Shown here piece by piece: positions 1 through 44,060 of a stretch of DNA of 44,060 bases. The DNA comes from Bacteroidales bacterium (GTDB lineage: Bacteria > Bacteroidota > Bacteroidia > Bacteroidales > UBA932). Within the stretch, counting starts at the first letter, position 1, and every line of letters starts with the position of its first letter. The stretch covers positions 1 through 44,060 of the forward strand of contig JAFRXO010000031.1 in assembly GCA_017443465.1 (NCBI GenBank), in the 5' to 3' direction. The translations under genes were made by a program, and so were the position numbers. Below the pieces are notes generated by a model, which was given only the letters and a program-made list of their open reading frames with translations, was not told where the DNA came from and did not search any database.

Positions 1-900
1 AGAGGATATTCCGAGACACAGGTAGAGGACCTTTATACCCATATGGCCAGCCTCACGCCATTCTCAGATCTTGAGTTGTCCACCTATATGGACATCTTTC
101 GCGACTATATGACCATAAGCGGAATGCCGGAGGTGGTGAAGATGTACATCGACAACGGTCACTTCGGCGGCACGCTTGAGCTACTGCGGCAGTTGCTCCT
201 TGACTATGAGGAAGATATCACCAAATACGCTAAGGAGTCAGACAAGGCAAAGATTTTGGCTGTTTACAGGCATATCTCCACCTTCCTTGCCAAGAGCAGC
301 AAGAAGTTTCAGATTACCAAAGTGGCCCATGGAGCCAGGAATCGTGAATACATCGGTGCCGTGGAGTGGTTAGAGAAAGCTGGCGTAGTGAATGTTTGCT
401 ACTGCCTAAGCAATCCGGAACTCCCCCTCAAAGGCAACTACGATGCCGATACATACAAGGTCTATTATCACGACACGGGCCTGCTTATTGCTTCCTTGGA
501 CGAGGAGGCTCAGGAAGACCTCCGGGCCAATAAAAACTTTGGTACCTATAAAGGCGCCATCTACGAGAACATCGTTGGCGAAATGCTTCGCAAATCCGGC
601 TATGAGCAACTTTACTACTACAAGAATGATAGCCCAGCCTTGGAAATGGACTTCTTCGTCCGCGATTCCGACTCGCTGGTCCCTGTCGAGGTAAAGGCCA
701 AGGACGGAGCTACCGCCTCACTAAACCACCTAATCGATTGGCATTCCTATCCGGATGTCTCCTACGGCATCAAATTCGGGTACAAGAATATCGGATGGGG
801 AGACAAGTTTTACACATTCCCGTATTTCCTCACCTTCCTGTTGAGGAGATTCCTAAAAGAAGCCGGGCACCGGTTCTCGCTTATTCCGCCCAGTCGTTGA
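1..900 (+). CDS. ATP-binding protein with C-terminal DUF4143 (5'-truncated by window edge)
   Basis: The reading frame is open from base 1, so this is the C-terminal part (about 299 residues) of a longer gene; the first in-window ATG at 43 is not a convincing start. The sequence resembles the second half of the AAA_14/DUF4143 ATPases: a GMPEVVKMYID segment, then a helical region, and near the end a LEMDFFV...VPVEVKAK stretch that fits a PD-(D/E)xK nuclease-like fold (Asp, then ExK). The Walker motifs expected at the N-terminus lie outside the window. These proteins are common and often laterally exchanged in Bacteroidota; their cellular role is poorly defined. The stop overlaps the 3' end of the convergent glycosidase gene by 20 bp. 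Confidence 0.85.
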   Translation, partial: RGYSETQVEDLYTHMASLTPFSDLELSTYMDIFRDYMTISGMPEVVKMYIDNGHFGGTLELLRQLLLDYEEDITKYAKESDKAKILAVYRHISTFLAKSSKKFQITKVAHGARNREYIGAVEWLEKAGVVNVCYCLSNPELPLKGNYDADTYKVYYHDTGLLIASLDEEAQEDLRANKNFGTYKGAIYENIVGEMLRKSGYEQLYYYKNDSPALEMDFFVRDSDSLVPVEVKAKDGATASLNHLIDWHSYPDVSYGIKFGYKNIGWGDKFYTFPYFLTFLLRRFLKEAGHRFSLIPPSR

Positions 901-2671
901 ACGGGATGAAACGGAACGAGGCTAGCCTGTCAGCGCCGAGATCTTCCCCGGTCCACCAGTACAACTGAGTGCTTGACAGCAACTTGAGCACCTCGTCAGG
1001 ATCCCCGGCAGGCTTCCCCTCAAGGAAAGCGAAAACCGGGCGACCGTACCTTCTTGCGACAGCACCGATCCATCCGGCCTGATCCACCCGGAACGGACAC
1101 CCGAAAGCGATAACGTCCGAAAGATTCCAGACCTCAGCACACAACCATTCCTGAGCCTTGTCCCTGAAATTGAAATAAGTCCATCCGTTTGTCTTCCCGT
1201 GAACCATGGCCGCCCGATAGTCAAAACCATCCGGGAAAGGCTTCATCGTGAGAGTAGGAACCATGAAAACAGGATGCGTGGACTGGCAGCTCCTGGCACT
1301 CCTAAAGAGATGCCGAACCGCCTCAGCATCAGAAGGATGCTCACATATGTCCCATGCAAAAACCTCGGGTGCATGCGCGAACCTGAGGATGAACTCATTG
1401 ACATATGCGGCGTGGCCCTCATCATGGCCGTCCTTCTCTGTAAGCAAAACCGGAACAACCAGCAGCCCCTTCTCACCGGCCGCCTTCAGGCAATTCTCAA
1501 AATTCGCATACAGAGCCTCAGCATCCTTCCTCCAATCCTGATAACTCACAGCAACCTTGACACAATTGTATCCCTCCGGAACAGCGCCCGGGTCGTCACC
1601 GACAAAACCCTTGACCGGACCGAGTGACATCCTTCTCCATATGCGGTCGATCTGCCAACGCTCCGTAACCTCGGTGCCCGGATCCATCGACTCACCCGGA
1701 GCACAGAAACGGAAGTCCTTGACCCACTGGACCTCCTGCTCGCTGTAAGGAGTCCCGTCAGCATACAGCATATTGTGGAAATTACGGGCATATGCATCGA
1801 ATTCGCTCTTTCTCCACCGGGTGTTCCAGTTCCTGTCATTGGCATAAAGGCCCCAGACATAGAAATGAACGTGTTCCTCCGCGAAAATCGACAGCGACCG
1901 CTCAATGCCCGACCCGTTCTGCCGGTTAAGGCATTCACTGCAGACAATCGGCCTGCCGTCCAGGGACTTCAGCATATGGATAGTCCTGCGGCTGTATTCC
2001 CCGTCCTTGACTCCGGTAGTGTAGTCATGGTAATTGTGGATGTCCATCATGCTCTCCACCTGAAGCCGGCGCCGGAACACATCATTGTCCCTGTCCTCAT
2101 TGTTCGAATCCCAGAAGATAGAGCTCGTAAGCGGCTGGGTAGCATTGGCTTCACGTCCCCAGAGAACCATCTTCTCGAGAATGTCCATCCCGCGAAGCAC
2201 ATCAGCATTCTTAGGATTGTAAGGAGGCTCGTTCCACAGGTCCCAGTAAACGATCTGCCTGTTGCCTCGGAAATGGCGGAGGACATCAGTAAGGATCTCC
2301 TTCACCACGGGCTCATTCTCCTTGTCCTTCAACGGGTCCCGCAGGAGGTTTGAAAGGCTCAGGACCGGAGAGACCGTGACCCCGTAATCGTCCGCCGCAT
2401 CGAGGAGTTTCTCCAGTGCGGCGATAATGTCTTCAGCAGTATTCCCGCCGATCCAGGCACGCACACTGTTGAATCCCAGTTCATGAAGCTTTTTCATGAC
2501 AGCAGGGTCGCCGAGGGCGGGATTAGTCATGTAGTAACCGTTGGCACCTTTGAGGACACCGACCTCCTGCTCCCATTTCTGGGCGCGCTTGACAGACCAC
2601 TGGTCACGTGCAGTCAGGCAGAATGGAACCGACATGACGCACAAAACCAGAAGAAGGACTTTCTTCATCAT
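881..2671 (-). CDS. Secreted clan GH-A glycoside hydrolase (GH5/mannanase-like)
   Basis: This 596-residue protein starts with a signal peptide (MMKKVLLLVLCVMSVPFCLTA, probable signal peptidase I cut near residue 20-21), so it acts in the periplasm or at the cell surface. Residues about 30-340 form a TIM-barrel hydrolase of clan GH-A: WDLWNEPP around 144-150 supplies the probable acid/base Glu148, DIHNYHDY lies near 210-217, and IVCSECLNR supplies the probable nucleophile Glu246. Residues about 345-596 look like a second barrel-like region with a WDICEHP motif in place of WNEP, perhaps a degenerate non-catalytic copy. The substrate is not evident; mannan or a related beta-glycan is a guess. 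Two adjacent Met codons open the gene. No clear -7 box was found in the 40 bp between it and the tRNA. Confidence 0.8.
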   Translation of the reverse strand: MMKKVLLLVLCVMSVPFCLTARDQWSVKRAQKWEQEVGVLKGANGYYMTNPALGDPAVMKKLHELGFNSVRAWIGGNTAEDIIAALEKLLDAADDYGVTVSPVLSLSNLLRDPLKDKENEPVVKEILTDVLRHFRGNRQIVYWDLWNEPPYNPKNADVLRGMDILEKMVLWGREANATQPLTSSIFWDSNNEDRDNDVFRRRLQVESMMDIHNYHDYTTGVKDGEYSRRTIHMLKSLDGRPIVCSECLNRQNGSGIERSLSIFAEEHVHFYVWGLYANDRNWNTRWRKSEFDAYARNFHNMLYADGTPYSEQEVQWVKDFRFCAPGESMDPGTEVTERWQIDRIWRRMSLGPVKGFVGDDPGAVPEGYNCVKVAVSYQDWRKDAEALYANFENCLKAAGEKGLLVVPVLLTEKDGHDEGHAAYVNEFILRFAHAPEVFAWDICEHPSDAEAVRHLFRSARSCQSTHPVFMVPTLTMKPFPDGFDYRAAMVHGKTNGWTYFNFRDKAQEWLCAEVWNLSDVIAFGCPFRVDQAGWIGAVARRYGRPVFAFLEGKPAGDPDEVLKLLSSTQLYWWTGEDLGADRLASFRFIPFNDWAE

Positions 2672-2711
2672 GATGGGAAATAAATGATTGGGAATAAAAG
2701 ATTTAGTGTTG

Positions 2712-2786
2712 TGGGACCTGGCAGATTCGAACTGCCGACCTCATGCGTGTGAAGCATGCGCTCTGAACCGGCTGAGCTAAGATCCC
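2712..2786 (-). tRNA. tRNA-Val (anticodon CAC)
   Basis: The minus strand folds as a full cloverleaf. The acceptor stem GGGATCT pairs with AGGTCCC (one G-U), the D stem is GCTC/GAGC, the anticodon stem CATGC/GCATG encloses TTCACAC with anticodon CAC reading GTG, and the T arm is GGCAG-TTCGAAT-CTGCC. The discriminator base is A and the 3' CCA is not encoded, so it must be added after transcription. It has its own promoter (2818-2848) and a strong leader hairpin (2791-2810). Confidence 0.96.
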
Positions 2787-2790
2787 ATAT

Positions 2791-2810
2791 GAAACCGGTC
2801 TCCCGGTTTC
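2791..2810 (-). other. Perfect 8-bp hairpin with GAGA tetraloop in the tRNA-Val leader
   Basis: On the minus strand GAAACCGG-GAGA-CCGGTTTC forms an uninterrupted stem closed by a GNRA-type loop. It lies between the promoter and the mature 5' end of the tRNA, ending 4 nt before the acceptor stem. It would be removed by RNase P; it may help present the precursor or block antisense folding. Confidence 0.7.
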
Positions 2811-2817
2811 GGGGTTA

Positions 2818-2848
2818 CAAAGATAGACAAATTTTGTCTATCTCCAAA
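2818..2848 (-). promoter_or_regulatory. Bacteroidota-type promoter for tRNA-Val
   Basis: The minus strand reads TTTG (2845-2848), 19 nt, then TATCTTTG (2818-2825), matching the Bacteroidota -33 TTTG and -7 TAnnTTTG pair. It lies just past the ppdK stop (2852). The spacer falls within a perfect 21-nt palindrome (2822-2842, GATAGACAAA arms), which could also act as a weak 3' hairpin for ppdK. Confidence 0.75.
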
Positions 2849-2851
2849 GTT

Positions 2852-5578
2852 CTACCTCTCCTGTTCGATTGCAGCCTGCGCGGCGGCGAGGCGGGCGATC
2901 GGAACACGGAAGGGCGAGCAGGAAACGTAGTCGATTCCGATCTTGTTGAAGAACTTGATCGAATCCGGATCGCCACCGTGCTCACCGCACACACCGCACT
3001 TCAGGTCAGGCCTGCGGGAACGTCCGGACTGGATACCGTATTCCACGAGCTTTCCTACACCCTTGGTGTCGATGGTCTGGAACGGATCGGCATCGAGGAG
3101 CTTCTGGCCGAGATAGTCGTTCATGAAGGTGCCGACATCATCGCGGGAGAAACCGAATGCCATCTGGGTCATGTCATTGGTACCGAACGAGAAGAACTCT
3201 GCGGCGCGGGCCATCCTGTCGCCGGTGAGGGCTGCGCGCGGGATCTCGATCATAGTACCGAAATGATAGTTGATGTTGATTGCGAAACGTCCCTCGACCT
3301 CGGCCTTTACCCTGTCGCACATGGCTTTCTGGAAGCTCAGCTCGCGGGCCGAAACGGTGACCGGGATCATGATTTCCGGGCATGGATGGAAGCCGTCCTC
3401 GAGAAGTTCTGCGGAAGCCTCGAAAATGGCTTTGTACTCTGTGCGGGCGATGAGCGGGAAGGACACGTGGAGACGTACGCCCCTGTGACCCATCATCGGG
3501 TTCACCTCGTGGAGGGCTTCACCCCTCTTCTCGATCTCGGCGACGCTGACTCCGAGGCTCCTTGCAAGTGCCTTCTTCTTTTCTTCAGTCTTGGGGACGA
3601 ACTCATGCAGGGGAGGATCCAGGAGGCGGAACACGACCGGCTTCCCGTCCATGATCTTCAGGGTGCTCTTGACAGCAGCCTTCATATATGGCTCAAGGGC
3701 TTCCAGTGCGGTTTCCCTCTCTTTGTCGGTGGTGCAGAAAATCATCTCGCGGAGCTTCTGCAGCGGACGCTCTGAGTTCTTTCCGTAGAACATATGCTCG
3801 ATCCTGAAGAGGCCTATGCCTTCGGCTCCGAAGGAGAGTGCCCTGGCGGCGTCTTCGGGAGTGTCGGCATTGGTGCGGACACCGAGTTTGCGGTATTTGT
3901 CAACCATGGACATGAAGTCCCTGAAGAGGGGATTCTCGGTTGCATCCATGGTCTCAATCTTCTCGCCGTAAATAAGGCCCTTGGTTCCGTTGAGGCTCAG
4001 CCAGTCGCCCTCTTTGTAAACCTTGGGATTCTTTCCGAAGGTAACTGTCCTGCCTTCGAGGTCAACATGCATGTCCTCGCATCCCACGATGCAGCATTTG
4101 CCCCATCCGCGGGCAACCAGGGCTGCGTGGGAGGTCATTCCTCCGCGTTCGGTGAGGATACCGGCGGAAGCCCTCATTCCTTCGATGTCTTCCGGAGAGG
4201 TCTCCTCACGGATAAGGATTGCGTTGTGGCCTTCTTTCTGAGCCTGCATTGCGCTTTCCGAGGTGAAGACGATCCTTCCTACAGCTCCGCCCGGTGAAGC
4301 GGGAAGTCCCTGAGCCAGGGGCTTTGACCTCTTTTCGGAGGCCGGGTCGAGGATAGGATGGAGGATTTCGTCCAACTGGCTGGGAGACACCCTCATGACT
4401 GCGGTCTTCTCGTCAATCATGCCTTCCTCTACCATGTCGTGTGCCATCTGGAGGGCGGCCAGGCCGGTCCTCTTTCCGACGCGGCACTGAAGCATCCAGA
4501 GCTTTCCTTCCTGGATCGTGAACTCGATGTCCTGCATGTCGTGGTAGTGGGCCTCGAGCCTCCTGCGGATCTCATCAAGCTCTTTATAAACTTCAGGCAT
4601 AGCTGTTTCCAGCGACGGAAGATTCTTGTTCTTGTCGTTCTTGGTAGCCTCGTTCAGCGGGTTGGGGGTGCGGATTCCTGCAACGACGTCCTCACCCTGG
4701 GCGTTGATGAGCCATTCACCGTAGAAGTGGTTGTCTCCGTTTGCAGGGTTGCGGGAGAAGGCGACTCCGGTAGCGGAGGTGTCTCCCATGTTTCCGAAGA
4801 CCATTGACTGGACGTTCACTGCGGTGCCCCAGTCATCGGGAATCTTCTCGATCCTCCTGTAGGCGATGGCCCTCTTTCCGTTCCAGGACTTGAACACGCC
4901 TCCGATCGAGCCCCAGAGCTGGGCATTGGCGTCGTCAGGGAATTCCACGCCGAGGACGGCCTTGATCCTCTCCTTGAACTGCTCTGCCAGGTCCTTAAGT
5001 TCCTCGGCAGTGATGTCAGTGTCGGATTTGTAGCCCTTCTTCTCCTTGAGCTCGGACATGATCCTGTCCAGCTGCTGGCGGATTCCCTGTCCGTCCTCAG
5101 GCTCGATGCCTTCGGCTTTCTCCATGACGACATCAGAGTACATCATGATCAGGCGGCGGTAGGCGTCATAGACGAACCTGGGATTACCGGTCTTCTCGAT
5201 GAGGCCGGGAATCGTGGCGGAGCAAAGTCCTATGTTGAGGATGGTGTCCATCATTCCGGGCATGGAGCTCCGGGCTCCGGAGCGGCAGCTGACCAGAAGG
5301 GGGTCCTTGGGATCACCGAATCTCTTGCCCATCAGTTTCTCAGTGGCGGCAAGAGCCTTGGCGACATCTTTCTTGAGCTCATTGGTGTAATCTCCACCAA
5401 GAGCGTAATACTCAGTGCAGCATTCAGTTGTGATTGTAAATCCTGCGGGGACAGGCATCCCCAGGCGGCTCATTTCGGCGAGGTTCGCACCTTTACCTCC
5501 GAGCAATTCCCTCATCTGGCCATTCCCTTCAGCTGTTTTTCCTCCGAAGCGATAGACCCTTTTCTTGTCTTCAAACAT
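2852..5578 (-). CDS. ppdK: Pyruvate, phosphate dikinase
   Basis: This cytoplasmic enzyme interconverts pyruvate + ATP + Pi with PEP + AMP + PPi; together with the PEP carboxykinase at the far end of the window it serves the PEP-pyruvate-oxaloacetate node. The 908 residues match the usual length. The N-terminal nucleotide-binding domain opens with LLGGKGANLAEMSRLGMPVP. The swivelling phosphohistidine domain has GGMTSHAALVARG, with the phosphorylated His at residue 484. The C-terminal PEP/pyruvate barrel ends with KCGVCGEHGGDPDSI, which carries the catalytic Cys. The gene has its own promoter at 5618-5650. It contains only one CATATG in 2.7 kb, which sets it apart from most neighbours. Confidence 0.97.
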   Translation of the reverse strand: MFEDKKRVYRFGGKTAEGNGQMRELLGGKGANLAEMSRLGMPVPAGFTITTECCTEYYALGGDYTNELKKDVAKALAATEKLMGKRFGDPKDPLLVSCRSGARSSMPGMMDTILNIGLCSATIPGLIEKTGNPRFVYDAYRRLIMMYSDVVMEKAEGIEPEDGQGIRQQLDRIMSELKEKKGYKSDTDITAEELKDLAEQFKERIKAVLGVEFPDDANAQLWGSIGGVFKSWNGKRAIAYRRIEKIPDDWGTAVNVQSMVFGNMGDTSATGVAFSRNPANGDNHFYGEWLINAQGEDVVAGIRTPNPLNEATKNDKNKNLPSLETAMPEVYKELDEIRRRLEAHYHDMQDIEFTIQEGKLWMLQCRVGKRTGLAALQMAHDMVEEGMIDEKTAVMRVSPSQLDEILHPILDPASEKRSKPLAQGLPASPGGAVGRIVFTSESAMQAQKEGHNAILIREETSPEDIEGMRASAGILTERGGMTSHAALVARGWGKCCIVGCEDMHVDLEGRTVTFGKNPKVYKEGDWLSLNGTKGLIYGEKIETMDATENPLFRDFMSMVDKYRKLGVRTNADTPEDAARALSFGAEGIGLFRIEHMFYGKNSERPLQKLREMIFCTTDKERETALEALEPYMKAAVKSTLKIMDGKPVVFRLLDPPLHEFVPKTEEKKKALARSLGVSVAEIEKRGEALHEVNPMMGHRGVRLHVSFPLIARTEYKAIFEASAELLEDGFHPCPEIMIPVTVSARELSFQKAMCDRVKAEVEGRFAININYHFGTMIEIPRAALTGDRMARAAEFFSFGTNDMTQMAFGFSRDDVGTFMNDYLGQKLLDADPFQTIDTKGVGKLVEYGIQSGRSRRPDLKCGVCGEHGGDPDSIKFFNKIGIDYVSCSPFRVPIARLAAAQAAIEQER

Positions 5579-5617
5579 ATTTTTACGCGATAATTGTGAT
5601 TATTTCTAAAAAGTCTG

Positions 5618-5650
5618 CAAAATTACTAAAACCCTGTCTAACCTACAAAA
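5618..5650 (-). promoter_or_regulatory. Promoter of ppdK, overlapping the 3' end of the phoH-like gene
   Basis: The minus strand shows TTTTG (5646-5650), a 20-nt spacer, then TAATTTTG (5618-5625), a good TTTG/TAnnTTTG pair. The -33 box lies on the last codons of the upstream PIN-PhoH gene, whose stop is at 5643-5645. The predicted leader to the ppdK ATG is about 35 nt. Confidence 0.7.
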
Positions 5651-7046
5651 GTTTGGATGCGAGCTCTGACAGCTGGCTCCTCTCTCCCTTGCGCAGGAAG
5701 ATGTGCTCGAACAGTTTCTGGCCGGCCATTTTCTCACTCAGGTGGGTAAGTCCGTTGGACCACTGGTCCAGATATGGCTGGTCGATCTGGAAGATGTCTC
5801 CGGTGAATACCAGCTTCGTGCCTTCGCCAGCCCTGGTGATAATTGTCTTGACTTCATGAGGGGTAAGGTTCTGGGCCTCGTCGATTATGAAGAAAGCCTT
5901 GCCGAGGCTGCGTCCCCTGATGAATGCGAGCGGTTCGATGACTATCTTCCCGTCATTGAGGAAGGAGTCGATCTTCAGCGCTTCCTTGCTTGAAGGACGG
6001 AAGTTGCTCTTTATCACGCCTATATTGTCCATTATGGGCTGCATATATGGGGACATCTTCTTGTTCTGGTCTCCCGGAAGGAAGCCTATGTCCTGGTTGC
6101 CCAGCACCACTGCCGGACGGGTGATTATGATTTCGTCGAAGTCCTTTTCCTGTTCCAGGGCCGCCGCGATGGCCAGGAGGGTCTTTCCGGTACCGGCTCC
6201 TCCGGTCATGGCGACCAGCTTGATCTTCGGATTGAGGCATGCGTCCAGCGCGAAAATCTGCTCATCGTTGCGGGGACGTATGCCATATGCTTCTTTGGTG
6301 CGTACCAGTACCACGCGGTCCCTGTCCGCATCGTAGCGGGCGCAGTGCACATCCCTGTTCGAATCCCTGAATTTGAAAAGCTGGTTGGCGTCCGGATGTT
6401 CTTCGGTGAGTCCTTCCCACGGCGTCGAGGTCTCGGGGCCGTAAAGGATTTCACGGACCTGGTTTACTGTGATGTCGTCCAGGAACTGGACCTCCCTTTC
6501 ACGGTTTTCCACCTTCTTCTCTTCCACCCGGTCGGTCAGGTAGTCCTGGACCTCCATCCCGGCGGCTTTGGCCTTGAGCCTGAGATTGATGTCCTTGGTT
6601 ACCAGGGCCGTCTTCCGGTCGGGGTTGGTGTCCCTTACCCATATGGCCGTGGCGAGGATACGGTGGTCCGGTATGTCGTCGATGAACATTTCCTTCATCC
6701 CGTCGGGGAAGGGATGGTTGGGCTCTATCTTGATGTAGCCCAGGCCGGTTCCGATCTGGATGCCCCTCTCGTCGAAATCCTTTCCCTCGATGATCCGGTC
6801 AATTTCCCTCATGAAACCGCGGGCGTTGTAGCTCAGCGCGTCGTTTCCTTTCTTGAATTTGTCCAGTTCCTCGACTACCGCAATCGGGATGACCAGGTCG
6901 TTCTCCTGGAATTTCCGGATCGACCTGTAATCGTGGAGGATGATGTTGGTGTCCAGGACGAAGATCTTGGGACCCCCTGAGCGTCCCTTGGAGGGGACGT
7001 TGGCATATTTCGCCGTCCTTACGCGGCTTTTCGGTTTAGTTATCAT
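5643..7046 (-). CDS. PIN-domain PhoH family ATPase (PhoH2/YlaK type)
   Basis: This is a two-domain cytoplasmic protein of about 467 residues. The N-terminal PIN RNase-like domain begins with IFVLDTNIILHDYRSI (first metal Asp near residue 32) and continues with IPIAVVEELDKFK and a TALVTKDINLRLKA block. The C-terminal PhoH helicase-like domain has Walker A GGAGTGKT at about 282-289 and Walker B FFIIDEAQNL, followed by KLVFTGDIFQIDQPYLD. The family couples ATP hydrolysis to RNA unwinding and cleavage; a toxin role was proposed in mycobacteria. I place the start at ATG 7044-7046 rather than the upstream Met at 7103, because the upstream gene stops at 7048-7050 (TGA-G-ATG), a coupled arrangement. 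Its 3' end contains the ppdK promoter. Confidence 0.93.
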   Translation of the reverse strand: MITKPKSRVRTAKYANVPSKGRSGGPKIFVLDTNIILHDYRSIRKFQENDLVIPIAVVEELDKFKKGNDALSYNARGFMREIDRIIEGKDFDERGIQIGTGLGYIKIEPNHPFPDGMKEMFIDDIPDHRILATAIWVRDTNPDRKTALVTKDINLRLKAKAAGMEVQDYLTDRVEEKKVENREREVQFLDDITVNQVREILYGPETSTPWEGLTEEHPDANQLFKFRDSNRDVHCARYDADRDRVVLVRTKEAYGIRPRNDEQIFALDACLNPKIKLVAMTGGAGTGKTLLAIAAALEQEKDFDEIIITRPAVVLGNQDIGFLPGDQNKKMSPYMQPIMDNIGVIKSNFRPSSKEALKIDSFLNDGKIVIEPLAFIRGRSLGKAFFIIDEAQNLTPHEVKTIITRAGEGTKLVFTGDIFQIDQPYLDQWSNGLTHLSEKMAGQKLFEHIFLRKGERSQLSELASKLL

Positions 7047-7047
7047 C

Positions 7048-8256
7048 TCAGTCTTCACCTTCAGATGTGTCACTTCTAAGGAGGGCTTCCAGGATGCCTG
7101 CAATCAGGGGGCGGCCTTTCATATGTACGTCGGCGCCCCTCCGGTCGCGGTCCGGATGTCCGAGAGTATAATATGCTACATCCTGGAGCAGGAGTTCGGC
7201 ATCCAGGTAGTCATAGTCGTTGTCATTGATCTGTACCAGCACCCCGGGGACTTCAGAGAAGAGGATGTGGCAGAGGGACTGTTCTCCCGAGGCCCTGCCT
7301 ATGTCGGAGAGGTCGCAGTCCATTCCGGGGCCGTTTCCCAGGAAAGAGTCCAGGGCGCAGAGAAGCCCTCCGTCGGCAACGGTCCTGCCGGCGATTACGA
7401 TCCCGTCTTCGATGAGTTCCCTTACTACCTCGTAGCAGTCGAGGAAGTAGTCCGGGTCGTCCATTTCGGGGGCTATTTCTCCGGAAATGCCTGTGGCTGA
7501 GGAGAACAGGGATCCGCCCAGGCGATAGTCGCAGCTCTCGAAGGGAATGTATATGATCCATGAGGACCTGTCGGGGACGGCGGTGTCGGGACATTTGCGG
7601 CTTCGCATAATGCGTGGGTGGGTGCCGCTTTCAGCCGTTTCGGACATAGGATCCGGCAAGCCTTCCTCCGGGGTGGTCGGAGCTTCGGCGATAAAGGAGT
7701 CGTCGTCCTCGAAATCGGACGGGCGGGATTCGGTCGTACCTACCTTGAGGGTCAGTGAAGAACCGCCTCGGGACTCTTTGAAACCATATGATTCAAAGCC
7801 GGTTCCAAGGGTGTCCACATATTCGCATGCCGCCTGCACCGAGGCGTAGAAAGAGGCCATGTTGCCTATCGGCTCGCTCCTCCACTTCCATTCCGCCTTC
7901 AGCACCAGGTCCGGGAGGGTGAATTCCCCTTTACGCCATATGGCGTCGATAAGGGTCCTGGCTACCAGGGCCTTTGTGAATTGCGCGGAAAATGCGTGGG
8001 GCCATTGGCGCGGAGGGGCGCTGCGTATCTCATCCAGATAACGGGCTGCACAGCTTTCATCCAGGCCGAGAGGGGACAGGGACGGGTCCACTGTCTCATC
8101 TGCAATCGGCGCCGGCTCAGCTTCAGGCTTCTCGGGGATTGACCCCCTGTCGGCATTGAGCGACAGCGAGCCTTCCAGCATCTGCATGGGAGTCCTGTCC
8201 TGCTGGACTCCGTCGAGGATGTACCTGGAGAAGAGAGCTGATCTTTTTTCTTTCAT
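7048..8256 (-). CDS. Uncharacterised protein resembling a decayed PurL (FGAM synthase) AIRS domain
   Basis: This protein of about 402 residues has no signal peptide. By eye it follows the second half of FGAM synthase (PurL): LKAEWKW...NMASFYASVQAACEYVDTLG (119-150) matches the PurL block before its GKDS motif; LGGSLFSS...DPDYFLDCYEVVRELIEDGIV (247-287) matches its LGGS region; AGRTVADGGLLCALDSF (289-305) stands where PurL has GHDISDGGL; and LCHILFSEVPGVLVQI (328-343) matches the LFxExPG block. Active-site residues are lost: FKESRGG replaces GKDS, and the GHD His is replaced. Residues 36-65 and 175-230 are low-complexity acidic linkers. I chose Met at 8254-8256 because the longer start (8337) runs into the divergent promoter region. 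It is separated from phoH by 1 nt. The PurL link is inference from motif order; function unknown. Confidence 0.6.
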   Translation of the reverse strand: MKEKRSALFSRYILDGVQQDRTPMQMLEGSLSLNADRGSIPEKPEAEPAPIADETVDPSLSPLGLDESCAARYLDEIRSAPPRQWPHAFSAQFTKALVARTLIDAIWRKGEFTLPDLVLKAEWKWRSEPIGNMASFYASVQAACEYVDTLGTGFESYGFKESRGGSSLTLKVGTTESRPSDFEDDDSFIAEAPTTPEEGLPDPMSETAESGTHPRIMRSRKCPDTAVPDRSSWIIYIPFESCDYRLGGSLFSSATGISGEIAPEMDDPDYFLDCYEVVRELIEDGIVIAGRTVADGGLLCALDSFLGNGPGMDCDLSDIGRASGEQSLCHILFSEVPGVLVQINDNDYDYLDAELLLQDVAYYTLGHPDRDRRGADVHMKGRPLIAGILEALLRSDTSEGED

Positions 8257-8286
8257 GCACCTGGCTAATATCTCGGTAAATTTAGT

Positions 8287-8294
8287 TATTTTTG
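8287..8294 (+). promoter_or_regulatory. Putative -7 box upstream of folC
   Basis: TATTTTTG fits TAnnTTTG and lies 21 nt before the ATG at 8316. No good -33 TTTG was found. Its position argues against the upstream alternative start at 8292, which would fall inside the box. Confidence 0.5.
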
Positions 8295-8315
8295 GACTTA
8301 GTGCAAAAACGGGAC

Positions 8316-9677
8316 ATGGAAAAGAAGGATTTTTCAAGGGAATATGACGAACTGACCCGTGACTTGTTCAGCAGGCACAAGTCCGTGCAGACTGCATCAT
8401 TCGGCGATGCTTATCATCCGGGACTGGAGAAAATGGTGGATTTCGCCTCCATTCTGGGCAATCCGCACGAAAAATTCAGGACGATCCACATCGCAGGGAC
8501 CAACGGGAAAGGTTCTGTGGCAAATATGCTTGCCTCATGCCTGTCCGCCGCCGGATTCAAGACGGGACTCTATACTTCCCCGCATATCCTCGATTTCCGT
8601 GAGAGGGCGAGGATAGCCACTCCGGAGGGGACCGTAATGGTACCCAAAGACTATGTGTGCGAATTCATAAAGACCTGGCAGAAGGATATGGATTCGATGG
8701 GATTGTCCTTCTTCGAGATTACTACAGGTTTGGCTTTCAAGTGGTTCGCTGACAGTGGAGTGGATGTTGCGGTGATCGAGGCCGGCCTTGGTGGCCGTCT
8801 GGATTCGACCAATATCATTACCCCCGAGCTCTCCATCGTTACCAGCATCGGCCTTGACCACTGCGAGATCCTGGGGGACACCCGCGCCCTGATCGCGGGG
8901 GAGAAAGCCGGGATATTCAAGCACGGGGTGCCCGCCCTTGTCGGGGAGAGCGACCCTGAGACCGCGCCGGTGTTCGAAGAGGCCGCATGGATGACGTGCC
9001 CCCTGTTTTTCGCAGACAAGACGGAGCCGTCAATGTGGTTCGCCCATGAAAGCATCCTCAAGGCTATGGACCTGCAGGGGGTGACCCAGGAGAAGAACCT
9101 CCGCACAGTCCTTTCCGCCCTCGACATCCTTAAAGGGATTCAGTACTTCGCCCCTCTGAAAGACGCCGACCTTCGCAGCGCGATCCAGAACACCGCCTCC
9201 GCGATGGACTTCCACGGCAGGTGGGAGCGCCTATGCGAGAATCCATATGTCATATGCGACATAGGCCATAATGCGGCCGCGCTGAAGTACAATTTCGCCC
9301 AGCTGGAGAAACTGGTCTCCGACGGGAATTTCTCTTCACTGATAATTATTTACGGGATAATGGCGGACAAGGACCTGGATTCCATAATGCCGCTCATGCC
9401 CGCAAAGGCTACATATATCTTCACCACGCCTTCGACCCCGAGGGCCCTGCCTGCGGGGGACATCGCCTCACGTTACACTTCATTCTGCAAATCCAAGGGA
9501 ATCCGGACATCCGGAATCTACACATCCTCATCCGTTTCCGAGGCCGTGACCATGGCCATGAGGCTGGTCCAGCAGCTGGCCCCCTGGGATGTAACGGCTC
9601 CTTCTCCGCTTATTTATATCGGTGGCTCGACTTTTGTCGTAGCTGAGGCCGTGCCTTATTTTGCCAAAAGGAGATGA
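8316..9677 (+). CDS. folC: Bifunctional folylpolyglutamate synthase / dihydrofolate synthase
   Basis: FolC joins glutamate to dihydropteroate and extends polyglutamate tails on folates in the cytoplasm. The protein is about 453 residues, normal for the family. The Mur-ligase P-loop GTNGKGS is at 61-67, followed by GLYTSPHILDFRERARI, VIEAGLGGRLDSTN (the metal and ATP loop) and GLDHCEILGDT; the C-terminal domain has VICDIGHNAAALKYN. The start at 8316 is preferred over the in-frame ATG at 8292 because of the -7 box. The stop overlaps the next ATG (ATGA at 9674-9677). Its folate product links in function, not position, to the tetrahydrofolate-dependent histidine operon. Confidence 0.95.
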   Translation: MEKKDFSREYDELTRDLFSRHKSVQTASFGDAYHPGLEKMVDFASILGNPHEKFRTIHIAGTNGKGSVANMLASCLSAAGFKTGLYTSPHILDFRERARIATPEGTVMVPKDYVCEFIKTWQKDMDSMGLSFFEITTGLAFKWFADSGVDVAVIEAGLGGRLDSTNIITPELSIVTSIGLDHCEILGDTRALIAGEKAGIFKHGVPALVGESDPETAPVFEEAAWMTCPLFFADKTEPSMWFAHESILKAMDLQGVTQEKNLRTVLSALDILKGIQYFAPLKDADLRSAIQNTASAMDFHGRWERLCENPYVICDIGHNAAALKYNFAQLEKLVSDGNFSSLIIIYGIMADKDLDSIMPLMPAKATYIFTTPSTPRALPAGDIASRYTSFCKSKGIRTSGIYTSSSVSEAVTMAMRLVQQLAPWDVTAPSPLIYIGGSTFVVAEAVPYFAKRR

Positions 9678-12600
9678 AAAGATTTTATATTATCCTAACA
9701 AGCGCTGTGCTCATCGCCGTTACCGCGATCGGAGTCAGCGCCTTAACCGGACGTCAGATGAATACCCAGAACAAGCCGGACCGTAACGGCCATGCATATG
9801 CCGACCTGTGGAGCAGGTACGATGCTGCCCAGGCCGCCGACAAGCCCAAGACCCAGCAATCCATCCTCGAGGAGATCAAGACTAAAGCCTTGAAGGAACG
9901 GCAGTCATGGGACTGGTGGGATGCGGCGCGCAGGTACCCGGCAATAGCATCATCGCGCAACTGGAAACTGAGGGACAGCCTCCAGACCAGCCTCGCCAAT
10001 GAAGTCAAGGCATATGATGAGCCCATAGTGACTTTCTCGTGGATGAGGCAGTATTCATTCCACACCGCGGCGGATTACATCCTGGAAAACAAGGATGCAC
10101 TCAGGAAGTCATCCAACAAACCTTTCTGGAAAGATGACGGCACAGTGAATTCAGGCATGAGCGGCTGCCTGACTGATTACATCAGGAATGATTTCGAATA
10201 TGCTCTCTGGGCATTCGTGGGAGACGGAGACAAGATCGACCCTGTGCTTTCCGAGGAGTTGAAGGACCGCTATCCCGCCGGGGCTTATCTCCAGTACATC
10301 CTTGCCTTGCAGACTAATGTAAAGGATTACAATAACCCCGTTGAAAAGCTGGAGGCCCTCCGGGCTGTAGAGCGCAAATGGAACGGGAAATCCATATCCC
10401 TCTATCCCCGCCTGGCCCTTCTGGAGATGGAACTGGATTCTCTCTCGAGGGCCAAGGCCGGATCCGATGATTACAAGGCATTCCTGAAGAAGCTTCAGGA
10501 TTTCAACTCCGACAAGGCGAAATTCTCCGGAGAGGAGGCAGCGATAGTAAAGGAACTTTCGACAAAGGACATGATTTCCTCCCTCAATGCGAAGGACCTC
10601 ATGGCTGAGATCAAGGACGGCAAAGGCCGTGTCTTCTTCCGGAACCTTTCCTCCGCCCAGCTGACCCTCAAGAGGGATGACAAGCAGGTCTTCTCCACTG
10701 TAGTGAAGAATCCCGTGAAGAGCTTCTATGTCTTCGACACTGTTGAGGTGGACCTTCCGATAGTGGATGACGGGAACTATGTCATGAATGTCAAGGAGGG
10801 CAAGACGGAAGCTATAGGGACATATGAGAAATACACCATTTCGCTGGCGCAGAGGCGCAATTCCAAGGGCATAGGCATATATGCGACTGATTATCTTACC
10901 GGGGAACCGCTGAAAAAGGTCGATGTCAAGCTGACCCGCAGCGGGAACACCGTCGCGACGGCGAAGGATTTCTCCCTGGGGGAGGGATTCACCCAGCTTC
11001 CTGCTGATTTCCAGAAAGTTCCGGACAGCAGGGCATGGCATGAACTCAGCGTCTCTTTCAAGGACAAGGACGGGGTCCTGCGCAAGAGCAGCGGCCTTGG
11101 TCTCGGGCGCGGCTGGCTCCCCGATAATTCATCTCTCGCTGACGGCTATTTCGTCAAGGTTATGACTGACCGCGGGGCCTACAATCCCGGGGACACCCTT
11201 CATTACAAGGCTATCCTCTACCATGGGGACATGGTCGAGAAGGTAGGCGTAGTGACCAAGAGCACGAATGTAAAGGTGGAGTTCAGGGATTCCGAAGGGA
11301 ATGTCATAGGGACTTCTTCGCTGATGTCCAACGAGTTCGGCTCAGTGGCAGGGGAGTTCCCTATTCCGGAGGGACTTCGCGGCGGAATGTTCAGCCTCGA
11401 GGTGCGTCCTTCACAGTGGAAGAGCACTGGGAGCAGGAGGGTGAGGGTGGATGAATTCGTCCTTCCCACGTTCGACGCGGAGTTCGAAAACATAGACAAG
11501 CTCCTCCTCCCTGGAGACAGCGTGGAGGTGAAAGGGAAGTTTACCAGCTACACCGGCCACAGCCTGTCCGCGGCTAAGCTGGCATATGTTGTTACCGATA
11601 ACGGTAAGGTGCTCGCTGAGGGGAGCATGAATCCTTCCGCTGACGGCACGTTCTCCATAGGTTTCAAGGCTACCGATGAAAATTACCAGCACATCGAGGT
11701 CAATGTGACTGTGACCGATCAGAGCGGAGAGACTTGGGAATTTAGCAGATATGTGTTCATAAGTACATATCTGTCAATTTATTCTGAGTTGCTTAACGGA
11801 GTCGATGCCCAGGTCGCTCTCGCAGGGGAGGAGAATTCCTTCCCGATCCGCAGGCCGTGGCGCGGAGTCCCCGTTTCTTCCGGTGTGGGAGTGGTGGATG
11901 AACCGCAGGCCTGCTTCAGGCTCTCCGTCAGGAATAACGACGGTGAGACCGTTCCGCTGAAGATATCCTACAAGCTCCTGGACGAGAAGGGGAAGGAGGT
12001 TTCATCCGGAGTGGTCAATTCAGGCGATACCCTGAAACTGGCCACCGAGGGCGGCATGTTCACCCTTGAGGCAGAGACTGCCGTTGACAGGTCGCTTGTA
12101 CCTTCCTCGGTCCAGCTTTCTCCCGACGACCTCAAGGCTACATATAAGCATAAGTTCATCCGGATCGTGCCCGGCTCCGGGACGATCAACGCACCCGTCG
12201 AAGCTTTCTTCCGGGCATATGGACGGGAAACCGAGACCGGCGCTCCTCTCAAGATGGAGATCGGAGGCACCGAAGGACCGATATGGGCGGTCGTGGAAGT
12301 ATATGGTGACAATTATAATCTCCTCGAGCGCCAGACTGTCCGCGTTAACGGCAGCCGCAGCGGAGGAAACTCCCTCAAGACAATAGAATATACCTACAAG
12401 GAGGCATGGCCCGATGCTGTGGCGGTGAATGTGTTCTGGTTCCGAAACGGCCGTTCCCGCAGCTACAGCCATATGTGGAAGCGGATCAGGCACAACCTTG
12501 ACCTTCCCCTGGAGTTCTCCTCGTTTGAAGACAAGACCCTGCCCGCATCCAGGCATACGTTTACCCTGAAGACCGCTCCCGGAGTGGAAGTCCTGGCTGC

Positions 12601-15136
12601 AGTCTTTGACAAGAGTACGGAGAGGATAGCTTCCAATTCCTGGGGGACTGTCCGGATGAGGGATTTCTCGGTTTCGGCGCCCTCGGTGGATCCTGTGACT
12701 GGTCATGTTGGGGGCAGCACCGTGAAGGAATACGGATATGCGACTGGCAGTACGATGATTCGCGGACGCTCCGTCTTGTCCAAGGCTGCGGTCAACATGA
12801 GTGCTATCCAGGCTGACGACGCCGCACCGATGATGTATGCGGAAGCCGCGGTTGAAGAAGAGTCTGCGCTCGGCGCGACTTCCGATGCGATGTCCGAGGA
12901 TGATGCGAAGGAGGTGGACATCTCCGGAGTCTCCCTGAGGTCTAACTTTGCCAATATGCTTACGTTCCAGCCCTTCCTCCGCTCTGACGGACAGGGAAGG
13001 CTGTCCTTCGACTTCACTACTTCTGACAAGCTTTCTACATATGTGGTGGCCCTTTACGCCCATGACAAGGATATGCGTAATGCGACCCTTCGCCGTGAGA
13101 CCGTGGTGACCCTCCCGGTCAAGGTGTCCATTGCCGAGCCGGCATATCTCTATGCAGGTGACAGCTATTCCATCGCCGTGGCGGTGTCCTCTGTGGCCGA
13201 TGCTCCTGTCCGCGGAAAGCTGATACTCAGCCAGTATCCGACCCTGGACTGCGAAGGGACCGAGCCTGTCGCGGTCAACGGCTATGATGTGGAAGTTCCC
13301 GCCGGAGGAAACCTTTCACGTTCTTTCGACATCAAGGTCCCGTCCGCAGGCGCCGGGGCGATAGGCCTGAAAGCGGCTTTCGTGGCTGACGGATTCTCTG
13401 ACGGAGTCAAGGTCTGGATTCCCGTCAGGGAAGCGGCCCAGGAGATTACCGAATCCCATTCTGCTGTCCTTCTGCCCGGCATGGACAAGGAGGCCCTGGT
13501 AAAGGGGCTCCGCGACGCTTTCGTGAACACTTCGTCATATGGGGCTGAATACAAGGAGATCAGCGTGATCGACATGGTCCGGGACGCCCTTCCTTCTAAG
13601 GTGGAGCCCGAATCGGACAATGTCCTGTCCCTGTCCGAGGCCTGGTATGTGCGGTTGCTGTCGCGCCAGATCGCTCAGAAATACGGCATTAAGCAGCCGG
13701 AAGCCACATATGAGATTTCCGACGGTAAACTCTTCGGGAAGATAATGGCCTGCCGCAATTCTGACGGAGGTTTCGGATGGTTCGAGGGTATGCCTTCATC
13801 TCCGGTGATTACTGCCGTGATGCTGGAGCGTCTGGCGAAGCTCGCCGGTGCCTCTTTGATAAAGGTTAAGGCCGGGAGTTCCATGCTCGAGGGCTCTGAC
13901 GGGGCTCCGGCGGATGCTCCTTCAGTGGATGTGACTTCAAGTGTCAAATATCTGGACGGCAACCAGTTCGACTATGAGCGGCCCTATTGGTGCGGTGGTC
14001 TTTCATATGCCCAGTATCTCTATGTCCGCTCCATATATGCCGGAGTCAGGTTCGAGGTGAAGGGCAGCGGCACTCTCTTCGACAAGCGTATGAACGAATT
14101 CCAGAAATGGGTCCGCGACTATCTGGTGCCCAAGAAGGAGCGTGGCCTGAACGGGAGGATCCTCGACAAGGCCCGTCGCCTCAAGACCCTTTCGAATCTC
14201 AATTCTTCCGATGCCGGAATCACCCTTGCAAAGGCCTGGAGCGTTACTCTGGGGACATCCCGCAAGCTTGCATCGTCTCTTGACGCTGACGTGGAGTCCT
14301 TGCTTGAATATGCAGTGGACCACAAGGACGGCGGAATGTATTTCCCGAACGCGGTGATGCCGTGGCGCGGACTTCTCGAGAGCGAAGCATATGCCCATTC
14401 GATGCTTGCGGACCTCTTTACCGCGTACGGAACTTCCTCAAGGGGAAAGGCTTCTTCCCGCGGTGCTGAGTGCCTGAAGGTCGCTGACGGAGTGCGCATA
14501 TGGCTGATGCTCCAGAAGGAGACCCAGCACTGGGACACCGATCCGGCTTTCACTGATGCCATCAACACTGTAATGGCGGGATCTGACGAGGTCAAGGCGA
14601 CCAGGGTCCTGGTAATGACCAAGTCTTACCGTAAGCCGTTTGACGAGATAAAGGCTGTCGGCAACGGATTCCGTATCGAGAGGCGCTTCCTCAGGGAGGT
14701 CACAAAGACTTCCGGCGGTTCGTCCGTACGTGAAGAGGTGGTCCTGAATGAAGGTGATGTGCTCGCCAAGGGTGAGAAGGTCATCGCGGAGTACCGGATC
14801 TGGAACGGGGAGAACCGCTCCTTCGTGAGGATCACCACTCCGCGGGAGGCTTGCCTCAGGGCGGTCAACCAGCTTTCCGGATGGTATCGTTCCGGGATCA
14901 GGCCGCTCAGTGTCAGTGGATTCTATATGTTTACCCCTTCCGGTTACAGGGATGTCAAGGCTGACAGGTCGATTTTCTACTTCGACACCTTCCCGGAGGA
15001 GAACAGCACCCTTCGCGAGGAATTCTTCGCTACCCAGACCGGCGTGTTCCACGCTCCAGTCATGGAGGTCGAGTCGCTGTATGCTCCTCACTACAGGGCC
15101 AACACAGCCTCTTCCTTCCCGCTCAAGGTGAAATAG
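9674..15136 (+). CDS. Large alpha-2-macroglobulin family protein
   Basis: This exported 1820-residue protein begins with a signal peptide (MKRFYIILTSAVLIAVTAIG, predicted cut near VSA). It follows the bacterial alpha-2-macroglobulin plan: an N-terminal helical region, a run of MG beta-sandwich domains (MG2-type segment VKVMTDRGAYNPGDTLHYKA near 490-515), an A2M signature region (SNFANMLTFQPFLRSDG followed by LSTYVVALYAHDKD, about 1090-1140), and an alpha-toroid thioester-domain region near 1290-1600. I see no CxEQ thioester motif, so covalent trapping of proteases is unlikely. An Ala/Glu/Asp-rich stretch near 1050-1080 may be a bait-like loop. It overlaps folC by 4 bp and is probably cotranscribed. 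The stop codon is the first three bases of the inverted-repeat element 15134-15303. The protein may protect the envelope from proteases or serve a structural role. Confidence 0.88.
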   Translation: MKRFYIILTSAVLIAVTAIGVSALTGRQMNTQNKPDRNGHAYADLWSRYDAAQAADKPKTQQSILEEIKTKALKERQSWDWWDAARRYPAIASSRNWKLRDSLQTSLANEVKAYDEPIVTFSWMRQYSFHTAADYILENKDALRKSSNKPFWKDDGTVNSGMSGCLTDYIRNDFEYALWAFVGDGDKIDPVLSEELKDRYPAGAYLQYILALQTNVKDYNNPVEKLEALRAVERKWNGKSISLYPRLALLEMELDSLSRAKAGSDDYKAFLKKLQDFNSDKAKFSGEEAAIVKELSTKDMISSLNAKDLMAEIKDGKGRVFFRNLSSAQLTLKRDDKQVFSTVVKNPVKSFYVFDTVEVDLPIVDDGNYVMNVKEGKTEAIGTYEKYTISLAQRRNSKGIGIYATDYLTGEPLKKVDVKLTRSGNTVATAKDFSLGEGFTQLPADFQKVPDSRAWHELSVSFKDKDGVLRKSSGLGLGRGWLPDNSSLADGYFVKVMTDRGAYNPGDTLHYKAILYHGDMVEKVGVVTKSTNVKVEFRDSEGNVIGTSSLMSNEFGSVAGEFPIPEGLRGGMFSLEVRPSQWKSTGSRRVRVDEFVLPTFDAEFENIDKLLLPGDSVEVKGKFTSYTGHSLSAAKLAYVVTDNGKVLAEGSMNPSADGTFSIGFKATDENYQHIEVNVTVTDQSGETWEFSRYVFISTYLSIYSELLNGVDAQVALAGEENSFPIRRPWRGVPVSSGVGVVDEPQACFRLSVRNNDGETVPLKISYKLLDEKGKEVSSGVVNSGDTLKLATEGGMFTLEAETAVDRSLVPSSVQLSPDDLKATYKHKFIRIVPGSGTINAPVEAFFRAYGRETETGAPLKMEIGGTEGPIWAVVEVYGDNYNLLERQTVRVNGSRSGGNSLKTIEYTYKEAWPDAVAVNVFWFRNGRSRSYSHMWKRIRHNLDLPLEFSSFEDKTLPASRHTFTLKTAPGVEVLAAVFDKSTERIASNSWGTVRMRDFSVSAPSVDPVTGHVGGSTVKEYGYATGSTMIRGRSVLSKAAVNMSAIQADDAAPMMYAEAAVEEESALGATSDAMSEDDAKEVDISGVSLRSNFANMLTFQPFLRSDGQGRLSFDFTTSDKLSTYVVALYAHDKDMRNATLRRETVVTLPVKVSIAEPAYLYAGDSYSIAVAVSSVADAPVRGKLILSQYPTLDCEGTEPVAVNGYDVEVPAGGNLSRSFDIKVPSAGAGAIGLKAAFVADGFSDGVKVWIPVREAAQEITESHSAVLLPGMDKEALVKGLRDAFVNTSSYGAEYKEISVIDMVRDALPSKVEPESDNVLSLSEAWYVRLLSRQIAQKYGIKQPEATYEISDGKLFGKIMACRNSDGGFGWFEGMPSSPVITAVMLERLAKLAGASLIKVKAGSSMLEGSDGAPADAPSVDVTSSVKYLDGNQFDYERPYWCGGLSYAQYLYVRSIYAGVRFEVKGSGTLFDKRMNEFQKWVRDYLVPKKERGLNGRILDKARRLKTLSNLNSSDAGITLAKAWSVTLGTSRKLASSLDADVESLLEYAVDHKDGGMYFPNAVMPWRGLLESEAYAHSMLADLFTAYGTSSRGKASSRGAECLKVADGVRIWLMLQKETQHWDTDPAFTDAINTVMAGSDEVKATRVLVMTKSYRKPFDEIKAVGNGFRIERRFLREVTKTSGGSSVREEVVLNEGDVLAKGEKVIAEYRIWNGENRSFVRITTPREACLRAVNQLSGWYRSGIRPLSVSGFYMFTPSGYRDVKADRSIFYFDTFPEENSTLREEFFATQTGVFHAPVMEVESLYAPHYRANTASSFPLKVK

Positions 15137-15303
15137 GAAGGGAGTATCATCCCAGAGGCGTGTCCATCCCCGGACGCGGGTAGGGGAAGGGGCCCGCCGG
15201 ATACAAGTTATTTGCGAAGCAAATGACGCAGGAGACGGTGGGAAGGGCCGGAGTGAAGCGCGAAGCGCGGAACGGAGTCCTCTGGGATGATACTCCCTTC
15301 CTA
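15134..15303. repeat. 170-bp non-coding element with 25-bp perfect inverted ends and three internal hairpin arms
   Basis: The left arm 15134-15158 (beginning TAGGAAGGGA) and the right arm 15279-15303 are exact reverse complements over 25 bp. Inside are a hairpin 15159-15165/15172-15178 (7 bp, one G-U), a stem 15193-15199/15236-15242 (7 bp, one G-U) that encloses ATTTGC-GAA-GCAAAT (15210-15224), and GCGC-GAA-GCGC (15258-15268). The whole can fold as a multibranched, cloverleaf-like structure. It begins on the stop codon of the macroglobulin gene, so the first arm is transcribed with it. It has no good ORF and no CATATG. It could be a MITE-like repeat, an extended 3' stabiliser or terminator, or a structured RNA. 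Confidence 0.8.
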
Positions 15304-15321
15304 CTAAAAACTGCACAAAAG

Positions 15322-15363
15322 AAGAGGATGACCCGGTCCGACGGACACTGAGGTCATCCTCTT
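15322..15363 (-). terminator. Terminator hairpin of the EF-hand membrane protein gene
   Basis: AAGAGGATGACC (15322-15333) pairs with GGTCATCCTCTT (15352-15363), a 12-bp perfect stem with an inner GTCC/GGAC helix. On the minus strand it is followed by a T-rich CTTCTTTTG tract. It lies 27 nt after the stop at 15390 and may also stop transcription from the plus side. Confidence 0.75.
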
Positions 15364-15389
15364 GAATTATGTCAGAAACTCCTGAGCTT

Positions 15390-17552
15390 CTAGCAGAAGG
15401 GGCACCAGGTGAATGAGTGCCAGCCGAATTTGCAGCAGAGGAAACAAGCAGCTACTGCGAGGACGGCGAGCAGGAACAGGATCCACAGGAACCTGCGCCA
15501 GCGAGCCCTGCGCCGAGCCTTCGGATCAACTGCAGTCAGTCTCGGAAGCTTGGCGAGTTTGGTCAGGCCTGCCCCGAACTTAGTGTTGACATATGACGTG
15601 GCGTTGATTGCCCATCCGTTGGCATTGAGGACAGGACCGAGGTCACGTTTGCGAAGCTTGAGCCATGCCAGGATCATTGCCGGACCGGAGATCACGAGCA
15701 TAAGCGCGACGAGGACCAGCAGGACCTTCCACAGACCGAGGTTCGCGGCGCCCTTGGCGATGGCTACAAGACCCTGGGTCAGGTAAGCTACCGCCATGCC
15801 GATGGCTGCGAAGATACCGGCGAACTTCGCGATGTCGAAGCTGGAGGGCTTGGCCGGTGCGGCTGCCGGTGCAGCGCCTGCCTCGGGCAGCTCCGTGGCC
15901 TCAGCCTTAGCGGTCATGCCTTCGAATCCCTTGTTCTCCTTCTCGGAGACCTTCTTTGTAAACCTCTCGGAAATCCAGCGTCCGAACTTCCTGTAGGGAC
16001 CCCAGAAGGCTTGTTTCACGCTGATCGGGTTGTCGATGATCTTAGTGATGGTCGCATCATAGACTTCACCCGCCCTGTCATAGAAGATGGCGTTCTTTCC
16101 GACCCTCAGTGTGTTGACATTGCCGTCAGTAATGACAGCTGCGATATCGAACGACTTTCCGGTAACCTTGGAAACGCAGGCGCAGTAGATGATGAACATA
16201 CCGCTCAATCCTGCCATGTCACCATGCTTGCCCATGTCGGAGACCTTGATGCAGAGGTCGAGCCTCCTCTGGTCGATGTAGAGCTGTCCGGCCTGGAAGA
16301 TGGAATCCTGTCCGTCCTCATAGAAGTCATGGAAACTGACATAGTTGTTGAGGAACTTCTTGAAATCGCGGGTCAGGTGGAGGAGCTTGTCAACCGATTC
16401 GATTGAAAGAGCCTCAGACTCAAGGGCTTTGTCTTTCTCGACAAGATCGAGGAGGGCAGCCTTCTTGTCCTCTTTGAGAAGGGTCTTGACTGCATCCAGC
16501 CCGAGGCTTTCCACTGCTTCACCCTTCTTGTCGGCCAGCCATGCACAGTACGGACCGAACTTCGCGAGGACTGCATCCCAGTCGGCCTCAGTGATGGAAG
16601 CTTTCCCCGGGAAATCCTTGTCCAGAACGAGAGCCTTTACCTTTGCGAAAGCTCCCTTCCATGCCGGGTTGAGCCCGGTCTCGAGAGGAAGTTCTCCCTT
16701 CACGTTGGGACGTGCGAGGGGATAGGTGACGATCTCGGAATCCACTGCCGAAAGGTCGCCGTTGCTTATGGCTTTGATCTTCTCGACATCCACATCCACT
16801 GCCGGGAGGGCGTCGGAATCGAATCCGGCGAGCTTGCAACGCATGAAGAAGTCGGCGACTTTGGCTTTGACGGCCTCCACTGCTGCTAAAGCATCCGGGG
16901 TGTCATCTCCATATGGTTTGGTCTCCGGGCCGGCCGCATCCTGCCATGCGCTGTAGTCAGCCACAGCTGCGTAGAAGGCTTCGATCTGCTCTGCGGTCAC
17001 TCCGTTCACTCCGCTGCGGTCGGGAACTCCGCCGCATATGCCGTCGATGGTCTTGATGGTGGCGGCGAGGGTCTCGTCTCCGCCTGCGGAAGCTTCGGTA
17101 ATGACTCCGTCGCCATTGAAGAGGGTGTCGGCGAATATCTTAGCATTGTCAGCTGTGTCGTCAAGGCATATGCTGTCTTTTTCGAGCTTGAGGTTGCTGA
17201 GGATCTGGGATGCCGATTTCTGGAGCTTTGCACCTTCTTCGGTCTCGGAGTTGAAATCGGAGAGCTTCAGCTCCGACCTGCCGTCCATAAGCACTTCGGG
17301 GTCCTTGAGTACGCTCGTAAGCCATTTGGATGCGGCGATGACTTCATCGACATGGATCCTTCCGTCAGAGTCGGAATCGAGAAGTCCAAGAGTCTTCTGG
17401 TCGAATTCGAGGCCGTTGACCGGGCAGCTGAGGACTGTCCACAGTTTGCGGTCGAGCTCACCAAGATGTGCAATATCCGCTCCCTTGCGGATATTAACCC
17501 TTACGGCGCCTCCTAGAGGGCCGAAAGTCCAGTTGTAAGCATCTTTACCCAT
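15390..17552 (-). CDS. Uncharacterised EF-hand protein with C-terminal membrane anchor
   Basis: I do not recognise a named family for this 720-residue protein. It has no N-terminal signal peptide. A canonical EF-hand loop lies at 59-70 (Asp59, Asp61, Asp63, Gly64, Ile66, Glu70), and a half motif NGDGVIT at 146-152 suggests a degenerate second hand. The middle is acidic, soluble-looking and alpha-helical. An Ala/Pro-rich linker near 550-570 precedes three hydrophobic segments, the last within about 685-706, with a basic RRRARWRR stretch just before it. The C-terminus is Cys-rich (ACFLCCKF then FTWCPFC), which could bind metal. The bulk of the protein probably faces the cytoplasm. It has its own promoter (17598-17628) and terminator. 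Confidence 0.85.
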   Translation of the reverse strand: MGKDAYNWTFGPLGGAVRVNIRKGADIAHLGELDRKLWTVLSCPVNGLEFDQKTLGLLDSDSDGRIHVDEVIAASKWLTSVLKDPEVLMDGRSELKLSDFNSETEEGAKLQKSASQILSNLKLEKDSICLDDTADNAKIFADTLFNGDGVITEASAGGDETLAATIKTIDGICGGVPDRSGVNGVTAEQIEAFYAAVADYSAWQDAAGPETKPYGDDTPDALAAVEAVKAKVADFFMRCKLAGFDSDALPAVDVDVEKIKAISNGDLSAVDSEIVTYPLARPNVKGELPLETGLNPAWKGAFAKVKALVLDKDFPGKASITEADWDAVLAKFGPYCAWLADKKGEAVESLGLDAVKTLLKEDKKAALLDLVEKDKALESEALSIESVDKLLHLTRDFKKFLNNYVSFHDFYEDGQDSIFQAGQLYIDQRRLDLCIKVSDMGKHGDMAGLSGMFIIYCACVSKVTGKSFDIAAVITDGNVNTLRVGKNAIFYDRAGEVYDATITKIIDNPISVKQAFWGPYRKFGRWISERFTKKVSEKENKGFEGMTAKAEATELPEAGAAPAAAPAKPSSFDIAKFAGIFAAIGMAVAYLTQGLVAIAKGAANLGLWKVLLVLVALMLVISGPAMILAWLKLRKRDLGPVLNANGWAINATSYVNTKFGAGLTKLAKLPRLTAVDPKARRRARWRRFLWILFLLAVLAVAACFLCCKFGWHSFTWCPFC

Positions 17553-17596
17553 ATTGTTGGATTATTGTTGTTTTTAATTGGAATCAGTTCATCCTT

Positions 17597-18835
17597 TCAA
17601 AGATACGAATATTCTCCATTTATCAAAATCTGCCCTATGAAAGGAGTGTGATGCAGGTAGGGGATTGAAGCGATGCTCCGGAAAGAGGGCTTCGTGATTA
17701 TCAGGTTGGCTTTCTTTCCGGGAGTTATCGATCCGCATATGTCGCTCACTCCCATTGCATATGCCGAATTGAGGGTGACCGCGTTGAATACCTGGGCGGG
17801 AGTCAGCCTCATCCGGATGCATCCCAGCGCCATTACGAAGCGCATGTCTCCCGAAGGAGAGGATCCCGGATTGTAGTCTGATGCCAGGGCGATCCCCAGT
17901 CCGGCATCTATGAAACCTTTGGCGTTGCCATATGGCTCCCTGAGGAAGAAGGAGGAGCCTGGAAGCATAGTCGGCATGGTCGCGGTGCCCCTGAGGCAGT
18001 TTATTTCCGCTTCGGTAGTGCGCTCGAGGTGGTCGGCAGAGAGGGCCCCGTGCTTCACGGCGACCTGGACTCCTCCGCTGCAGGAGAGCTGGTTGGCGTG
18101 GAGCTTGACTTTCATCCCGTACTTTTCTCCTGCGCTGAGTATGCGGTCGGTGTCCCGGACTGAAAAGAATCCTTCCTCGCAGAAAACGTCTATGAAGTCT
18201 GCCAGATTCTCCCCGGCGACACGCGGAACCATCTCATTACAGACAAGTTGCACATATGTCTCCTTGTCCGTGTCCCTCGGTACTGCGTGCGCCCCGAGGA
18301 AAGTGGAGCGGACTGCTGCGGCCACGCTTTCCCGAATGCGCCTGATAACCCGGAGCATCTTAAGCTCATCTTCGGTACTGAGTCCGTAACCGCTCTTGAT
18401 CTCCATGGCTCCGGTGCCCATTGCCATCATTTCCCTGACCCTCGACATGCTCTGCTCATACAGCTCGTCTTCGGAAGTCTCATGGAGCCTGTCGGCCGAG
18501 TTGAGTATGCCTCCTCCGCGTGCTGCGATCTGGGCATATGACAAGCCCCTGATCTTGTCCTCGAATTCTCCTTCCCGGCTCCCGGCATAGACGATGTGGG
18601 TGTGGGAATCGCAGAATGAAGGCATCACAATGGCTCCTTCGGCGTCTATGGTCCGGTCAGCTCCGGTCAGCGGACTGCCGACGGCAGGACCGAAACCGGA
18701 GATGATCTCTCCGTCAACCAGCAGCCAGGCATTTTCGATGCAGCCCACTTCATCCATATGCGTCCCTTCCTTGCGGAGGACGCCTTCTGGGACGATTCCG
18801 GCCAGCAGACCTATGTTCTTGATGAGGGTTTTCAC
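17597..18835 (-). CDS. hutI: Imidazolonepropionase
   Basis: HutI hydrolyses 4-imidazolone-5-propionate to N-formimino-L-glutamate, the third step of histidine breakdown. The 412 residues show the amidohydrolase metal motif DSHTHIVYAG, an ARGGGI loop, KSGYGLSTEDELK, the His-containing KLHANQLS and ADHLE segments, and ASDYNPGSSPSGDM near the C-terminus. The start is GTG (18833-18835), overlapping the hutH TAG by one base, so translation is coupled. It is the last gene of the four-gene hut operon, and its 3' end contains the promoter of the next gene. Confidence 0.96.
   Translation of the reverse strand: MKTLIKNIGLLAGIVPEGVLRKEGTHMDEVGCIENAWLLVDGEIISGFGPAVGSPLTGADRTIDAEGAIVMPSFCDSHTHIVYAGSREGEFEDKIRGLSYAQIAARGGGILNSADRLHETSEDELYEQSMSRVREMMAMGTGAMEIKSGYGLSTEDELKMLRVIRRIRESVAAAVRSTFLGAHAVPRDTDKETYVQLVCNEMVPRVAGENLADFIDVFCEEGFFSVRDTDRILSAGEKYGMKVKLHANQLSCSGGVQVAVKHGALSADHLERTTEAEINCLRGTATMPTMLPGSSFFLREPYGNAKGFIDAGLGIALASDYNPGSSPSGDMRFVMALGCIRMRLTPAQVFNAVTLNSAYAMGVSDICGSITPGKKANLIITKPSFRSIASIPYLHHTPFIGQILINGEYSYL
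17598..17628 (-). promoter_or_regulatory. Promoter of the EF-hand membrane protein gene, inside the 3' end of hutI
   Basis: The minus strand carries TTTTG (17624-17628), an 18-nt spacer and TATCTTTG (17598-17605). The -7 box overlaps the hutI stop codon (17597-17599), giving a leader of about 40 nt to the start at 17552. Confidence 0.7.
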
Positions 18836-20340
18836 TACAGTATGTTTTCCGAGAACCTGAAATAATCCTCACGCCTGAGGAATTCGATTGAAGACATGAT
18901 CAGCGGGTGGAAATAGGTGTCCGTGTCCACGAACGGGACTTCCTTCCGGTAGTCGGCGATGATTTCCTCGAGAAGGGGAGATGTCTTCGCAGGGCGCCTG
19001 AAATCGATGGCCTGGGCCGCGTTCATCAGCTCTATGGCGAGGACCCTTTCGCAGTTGTCGGCTATCTTGACCAGCTTCGTGGCAGAATTGGAGCCCATGC
19101 TGACATGGTCTTCCTGGCCCTGGGAAGAGGGGATTGAGTCTACCGAGGCCGGCCAGGAGTACATCTTGTTCTGGCTGACTATCGAAGCCGCGGTGTACTG
19201 GGGGATCATGAAACCGCTGTTGAGTCCGGGCTTCGCCACCAGGAAACGGGGCAGTCCGCGGTCTCCGGATATGAGCTGGTAAGTGCGCCTCTCAGAGATG
19301 TTTGAGAGCTCTGAAAGGGCTATCCCGAGGGCGTCCATCGGGATGGCGATGGGCTCTCCGTGGAAGTTTCCGGCGGATATGATCATGTCCTCGTCCGGGA
19401 ATATGTTCGGATTGTCCGTGGCGGAGTTGATCTCGTTTTCAATGACCGACCGGACGTATCTGATGTTGTCTTTCACGGCACCGTGGACCTGGGGGATGCA
19501 GCGGAAGGAATATGGGTCCTGGACATGTACTTTGTCCCTCCTGATGAGTTCGCTGCCCTGGAGGATCTTCATGAACCTCTCGGCCGTGTCAAGCTGCCCG
19601 GTGTGAGTGCGGAGCTTGTGGGTCAGGGGGAGGAAGGGTTCAATGCGGCCGTCAAATGCGTCAAGCGACATCGCGCCTATGATGTCAGCCCATTTGGAGA
19701 GCCGGTAGCTCTTGATAAGGGACCAGCAGGCGTGAGCGCTCATGAACTGGGTCCCGTTGAGGAGGGCGAGTCCTTCTTTCGACTGGAGGACAAGGGGTTC
19801 CCATCCCATCTGTTTCCACACTTCGGCGGAGGGGCGGATCCGGCCTTTCCATCTGACTTCTCCCATTCCGATCAGCGGCAGGGACATATGCGCAAGCGGG
19901 ACGAGGTCTCCGGAGGCTCCGAGGGAGCCCTGGGTGTAAACCACAGGGATGATGTCGTTGTTGTACATGTCCAGAAGGCGCTGCACGGTAATGAGCTGCG
20001 CCCCGGAATGGCCATATGAAAGGGACTGTGCCTTGAGAAGGAGCATTATCCGGACTATGTCGGGATTTACTTCTTCCCCGGTGCCGCAGGCATGTGACAT
20101 TACCAGGTTATGCTGCAGCTGTGAAAGCTGGTCCTCAGGGATGGTGATGTTGCACAGGGAGCCGAAGCCCGTGGTCACTCCGTAAACCGGACGGCCGATG
20201 TCTTCCATCTTGCTGTCCAGGTATTTCCGGCATTTTATTATGGCCTCTTCGGCTTCTTTGGATATACGGATCTCTTCGTGGTTCTCGATTATTTCCTTGA
20301 TCTCGTCGAGATAGATATGCTTAAAATTGATCTCACGCAT
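18835..20340 (-). CDS. hutH: Histidine ammonia-lyase
   Basis: HutH removes ammonia from L-histidine to give urocanate, the first step of the pathway. The 501-residue protein carries the GSLGASGDLVPLAH motif whose Ala142-Ser143-Gly144 cyclise to the MIO electrophile; YGVTTGFGSL (53-62) with its catalytic Tyr and the later SSQGQEDHVSMG segment are also present. The start overlaps the 3' end of hutU by 8 bp and its stop overlaps hutI by 1 nt. Confidence 0.97.
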   Translation of the reverse strand: MREINFKHIYLDEIKEIIENHEEIRISKEAEEAIIKCRKYLDSKMEDIGRPVYGVTTGFGSLCNITIPEDQLSQLQHNLVMSHACGTGEEVNPDIVRIMLLLKAQSLSYGHSGAQLITVQRLLDMYNNDIIPVVYTQGSLGASGDLVPLAHMSLPLIGMGEVRWKGRIRPSAEVWKQMGWEPLVLQSKEGLALLNGTQFMSAHACWSLIKSYRLSKWADIIGAMSLDAFDGRIEPFLPLTHKLRTHTGQLDTAERFMKILQGSELIRRDKVHVQDPYSFRCIPQVHGAVKDNIRYVRSVIENEINSATDNPNIFPDEDMIISAGNFHGEPIAIPMDALGIALSELSNISERRTYQLISGDRGLPRFLVAKPGLNSGFMIPQYTAASIVSQNKMYSWPASVDSIPSSQGQEDHVSMGSNSATKLVKIADNCERVLAIELMNAAQAIDFRRPAKTSPLLEEIIADYRKEVPFVDTDTYFHPLIMSSIEFLRREDYFRFSENIL

Positions 20341-22372
20341 TGCAATCAGTCTGTTCTAGTGCTTTTTCTATTATGTTCTTGTCGGCCAAATGCGGCATTG
20401 TTATGCATAGTGACGGGGTCCTTCCCATCTCCCGGAGCGCGGCGTGCATGGCCCCTTCGTTCCGGGCCCAGCTCCTTCTGGCGATCCCGTTGTTGACGTC
20501 CCAGAAAAGCATCTGGCGGATGTGGCGCTCAGAGTCTTCCGACCCGTCTATCACCATTCCGAAGCCTCCGTTGATGACTTCTCCCCATCCGACTCCGCCT
20601 CCGTTGTGGATTGAAACCCAGGTGGCTCCGCGGAAGGAGTCTCCTATTACGTTCTGTACGGCCATGTCGGCGGTGAAGCGGGAGCCGTCATATATGTTGG
20701 ATGTCTCCCTGAACGGGGAATCGGTTCCCGAGACGTCGTGGTGGTCGCGGCCCAGGACTACCGGGCCGTGGAGGCGTCCATCGCGGATAGCTTCGTTGAA
20801 AGCCAGGGCTATCTTCGTGCGGCCTTCGCAGTCGGCATAGAGAATCCTGGCCTGTGAGCCTACTACCAGGTGGTTGCGGCCGGCCTCCTCGATCCATTTC
20901 ACGTTGTCATGCATCTGGCCACGGATCTCCTCCGGTGCGGATGCGGACTCTTCCAGAAGGACTTTGACCGCCAGTTCGTCGGTAAGTGCCAGGTCGTCCT
21001 CCCTCTCGCTCATGCACACCCAGCGGAACGGTCCGAAACCGTAGTCGAAATACATCGGGCCCATGATGTCCTGGACATATGAAGGATAACGGAACGATCC
21101 GTCCCCGAGGAGTATGTCGGCTCCTGCGCGGGAGGACTCCAGGAGGAAGGCGTTGCCATAGTCGAAGAAGTACATTCCCTTGGCAGTCAGGCGGTTGATA
21201 GCGGCTACCTGGCGCCTCAGGGAGGCATATACAGCTTCTCTGAATTCTTGCGGAGCCTCGGCCATCATCTTCTTGCTCTCCTCCAGGGTGTATCCTGCGG
21301 GGTAGTAGCCCCCTGCGAAGGGATTGTGGAGGGATGTCTGGTCAGACCCCAGGTCGACGTTGATCCCTTCGTCTGCAAGTCTTTCCCAGAGATCCACGAC
21401 GTTCCCGACATATGCCAGGGAAACAGTCTCCTTCCCGTCGACGGCTTTGCGGATGCGCCCGACAAGGCTGTCGAGGTCTTCATGGAGTTCATCCACCCAG
21501 CCCTGGTCGAAGCGCTTGCGCGCGGCCAGCGGATTGATTTCAGCTGTGACGCTGACGACTCCTGCTATGTTTCCCGCTTTAGGCTGGGCACCGGACATTC
21601 CACCGAGTCCGGAAGTGACGAAAAGCATTCCGTGCCTCTGCTCTTCCGTTCCCTGGAGGCCTCTCTTGCGGAGCTGTTTCCGGGCAGCGTTCATTACCGT
21701 AATTGTCGTCCCGTGGACTATTCCCTGAGGCCCTATGTACATCCAGGAACCGGCTGTCATCTGCCCGTACTGGCTGACTCCCATGGCGTTGAACCTCTCC
21801 CAGTTGTCCTGGGAGGAGTAGTTCGGGATTACCATTCCGTTGGTTATTACCGCCCTGGGAGCATCCTTGTGGCTCGGGAAAAGCCCCATAGGGAATCCGC
21901 TGTACATGGCCAGAGTCTGGTCCTCGGTCATGTTGGCCAGGTACTGCATCGTGAGGCGGTACTGCGCCCAGTTCTGGAAAGCCGCGCCGTTGCCTCCGTA
22001 GATTATGAGTTCGTGGGGATGCTGGGCTACCCTTTCGTCCAGGTTGTTCTGGATCATGGCCATCATTGCGGCCGCCTGAGGGCATTTTGCGGGATATTCC
22101 TCAATCGGACGCGCATATATCTTATAATCCGGACGGAAGCGGTACATGTAGATGCGTCCATATGCCTTCAGCTCCCGGGCGAATTCGGGTGCGAGGACGG
22201 AGTGGAATTTCTCGGGGAAATAGCGCAGCGCGTTCCGCAGTGCGAGCTCTTTTTCCGCTTTTGTGAGGATGTCTTTGCGTTTTGGCGCGTGGTTGATGTC
22301 CGGGTCGTAAGGTTTGGGGTCGGGCAGGGTGTCCTGGGGGATCCCGGCGAGAACTTCTTCCTTGAATGTCAT
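20333..22372 (-). CDS. hutU: Urocanate hydratase
   Basis: HutU adds water to urocanate using tightly bound NAD+ as electrophile, giving imidazolone propionate. At 679 residues it is longer than the roughly 550-residue proteobacterial enzymes and matches the long form seen in Bacteroidota and some Firmicutes. Characteristic blocks are GGNGAAFQNWAQYRL, TSGLGGMSGAQPKAGNIAG, DLGSDQTSLHNPF, DYGNAFLLESSRAGA and GGVGWGEVINGGFG. It lies 8 nt after ftcD. Confidence 0.96.
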   Translation of the reverse strand: MTFKEEVLAGIPQDTLPDPKPYDPDINHAPKRKDILTKAEKELALRNALRYFPEKFHSVLAPEFARELKAYGRIYMYRFRPDYKIYARPIEEYPAKCPQAAAMMAMIQNNLDERVAQHPHELIIYGGNGAAFQNWAQYRLTMQYLANMTEDQTLAMYSGFPMGLFPSHKDAPRAVITNGMVIPNYSSQDNWERFNAMGVSQYGQMTAGSWMYIGPQGIVHGTTITVMNAARKQLRKRGLQGTEEQRHGMLFVTSGLGGMSGAQPKAGNIAGVVSVTAEINPLAARKRFDQGWVDELHEDLDSLVGRIRKAVDGKETVSLAYVGNVVDLWERLADEGINVDLGSDQTSLHNPFAGGYYPAGYTLEESKKMMAEAPQEFREAVYASLRRQVAAINRLTAKGMYFFDYGNAFLLESSRAGADILLGDGSFRYPSYVQDIMGPMYFDYGFGPFRWVCMSEREDDLALTDELAVKVLLEESASAPEEIRGQMHDNVKWIEEAGRNHLVVGSQARILYADCEGRTKIALAFNEAIRDGRLHGPVVLGRDHHDVSGTDSPFRETSNIYDGSRFTADMAVQNVIGDSFRGATWVSIHNGGGVGWGEVINGGFGMVIDGSEDSERHIRQMLFWDVNNGIARRSWARNEGAMHAALREMGRTPSLCITMPHLADKNIIEKALEQTDCNA

Positions 22373-22380
22373 GTCTGGTG

Positions 22381-24087
22381 TTATTTCAATGTAGCTTCTA
22401 TTTCTTCTGCCTGCTTTATCAGTTTTTCCGCAAGGCAGCGGTCTTCAAGGGATTCAGCGTTTATCTTGACGTTGAGGGCCGCTCCTTTTATGGCTGCGCG
22501 CGCAGCGAGGGATGCGACTCCTGCGTCCGAGGCCGAATTGGGATTTCCGTCCCTGGCCATCGCCTCGGCGATCGGGAGTACCTTCGCGGCTGCTTTCATG
22601 GTCTCCAGGGGCACCTGCGCTGCATTCAGCGTGGCTTCCTCGATCGCAGCGCTGCGGGCCGCAATCTCCTCGGCGGAGGACTTGGGCATCGCATATGCTT
22701 CCATTATCCTGTTGAATGCCCTGGTGTCTTCGTCCACGAGGCGGAGCAGTTCTCCCATCACTTCCTGGCCTTTTTCCGCCCACTTCGAGAATTCTTCCCA
22801 GCGGTCGTCCCAGCCGCGTTTCCCGGCGCTGAGATTGGCTACCATGGTGGCCAGTGCCGCGCCCAGGGCTCCCATAAGGGCGGAGACGCTTCCTCCTCCG
22901 GGGGCCGGTGACTCGGATGCGGTCTCATATGCGAAATCTTTGACTCTCATCCGTATAAGTTTCTCCCGCTGAGTCGCTTCCTCCTCGTCTTCCATTACGT
23001 ATTCTATGACTTTCTTCTTGGGTTCGAAGGGCTTCAGGTCGGAAAGTCCCATTGACCGTGATGCAATCTTGATGAGTTCTTCTTCGCTTACCCCGCTGCT
23101 CCGCTTCTGTTTGTGGAGGAAGTATTTTCCGGCTTCGATGAGCACCCTCTTTGGAACCAGGCCTATGATTTCAGTCCCGGTTACCCGCATGCCGCGTTCA
23201 TTTGCAGCCCTGCTTACCTCGTCGAAGGCTTTGTGGAGGGGAGTGGCGTTGATGTCGGTTATGTTCATGCTGACCTGGGCGATCCCGTACTCCGGGATGA
23301 ACCAGCCTATGGCCTTGCATCCTTTGAGGGTGCCGGGCTGCCATATGGGATTTCCGTCAGCGTCTTTGAGGATCTTTCCTGCGGGATTGCCGCCCTCGCG
23401 GAGTTTGCGTCCCTTTTCGCGGACGTCGAACGCTACTGCCATTGCACGGCGGGTAGAAGTGGTGTTGAGGTTGAAATTGACCGCAATGAGGAAGTCCCTG
23501 GCGCCGACATTGCTGGCTCCGCATCTGGATATGGTCTCCCATTGGGCCTTTTCGTCTTCGGTGCGCATGCATGGATCGGCATGGAATGTCTCAGGTCCGA
23601 AATCGGGCTTGCGGAGCGGGTCGGACATTTTCTCTTCGAGGGCTTCATATTCTCCGGCCCTGCAGACTGCCAGGTTCTTTCTCTCGCTCTTGAATGCGCT
23701 GGCTTCGTAGCAGTAGCATGGGATGCCCAGTTCTTTCCACATCCTTTCCGCGAGTTTCCTGGCGAGTTCCGCGCACTCTTCAAGTGTGATTCCGGCTACC
23801 GGGACAAGAGGCAGGACGTCTATCGCTCCTGAGCGGGGGTGTGCCCCGTGATGCCTGCGCATGTCGATCAGTTCGGCCGCTTTCCGGCATCCCTGGAAGG
23901 CAGCTTCGCAGACCGCCTCCGGCGATCCGGTGAATGTTACTACTGTCCTGTTGGTGGCTTCTCCGGGGTCTACATTGAGGACCTTGATGCCCTCTGCTCC
24001 TGTTGAAATGGCTTCTACAATGCTGTCAATTACTTGTCTGTCACGTCCTTCACTGAAATTCGGGACGCATTCCACTATCCTCTGCAT
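22381..24087 (-). CDS. ftcD: Bifunctional glutamate formimidoyltransferase / formimido-THF cyclodeaminase
   Basis: This fused enzyme moves the formimino group from formiminoglutamate to tetrahydrofolate, releasing glutamate, then deaminates it to 5,10-methenyl-THF. The transferase half (about 1-330) has VECVPNFSEGRD at the start and the catalytic MRRHHGAHPRSG block (His80). The cyclodeaminase half (about 385-568) starts with FAYETASESPAPGGGSVSAL. The domain order matches the vertebrate FTCD fusion. It is the first gene of the ftcD-hutU-hutH-hutI operon, so histidine carbon enters the folate pool rather than being lost as formamide or formate. Confidence 0.95.
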   Translation of the reverse strand: MQRIVECVPNFSEGRDRQVIDSIVEAISTGAEGIKVLNVDPGEATNRTVVTFTGSPEAVCEAAFQGCRKAAELIDMRRHHGAHPRSGAIDVLPLVPVAGITLEECAELARKLAERMWKELGIPCYCYEASAFKSERKNLAVCRAGEYEALEEKMSDPLRKPDFGPETFHADPCMRTEDEKAQWETISRCGASNVGARDFLIAVNFNLNTTSTRRAMAVAFDVREKGRKLREGGNPAGKILKDADGNPIWQPGTLKGCKAIGWFIPEYGIAQVSMNITDINATPLHKAFDEVSRAANERGMRVTGTEIIGLVPKRVLIEAGKYFLHKQKRSSGVSEEELIKIASRSMGLSDLKPFEPKKKVIEYVMEDEEEATQREKLIRMRVKDFAYETASESPAPGGGSVSALMGALGAALATMVANLSAGKRGWDDRWEEFSKWAEKGQEVMGELLRLVDEDTRAFNRIMEAYAMPKSSAEEIAARSAAIEEATLNAAQVPLETMKAAAKVLPIAEAMARDGNPNSASDAGVASLAARAAIKGAALNVKINAESLEDRCLAEKLIKQAEEIEATLK

Positions 24088-24112
24088 CTGAATATTAGTT
24101 TTAATGTGGAAC

Positions 24113-24120
24113 CAAAGTTA
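24113..24120 (-). promoter_or_regulatory. -7 box for the ftcD-hutUHI operon
   Basis: TAACTTTG on the minus strand fits TAnnTTTG and lies 25 nt before the ftcD ATG. No clear -33 TTTG was found, which may indicate dependence on an activator. It sits in a 74-bp divergent intergenic region shared with the phosphatase gene. Confidence 0.5.
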
Positions 24121-24133
24121 AGTTTTTTTTTAG

Positions 24134-24141
24134 TATTTTTG
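24134..24141 (+). promoter_or_regulatory. -7 box for the alkaline phosphatase gene
   Basis: TATTTTTG fits TAnnTTTG, 20 nt before the ATG at 24162. The upstream region is a T-tract and the -33 element is weak. Confidence 0.5.
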
Positions 24142-24161
24142 GCCTAAATATACCTATTAGA

Positions 24162-25820
24162 ATGAAAGCATTGAAATTTATTGCCGCGGCCATCATCGTT
24201 TCCATGGCTGTCGCATGTACCTCCGCAACTAAACCCGGAGTTCCTGAGAAAGTCAAGCCGACAAAGAACCTGATCGTCATGGTCCCGGACGGTACGTCCA
24301 CAAGTCTCCTGGCAGTTGCCCGGTGGTACCAAAGATACATGACTGATTCCCTGGAATGGAAACTTAACCTGGATCCGTGGCTCTGCGGATTCGTCCAGAG
24401 CCGCCTGTCAGATGCCATCATCCCGGATTCCGCTCCGGCTATGTCAGGATATATGACCGGCGTCCCTTCCCGGGCCGGGAACATCTCGATCTATCCTTTG
24501 CCGCATGAGGGCCAGGATGTCGTACCTACGGACCCGGACAGGGCATATCAGCCCGCCGCTACGGTCCTCGAGGCTGCACAGATCCTTAAGAACAAAGCCG
24601 TAGGCGTTGCCGTTACGTGCTATTTTCCGCATGCTACTCCGGCTGCTACTGCCGCCCACACTGCATCAAGGGGCCGTTACCAGGACATCGCCTACCAGAT
24701 GGCATCCCATGGCCTGGACGTTATCTTCGGCGGCGGGAGCCGTTATATCAATGATGAGATCCGTGGGATAGCCGCCAAAGAGGGCGTCACCGTCGCAATC
24801 GATGACCTGGATGCTTTCCGCTCTGCCGAGGGCAAGACATGGGCTATCTTCAACAGCAGCAACATGGATTTCGAAATGGACAGGGATCCCAAGGACGAAC
24901 CTTCGCTTTCCGAGATGACGGAGAAGGCCATTGAGATCCTTTCGAAGGACAAGAACGGTTTCTTCCTGATGGTCGAGGGCAGCAAGGTAGACAGTGGTGC
25001 CCACTCAAAGGATCCTATCGAGACCATTACGGAGTTCCTGGAATTCGACAAGGCATTCGGCAAGGCTCTCGAGTTCGCTAAGAAGAACGGGAATACGACT
25101 GTCGTCGTCCTTCCGGACCACGGTAATTCGGGTATTACCCTGGGTGATGCGAACTACAAGGGCTATTCCAGCAAGGGGCCGGATTCCATGTTTGTGAACA
25201 TGAAGAATTACAAGATGTCTTCATCCAAATTGACTTCCCTGATGCGCGACACCGAGGACAGTGAAATGGTTGAGGTCTTCAAGAAATGGACTGGAATCGA
25301 CCTTAAACCGGCTGAGATCACCCTGCTCAGGCGCGGTCTCGGACGCATTGAGGACGATTACATGAAAGTCTCAGGTTCCGTCAACCTGCAATCGGTCATA
25401 TGCCAGATCCTGGCTTCCCGCACACACATAGGTTTCACCAGCGGTAACCACACCGGCGAGGATGTCTTCCTGGCAGTTTACAATCCCAATGACCAGAGGC
25501 CCGAAGGCATCATTACCAATACGGAACTGACTGGATATCTGTGCCGTGTCCTCAATTTTGGCAAATCCCTGCAGGATCTTACGGACCAGTATTTCGCTCC
25601 GGCGAAGAAGGTGTTCGAGGGATTCGAGATGAGCACCGAGGACGGGGAGAATTACAAGACCCTGGTGGTGAAGGGCAATGGCCATACGCTTCGCATTCCG
25701 GCATTCCTCTCAGAGGCGGACCTTGACGGCAAGCCTGTCGCGGTCACCCTGCCTACAGTCTACCAGAAAGAGAACGATTCCTTCTACGTGGATTCAGCTT
25801 TGGGCACCCTCCTGAAATAG
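24162..25820 (+). CDS. Alkaline phosphatase family lipoprotein
   Basis: This 552-residue phosphomonoesterase is exported as a lipoprotein: MKALKFIAAAIIVSMAVAC places the lipobox Cys at residue 19. The metal-site Asp lies in VMVPDGTSTS (Asp43) and the nucleophile in PDSAPAMSGYMTG (Ser90, the DSA motif of PhoA-type enzymes). Further metal ligands are likely in MVEGSKVDSGAHSKD, VVVLPDHGNSG and the late SGNHTGEDV segment. It probably releases phosphate from periplasmic or surface substrates. Its last 27 bp overlap the 3' end of the convergent glycosyltransferase gene, leaving no room for a separate terminator. Confidence 0.93.
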   Translation: MKALKFIAAAIIVSMAVACTSATKPGVPEKVKPTKNLIVMVPDGTSTSLLAVARWYQRYMTDSLEWKLNLDPWLCGFVQSRLSDAIIPDSAPAMSGYMTGVPSRAGNISIYPLPHEGQDVVPTDPDRAYQPAATVLEAAQILKNKAVGVAVTCYFPHATPAATAAHTASRGRYQDIAYQMASHGLDVIFGGGSRYINDEIRGIAAKEGVTVAIDDLDAFRSAEGKTWAIFNSSNMDFEMDRDPKDEPSLSEMTEKAIEILSKDKNGFFLMVEGSKVDSGAHSKDPIETITEFLEFDKAFGKALEFAKKNGNTTVVVLPDHGNSGITLGDANYKGYSSKGPDSMFVNMKNYKMSSSKLTSLMRDTEDSEMVEVFKKWTGIDLKPAEITLLRRGLGRIEDDYMKVSGSVNLQSVICQILASRTHIGFTSGNHTGEDVFLAVYNPNDQRPEGIITNTELTGYLCRVLNFGKSLQDLTDQYFAPAKKVFEGFEMSTEDGENYKTLVVKGNGHTLRIPAFLSEADLDGKPVAVTLPTVYQKENDSFYVDSALGTLLK

Positions 25821-26894
25821 AGATTCGTAGATCTTTTCAAGCGAGTCGAGGACGGCGTCGGGGAAGAAGGGCGCAACCTTTTCGCGGCTTTTCTGTCTGA
25901 GGGATTCCAAGGTGCCTTCGTCCTGCATATGGATGAGGGCCCTGATGGCTTCGGCGATTGCTTCCGTGTCTCCCGGAGGAACCAGCAGCCCGTTGTCACT
26001 TCCGACGATTTCAGGGATTCCGCCCACCGGGGTGGAGATAATGGCGCAACCATAGCTCATGGCCTCGAGGATTGAAATAGGCAGCCCCTCGTGGTAGGAG
26101 GGCAGGATGTAAGCCTGTGCCTCCCTGAGAAGGGAAGCCTTCTTTTCACCGGAGACGAATCCTTCGAAAGACACCATTTCGGCGATGGCGAAGCTGGAAA
26201 TCTTTTTCCTCATCCTCGCCTCGTCTCCGCTTCCGCCGATTGCCAGATGGATCCTGTCCTGGAACTCATCGGCGTGGTCATATATGGCTTTGAGGAGGTC
26301 GAAAACCCCTTTCCTCTCACCGATTTCTCCAAGGAAGAGCATATGCAGTAAGCCGTCATTCTGAGGAGCCTCGGAAGGTGCTGACGGGTAGGGGATTATG
26401 TTATTGAGGACGATTGTGCCGTCGACTCCGATGCTCCGGAACCATTCCTGCCATGACCGGGAAAGGACGATTACGGCATCCGCTTTTCTGAGGGAACGGA
26501 GTATCCTGGATTTCCGGTGCAGGGGACTTTCTGCCCAGTACTCCTTGAAGCGGGAACCGTGGATATGCATTATCACCTTCCGGCCGAGAAGCTTCGCTGC
26601 GCAGGCGTATATCATATGCTTGCCGAATGATCCTCCGGCCGCAGTGTGGATATGCACGATCTTCACACCCCGCAAGGAAAAAAGCATCTTGAAGAATCCT
26701 CCCAGGTCATAGATTATCTTGTCCAGGATGTTCCTCTCGCGGGAAGATGCTACAAAGCGGAAGACCTCGAAGCAGTCGGCATATGTCCGGATGACGGAGA
26801 CGATTCCGCCTGCGTTCCTGTCGCGGAAAGCCTCTCCTATGGTAAGTATCCTTCTGCTTATGGAAGCAGGGATCTTCTTTACGTCAGTTGTCAT
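25794..26894 (-). CDS. Family 4 glycosyltransferase
   Basis: This 366-residue GT-B fold enzyme would transfer a sugar from a nucleotide donor onto a lipid-linked glycan at the inner face of the cytoplasmic membrane. The N-terminal half has HIHTAAGGSFGKHMIYACAA. The C-terminal donor-binding half has FLGEIGERKGVFDLLKAI and the EGLPISILEAMSYGCAIIST motif with the paired Glu residues (retaining mechanism). It is the last gene of the six-gene glycan operon, starts in a 4-bp ATGA overlap with the fucosyltransferase gene, and overlaps the convergent phosphatase gene by 27 bp. Donor and acceptor cannot be read from sequence. Confidence 0.9.
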   Translation of the reverse strand: MTTDVKKIPASISRRILTIGEAFRDRNAGGIVSVIRTYADCFEVFRFVASSRERNILDKIIYDLGGFFKMLFSLRGVKIVHIHTAAGGSFGKHMIYACAAKLLGRKVIMHIHGSRFKEYWAESPLHRKSRILRSLRKADAVIVLSRSWQEWFRSIGVDGTIVLNNIIPYPSAPSEAPQNDGLLHMLFLGEIGERKGVFDLLKAIYDHADEFQDRIHLAIGGSGDEARMRKKISSFAIAEMVSFEGFVSGEKKASLLREAQAYILPSYHEGLPISILEAMSYGCAIISTPVGGIPEIVGSDNGLLVPPGDTEAIAEAIRALIHMQDEGTLESLRQKSREKVAPFFPDAVLDSLEKIYESLFQEGAQS

Positions 26895-27829
26895 ACTTCA
26901 ATCTTTATCATGTTGTCTGTCAGCAGGAAAGCAGGGCGGGAGTCGTTATACCACCTGGACGGGGCAACTACGGTTTTGTCAGGAGCCGTTCCCAGGTACT
27001 GTGCCCACCATGCGAAGGTGCTGTTGGGGATTATGAAATGGCGGCATGAGGACATCAGGCGCAGTTTTTCCCACTGCGGATCGGTCCCGCTTTCGTAATG
27101 GCATTCCCCGTCGATCCGGACATTCTCTATTACCCAGTCTATCTCGTCGGAGAAGAGGAAGAACACCGGATCCTTTACCCTTGAGCGGATTTCTTCCACT
27201 GCTTTACGGTAATAATCCGGTCCGCATACGTCGAATATGTTCTTGTAGCCGGCATTGGAGATGAAGTCCCCGCGGCGGAAAGATATGCAGACGGACTCTG
27301 TGCTTTGGATGCGCTCAAGGAGCTGGGCATTGGCCGGGAGGGGAGAGTGCTTCGGAGTGAATTCTTCCAGGAGCCGGGGCCTGATGCTGTCGAAGAAACG
27401 GGTGTTCTCGAAGAGTCCGTCGAGGATTATGTCTTTCTTTGAAGAGAGGTCGGGGAGGAAATCGTTGTTGTCGCTTACAACCATTCCCAGCCTGGTGAAC
27501 AGGGGAGCCCACTGCTGCTGCCTGGAGAGGAACAGGAGGCGGTCCTGGGTCTTCCGCAGGACCTTTGCATCGAAATAATATGCCTTGAGGGCCAGGGACT
27601 GTGCCAGGGAACCTTCAGAATATGCAATCTTCCTGTCTGAGCTGCGGTAGGGGGCGGTGTTGAAGTCCTGGAGCGAGTCTTTCCAGCCCTGTGCCGGGTC
27701 AAGCCCCCGCATGGAGCTGAAGCCCAGCACCAGTTCATCCCCTCCGCCTCTTTCGATCTGGAGTTTCCTCGCACAGGCATACCTGAACATCTGGTTGCCT
27801 AGCCGGCCTTTCATCTCTATTGCTATCAT
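26891..27829 (-). CDS. Alpha-1,2-fucosyltransferase (GT11)
   Basis: The 312-residue protein shows the GT11 pattern: KGRLGNQMFRYACARKL near the N-terminus, CISFRRGDFI as the (H)xRRGDY motif that binds GDP-fucose, and a C-terminal NSTFAWWAQYLG block. It would add fucose in alpha-1,2 linkage to a surface glycan. Related enzymes in gut Bacteroidota can cap glycans with host-like fucose. It is coupled by 4-bp overlaps to both neighbours. Confidence 0.92.
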   Translation of the reverse strand: MIAIEMKGRLGNQMFRYACARKLQIERGGGDELVLGFSSMRGLDPAQGWKDSLQDFNTAPYRSSDRKIAYSEGSLAQSLALKAYYFDAKVLRKTQDRLLFLSRQQQWAPLFTRLGMVVSDNNDFLPDLSSKKDIILDGLFENTRFFDSIRPRLLEEFTPKHSPLPANAQLLERIQSTESVCISFRRGDFISNAGYKNIFDVCGPDYYRKAVEEIRSRVKDPVFFLFSDEIDWVIENVRIDGECHYESGTDPQWEKLRLMSSCRHFIIPNSTFAWWAQYLGTAPDKTVVAPSRWYNDSRPAFLLTDNMIKIEV

Positions 27830-28635
27830 ATCTTGTATCTTAATCCTTCACGTACTCCCCTGAAAATCGCCTTCATCTTGCTGCATTTCTGCTTCTCCCC
27901 GAGAAGGATGCGGACCAGGCGTTCCCTGTTGTCCTTGTACTGGACTTTCTTGAGTTCAGCAGTGCATGAAGGATAGGTCCGCATTACGATGAGGGGATTG
28001 CGGTAGATCTCGTAGAGCCGCTTCGGGGGATAATCGAAGATGGTGTAGGGCTTCCCGAGGAATTTCTTGACCGCCTTTTTGCCAAGGGAGTGGGCCAGGT
28101 TCCCAGCATTGATGTGACAGGCCCTGATTCCCAGGGATTTGGAGTGGTAAAGGAATTCAGTGTCAACTGCATCCAGGAAGAAGTCTTCCCTCCATCCGCC
28201 GGTGCGTTCAACCACCGGAAGGGGAATTAGCATGCCGGAATTGATGAGGGCATACTCATCGACGATTTCCGAGGGGAGGAACCTGGAATTGATTACGGGA
28301 CCGCATATGCAGTCAGGAACCTTTGCGGCTGCCTGGATGTAGCCCTCGAAATCCGCGAAACAGGAATCCTGATCCATTATCAGCAGGTGGGTGAAACCTT
28401 CTTCCGAGGCCCGTCCGGCGGCATAGTTATAAGCCTTCGGCAGCCCCACATTCTCCCCGGTTCCGCAGAACTCCACCTTTCCGGCCCATGCCTGCCCATA
28501 TGTCACAGCCTCCTCATCCAGAGGACTGTTCCTCCAGACCAGCAGTTTCCCCACTCCGTCGATGAAGGAGGAGATGTTCCTTCTGAGCACCTCCATGTCC
28601 GGATTGTAGGTTACTATGACGGCAAGTATCTTCAT
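27826..28635 (-). CDS. Family 2 glycosyltransferase (rhamnosyltransferase-like)
   Basis: This 269-residue GT-A enzyme opens with LAVIVTYNPD and has GENVGLPKAYNYAAG and the metal-binding LLIMDQDSCF segment, the pattern of WbbL/RgpF-type rhamnosyltransferases. The donor is inferred only from that resemblance. The start codon shares one base with the stop of the upstream Fe-S/peptidase fusion gene (TAATG), and its stop overlaps the fucosyltransferase start by 4 bp. Confidence 0.9.
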   Translation of the reverse strand: MKILAVIVTYNPDMEVLRRNISSFIDGVGKLLVWRNSPLDEEAVTYGQAWAGKVEFCGTGENVGLPKAYNYAAGRASEEGFTHLLIMDQDSCFADFEGYIQAAAKVPDCICGPVINSRFLPSEIVDEYALINSGMLIPLPVVERTGGWREDFFLDAVDTEFLYHSKSLGIRACHINAGNLAHSLGKKAVKKFLGKPYTIFDYPPKRLYEIYRNPLIVMRTYPSCTAELKKVQYKDNRERLVRILLGEKQKCSKMKAIFRGVREGLRYKI

Positions 28636-30389
28636 TATCTGAGGGCTGTAAGATCTACGTCAACTTTCTCCAGAAGGGGACTCGAGTGCATGTCCTGCGG
28701 GTTCGTTCCGGGAATGTCCTGGGGAATCGGGGATCCGAGGATCCCGAAAAGCTGCACCCAGTAAACCGGGAATTCTCCGTCCGGTCCCTTGAAGTTCATC
28801 GGGTTTGCAGGAAGGATCGGCTTTCCGTCTTTGTCCAGATAGCTGTCCCTGACCAGTTCGGTGCAGTAAGAAGCTCCGTTGTCTGGAAGGAAATTGTTGT
28901 CGTAAGGCTCCCCGATGTGCTTCTTGGCATTTTCCACCAGGTCGCGGGGGCCTTTCTTGAGCCTCATGACTTCGAAGACAGGATAGCTTCCGTCCCTGAG
29001 GGTGAAATCCGTCAGGAAAGTATCCAGGGGGTGCCTGTCTACTCCGTGCGCAAGTGTAGCGTCGATTATCCAGACCTGGCCACCTTCAACTTCAGCTATG
29101 GCGGTGTGTATGTAATTAAGCGGCCCTTCCTTGCCGGTAGCGGCTGCGATTCCGCTGCTCATCGATGTGGAGTCGAGGCTGTAGTCGACCGGAATTCCGA
29201 CGAAAACCAGGTCTCCCGACTTCAGCTGCCTGGAGGTGCATCCAAGGCTGATGAGAGCCGGAACCAGGAGGAGGAACATGCGCAGTATTTTCGATTTAAG
29301 GGTGTGTGCCATTTTGTGGAATCTTGGGAATGTCTTCATGTATTTTTCTTTCAGTATGCTGTGCCTGAGGACTTTCCGGGCGGACTTTGCGAAGCCGTAC
29401 CTTGGATAGAGCGGCAGGAATTTTCCGCGGAGCGGACTCTTGTCGGTAGTTTGGAGAAGGGAAGGCCTGTAGGCTTGCCTATCACTGTACGGGTGCTCTT
29501 CCAATCTGAGTGAAGGGAATGCCTCCCGGATCCTCTCCAGGGCTTTCTCTCCTTTCGGGGTGTTGACCCCGACGAAGGATTTCTGCCCCGGCAGTCCGAT
29601 GAAATCCCCGAGGGTCAGGTCGCCGGTGCGCTGCGGCCTGGCATATGGGCAGGTGTAGCAGTTCTCCCGAAGGCTGAGACCTTCCAGATAGGCCTTGAAA
29701 TATGGCTGTGTGGATGCGCTTTCGCGGTAAATGCATTCGCTGCCGTTCCATAGGGTCAGGAAGAAATCGTCACTGTCGTTGCTTCGGAAGCGTACGTCCG
29801 TAACGTTCTTTTTCCCAATATGTTCAAGTTCGTCATCGAGGTAATTCTGGGGGCATGTCCCATGGCACAGCAGGTCGGCTGTCACCAGGCCTTCAAAGTC
29901 TTTTCCGAGGAAGTTCCTCAGGCCGGCTACTTGGCATGGCCTTCCGGTGAAAACCACTTCCCGGCCTTCCTTGAGAAGGGACCTGATGGAGCTGTAGGCC
30001 TCCGGCGAAAAGCTGCTGTGGACGTATTTCGAGCCTTTGAATTCCTCGGCATCGCCTTCTTTTACGATGGCGTTGAAGTCTTTGTCCCATGCAGTCCCGA
30101 ATGAGTGGTCATATGCTTTGGCGAGAAGGGCGGCGACCCCTCCGGAAGAGCTGCGGCGCCGCTGCGAACTGTCTTCGTTCCATGCCGCGAAGCACTTCGA
30201 AGGCATATGCATTGAAGGCGGGTTGAGGACAGGGCAGGTGTCGGAGCATTGTCCGCATTCCAGGCAGTCCTTCCCTATGACGGGGCGGGTCACCCCGTAT
30301 GCGTCGGGCTGCATGCTGATGCACTGCACCGGGCATATGGCTTCACATGCCCCGCAGGCGCTGCATTTATCTGGAGGACAGAGTCTCAT
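28635..30389 (-). CDS. Fe-S FrhB/F420-dehydrogenase beta-like protein fused in frame to a YiiX-like lipoprotein cysteine peptidase
   Basis: The 584-residue reading frame joins two unrelated proteins. Residues 1-350 form the FrhB/FdhB-type protein usual in pyruvyl-transferase glycan loci: two [4Fe-4S] motifs (Cys9, 12, 15, 19 and Cys42, 45, 48, 52), RSSSGGVAALL, GRPCQVAGLRNFL and ENCYTCPYARPQRTGDLTLGD. Residues about 360-584 form a YiiX/permuted NlpC-P60-like domain with a probable catalytic His in NYIHTAIAEV and Cys in ASYCTELVRDSY. The junction carries a full lipoprotein signal (SKILRMFLLLVPALISLGC, Cys384). Internal ATGs at 29339 and 29312 could start the peptidase separately. No stop codon separates the parts. 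I chose start 30389 because it makes an ATGA overlap with the flippase gene; the longer frame to 30740 is shadow sequence. Confidence 0.8.
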   Translation of the reverse strand: MRLCPPDKCSACGACEAICPVQCISMQPDAYGVTRPVIGKDCLECGQCSDTCPVLNPPSMHMPSKCFAAWNEDSSQRRRSSSGGVAALLAKAYDHSFGTAWDKDFNAIVKEGDAEEFKGSKYVHSSFSPEAYSSIRSLLKEGREVVFTGRPCQVAGLRNFLGKDFEGLVTADLLCHGTCPQNYLDDELEHIGKKNVTDVRFRSNDSDDFFLTLWNGSECIYRESASTQPYFKAYLEGLSLRENCYTCPYARPQRTGDLTLGDFIGLPGQKSFVGVNTPKGEKALERIREAFPSLRLEEHPYSDRQAYRPSLLQTTDKSPLRGKFLPLYPRYGFAKSARKVLRHSILKEKYMKTFPRFHKMAHTLKSKILRMFLLLVPALISLGCTSRQLKSGDLVFVGIPVDYSLDSTSMSSGIAAATGKEGPLNYIHTAIAEVEGGQVWIIDATLAHGVDRHPLDTFLTDFTLRDGSYPVFEVMRLKKGPRDLVENAKKHIGEPYDNNFLPDNGASYCTELVRDSYLDKDGKPILPANPMNFKGPDGEFPVYWVQLFGILGSPIPQDIPGTNPQDMHSSPLLEKVDVDLTALR

Positions 30390-31933
30390 TGCTGCTTCAC
30401 CGGTTTGAGTTCCTTGAATTCGGAGAGCCTTACCTGCCTGGTAGCCAGGAGGATGAGTCCGTAGGGAATGATCCAGCATGCCGTCTTGACCAGGCATATC
30501 AGGATGAATGCGAGCCTGCGGGGCATCCCTCCGAAGGACTCGGGAGAGATCTTGACGACAAGCATGCATATGGCCATTACGGCGAATGCGGTGAGGGTCG
30601 GGGCGAGGAAGGATAAGGCCATCCTGGAGCGGCTCAGCCCCATGAGTTTCCGGTAGTACACCAGATAGTAGGAACCTATGACTATGAGGACGTAGATGAG
30701 GTAGGCGATTACCGCGGACCCGACTCCGAAGTGCCTGCACAGCAGGACGTTGAGTACTATGGAGAGAAGGCAGGCGGCCGCGGTGGTGATTACCAGCGCC
30801 CGGGTCTTACCATATGCTATCACGAGGCTGTTGCCCGGAGTGGTGTGGATCTGGACGAGGACGGTTATGCACCAGAGGATCATCCATATGCCCAGGTGTG
30901 CGTTTTCTTCTCCGACATATGCGCTGAGCATCTCGGAGGCGCAGAGGATGAACGGGACGCAGAGTACGTTGGCTATGACCGAGGTGTATCGGGTCCATTT
31001 GTAGGCGAAGCGTTCGATGCGGTCCTGCTCGCCGCGTGCCACCATCTCGGAGGTGCTGGGGATGAATATGGATGAGAAGGCTCCTCCTATTGTGATGATC
31101 AGGGAGGGGACGACCGAGATTATCTTGAAGTCGGTGAGGGTGTTGGCGGAGTCGGGAATGCAGATGCCAAGCACTATGGGGCGGGATTCGGTGGCGGTCA
31201 CCTGGAAGAATGACAGGGCGAATAGGGAGAGGCTGAAAACCAGTACGACCTTGAACTCAGGCCACCAGAATCCGGGTTTGAAATTGTCGATGAGACGGTC
31301 CCTGCGGCATTTTATCGCATATGGGATGATCAGGGATGCGGTCAGGAGGGTGAGAAGGAAGAAGTACCATTGGAGGGACAACGGTGCCTTCAGGGTTATG
31401 ACTATCAGGACTATCTTGAGAAGGACCTGGACGAACTGCATCTTCTGTGTGAAGGCCATCTGCATGTCCGAGATCAGCAGCTGGCTGAATGTGGAAGCTC
31501 CCCAGCTGAAGACGGACAGGACCGCGATGCTCAGGAGGCACCAGCGCAGGATAAGGAACTGGGAGTGGCTGATCGAGAACAGGCTCTCGCCGCAGAAGGC
31601 CAGAAGCACCATTACCGCGGCGTTGATCAGGGCTACAATCCCGTAGAAGGTGATGTTGGTGTGGGCGACTTTCGAAATCATGTCTCCTTTGCCTTCTGCC
31701 CTCCATCCCGAGAAGAAACGTACGGCTCCGTTGTTGGTTCCGAGGTCCAGTAGGTGCATGTAGGCGTTGCATGACATCGCAAGGGTCAGGATGCCGTATT
31801 CCGCCCTGCCGAACAGCCCCATCAGGAGGGGGACGGAAATGAACCCTACGGCAGCGTTGAGCACCTTCGTGAGGGTGCTCCAGAAGAAAGAGGACAAGTA
31901 GTATCTCTCCCTTTTCACTGCTTTTCCGCTCAT
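30386..31933 (-). CDS. Oligosaccharide flippase (Wzx/PST family)
   Basis: This 515-residue integral membrane protein has about 12-14 hydrophobic segments and the N-terminal pattern of PST/MOP exporters (VLNAAVGFISVPLLMGLFG, then YGILTLAMS). It would move lipid-linked oligosaccharide repeats across the cytoplasmic membrane. It is the second gene of the glycan operon, sharing ATGA overlaps with the pyruvyl transferase upstream and the Fe-S fusion gene downstream. No Wzy-type polymerase is seen in the window, so it may serve a short glycan or the polymerase may be encoded elsewhere. Confidence 0.92.
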   Translation of the reverse strand: MSGKAVKRERYYLSSFFWSTLTKVLNAAVGFISVPLLMGLFGRAEYGILTLAMSCNAYMHLLDLGTNNGAVRFFSGWRAEGKGDMISKVAHTNITFYGIVALINAAVMVLLAFCGESLFSISHSQFLILRWCLLSIAVLSVFSWGASTFSQLLISDMQMAFTQKMQFVQVLLKIVLIVITLKAPLSLQWYFFLLTLLTASLIIPYAIKCRRDRLIDNFKPGFWWPEFKVVLVFSLSLFALSFFQVTATESRPIVLGICIPDSANTLTDFKIISVVPSLIITIGGAFSSIFIPSTSEMVARGEQDRIERFAYKWTRYTSVIANVLCVPFILCASEMLSAYVGEENAHLGIWMILWCITVLVQIHTTPGNSLVIAYGKTRALVITTAAACLLSIVLNVLLCRHFGVGSAVIAYLIYVLIVIGSYYLVYYRKLMGLSRSRMALSFLAPTLTAFAVMAICMLVVKISPESFGGMPRRLAFILICLVKTACWIIPYGLILLATRQVRLSEFKELKPVKQQ

Positions 31934-33027
31934 CTCGTTTCGGCTTTAAGGAAGTCCAGGGATTCCTGGCGCAGGGCACTCAATCTGCTGGAAACCATGT
32001 TGTAATCAATCGGTTCCGGAAGTTCGCCGTTGAAGAAACGGTCCCCGGTACCGAATCTTTCGGCCAGGTCACTGAGCCTGGAGTTCTGGGAGGCCGGATC
32101 CGAGTCGTCGAAACGCTTGAGATTGGCGAACTGCTTCGAGAAATTGATTGAAAGCGCCGTCCCGTGGAAGGAATCGGTCAGTACGTAGGATGCGCCCCTG
32201 AGGGCCTTGATGAATTCCCGCGGTCCTGCGTTGTCCACAAGTGTGACCCCTTGGGGGATGTCGGAGGGGAAGTAGTTGGAGGGAAGCAGGATTGCCTGCC
32301 CGATTCCGGTGAGTTCCATCACTTTCCGGATGGTCTCAGTGTAGTCGGTGGGTTTGCGAAGGAAGTAGCAGAAGATATAGTCTCCGTTTACTGGAGGTAC
32401 AAACGAGGTCTTCCCGGCGAATGAGTCCCATTCCTCGGGGGTGAGGAGGAAAGTGGGGTCCAGGACGGTCCTGATGTCGTCCCTTCCGGTGATTTCCTTG
32501 AGTACCTTCTCCGCATTCTTCTCCCTGACTCCGATGTAGGAGAATTTGCCAAGATAGTCTTTCACCTTCTCCCTGTATTGCTCCGGGATGTCTCCCGTGC
32601 CTATGCTGCTGGCATATGAGACGCGTCTTTTCTTACCTGCGAATCCGAGGAATTCGAAACTCCGGAAATGGTCGTAGCAGTTCCAGATCTGGTCGCTTCC
32701 TGCCATGAATAGGTCTGTTCCCCGGCACATGATCCTGTTCTGGAGACATGTGACCGGCAGCTTGGAGGGAAATTCATCCCTGAAAAGGGACAGGAACTTC
32801 TCTTTCTGCTGCGGATAGGGACAGTCCTGGAGGAGTTTCTTCCGGCGGATTCCGAAGCGGGTGAAGAAATTGACTTTAATGTTCCTGGGGGTGAAAGGCC
32901 ATTCGAAAAAACGGGGGTAATACACGTCGTATCCCTCCCTCAGCAGGGCCTGTCTGAGGGCATATGCCTGAAGCACGGAACCGTAATTCGCTCCGAGATA
33001 CCATGTGACAAGACCGATCGTTTTCAT
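31930..33027 (-). CDS. Polysaccharide pyruvyl transferase family protein
   Basis: This protein of about 365 residues would transfer pyruvate from PEP to a sugar as a ketal, adding negative charge to a surface glycan. It shows the family pattern IGLVTWYLGANYGSVLQAYAL at the N-terminus, MAGSDQIWN in the middle, SYIGVREKNAEKVL, and a C-terminal VLTDSFHGTALSINFSK block. The Met at 33025-33027 is preferred over the one at 33057, which lies upstream of the -7 box (33039-33046). It is the first gene of the six-gene operon and is paired, as usual in Bacteroidota, with an FrhB-like protein. Confidence 0.92.
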   Translation of the reverse strand: MKTIGLVTWYLGANYGSVLQAYALRQALLREGYDVYYPRFFEWPFTPRNIKVNFFTRFGIRRKKLLQDCPYPQQKEKFLSLFRDEFPSKLPVTCLQNRIMCRGTDLFMAGSDQIWNCYDHFRSFEFLGFAGKKRRVSYASSIGTGDIPEQYREKVKDYLGKFSYIGVREKNAEKVLKEITGRDDIRTVLDPTFLLTPEEWDSFAGKTSFVPPVNGDYIFCYFLRKPTDYTETIRKVMELTGIGQAILLPSNYFPSDIPQGVTLVDNAGPREFIKALRGASYVLTDSFHGTALSINFSKQFANLKRFDDSDPASQNSRLSDLAERFGTGDRFFNGELPEPIDYNMVSSRLSALRQESLDFLKAETR

Positions 33028-33038
33028 ATACTTAATTC

Positions 33039-33046
33039 CAAAGTTA
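33039..33046 (-). promoter_or_regulatory. -7 box for the surface-glycan operon
   Basis: TAACTTTG on the minus strand lies 11 nt before the chosen ATG of the pyruvyl transferase gene, predicting a very short leader. A T-rich stretch stands about 20 nt upstream in place of a clear -33 box. Confidence 0.5.
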
Positions 33047-33078
33047 ACTTTTTGCAATGAATTGTGAAAAATTAAATG

Positions 33079-33086
33079 TAAATTTG
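33079..33086 (+). promoter_or_regulatory. -7 box for the cytochrome/SUMF1 operon, predicting a near-leaderless mRNA
   Basis: TAAATTTG fits TAnnTTTG and ends 5 nt before the ATG at 33092. With the usual spacing, transcription would begin at or next to the start codon. The GTG at 33086 is the last base of this box and so is unlikely to be the start. Confidence 0.45.
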
Positions 33087-33091
33087 TGGAG

Positions 33092-34615
33092 ATGTCTCAA
33101 AAGCAGAATGATAAATATTTCCTGATGGGACTGGGCGGGTTCATCTTGCTCCTGGCATGCATGATTGGTTTCAACGTGCTTATGGAGTACACTTCTACGA
33201 ACGCCGCCTGCATGGCCTGTCATGTCCATCCTGATGCGGAGGCACGCTGGAAGCAGTCTGTGCATTACAACAATGCCAGCGGTACCGTTACCGACTGCGC
33301 CAAGTGCCATCTTCCTCCGGCCGGGGATTTCAGGCATCTGGCCGTCAAGGCCCGCTTCGGAGTCACCCACATCTTCGCTTTCCTGACAAAGAAGAAATCG
33401 AACATAGACTGGCACAAGATGCAGACCCTGGAGCACGCCAGGAAGACCGTTTTCAACGAGTCTTGCGAGGCTTGCCACGTCAATCTCTATCCCCAGGGCA
33501 TCACTGATGACGGAATAACGGCCCATCTCTATTACGATGACAACAAGGCTACAGCTGATCTGGACTGCATAAGCTGCCACCTCGATGCCGGACATTTCCT
33601 GGAAGGCTACAAGCACGAGAAGATGACTGGAAAGGTGGACACCGGTTCCGGAGAGATATTCTCTTCCGCCGCCGAGGTGGACGGATTCAGGGACTTCACC
33701 GAGACTGTGCCGGGGACTCCGGCTTCCATTTCCATGATAGCTGTCCCGGGAGGTACGTTCCGGATGGGAAGTGATGAAAAAGAACCTTTCCGCCGTGAGG
33801 ATGAGTCTCCGGTCAGGGAGGTGACGGTTTCTTCGTTCTTCATGAGCGAGGTGGAGGTCACCTGGAACCAATACTGGGCTTTCTACAACGAGACCATGTC
33901 CGAGGGACGCACTCCTCCTTCGGTGGTATATGCCAACAATTCCCGTTCGGACGTGGATGCGGTCACAGGACCTACTCCTCCGTTCGGTTTCCCGGACCAT
34001 GGATGGGGAATGGGCGACCGTCCGGCTATCACTATGTCGCATTATGCTGCCGAGACATTCTGCCAGTGGCTTTCCCTCAAGACTGGAAGGACTTACCGCC
34101 TGCCTACGGAGGCTGAGTGGGAGTATGCCGCACGTGGCGGCACGGACTCTCCGTATTTCTTCGAGGGCAGTCCCAAGGCATTCTCTTCCAATGGCTTCTG
34201 GAAGAAATTCTCCAAGCCTTCCACCGATCCGATAGGCCGTTATGCGGTCTATGCCGCGAACAGCGGGGACAAGACTCAGGAGCCCTCGTCCGTAGAGGCC
34301 AACCCGTTCGGACTCAAGAATATGCTCGGAAACGTGATGGAGTACTGCTCTGACTGGTATGCTGCCGATGCATATGCTTCAGGAGAGACCGTGAACCCGA
34401 AAGGCCCCTCTGAAGGTACAGAGTATGTTGTCAGGGGCGGAAACTACAGCGATGATGCTTCGCAGCTGCGCTGCGCCGCGCGTTCGCATACTGAAAATGA
34501 CGCATGGCTCAAGACTGACCCCCAGAATCCCAAGAGCATATGGTGGTATTCCGACATTGTCGGGATAGGGTTCAGGGTCGTCTGCGAGGTGCCTGAAGGA
34601 ATTGACGTGAACTGA
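33092..34615 (+). CDS. Tetrahaem NapC/NrfH-like cytochrome c fused to a SUMF1/FGE-like domain
   Basis: The product is about 507 residues. Numbered from the GTG at 33086 (two residues longer), an N-terminal membrane anchor (about 11-33) is followed by four CxxCH haem motifs (CMACH 42-46, CAKCH 71-75, CEACH 127-131, CISCH 161-165), the layout of NapC/NrfH quinol dehydrogenases. From about 214 to the end is a formylglycine-generating-enzyme-like domain (AVPGGTFRMGSDEKEPF, YRLPTEAEWEYAARGG, NVMEYCSDWY, EYVVRGGNYSDD, GIGFRVV). The paired catalytic Cys residues of true FGE after the RGG(S/N) turn are absent (RGGNYSDDASQLRCAARS), so sulfatase maturation is unlikely; the domain may bind a ligand or be a non-haem iron relative. 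It faces the periplasm. It is the first gene of an operon with the two Tat-exported proteins downstream (30-nt gap). Confidence 0.87.
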   Translation: MSQKQNDKYFLMGLGGFILLLACMIGFNVLMEYTSTNAACMACHVHPDAEARWKQSVHYNNASGTVTDCAKCHLPPAGDFRHLAVKARFGVTHIFAFLTKKKSNIDWHKMQTLEHARKTVFNESCEACHVNLYPQGITDDGITAHLYYDDNKATADLDCISCHLDAGHFLEGYKHEKMTGKVDTGSGEIFSSAAEVDGFRDFTETVPGTPASISMIAVPGGTFRMGSDEKEPFRREDESPVREVTVSSFFMSEVEVTWNQYWAFYNETMSEGRTPPSVVYANNSRSDVDAVTGPTPPFGFPDHGWGMGDRPAITMSHYAAETFCQWLSLKTGRTYRLPTEAEWEYAARGGTDSPYFFEGSPKAFSSNGFWKKFSKPSTDPIGRYAVYAANSGDKTQEPSSVEANPFGLKNMLGNVMEYCSDWYAADAYASGETVNPKGPSEGTEYVVRGGNYSDDASQLRCAARSHTENDAWLKTDPQNPKSIWWYSDIVGIGFRVVCEVPEGIDVN

Positions 34616-34645
34616 AATCAAACTACTTTAAAACAATAATCAATT

Positions 34646-36004
34646 ATGAGCAAAACAATCAATCGCAGGGACTTTCTCTCATATTCCGCCGCCCTCGGCG
34701 CGACCGGTCTTGTAGGAAGCAGCCTTCTGACTGCATGCGGTCCCAAGAAGGATAAACTTGTCCCGCTCCGTGAGCGCGGAACATACTATGTGCCTGAACT
34801 CACGGACAAGGCTATCGAGGGGAAACCCCTCAAGGTCGGTGTCATCGGTTGCGGCGGACGCGGCTCAGGAGCTATCATCAACCTCCTCGACGCAGCTGAC
34901 GGAATCACCGTTACAGCCCTCGGAGACACTTATGAGGACCGTCTCCAGAATCTCCGCAAATCCCTCATCGAGAAGAAGGGTCAGGAAGTTCCCGAAGCAA
35001 ATTGCTTCGTAGGCTTCGACGCTTACAAGAAGGTCATCGATTCCGGTGTCGACATGGTGATCGTTGCCACTCCTCCGGTATTCCGTCCCGTCCACTTCCA
35101 GTATGCTACCGAAAAGGGTGTACACTCCTTCCTGGAGAAACCTATCGCAGTCGATGCAAAGGGTTACCGCACCATCATGGCCACTGCAAAGCAGGCCGCA
35201 GCCAAGGGACTTTCCGTTGTCACCGGTACCCAGCGTCACCATCAGCGTCCTTATGTCGAGGCTTACCAGCTGATCTCCGACGGTGTGATCGGCGAGATCA
35301 CCGGCGGTAATGTCTATTGGAACCAGGGTATGCTCTGGTACCGTGAGAGGCAGAAGGACTGGAGCGACATGGAGTGGATGATCCGTGACTGGGTCAACTG
35401 GAAATGGCTCTCCGGAGACCACATCGTCGAGCAGCATGTGCACAACATCGACGTGTTCATGTGGATGATCGGCAAGCACCCCCTCAAGGCTACGGGTGTC
35501 GGAAGCCGCCAGAGGCGTATCACCGGCGACCAGTATGACAACTTCAGCATCGATTTCGAATTCGAGAACAATGTCCACCTGCACAGCATGTGCCGCCAGA
35601 TAGACGGCTGTGCCAACAATGTCAGCGAGTTCGTACAGGGTACGAAGGGTTCTTGGAACAGCGCCAAGCACGAGATTGTCGACCTCCAGGGCAATGTCAT
35701 CTGGAAGTTCGACGCCGAAGCTGAGAAGGCCGAGCATTCCCAGACCAATCCCTACGTCCTCGAGCACGTGGACTGGGTCAACCATATCCGCAGGGGCGAG
35801 GCACACGAAGAGGCTTCCGAGACCGGTACTTCCAGCCTGGCAGGCGTCATGGGACGTGAGGCTGCCTACACCGGAAAGACCGTTGACTGGGACACCATCA
35901 GCGCCTCCGACATGGATTACATGCCCGCCGTCCTCGAGAACGGCCGCATGGACATGAGTTCATATGTCGTAAGGGTTCCCGGAGCTCCAAAGGAGAAGAA
36001 ATAA
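34646..36004 (+). CDS. Tat-exported Gfo/Idh/MocA family oxidoreductase
   Basis: This 452-residue NAD(P)-dependent sugar oxidoreductase has a twin-arginine signal (NRRDFLSYSAALGATG) ending in a possible lipobox (LLTAC). Export by Tat suggests that it folds with its cofactor before crossing the membrane. The Rossmann motif is VGVIGCGGRGSGAI, the catalytic Lys lies in FLEKPIAVDAKGY, and EQHVHNIDVFMWM supplies the conserved His/Asp, so the active site appears intact. Exported members of this family oxidise or reduce sugar hydroxyls, including at C3 of glycosides. The next gene follows after 4 nt. Confidence 0.92.
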   Translation: MSKTINRRDFLSYSAALGATGLVGSSLLTACGPKKDKLVPLRERGTYYVPELTDKAIEGKPLKVGVIGCGGRGSGAIINLLDAADGITVTALGDTYEDRLQNLRKSLIEKKGQEVPEANCFVGFDAYKKVIDSGVDMVIVATPPVFRPVHFQYATEKGVHSFLEKPIAVDAKGYRTIMATAKQAAAKGLSVVTGTQRHHQRPYVEAYQLISDGVIGEITGGNVYWNQGMLWYRERQKDWSDMEWMIRDWVNWKWLSGDHIVEQHVHNIDVFMWMIGKHPLKATGVGSRQRRITGDQYDNFSIDFEFENNVHLHSMCRQIDGCANNVSEFVQGTKGSWNSAKHEIVDLQGNVIWKFDAEAEKAEHSQTNPYVLEHVDWVNHIRRGEAHEEASETGTSSLAGVMGREAAYTGKTVDWDTISASDMDYMPAVLENGRMDMSSYVVRVPGAPKEKK

Positions 36005-36008
36005 GCAT

Positions 36009-36920
36009 ATGGACAGGAGACAATTCCTTCACAGTTCGATCGCCGGCGCGGCAGTGGTCGCCGCCGGCGCTTCTCCGCTGGCCGTTACTGCCTGCGGCAG
36101 TGCAGCTGACAAGGGCAAGAAAGCCCTTGGCCAGCTGAATATATCTTTCCAGGAAGGTACAGCTCCCGGCAAATCCCTCGCCGAGAAGTTCGACTTCATG
36201 GAGAAACTCGGTGTCACCGGATTCGAGCCGGGCGGAAAGGGCCTCGGAGACAGGGTCCAGGAAATCAAGGACGCCCTCAGCGGCCGCAATATCAAGGTCT
36301 CGGCCATATGCGCCGGATTCGACGGTTTCATCCTCGCCGAGGATCCCGCTGTCAAGGAGGCCTTCGACACCAGCATGCGCCGTATCATCGATGCTGCCGG
36401 AGAACTGGGTTCCACAGGAGTGATCATGGTCCCTGCTTTCAACAGGCAGGTGCCCTGCAAGCCTCACAACCAGGAGACAAGGGACTATCTCTGCGCCCAG
36501 CTTCATGAACTCGGAGAATATGCCAAGGCACATGGTACTACAGTGATCCTCGAGCCCCTTAACCGCAAGGAAGCCTTCTATATGCGTCTGGTTGCCGATG
36601 CAGCCGCCATTGCGCGCGATGCGGACAGCGACGGAGTGAAGTGCATGGGCGACTTCTGGCATATGCAGGAAGAGGTCTCTGACTATGGCGCTTTCTGGTC
36701 CGCAGGCAAATATCTGCAGCACGTCCACATCGCCAGCCGCGGTCGTCGCAAGACTCCGACCGAGGATGGTGAACTGGATAACTATGTAGATGGTTTCCGC
36801 GCCCTGAAGGAAATGGGCTACGACAAGTATGTCAGTTTCGAGTGCGGGTGCGTGGGAGACAAGAATGTAGTCCTTCCCGCTGCAGTCCAGCTTCTCCGCG
36901 ACCAGTGGGAGCAGGCCTAG
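36009..36920 (+). CDS. Tat-exported sugar phosphate isomerase/epimerase-like TIM barrel
   Basis: The 303-residue protein has a Tat signal (MDRRQFLHSSIAGAAVVAAG) with a lipobox-like VTAC. The AP endonuclease-2/xylose isomerase-like barrel shows metal-ligand candidates: Glu in VILEPLNRKEAF, Asp and His in GDFWHMQ, His in HVHIASRGR and Glu in VSFECGC. These exported barrels act on sugars, for example isomerising or cleaving keto-sugar intermediates, and commonly neighbour Gfo/Idh/MocA genes. The ATG lies inside a CATATG. The TAG stop shares a CTAG palindrome with the stop of the convergent DUF3737 gene. Confidence 0.9.
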   Translation: MDRRQFLHSSIAGAAVVAAGASPLAVTACGSAADKGKKALGQLNISFQEGTAPGKSLAEKFDFMEKLGVTGFEPGGKGLGDRVQEIKDALSGRNIKVSAICAGFDGFILAEDPAVKEAFDTSMRRIIDAAGELGSTGVIMVPAFNRQVPCKPHNQETRDYLCAQLHELGEYAKAHGTTVILEPLNRKEAFYMRLVADAAAIARDADSDGVKCMGDFWHMQEEVSDYGAFWSAGKYLQHVHIASRGRRKTPTEDGELDNYVDGFRALKEMGYDKYVSFECGCVGDKNVVLPAAVQLLRDQWEQA

Positions 36921-37768
36921 GAGTTTTCCCTGATCTCTATCCTGCAGTCGCCTGGAGCGCGCAGGAAGCTGTCAATAGTGACTGAACCTACCGCATCGGC
37001 TCGTATGTAGCCGGTGCGGGGGTTTTTTATATTGGTGATGCTTCCCTTGATCTCTGCATGGAGGGAGGAATCCTCGAATGCCCTGTCGCATGCTGGATCG
37101 AATGTACAGTCCTCGAGAACAAGGTCTTCAGTGTAGCATAGAGGCTGTTCTCCGGCAATGTGGCAGCGCACCAGGCGGAGATTCTTCGAGTGCCATCCGA
37201 GGTATTCTCCGTCCAGTACGGAGTCGTATATGGTCACGTTCTCCGTCTCCCAGAACGAATCCTTGGTGACAATCTTGGCATTGCGTACCGTCACGTTCTT
37301 CACGTACTGGAAAACGTATTTCGAGTCGCTCACAAGGCCGTCCACATCCACGTCTTCGCAGAACATGAAGGGGTAGGTGCCGTCGTGGAGGGTAAGGTTC
37401 CTTACCTTGAGCCCTTTGACTTCCCAGAAGGTTTCGTCTGCGTCGTTCATCACCACATTCTCTACGGTGAGCCCGGACATCTCCCTGAAGAACTTCGGGG
37501 CGTCGATGACGCAGTCCTTCATCACCATGTTGTCAGAATACCATATGGCGCTCCTGGAGCCGGGGGCGAAGTAGCAGTTGGTGATGAGGGAACCATCGAC
37601 ATGCCACCAGGGATATTTCCCTATGAATTTGCAGCTGTCGGCTTCGATGTTACGGCAGAATTTTATGCCGGATTCCCCGTCGGTTATGGTGATGCCTTCA
37701 AGCCGGGCATCCTGCAGGCCGAATAACGGGCGTTCTCCGCCGAAAGTCATGTCTTTGAATAGTTTCAT
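36917..37768 (-). CDS. DUF3737 family protein, right-handed beta-helix
   Basis: This 283-residue cytoplasmic-looking protein has repeated short beta strands of the form xxVxNxxxxDxxFxE, typical of a right-handed parallel beta helix, and matches the DUF3737 pattern (KYPWWHVDGSLITNCYF, then SRSAIWYSDNMVMKDC). Function is unknown. It is the third gene of the asnA-MATE-DUF3737 run, 3 nt after the MATE stop. Its start codon is part of a CATATG. Confidence 0.85.
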   Translation of the reverse strand: MKLFKDMTFGGERPLFGLQDARLEGITITDGESGIKFCRNIEADSCKFIGKYPWWHVDGSLITNCYFAPGSRSAIWYSDNMVMKDCVIDAPKFFREMSGLTVENVVMNDADETFWEVKGLKVRNLTLHDGTYPFMFCEDVDVDGLVSDSKYVFQYVKNVTVRNAKIVTKDSFWETENVTIYDSVLDGEYLGWHSKNLRLVRCHIAGEQPLCYTEDLVLEDCTFDPACDRAFEDSSLHAEIKGSITNIKNPRTGYIRADAVGSVTIDSFLRAPGDCRIEIRENS

Positions 37769-37771
37769 ATG

Positions 37772-39181
37772 TCAATCATTTTTATATTTGTCCATCCATT
37801 TGCTGCCGCGCAGCCTCATTATGAAGAGGAGTCCGCGCACATTCAGGTCCACGCACATCGCAATCCAGAATCCTGCCAGTCCCAGGGAAGGAATCAGCAG
37901 GAGTGACAGCCCGATACGGACCAGCCATATGCTTCCGAAGTTGATGAAACTGGGGACGAGGGTGTCTCCCGCTCCTACGCAAATTGCGTACCCTACTATG
38001 GCCGCGGCAAAGCCTGCTTCGGCGAAACATTCTATCCTCAGCACCTTGGCTCCGAGATCGATTACGGCCTGCTCAGGTGACATCAGTCCTATGAGCCATG
38101 GCGCCGTAAAGAACATGATTACGGACAGGAAACTCATTATGGAAATCCCTTCCGTCAGGGTGATGCGCTTGAAGCCCTTTGCCAGGTTCTTCCTCCCGGC
38201 TCCCAGGCTCTGGCCCACCAGCGAAGTAGCTGCGTCCCCGATGCCGTATCCGGGCATGTAGCAGAAGCTCTCTGCCGTAATGGCGAAGGAATTGGCGGCG
38301 ATGGCTATCGTCCCCAGGGGTGCGACAATCGCAGTGCTGGCTACGTTCGCGCCCCTGATCACCAGACTCTGAAGGCCCATCGGAAGGCTTATGCTTGCGG
38401 CATTCTTCAGGCACTTTGAAGTCGGTATGAAGCTTCCTCTCTCGTGATTGATCTTCAGTTCTTTGGATTGGAAGAGTATATAGTAAAGGAACAGGATTAC
38501 GACTACCAGTTCGGCGCATCCGCTTCCAAGTGCGGCTCCTTTTACACCCAGGCCAGCCCCCCAGACAGTGACTCCTCCTATCTCTCGTGTGGGAAATATG
38601 AGGAAGAAATTGAAGATTACATCCAAGACGCACATCAGGACATTCAGGATGCTGGGCACTTTCATATTCCCGCTGCTCTGGAGCATCCCGGAGCACAGGG
38701 CCTCGAATTGAAGCGCAGGGATGAATGCCATCATTATCATGAAGTAAGCGCTGGAATCGGCGCATATGCTTTCATTCCCTCCGAGCCAGCGGGGAAGGTA
38801 CGGGCCGATGCATATGCCTGTTGCGGCGAGAAAGAGTCCGAGCAGGAGCAGGGAAGTCATGGCCTGCCGCAGGACGGACCTGGCGCTCTTGAAATCATTC
38901 GCTCCAATCAGATGAGCTACCTGTACATAGAATCCCGCCGCTCCTGCAAAGCAGAAACTGCCGAACATCCACAGGGCCGTGGATACAAGGCCGATCGAAG
39001 CCGCAGGACCGGCGCCGAGGCTGCCGACCATCGCTGCATCGATGAACTGCATCATTATGGATGACAGCTGTGCGATCATTGCCGGGGCACTCAGGATCAG
39101 CGTCAGCTTGAACTGCTGACGCGTGCTCATGGGTTGTCCCGTGCGGATTTTTTCTAGAAGAAGGGCCCTTTCTCCAGCCAT
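37772..39181 (-). CDS. MATE family efflux transporter
   Basis: This 469-residue polytopic inner-membrane protein has about 12 hydrophobic segments in two MatE repeats. The first repeat contains IMMQFIDAAMVGSLG and the second APLGTIAIAANSFAITAESF and GIGDAATSLVGQSLGAG, the Na+ or H+ drug antiporter pattern. The substrate is unknown. An internal Met at residue 18 (MSTRQQFKL) is a plausible alternative start. It lies 3 nt after asnA. Confidence 0.92.
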   Translation of the reverse strand: MAGERALLLEKIRTGQPMSTRQQFKLTLILSAPAMIAQLSSIMMQFIDAAMVGSLGAGPAASIGLVSTALWMFGSFCFAGAAGFYVQVAHLIGANDFKSARSVLRQAMTSLLLLGLFLAATGICIGPYLPRWLGGNESICADSSAYFMIMMAFIPALQFEALCSGMLQSSGNMKVPSILNVLMCVLDVIFNFFLIFPTREIGGVTVWGAGLGVKGAALGSGCAELVVVILFLYYILFQSKELKINHERGSFIPTSKCLKNAASISLPMGLQSLVIRGANVASTAIVAPLGTIAIAANSFAITAESFCYMPGYGIGDAATSLVGQSLGAGRKNLAKGFKRITLTEGISIMSFLSVIMFFTAPWLIGLMSPEQAVIDLGAKVLRIECFAEAGFAAAIVGYAICVGAGDTLVPSFINFGSIWLVRIGLSLLLIPSLGLAGFWIAMCVDLNVRGLLFIMRLRGSKWMDKYKND

Positions 39182-39184
39182 ATG

Positions 39185-40222
39185 TCAGACTAGCTGGATG
39201 CCGGCGCTTTCACAGCGCTCTCTCATTTCCTGCGGCCATATGCTTGACTGGATCTCTCCGATGTGGGCTTTGCGCAGGAAATACATGCAGAGCCTGGACT
39301 GTCCGATTCCGCCTCCGATGGTGCAGGGGAGTTCGCCCCCCAGGAGCCTGCGATGGAAATAGAGATCCTTCTTGTACTCCATCCCATGCTCTTTAAGCTG
39401 CCTCATCATGGAGGTTTCATCGACCCTTATACCCATGCTGGAAATCTCGAACGAGCTGTCCAGCACTTCATTCCACAGGAGGATGTCGCCGTTGAGGCCC
39501 GGATAGCCTTTTTCTCCCGGGGTGCTCCAGTCATCGTAGTCGGCGGCCCTTCCGTCGTGGATGCTTCCGTCCGACAGCTTCCCGCCTATGCCTATGATGA
39601 AAACGGCCTTGTGCTCGCGCACGATCGCGTTCTCCCTCTCCTTGGGACTCAGGTCCGGATACATATCCAGAAGCTCCTGTGAGTGGATGAAGAATATGTC
39701 GTCAGGGAGGTGGGGGACAAGCTGAGGGAACTCGACATAGAGCCTGTTGCCCGTGACCTTCACAGCCTCGTATATGCGTTTGACTGTCTTTTTCAGGAAT
39801 TCGATATTGCGGTCTTCCCTGCGGATTACCTGTTCCCAGTCCCACTGGTCTACGTACACCGAGTGGGTGTTGTCCAGGTCTTCGTCAGGCCTGAGGGCGT
39901 TCATGTCGGTGTAGATCCCCCTTCCTGGAGCGAGCCCGAGTTCTGCCAGCTTGAGCCTTTTCCATTTGGCCAGGGAGTGGACTACCTCTGCGGAGGCGTC
40001 CTGCATGCTCTTGACAGGAAAGCGGACAGGCCTTTCAACCCCGTTCAGGTCATCATTGATTCCGGTTCCGGAAGGAACGATCATTGGTGCGGTGACGCGG
40101 AGGAGCACCAGCTGGGCGGACAGGTTCTCCTGGAACATGTCCTTTACGGCCTTGATGGCCTTCTCTGTGTTTTCGGTGCTGCCGAGAAGATTATGGTAAC
40201 CGGCGGGGATGAAAAGAGACAT
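39185..40222 (-). CDS. asnA: Aspartate-ammonia ligase
   Basis: AsnA makes L-asparagine from aspartate, ammonia and ATP through a beta-aspartyl-AMP intermediate. The 345 residues match the family, which resembles the class II aminoacyl-tRNA synthetase core: RVTAPMIVPSGTGINDDLNG, EVVHSLAKWKRLKL, YVDQWDWEQVI and the C-terminal GGGIGQSRLCMYFL. It uses ammonia rather than glutamine, and ammonia is a product of the nearby hut pathway. A well-formed promoter lies upstream (40243-40273). Confidence 0.96.
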   Translation of the reverse strand: MSLFIPAGYHNLLGSTENTEKAIKAVKDMFQENLSAQLVLLRVTAPMIVPSGTGINDDLNGVERPVRFPVKSMQDASAEVVHSLAKWKRLKLAELGLAPGRGIYTDMNALRPDEDLDNTHSVYVDQWDWEQVIRREDRNIEFLKKTVKRIYEAVKVTGNRLYVEFPQLVPHLPDDIFFIHSQELLDMYPDLSPKERENAIVREHKAVFIIGIGGKLSDGSIHDGRAADYDDWSTPGEKGYPGLNGDILLWNEVLDSSFEISSMGIRVDETSMMRQLKEHGMEYKKDLYFHRRLLGGELPCTIGGGIGQSRLCMYFLRKAHIGEIQSSIWPQEMRERCESAGIQLV

Positions 40223-40242
40223 TGCTTTATCTGTTGTTTATG

Positions 40243-40273
40243 CAAAAATATCTCATTTTCCGGTACTTTCAAA
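40243..40273 (-). promoter_or_regulatory. Promoter of the asnA-MATE-DUF3737 operon
   Basis: The minus strand shows TTTG (40270-40273), exactly 19 nt, then TATTTTTG (40243-40250), a full match to the Bacteroidota promoter. The predicted leader is about 15 nt. Confidence 0.78.
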
Positions 40274-40287
40274 TTCTAATCGTTTAA

Positions 40288-40315
40288 GGAACTGTTTTGA
40301 ATCCAAAACAGTTCC
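40288..40315 (-). terminator. Hairpin downstream of recQ, probable terminator
   Basis: GGAACTGTTTTG (40288-40299) and CAAAACAGTTCC (40304-40315) form a perfect 12-bp stem with a 4-nt loop, 11 nt past the recQ stop. Only TT follows it directly on the minus strand, so termination may be inefficient. Confidence 0.6.
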
Positions 40316-40325
40316 AGAAGGTGTT

Positions 40326-42212
40326 TCAGTGTCTGTACGGAGGGACGGTTCCGTCATCTATAAGTTCCCGGAGAAGTTCGACCCAATCCGGCGACCAGCC
40401 GGCTCCGGGGACGTCAAACACTGCTTTCAGGCCTTCAAGGGTGTAGGTTCCTGTCTTCGAAATAGTCGCGATCAGTCCGCTCCGTGTGATGTCCCGGAGT
40501 CTCTCGTCCTCGCCCTTGAGGCGGCATACGTCGCATGTGCCGCAGTCTGAAGTCTTCTCCTGCCCGAAATATTCCAGCATGAAACGGGACCTGCACTTAT
40601 CTGTCTGCGAAGCATATGCCTTCATGGCTTCGGCCCTCCTGTCCCAGCAGTCCCTAAGCATGGCATATTTCTCAGGTTGCAGGTTGACGTTCCCGGGGCG
40701 GAGCCTGGGATGCTTCAGGAAGATTACGTCGGCCCTGTCGTTAGGGATATATGAGATTACGTGCTCCAGGGAGAGGCGGTAAAGCGTCTGCCGGAACTGG
40801 GGGACCGTCATCCCGCATTTCGAGGAGATGTAGTCCTCATCGATCCTGACCGCAAAGGAGAATATACCGCTGTAATTCCGCATCAGGGTCTCCAGTACCA
40901 GGAGCATGCTTTCTTCCGGAAGGTCGGTGTAATAGAGGGCGTTACGGTCCACCTTGATCTTGACCCTCGTCTCGATCTCTATATCCTCCGAATAGGTCCA
41001 GTGACCGCACTGCTCCAGATATTTCATCGCGTGGAAGACTCCGGACCTGTCTTTCAGGCCAAAGTGCTTGCAGAATTCGTCCAGGTTGAATTTCAGCTGC
41101 CTCCCTTCGCCCGCGTCATACGGGATTTCGAAGAATATGTGGACTTTGTGATAGATGTCTTCGATGAACTCCAGGGAGGGGAAGGTGACTTCCCTGATCT
41201 GGCTCAGGCGCCTGGTGTCGGTGCCGTTCCAGATGAGCACGGCATATGATCTCTTTCCGTCGCGCCCGGCCCTCCCGGCTTCCTGGAAATAGGCTTCCGG
41301 ACTTTCCGGGATGTCATAATGTACTACAAAGCGCACGTCCGCCTTGTCGATTCCCATTCCGAAGGCATTGGTGCAGACCATGACGCGTATCTTGCCTCTT
41401 TTCCAGGCTTCCTGCCTCTCGGCGCGTGCCTGTGTCCCCAGGCCGGCATGGTAGAATGAGGATTCGACTCCTTCCGCGGAGAGCATGGCGGAAACTTCTT
41501 CGCATCTGATCCGGTTCCGGCAATAGACTATACCGCTCCCCGGTACGCCTTTGCATATGTTCAGGAGCTGGCCGTTCTTGTCTTCGGCCTTCCGGACTAT
41601 ATATGAAAGGTTGGGCCTCTCGAATCCGCTCTTTATCAGAAGCTTCTCCTTGAAGCGGAGCTTTTCCATTATATCGTCTGCGACTTCGGGGGTGGCTGTG
41701 GCGGTAAGCGCTATGACGGGAGCGTCTATGCTGGAGCGGAGCTGGCCGATATTGAGGTAGTCCGGGCGGAAATCATATCCCCACTGGGATATGCAGTGTG
41801 CCTCGTCAACCACTATCCGGCTTATTCCGAGGACGGGGACATATGACTGGAAGAGCCTTGTGGAGAGCCTCTCAGGGCTGAGGTAGAGGAATTTGTAGTC
41901 GCCGTACGCGGCGTTGTTGAAGGCGAGGTCCACTTCGCTCCGGTTCATCCCGGCGTGGATCGCCATGGCCCTTATGCCGCGGTCGGTGAGGTTCTGGACC
42001 TGGTCCTTCATCAGGGCCACCAGAGGAGTTACCACCAGGGTGAGCCCGTCAGTCATCATTGCCGGGACCTGGAAGCATATGGATTTGCCTCCTCCGGTGG
42101 GCAGGATGGCCAGGACATCCCTTCCTTCCAGCGTGGCGGAGATGACCTTCTCCTGCATCGGCCGGAACGAGTCATAGCCCCAGTATTTCTTCAAAACCTC
42201 AAGCGCAGTCAT
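40326..42212 (-). CDS. recQ: ATP-dependent DNA helicase RecQ
   Basis: RecQ is a 3'-5' DNA helicase for recombination and fork repair. The 628 residues carry the Q-motif region YWGYDSFRPMQ, Walker A PTGGGKS (38-44), DEAHCISQWGYDFRP (motif II and the aromatic loop), motif VI QEAGRAGRDGKRS, and the RecQ zinc-binding Cys set ending SDCGTCDVC. After the zinc and winged-helix regions the C-terminus is short, and I do not see a convincing HRDC domain. The start codon lies in a CATATG, 4 nt downstream of a TATCTTTG box. Confidence 0.96.
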   Translation of the reverse strand: MTALEVLKKYWGYDSFRPMQEKVISATLEGRDVLAILPTGGGKSICFQVPAMMTDGLTLVVTPLVALMKDQVQNLTDRGIRAMAIHAGMNRSEVDLAFNNAAYGDYKFLYLSPERLSTRLFQSYVPVLGISRIVVDEAHCISQWGYDFRPDYLNIGQLRSSIDAPVIALTATATPEVADDIMEKLRFKEKLLIKSGFERPNLSYIVRKAEDKNGQLLNICKGVPGSGIVYCRNRIRCEEVSAMLSAEGVESSFYHAGLGTQARAERQEAWKRGKIRVMVCTNAFGMGIDKADVRFVVHYDIPESPEAYFQEAGRAGRDGKRSYAVLIWNGTDTRRLSQIREVTFPSLEFIEDIYHKVHIFFEIPYDAGEGRQLKFNLDEFCKHFGLKDRSGVFHAMKYLEQCGHWTYSEDIEIETRVKIKVDRNALYYTDLPEESMLLVLETLMRNYSGIFSFAVRIDEDYISSKCGMTVPQFRQTLYRLSLEHVISYIPNDRADVIFLKHPRLRPGNVNLQPEKYAMLRDCWDRRAEAMKAYASQTDKCRSRFMLEYFGQEKTSDCGTCDVCRLKGEDERLRDITRSGLIATISKTGTYTLEGLKAVFDVPGAGWSPDWVELLRELIDDGTVPPYRH

Positions 42213-42216
42213 ATGC

Positions 42217-42224
42217 CAAAGATA
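42217..42224 (-). promoter_or_regulatory. -7 box abutting the recQ start codon
   Basis: TATCTTTG on the minus strand ends only 4 nt before the recQ ATG, which would place transcription start at about the A of the ATG and make the message leaderless. A direct repeat GTATAGCTG (42247-42255 and 42259-42267) lies just upstream and could be an operator. No clear -33 box was found. Confidence 0.4.
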
Positions 42225-42278
42225 GCAAAATTTTCAGTGCTGAGAGGTATAGCTGGCCGTATAGCTGTTTCGTGCTGT

Positions 42279-42468
42279 CCCGGAGCCGGGTAAGCCGATT
42301 TGGAGACGTCAGGTTCCAGGCAGGGCGAGCGAAGACGGCGCCTCGCGACGGGCGTTTGTTCGAGGGACGTTATACGCCAGGGGCGGATAAAAGTCCCGAG
42401 TTAGCCGTCGAGCCGTCGAAGCGAAGGCATGCCCTGACGTCGACGTATGAGGTTTGCTTGGCTCCGGG
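42279..42468. other. 190-bp structured non-coding element between recQ and the GH16 gene
   Basis: Two nested perfect 9-bp helices close the region: CCCGGAGCC (42279-42287) with GGCTCCGGG (42460-42468), and GACGTCAGG (42305-42313) with CCTGACGTC (42433-42441), with 17- and 18-nt internal loops. Inside are GCGAG/CTCGC (42325-42329/42342-42346), GGGAC/GTCCC (42364-42368/42393-42397) enclosing CGCC-AGG-GGCG (42375-42385), and a tandem GCCGTCGA repeat (42404-42419). It ends 8 bp from the GH16 stop. It does not match tmRNA, SRP RNA or RNase P landmarks. A 90-codon ORF crossing it is judged spurious. Confidence 0.65.
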
Positions 42469-42476
42469 GCTGAACG

Positions 42477-43244
42477 CTACTCCCACTGGTAAACCTTTAT
42501 CCAGTCAACACGGAGTTCAGAAGGAAGCTGCGACGGATCGGTGACTTTCCCGACCCAGTTGCCTTCCAGCTGGTTCGACAGGATGAAGAAGAAGGGATAA
42601 TCAGGCCAGGGGAACTGTTTCTCCTTCCCCTCGATGCGGGGATAGGTCATGGTCTTCACACCGTTGGTGTACGTGCATATGCTGTCCTGGTAAACTTCCG
42701 CGGCGTAGATGTTCCAGTCATCCTTGTTGATGTCTCCCTTCCCATGGTTCAAAGGCTCAGTGCGGCTCACATCCAGGGAATACCTCGAATGGACGGTCTG
42801 GTAAGCGAAATCATCGCTGTCCAGGTGCTCCATTATGTCGATTTCGGCATAGTCACCATCCTGCATCTTGCAGTCAGGCATGAGCCACAGGGCCGGCCAG
42901 AAACCATTGACGCAGTTGAACTTGGCCCTGATCTCGAACCTGGCCATGCTGAAAGATTTCTTGCCGTTGCTCCTCACTCCGCCGGTTACGAATGCAGTAG
43001 TGTCTGAAGATCTGCCGTCATTGACCTTCCCCAGAAGCACGAGCTGGCCGTCCTCTATGTAAGCCAGGTCCTCACGGAGGGACATCATGTTATTCCAGTC
43101 GCTCTTCCCGAGCTCAACTCTTGACCAGACATTCTCATCGATGGCCGGTCCGTCGAAATTCTCGGTCCAGACTAGTTTCCAGCCTTCCTCGTGCGTGCAG
43201 GAAACGAGGGCCAGAACTGCGGCAATTATAAGTAAACGCTTCAT
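42477..43244 (-). CDS. GH16 family glycoside hydrolase lipoprotein
   Basis: The 255-residue protein has a lipoprotein signal (MKRLLIIAAVLALVSC, Cys16) and a GH16 jelly roll with the retaining catalytic motif EIDIMEH, in which the first Glu is the nucleophile and the last the acid/base. GFWPALWLMP precedes it and WPDYPFFFILS follows. Likely substrates are beta-1,3 or mixed-linkage glucans or a related polysaccharide, hydrolysed at the cell surface. No polysaccharide-utilisation partners (SusC/SusD) adjoin it here. Confidence 0.92.
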   Translation of the reverse strand: MKRLLIIAAVLALVSCTHEEGWKLVWTENFDGPAIDENVWSRVELGKSDWNNMMSLREDLAYIEDGQLVLLGKVNDGRSSDTTAFVTGGVRSNGKKSFSMARFEIRAKFNCVNGFWPALWLMPDCKMQDGDYAEIDIMEHLDSDDFAYQTVHSRYSLDVSRTEPLNHGKGDINKDDWNIYAAEVYQDSICTYTNGVKTMTYPRIEGKEKQFPWPDYPFFFILSNQLEGNWVGKVTDPSQLPSELRVDWIKVYQWE

Positions 43245-43263
43245 GATAAACCTGTTATTGATT

Positions 43264-43292
43264 AAAAAAAGAGAGGCTGGGCAGCCTCTCTT
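43264..43292 (-). terminator. Rho-independent terminator of pckA
   Basis: AAGAGAGGCTG pairs with CAGCCTCTCTT and is followed on the minus strand by seven T residues (complement of 43264-43270), a textbook intrinsic terminator 21 nt past the pckA stop. The preceding 15 nt are shared with the terminator region at 15359-15373. Confidence 0.9.
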
Positions 43293-43313
43293 GAATTATG
43301 TCCGTATCTCAGA

Positions 43314-44060
43314 TTAGAGCTTCGGACCGGCAGCTACGAGAGCCTTACCGGCTTTATTGGACTCGTACTTGTGGAAGTTCTTGATGAAACGTCCTGCGAG
43401 ATCCTTAGCCTTGACCTCCCACTCCTCAGCTTTTGCATATGTGTCGCGAGGATCGAGGATGCCGGTGTCAACACCTTCGAGCTTGGTCGGAACAGTGAAG
43501 TTGAAGTAAGGAATGGTCTTGGTCGGAGCAGCATCGATGGAATGGTTCAGGATAGCGTCGATGATACCGCGGGTGTCGCGGATGGAGATACGCTTGCCGG
43601 TTCCGTTCCAGCCTGTGTTCACGAGATAAGCTTTGGCGCCGCTCTTCTTCATCTTCTTGACGAGCTCCTCGGCATACTTGGTAGGATGCAGCTCGAGGAA
43701 AGCCTGGCCGAAGCAAGCTGAGAAGGTCGGGGTCGGCTCGGTAATTCCGCGCTCAGTACCAGCGAGCTTGGCGGTGAAGCCGGAGAGGAAGTAGTACTTC
43801 GTCTGCTCGGGAGTGAGGATGGAGACCGGAGGAAGGACTCCGAAAGCATCTGCGGAAAGGAAGATAACCTGCTTTGCAGCGGGTCCTTGGCTTTCCGGAC
43901 GGACGATCTTCTCGATGTGGTAGATAGGATAGCTGACGCGGGTGTTCTCGGTTACGGACTTGTCATTGAAGTCGATCTTGCCGGCCTCGTCCACGGTTAC
44001 GTTCTCGAGGAGGGCGTCCCTGCGGATAGCATTGTAGATGTCGGGTTCGGATTCTTTGTC
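43314..44060 (-). CDS. pckA: Phosphoenolpyruvate carboxykinase (ATP), C-terminal part
   Basis: The reading frame is open to the window end, so the N-terminal half is missing; about 248 residues remain. PEPCK interconverts oxaloacetate + ATP with PEP + CO2 + ADP; in fermenting Bacteroidota it runs toward oxaloacetate on the route to succinate. Family blocks present are [46 protein letters not shown] and [15 protein letters not shown]. The GTG at 43992-43994 is internal, not the start. It ends in a strong terminator. Confidence 0.97.

Follow-up and report, generated by a model that had tools for sequence, protein, structure and literature searches.

We find that P1, in which a tetrahaem NapC/NrfH-type cytochrome is joined to an FGE/SUMF1-like domain, and P2, a Gfo/Idh/MocA oxidoreductase with a Tat-type signal, are near-obligate partners, and that with a xylose-isomerase-like TIM barrel (P3) they form a conserved gene unit in the window, that is, the whole 44,060-nucleotide stretch of Bacteroidales DNA that was analysed. 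On our best reading, the trio would be a new variation on the respiratory 3-oxidation of glycosides in the periplasm, and possibly more. Whether it constitutes an exported, modular system that oxidizes sugars and delivers the electrons to the quinone pool seems to us nearly an even call.

The genes run in the order P1–P2–P3 on the plus strand with gaps of 30 and 4 nucleotides (Table 1). These coordinates bear out the first-pass annotation, which had described three consecutive genes so spaced, and the motifs match its description too. The span that it gave, 33079–36920, holds at the 3′ end but not at the 5′ end, since P1 coding starts at the ATG at 33092 (likelier) or the GTG at 33086. Position 33079 instead begins TAAATTTG, which we take to be a Bacteroidota-type −7 box; the short spacer holding it also serves a divergent capsule-type gene. 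The strict two-box Bacteroidota promoter, with TTTG 17–23 bases 5′, has four matches in the window and none before P1, where only the −7 box is present.

Table 1 Coordinates of the trio and its features in the window
Feature	Position	Strand	Description and basis
Promoter-like −7 box	33079..33086	+	TAAATTTG; 5 nt 5′ of the P1 ATG
P1	33092..34615	+	Tetrahaem NapC/NrfH-type cytochrome with FGE/SUMF1-like domain, 507 aa
Predicted N-terminal membrane helix	33098..33190	+	P1 residues 3–33; AlphaFold2 helix, hydrophobic sequence
Haem motif 1	33209..33223	+	CMACH, P1 residues 40–44, followed by H46; sequence, H46 in 103/103 aligned
Haem motif 2	33296..33310	+	CAKCH, P1 residues 69–73; sequence, conserved
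Haem motif 3	33464..33478	+	CEACH, P1 residues 125–129; sequence, conserved
Haem motif 4	33566..33580	+	CISCH, P1 residues 159–163; sequence, conserved
FGE/SUMF1-like domain	33731..34495	+	P1 residues 214–468; PF03781 (E 2.7e-42), alignment to FGE, fold
P2	34646..36004	+	Gfo/Idh/MocA oxidoreductase, Tat-type signal (RRDF), lipobox (LTAC), 452 aa
EKP motif	35135..35143	+	P2 E164-K165-P166, catalytic-type lysine; invariant in 52/52
P3	36009..36920	+	Tat/lipobox xylose-isomerase-like TIM barrel, 303 aa; stop ends at 36920

The haem half of P1 matches PF03264 (NapC/NrfH) with an E value of 1.6e-22 and 80.5 bits against a curated cut-off of 24.1. With NrfH and NapC (PDB 2j7a) it shares an N-terminal anchor, predicted here, four CxxCH motifs and the quinol-site lysine. 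The motifs support the membrane-anchored haems proposed in the first-pass annotation. Four CxxCH motifs are present in 102 of 103 aligned P1 sequences, the window protein included, and three in the other one; 26 fusion proteins from far loci among the 103 had been preselected for exactly four. We take Lys82 and Asp89 to be quinol-site residues of NrfH. The lysine corresponds to K86 and is kept in all 103 sequences, and the aspartate to position 93, which is Asp in 99 of the 103 and His in the window protein. P1 differs from NrfH and NapC in its CxxCHxH at haem 1, its fusion to a SUMF1 domain and its partner, a predicted sugar dehydrogenase rather than a nitrite or nitrate reductase. Histidine occupies the place of the CxxCHxM methionine of NrfH proper, presumably the haem 1 ligand there, in 103 of 103 sequences, and P1 is adjoined at the locus by P2, not by an NrfA-type protein. 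An NrfH paired with a nitrite reductase was rejected as an identity for P1 because no such neighbour was seen at the locus. The genome contains another NapC/NrfH fragment, at the edge of a contig.

The fold of the SUMF1 domain resembles FGE and PvdO. In a profile alignment with PDB 6s07, an FGE, it lacks the catalytic copper-binding Cys pair, and we rejected a role for P1 as FGE, or in sulfatase maturation, for this reason. Together with the Pfam matches, the alignment upholds the earlier description of a tetrahaem NapC/NrfH-like protein fused to an FGE-like domain lacking the pair. P1 falls under every NCBIfam cut-off for SUMF1-fold families, scoring 83 bits against 500 for the PvdO model. 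Mean identity is 0.68 in the SUMF1 domain and 0.53 in the haem domain.

P2 matches Pfam GFO_IDH_MocA, with glucose–fructose oxidoreductase (GFOR) among its profile matches, and its fold supports this assignment. Rossmann residues G68 and G70, K165 of the EKP motif, which we assume to have the catalytic role seen across the family, and H266 and D269 of HxxD are unchanged in 52 of 52 aligned sequences; P2 also carries Asp94, presumably an NAD-type residue. Against the BT2158 glycoside 3-dehydrogenase model (NF058561) P2 scores 24.4 bits, where NCBIfam sets the cut-off at 750. This score led us to reject P2 as a BT2158 orthologue, and chemistry at C3 therefore cannot be read from P2 itself. P3 matches Pfam AP_endonuc_2 and is a close relative of a known structure, PDB 3kws. 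It aligns more distantly with Escherichia coli YcjR, a 3-keto-D-glucoside 4-epimerase (PDB 6wn6; E 4e-23), with E182, D215, H240 and E278 at the E-D-H-E positions that we take to be metal ligands of YcjR-like barrels; it reaches no NCBIfam epimerase cut-off. Tat signal and lipobox occur in both proteins, as had been noted at first pass, and the R[RK]xF signal recurs in 104 of 105 P2 and 72 of 72 P3 sequences. The conserved K165 and H266 of P2 and the alignment of P3 with YcjR suggest, at the level of motifs, that the active sites are intact, as was first thought.

We sampled 295 genomes of the order. The fusion occurs in 38, all of which have P2; one further genome has P2 alone, so that 38 of 39 P2-bearing genomes have the fusion (Fisher p ~3.5e-47, 295 genomes). 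P2 lies directly downstream on the same strand for 39 of 44 P1 copies and is missing from that place for five. One of the 44 (G624:C197) is a SUMF1 protein without haems, and two haem-only matches (G546 and G624:C171) were left out of the count. There are at least 65 P2 copies to these 44, with up to five in one genome where at most five candidates per genome were scored. A P3 orthologue (E <1e-50) was found in 18 genomes, all with the fusion, and 20 of the 38 fusion genomes have none; in several of the latter a different TIM barrel adjoins P2. The first-pass annotation would have been refuted had the fusion seldom adjoined the two Tat genes in other genomes; this is contradicted for P2 and applies in part to P3. 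In the best 80 of 208 relatives matched by exact peptide patterns, a choice that favours close relatives, P2 follows P1 in 79 loci and P3 completes the trio in 77. All misses are at contig ends: the locus without P2 stops 17 bp past P1, and the three without P3 stop no more than 17 bp past the last visible gene. As P2 and P3 follow P1 in nearly all close relatives, the neighbourhood goes beyond chance. The fusion forms one clade, mainly in Bacteroidales plus one genome of another class; the system is found in 3 of 395 genomes of the phylum sample and is missing in G402, the sampled genome of the same genus.

Two lines of comparison link the SUMF1 domain to P2. Elsewhere in the phylum, in other orders and classes, 13 loci with a SUMF1 protein that lacks haems were read, and in 8 of them this protein precedes a P2 homologue; the loci come from 13, mostly top scorers, of the 47 genomes that match the SUMF1 part only. 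Across 92 pairs, the P1 sequences of the 103 with P2 in reach, the distance correlation between SUMF1 and P2 given the haem domain is 0.66, and that between haem domain and P2 given SUMF1 is 0.23, with shared descent uncorrected. Both lend support to the idea, raised at first pass, that the SUMF1 domain may be a docking module. No signature columns of P2-linked SUMF1 domains were found in a weak comparison with just five unlinked proteins.

Genes around the trio were named in near loci from the Pfam matches of one member per cluster; those in far neighbourhoods were named from BLAST comparison with a set of named references, supplemented for some chosen genes by Pfam. Of 72 near loci with enough sequence, 47 have ResB/CcsA-type (cytochrome-c assembly) genes, an assignment checked with Pfam on the pair of one locus (L006), less than 1 kb downstream of P3. 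Just upstream on the same strand in 6 of the 80 near loci are cydA-cydB and an EEP-family gene, which ends 35–51 nt before P1. Genes for 3-keto sugars recur in some fusion clusters: PF06439 adjoins P2 in one (L121) and is fused to a TIM barrel in another (L120), and a BT2158-like Gfo gene follows P2 in a third (L108; 162 bits, cut-off 750). PF06439 is only loosely linked to the trio in near loci, being present in 11 of the same 80 and never adjoining, with three copies ~6 kb downstream of P1 and eight upstream on the opposite strand behind other genes. The neighbours in some fusion clusters and the likeness of P3 to YcjR favour the 3-keto-glycoside link first suggested; the loose linkage of PF06439 in near loci and the score of P2 below the BT2158 cut-off tell against it. 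No flavoprotein is a regular cluster member, and Pfam revealed no LacA-type flavoprotein in the trio or in the nine window genes at 30389–42212.

We infer the bound NAD, the substrate and its C3 position, the docking, the direction of the electrons and the hydride-to-haem step. On this scheme, P2 would fold with NAD in the cytoplasm, be exported by Tat and be tethered by lipid. Outside the cytoplasm it would oxidize one of the hydroxyls of its sugar or glycoside substrate, most likely that at C3, and dock on the SUMF1 domain of P1, whose four haems would carry the electrons to membrane menaquinone and so reset P2 to its oxidized state. P3, as a metal-dependent TIM barrel, would then epimerize the 3-keto product or act on it by elimination; in other genomes its place may be taken by a different TIM barrel or by a hydrolase of 3-keto-disaccharides, and one P1 possibly serves several P2 paralogues. 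If this is true, some gut and rumen Bacteroidales oxidize sugars outside the cytoplasm and pass the electrons straight into menaquinone, glycan breakdown and respiration meet outside the inner membrane, FGE-like proteins now annotated as sulfatase-modifying gain a role, and a nicotinamide enzyme is seen to work where the NAD pool is absent; the three named proteins could be produced and tested jointly. A bolder version, which we consider unlikely, makes the SUMF1 domain the docking port of an undescribed, flavin-free respiratory hub, through which a family of exported, NAD-holding Gfo/Idh/MocA enzymes delivers electrons to a tetrahaem quinone reductase. Each dehydrogenase would then have its own substrate, and the port would predate the haems, which would have been fused on once; SUMF1 genes beside Gfo/Idh genes across Bacteroidota would encode electron-transfer partners and not sulfatase-modifying enzymes.

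Several observations weaken respiratory oxidation as a reading. Passing electrons from NADH to haem with no flavin between them would be unusual chemistry, and the cluster has no regular flavoprotein. NapC/NrfH proteins normally draw electrons from quinol, and the window protein has a histidine at the Asp89 position. The five P1 copies that P2 does not directly follow, the 20 fusion genomes lacking a P3 orthologue and the restriction of the system to 38 of 295 genomes in the order and 3 of 395 in the phylum sample also count against it. The electrons might run the other way, from menaquinol through the haems to NAD on P2 and on to a keto sugar or related compound, as an electron sink like NrfH–NrfA. 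K86, invariant in the 103 sequences, and the aspartate that 99 of them have at position 93 match the NrfH quinol-site residues and fit this direction, as does the rule that family members are menaquinol dehydrogenases; yet the potential of NAD(H) is far below that of menaquinone, so menaquinol cannot readily reduce NAD, and the 6 of 80 loci with cydAB in the gene run accord with a flow of electrons into the quinone pool. We regard this reversal as quite unlikely. The missing flavin mediator also suits a redox-neutral P2, resembling GH109 or the BT2158 pathway, with P1 serving only to rescue P2 that is left outside the cytoplasm with NADH. A GH109 with bound NAD (6t2b) is among the fold matches of P2, and BT2158-like or 3-keto-hydrolase-like neighbours occur at several loci; against this, P1 is present in 38 of 39 P2 genomes and stands directly upstream of P2 in 39 of 44 copies, which one would not expect of a factor that only rescues, and the explanation strikes us as rather unlikely.

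Alternatively, the FGE-like domain might itself be a PvdO-like oxidoreductase that takes up or donates electrons through the fused haems, with P2 and P3 performing separate steps on the same compound. PvdO, which NCBIfam names dihydropyoverdine dehydrogenase, ranks with the nearest fold and profile matches, and within P1 the SUMF1 domain is more conserved than the haem domain. The loss of the FGE Cys pair, the score below the PvdO cut-off and the near-absolute dependence on P2 speak against it and leave it distinctly improbable. Chance or hitch-hiking neighbours without a functional link could be imagined for a trio that is accessory in the order (38 of 295 genomes). Co-occurrence and adjacency over many genera, and the persistence of the pair in other orders and classes, where a SUMF1 protein that has no haems accompanies a P2 homologue, make this exceedingly improbable, and the co-occurrence and near-locus adjacency counts led us to reject it.

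Among the open-licence PMC matches listed, neither the fusion nor the trio is described in titles or the starts of abstracts. Respiratory glycoside 3-oxidation by the trio would be close to that by LacABC. There a GMC flavoprotein, LacA, works with a cytochrome subunit; the trio has a Gfo/Idh/MocA enzyme and an NrfH–SUMF1 fusion in their place. According to PMC9007349, LacABC is the lactose 3-dehydrogenase of Caulobacter, a membrane-bound periplasmic system oxidizing glycosides to 3-keto sugars, and DUF1080 (PF06439) hydrolase genes lie near the dehydrogenase, a likeness to some fusion clusters. NCBIfam NF058561 makes BT2158 of Bacteroides thetaiotaomicron a glycoside 3-dehydrogenase, and we know of no cytochrome with the BT2156–BT2160 cluster. 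Like some fusion clusters, that cluster combines a Gfo/Idh/MocA dehydrogenase with DUF1080, and L108 contains a BT2158-like gene; BT2157 is termed a 3-ketotrehalose hydrolase in PMC9007349.

YcjR has YcjS as its partner, and in this pair, as in the trio, a 3-dehydrogenase goes with an isomerase-annotated protein. The levoglucosan proteins LgdA, LgdB1, LgdB2 and LgdC likewise join a 3-dehydrogenase to isomerase-annotated proteins acting on 3-keto sugars, according to PMC7676230. Unlike these systems, which are cytoplasmic or were assayed with added NAD, the trio has Tat signals and a haem partner. With FGE, PvdO and GldK, P1 shares the SUMF1 fold; it differs in lacking the FGE Cys pair and in its fusion to haems. 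GFOR is an exported Gfo/Idh/MocA enzyme that holds NADP and recycles it on a second sugar. P2 resembles it in its predicted Tat export, and the haem partner proposed for P2 would replace the second sugar.

The first-pass annotation had described three consecutive genes, and this layout was confirmed in the sequence: the genes are real, with gaps of 30 nt (P1–P2) and 4 nt (P2–P3). P1 has a predicted membrane helix at its N-terminus, then four CxxCH motifs and, at its C-terminal end, an FGE-like (SUMF1) domain, with Pfam matches to PF03264 (E = 1.6e-22) and PF03781 (E = 2.7e-42). None of the three proteins reached the NCBIfam cut-off for a named enzyme; the sole NCBIfam model passed by P2 was a Tat-signal model. 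The trio stands by itself within the window, since the gene upstream of P1 (pyruvyl transferase type) lies on the opposite strand and the DUF3737 gene downstream runs towards P3. Capsule- or exopolysaccharide-synthesis-like genes (flippase and pyruvyl transferase assigned by Pfam, glycosyltransferase by eye) diverge from P1 across a short common spacer.

Coordinates of the trio and of features in related loci (L-numbers)
Feature	Location	Positions	Strand	Description
P1	window	33092–34615	+	NapC/NrfH-type + FGE-like domain
P2	window	34646–36004	+	Gfo/Idh/MocA, RRDF + lipobox
P3	window	36009–36920	+	xylose-isomerase-like TIM barrel, export signal of same kind as P2
Polysaccharide-synthesis-like genes	window	27826–33057		
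NapC/NrfH-type match	L144, window genome C41	25–252		
BT2158-like Gfo	L182, window genome C76	5578–8371 (with the PF06439 protein that follows)		
P2 paralogue and redox genes	L155, G432:C53	5002–9233		
P2 copy and flavoprotein	L154	1682–4389		
P2 copy and flavoprotein	L114	5490–8284		
Cupin gene	L037	11111–11605		WbuC-type, TIGR04366, 151 bits
Upstream Gfo/Idh/MocA gene	L029	6621–7793		without Tat signal

The trio is a conserved unit. A GTDB genome scan yielded 208 P1 relatives, and among the best 80 (the near loci) P2 follows P1 in 79 and P3 in 77, each miss lying at a contig end. Across 295 evenly sampled genomes of the order (P2 threshold E below 1e-70), the fusion occurred in 38 genomes, P2 in 39 and both in 38 (Fisher p = 3.5e-47), G552 being the single genome with P2 without the fusion; a P3 orthologue was found in 18 genomes, all 18 with the fusion. 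P1 is present in 44 copies: 43 include the haem part and G624:C197 has SUMF1 alone; two haem-only matches (G546 and G624:C171) were excluded from the count. Of these 44, 39 have P2 immediately downstream in the same orientation. Around the other five, P2 copies lie on the same strand 3–5 kb further along the cluster (G481, G668), tail to tail with the adjoining P1 (G481, G581) or about 9 kb away (G504:C24), and there was no P2 within the stretch read around P1 of G660:C210. P2 copies number at least 65 in the 295 genomes, with up to five per genome. In a phylum sample, 3 of 395 genomes had the fusion, one of them from another class (L120).

The Tat-like pattern R[RK]xF occurs in 104 of 105 P2 and 72 of 72 P3 sequences; 78 P2 and 49 P3 sequences have the strict form RRx[FLIVM]. 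At haem 1, D. vulgaris NrfH has CxxCHxM, but every one of the 103 aligned P1 sequences has CxxCHxH and also keeps the quinol-site lysine of NrfH (103/103); the quinol-site Asp is kept in 99 of 103, whereas the window protein (residue 93) and three relatives have His. P2 residues G68, G70, Asp94, K165 and H266 are kept in 52 of 52 sequences. P3 matched PDB 3kws (E = 1e-123) and the 3-keto-D-glucoside 4-epimerase YcjR (E = 4e-23), with P3 E182, D215, H240 and E278 aligned. The predicted structure of P2 (mean pLDDT 89.5) matched inositol dehydrogenases, glucuronide 3-dehydrogenase and GH109, and that of P1 (mean pLDDT 80.5) matched FGE and PvdO; these models agree with the sequence-based anatomy.

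Distant fusion loci (L102–L127) mostly retain P2. In place of P3, a different TIM barrel adjoins P2 or P1, on either strand, in L102, L104, L109–L112, L115 and L120; in others no TIM barrel was recognised. Lone P2 paralogues neighbour a TIM barrel in L158, L166, L169 and L171 and a 3-keto-disaccharide-hydrolase-like gene in L162 (5 of 19 stretches read). In other orders and classes there are SUMF1 proteins without haems; of 13 such loci read, 8 have a P2 homologue after the SUMF1 gene. An L120-type TIM barrel lies near the haem-less SUMF1 in five of these 13 loci, including four of the eight with the P2 homologue. Judging by their sequences, the P2 proteins of haem-less SUMF1 loci seem to lack the lipobox. 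With midpoint rooting, 40 SUMF1 domains from fusions group in a single clade (support 0.79) separate from 13 haem-less domains; the P2 tree splits in the same way. Across 92 P1–P2 pairs, the partial r of P2 distances was 0.66 with SUMF1 versus 0.23 with the haem domain, uncorrected for shared descent and with noisier distances for the shorter haem domain. On the basis of the haem-less loci with P2, the matching tree split and the distance correlation, we read SUMF1 as the probable surface of contact with P2, and the haems as an add-on. A catalytic SUMF1 domain is possible; P1 is without the FGE Cys pair.

Most likely, P2 would be exported with NAD, oxidise its sugar or glycoside substrate, with C3 as the probable position, and dock on the SUMF1 of P1, electrons then passing through the haems to menaquinone while P3 would convert the keto sugar. 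The weak point of this mechanism is the hydride-to-one-electron step, with no flavin in the cluster. P1 could possibly have a rescue role, and a reductive direction of flow is also possible; the potentials, together with cydAB in six loci, argue for flow towards menaquinone. There (6 of 80 near loci), a cydA–cydB–EEP run on the same strand ends 35–51 nt before P1, compatible with electron delivery to the quinone pool. An endonuclease/exonuclease/phosphatase-family gene lies between cydAB and P1 (L006, L008, L011, L012, L027, L031), and a weak match to this family (23.1 bits, cut-off 24.4) lies beside a lone P2 in L161. ResB- and CcsA-like proteins build cytochromes c; among the 72 near loci whose sequence extends far enough, 47 have such genes starting less than 1 kb beyond P3. 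The window genome has CcsA elsewhere, on contig C51; the gene before it had no family match, and a ResB partner there is thus only putative. A second NapC/NrfH-type match in this genome (45.9 bits) is cut by a contig edge.

Periplasmic oxidation of lactose by LacABC, and proposed hydrolysis of 3'-ketolactose by DUF1080 proteins, are described in PMC9007349; PMC7676230 describes LgdA dehydrogenase followed by the isomerase-annotated LgdB1 and LgdB2 acting on 3-keto sugars. The trio would work like such periplasmic respiratory glycoside 3-oxidation with other proteins; membership in the LacABC family was rejected because a LacA-type subunit is missing. No NCBIfam model names the fusion, and no description of it was found in the titles and abstract openings of the papers listed by searches of open-licence PMC. 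In L155, a P2 paralogue adjoins a GMC flavoprotein and a cytochrome with nine CxxCH motifs; this arrangement is reminiscent of LacABC-type dehydrogenases and may represent another electron path for the P2 family. In L154 and L114, the P2 copy neighbours a flavoprotein of the pyridine nucleotide-disulphide oxidoreductase type, a candidate for passing electrons from NADH to haem in some genomes.

Genes for 3-keto-sugar chemistry recur in some clusters. A PF06439 (3-keto-disaccharide hydrolase) gene lies beside P2 in L121, and the L120 cluster has one fused with a TIM barrel. Linkage in the near loci is loose (11 of 80): three of these genes lie downstream of P1 at a distance of about 6 kb, and the other eight lie upstream on the opposite strand, with other genes in between. 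PF06439 matches over the cut-off number 12 in the window genome, and 3 of 14 control genomes have any. Its L182 encodes a Tat-exported Gfo resembling the glycoside 3-dehydrogenase model BT2158 (262 bits, below the cut-off of 750), and the next gene encodes a protein with two PF06439 matches. A single run in L108 comprises P1, P2, a Gfo similar to BT2158 (162 bits against a cut-off of 750), a TIM-like gene and another Gfo. A WbuC-type cupin gene separates P2 from P3 in 12 or more of the 80 near loci, most of these from Alistipes. Fourteen of the 80 near loci have a further Gfo/Idh/MocA gene upstream of P1 in the same orientation, 87–299 nt away, with relatives in L108, L118, L121 and L138.
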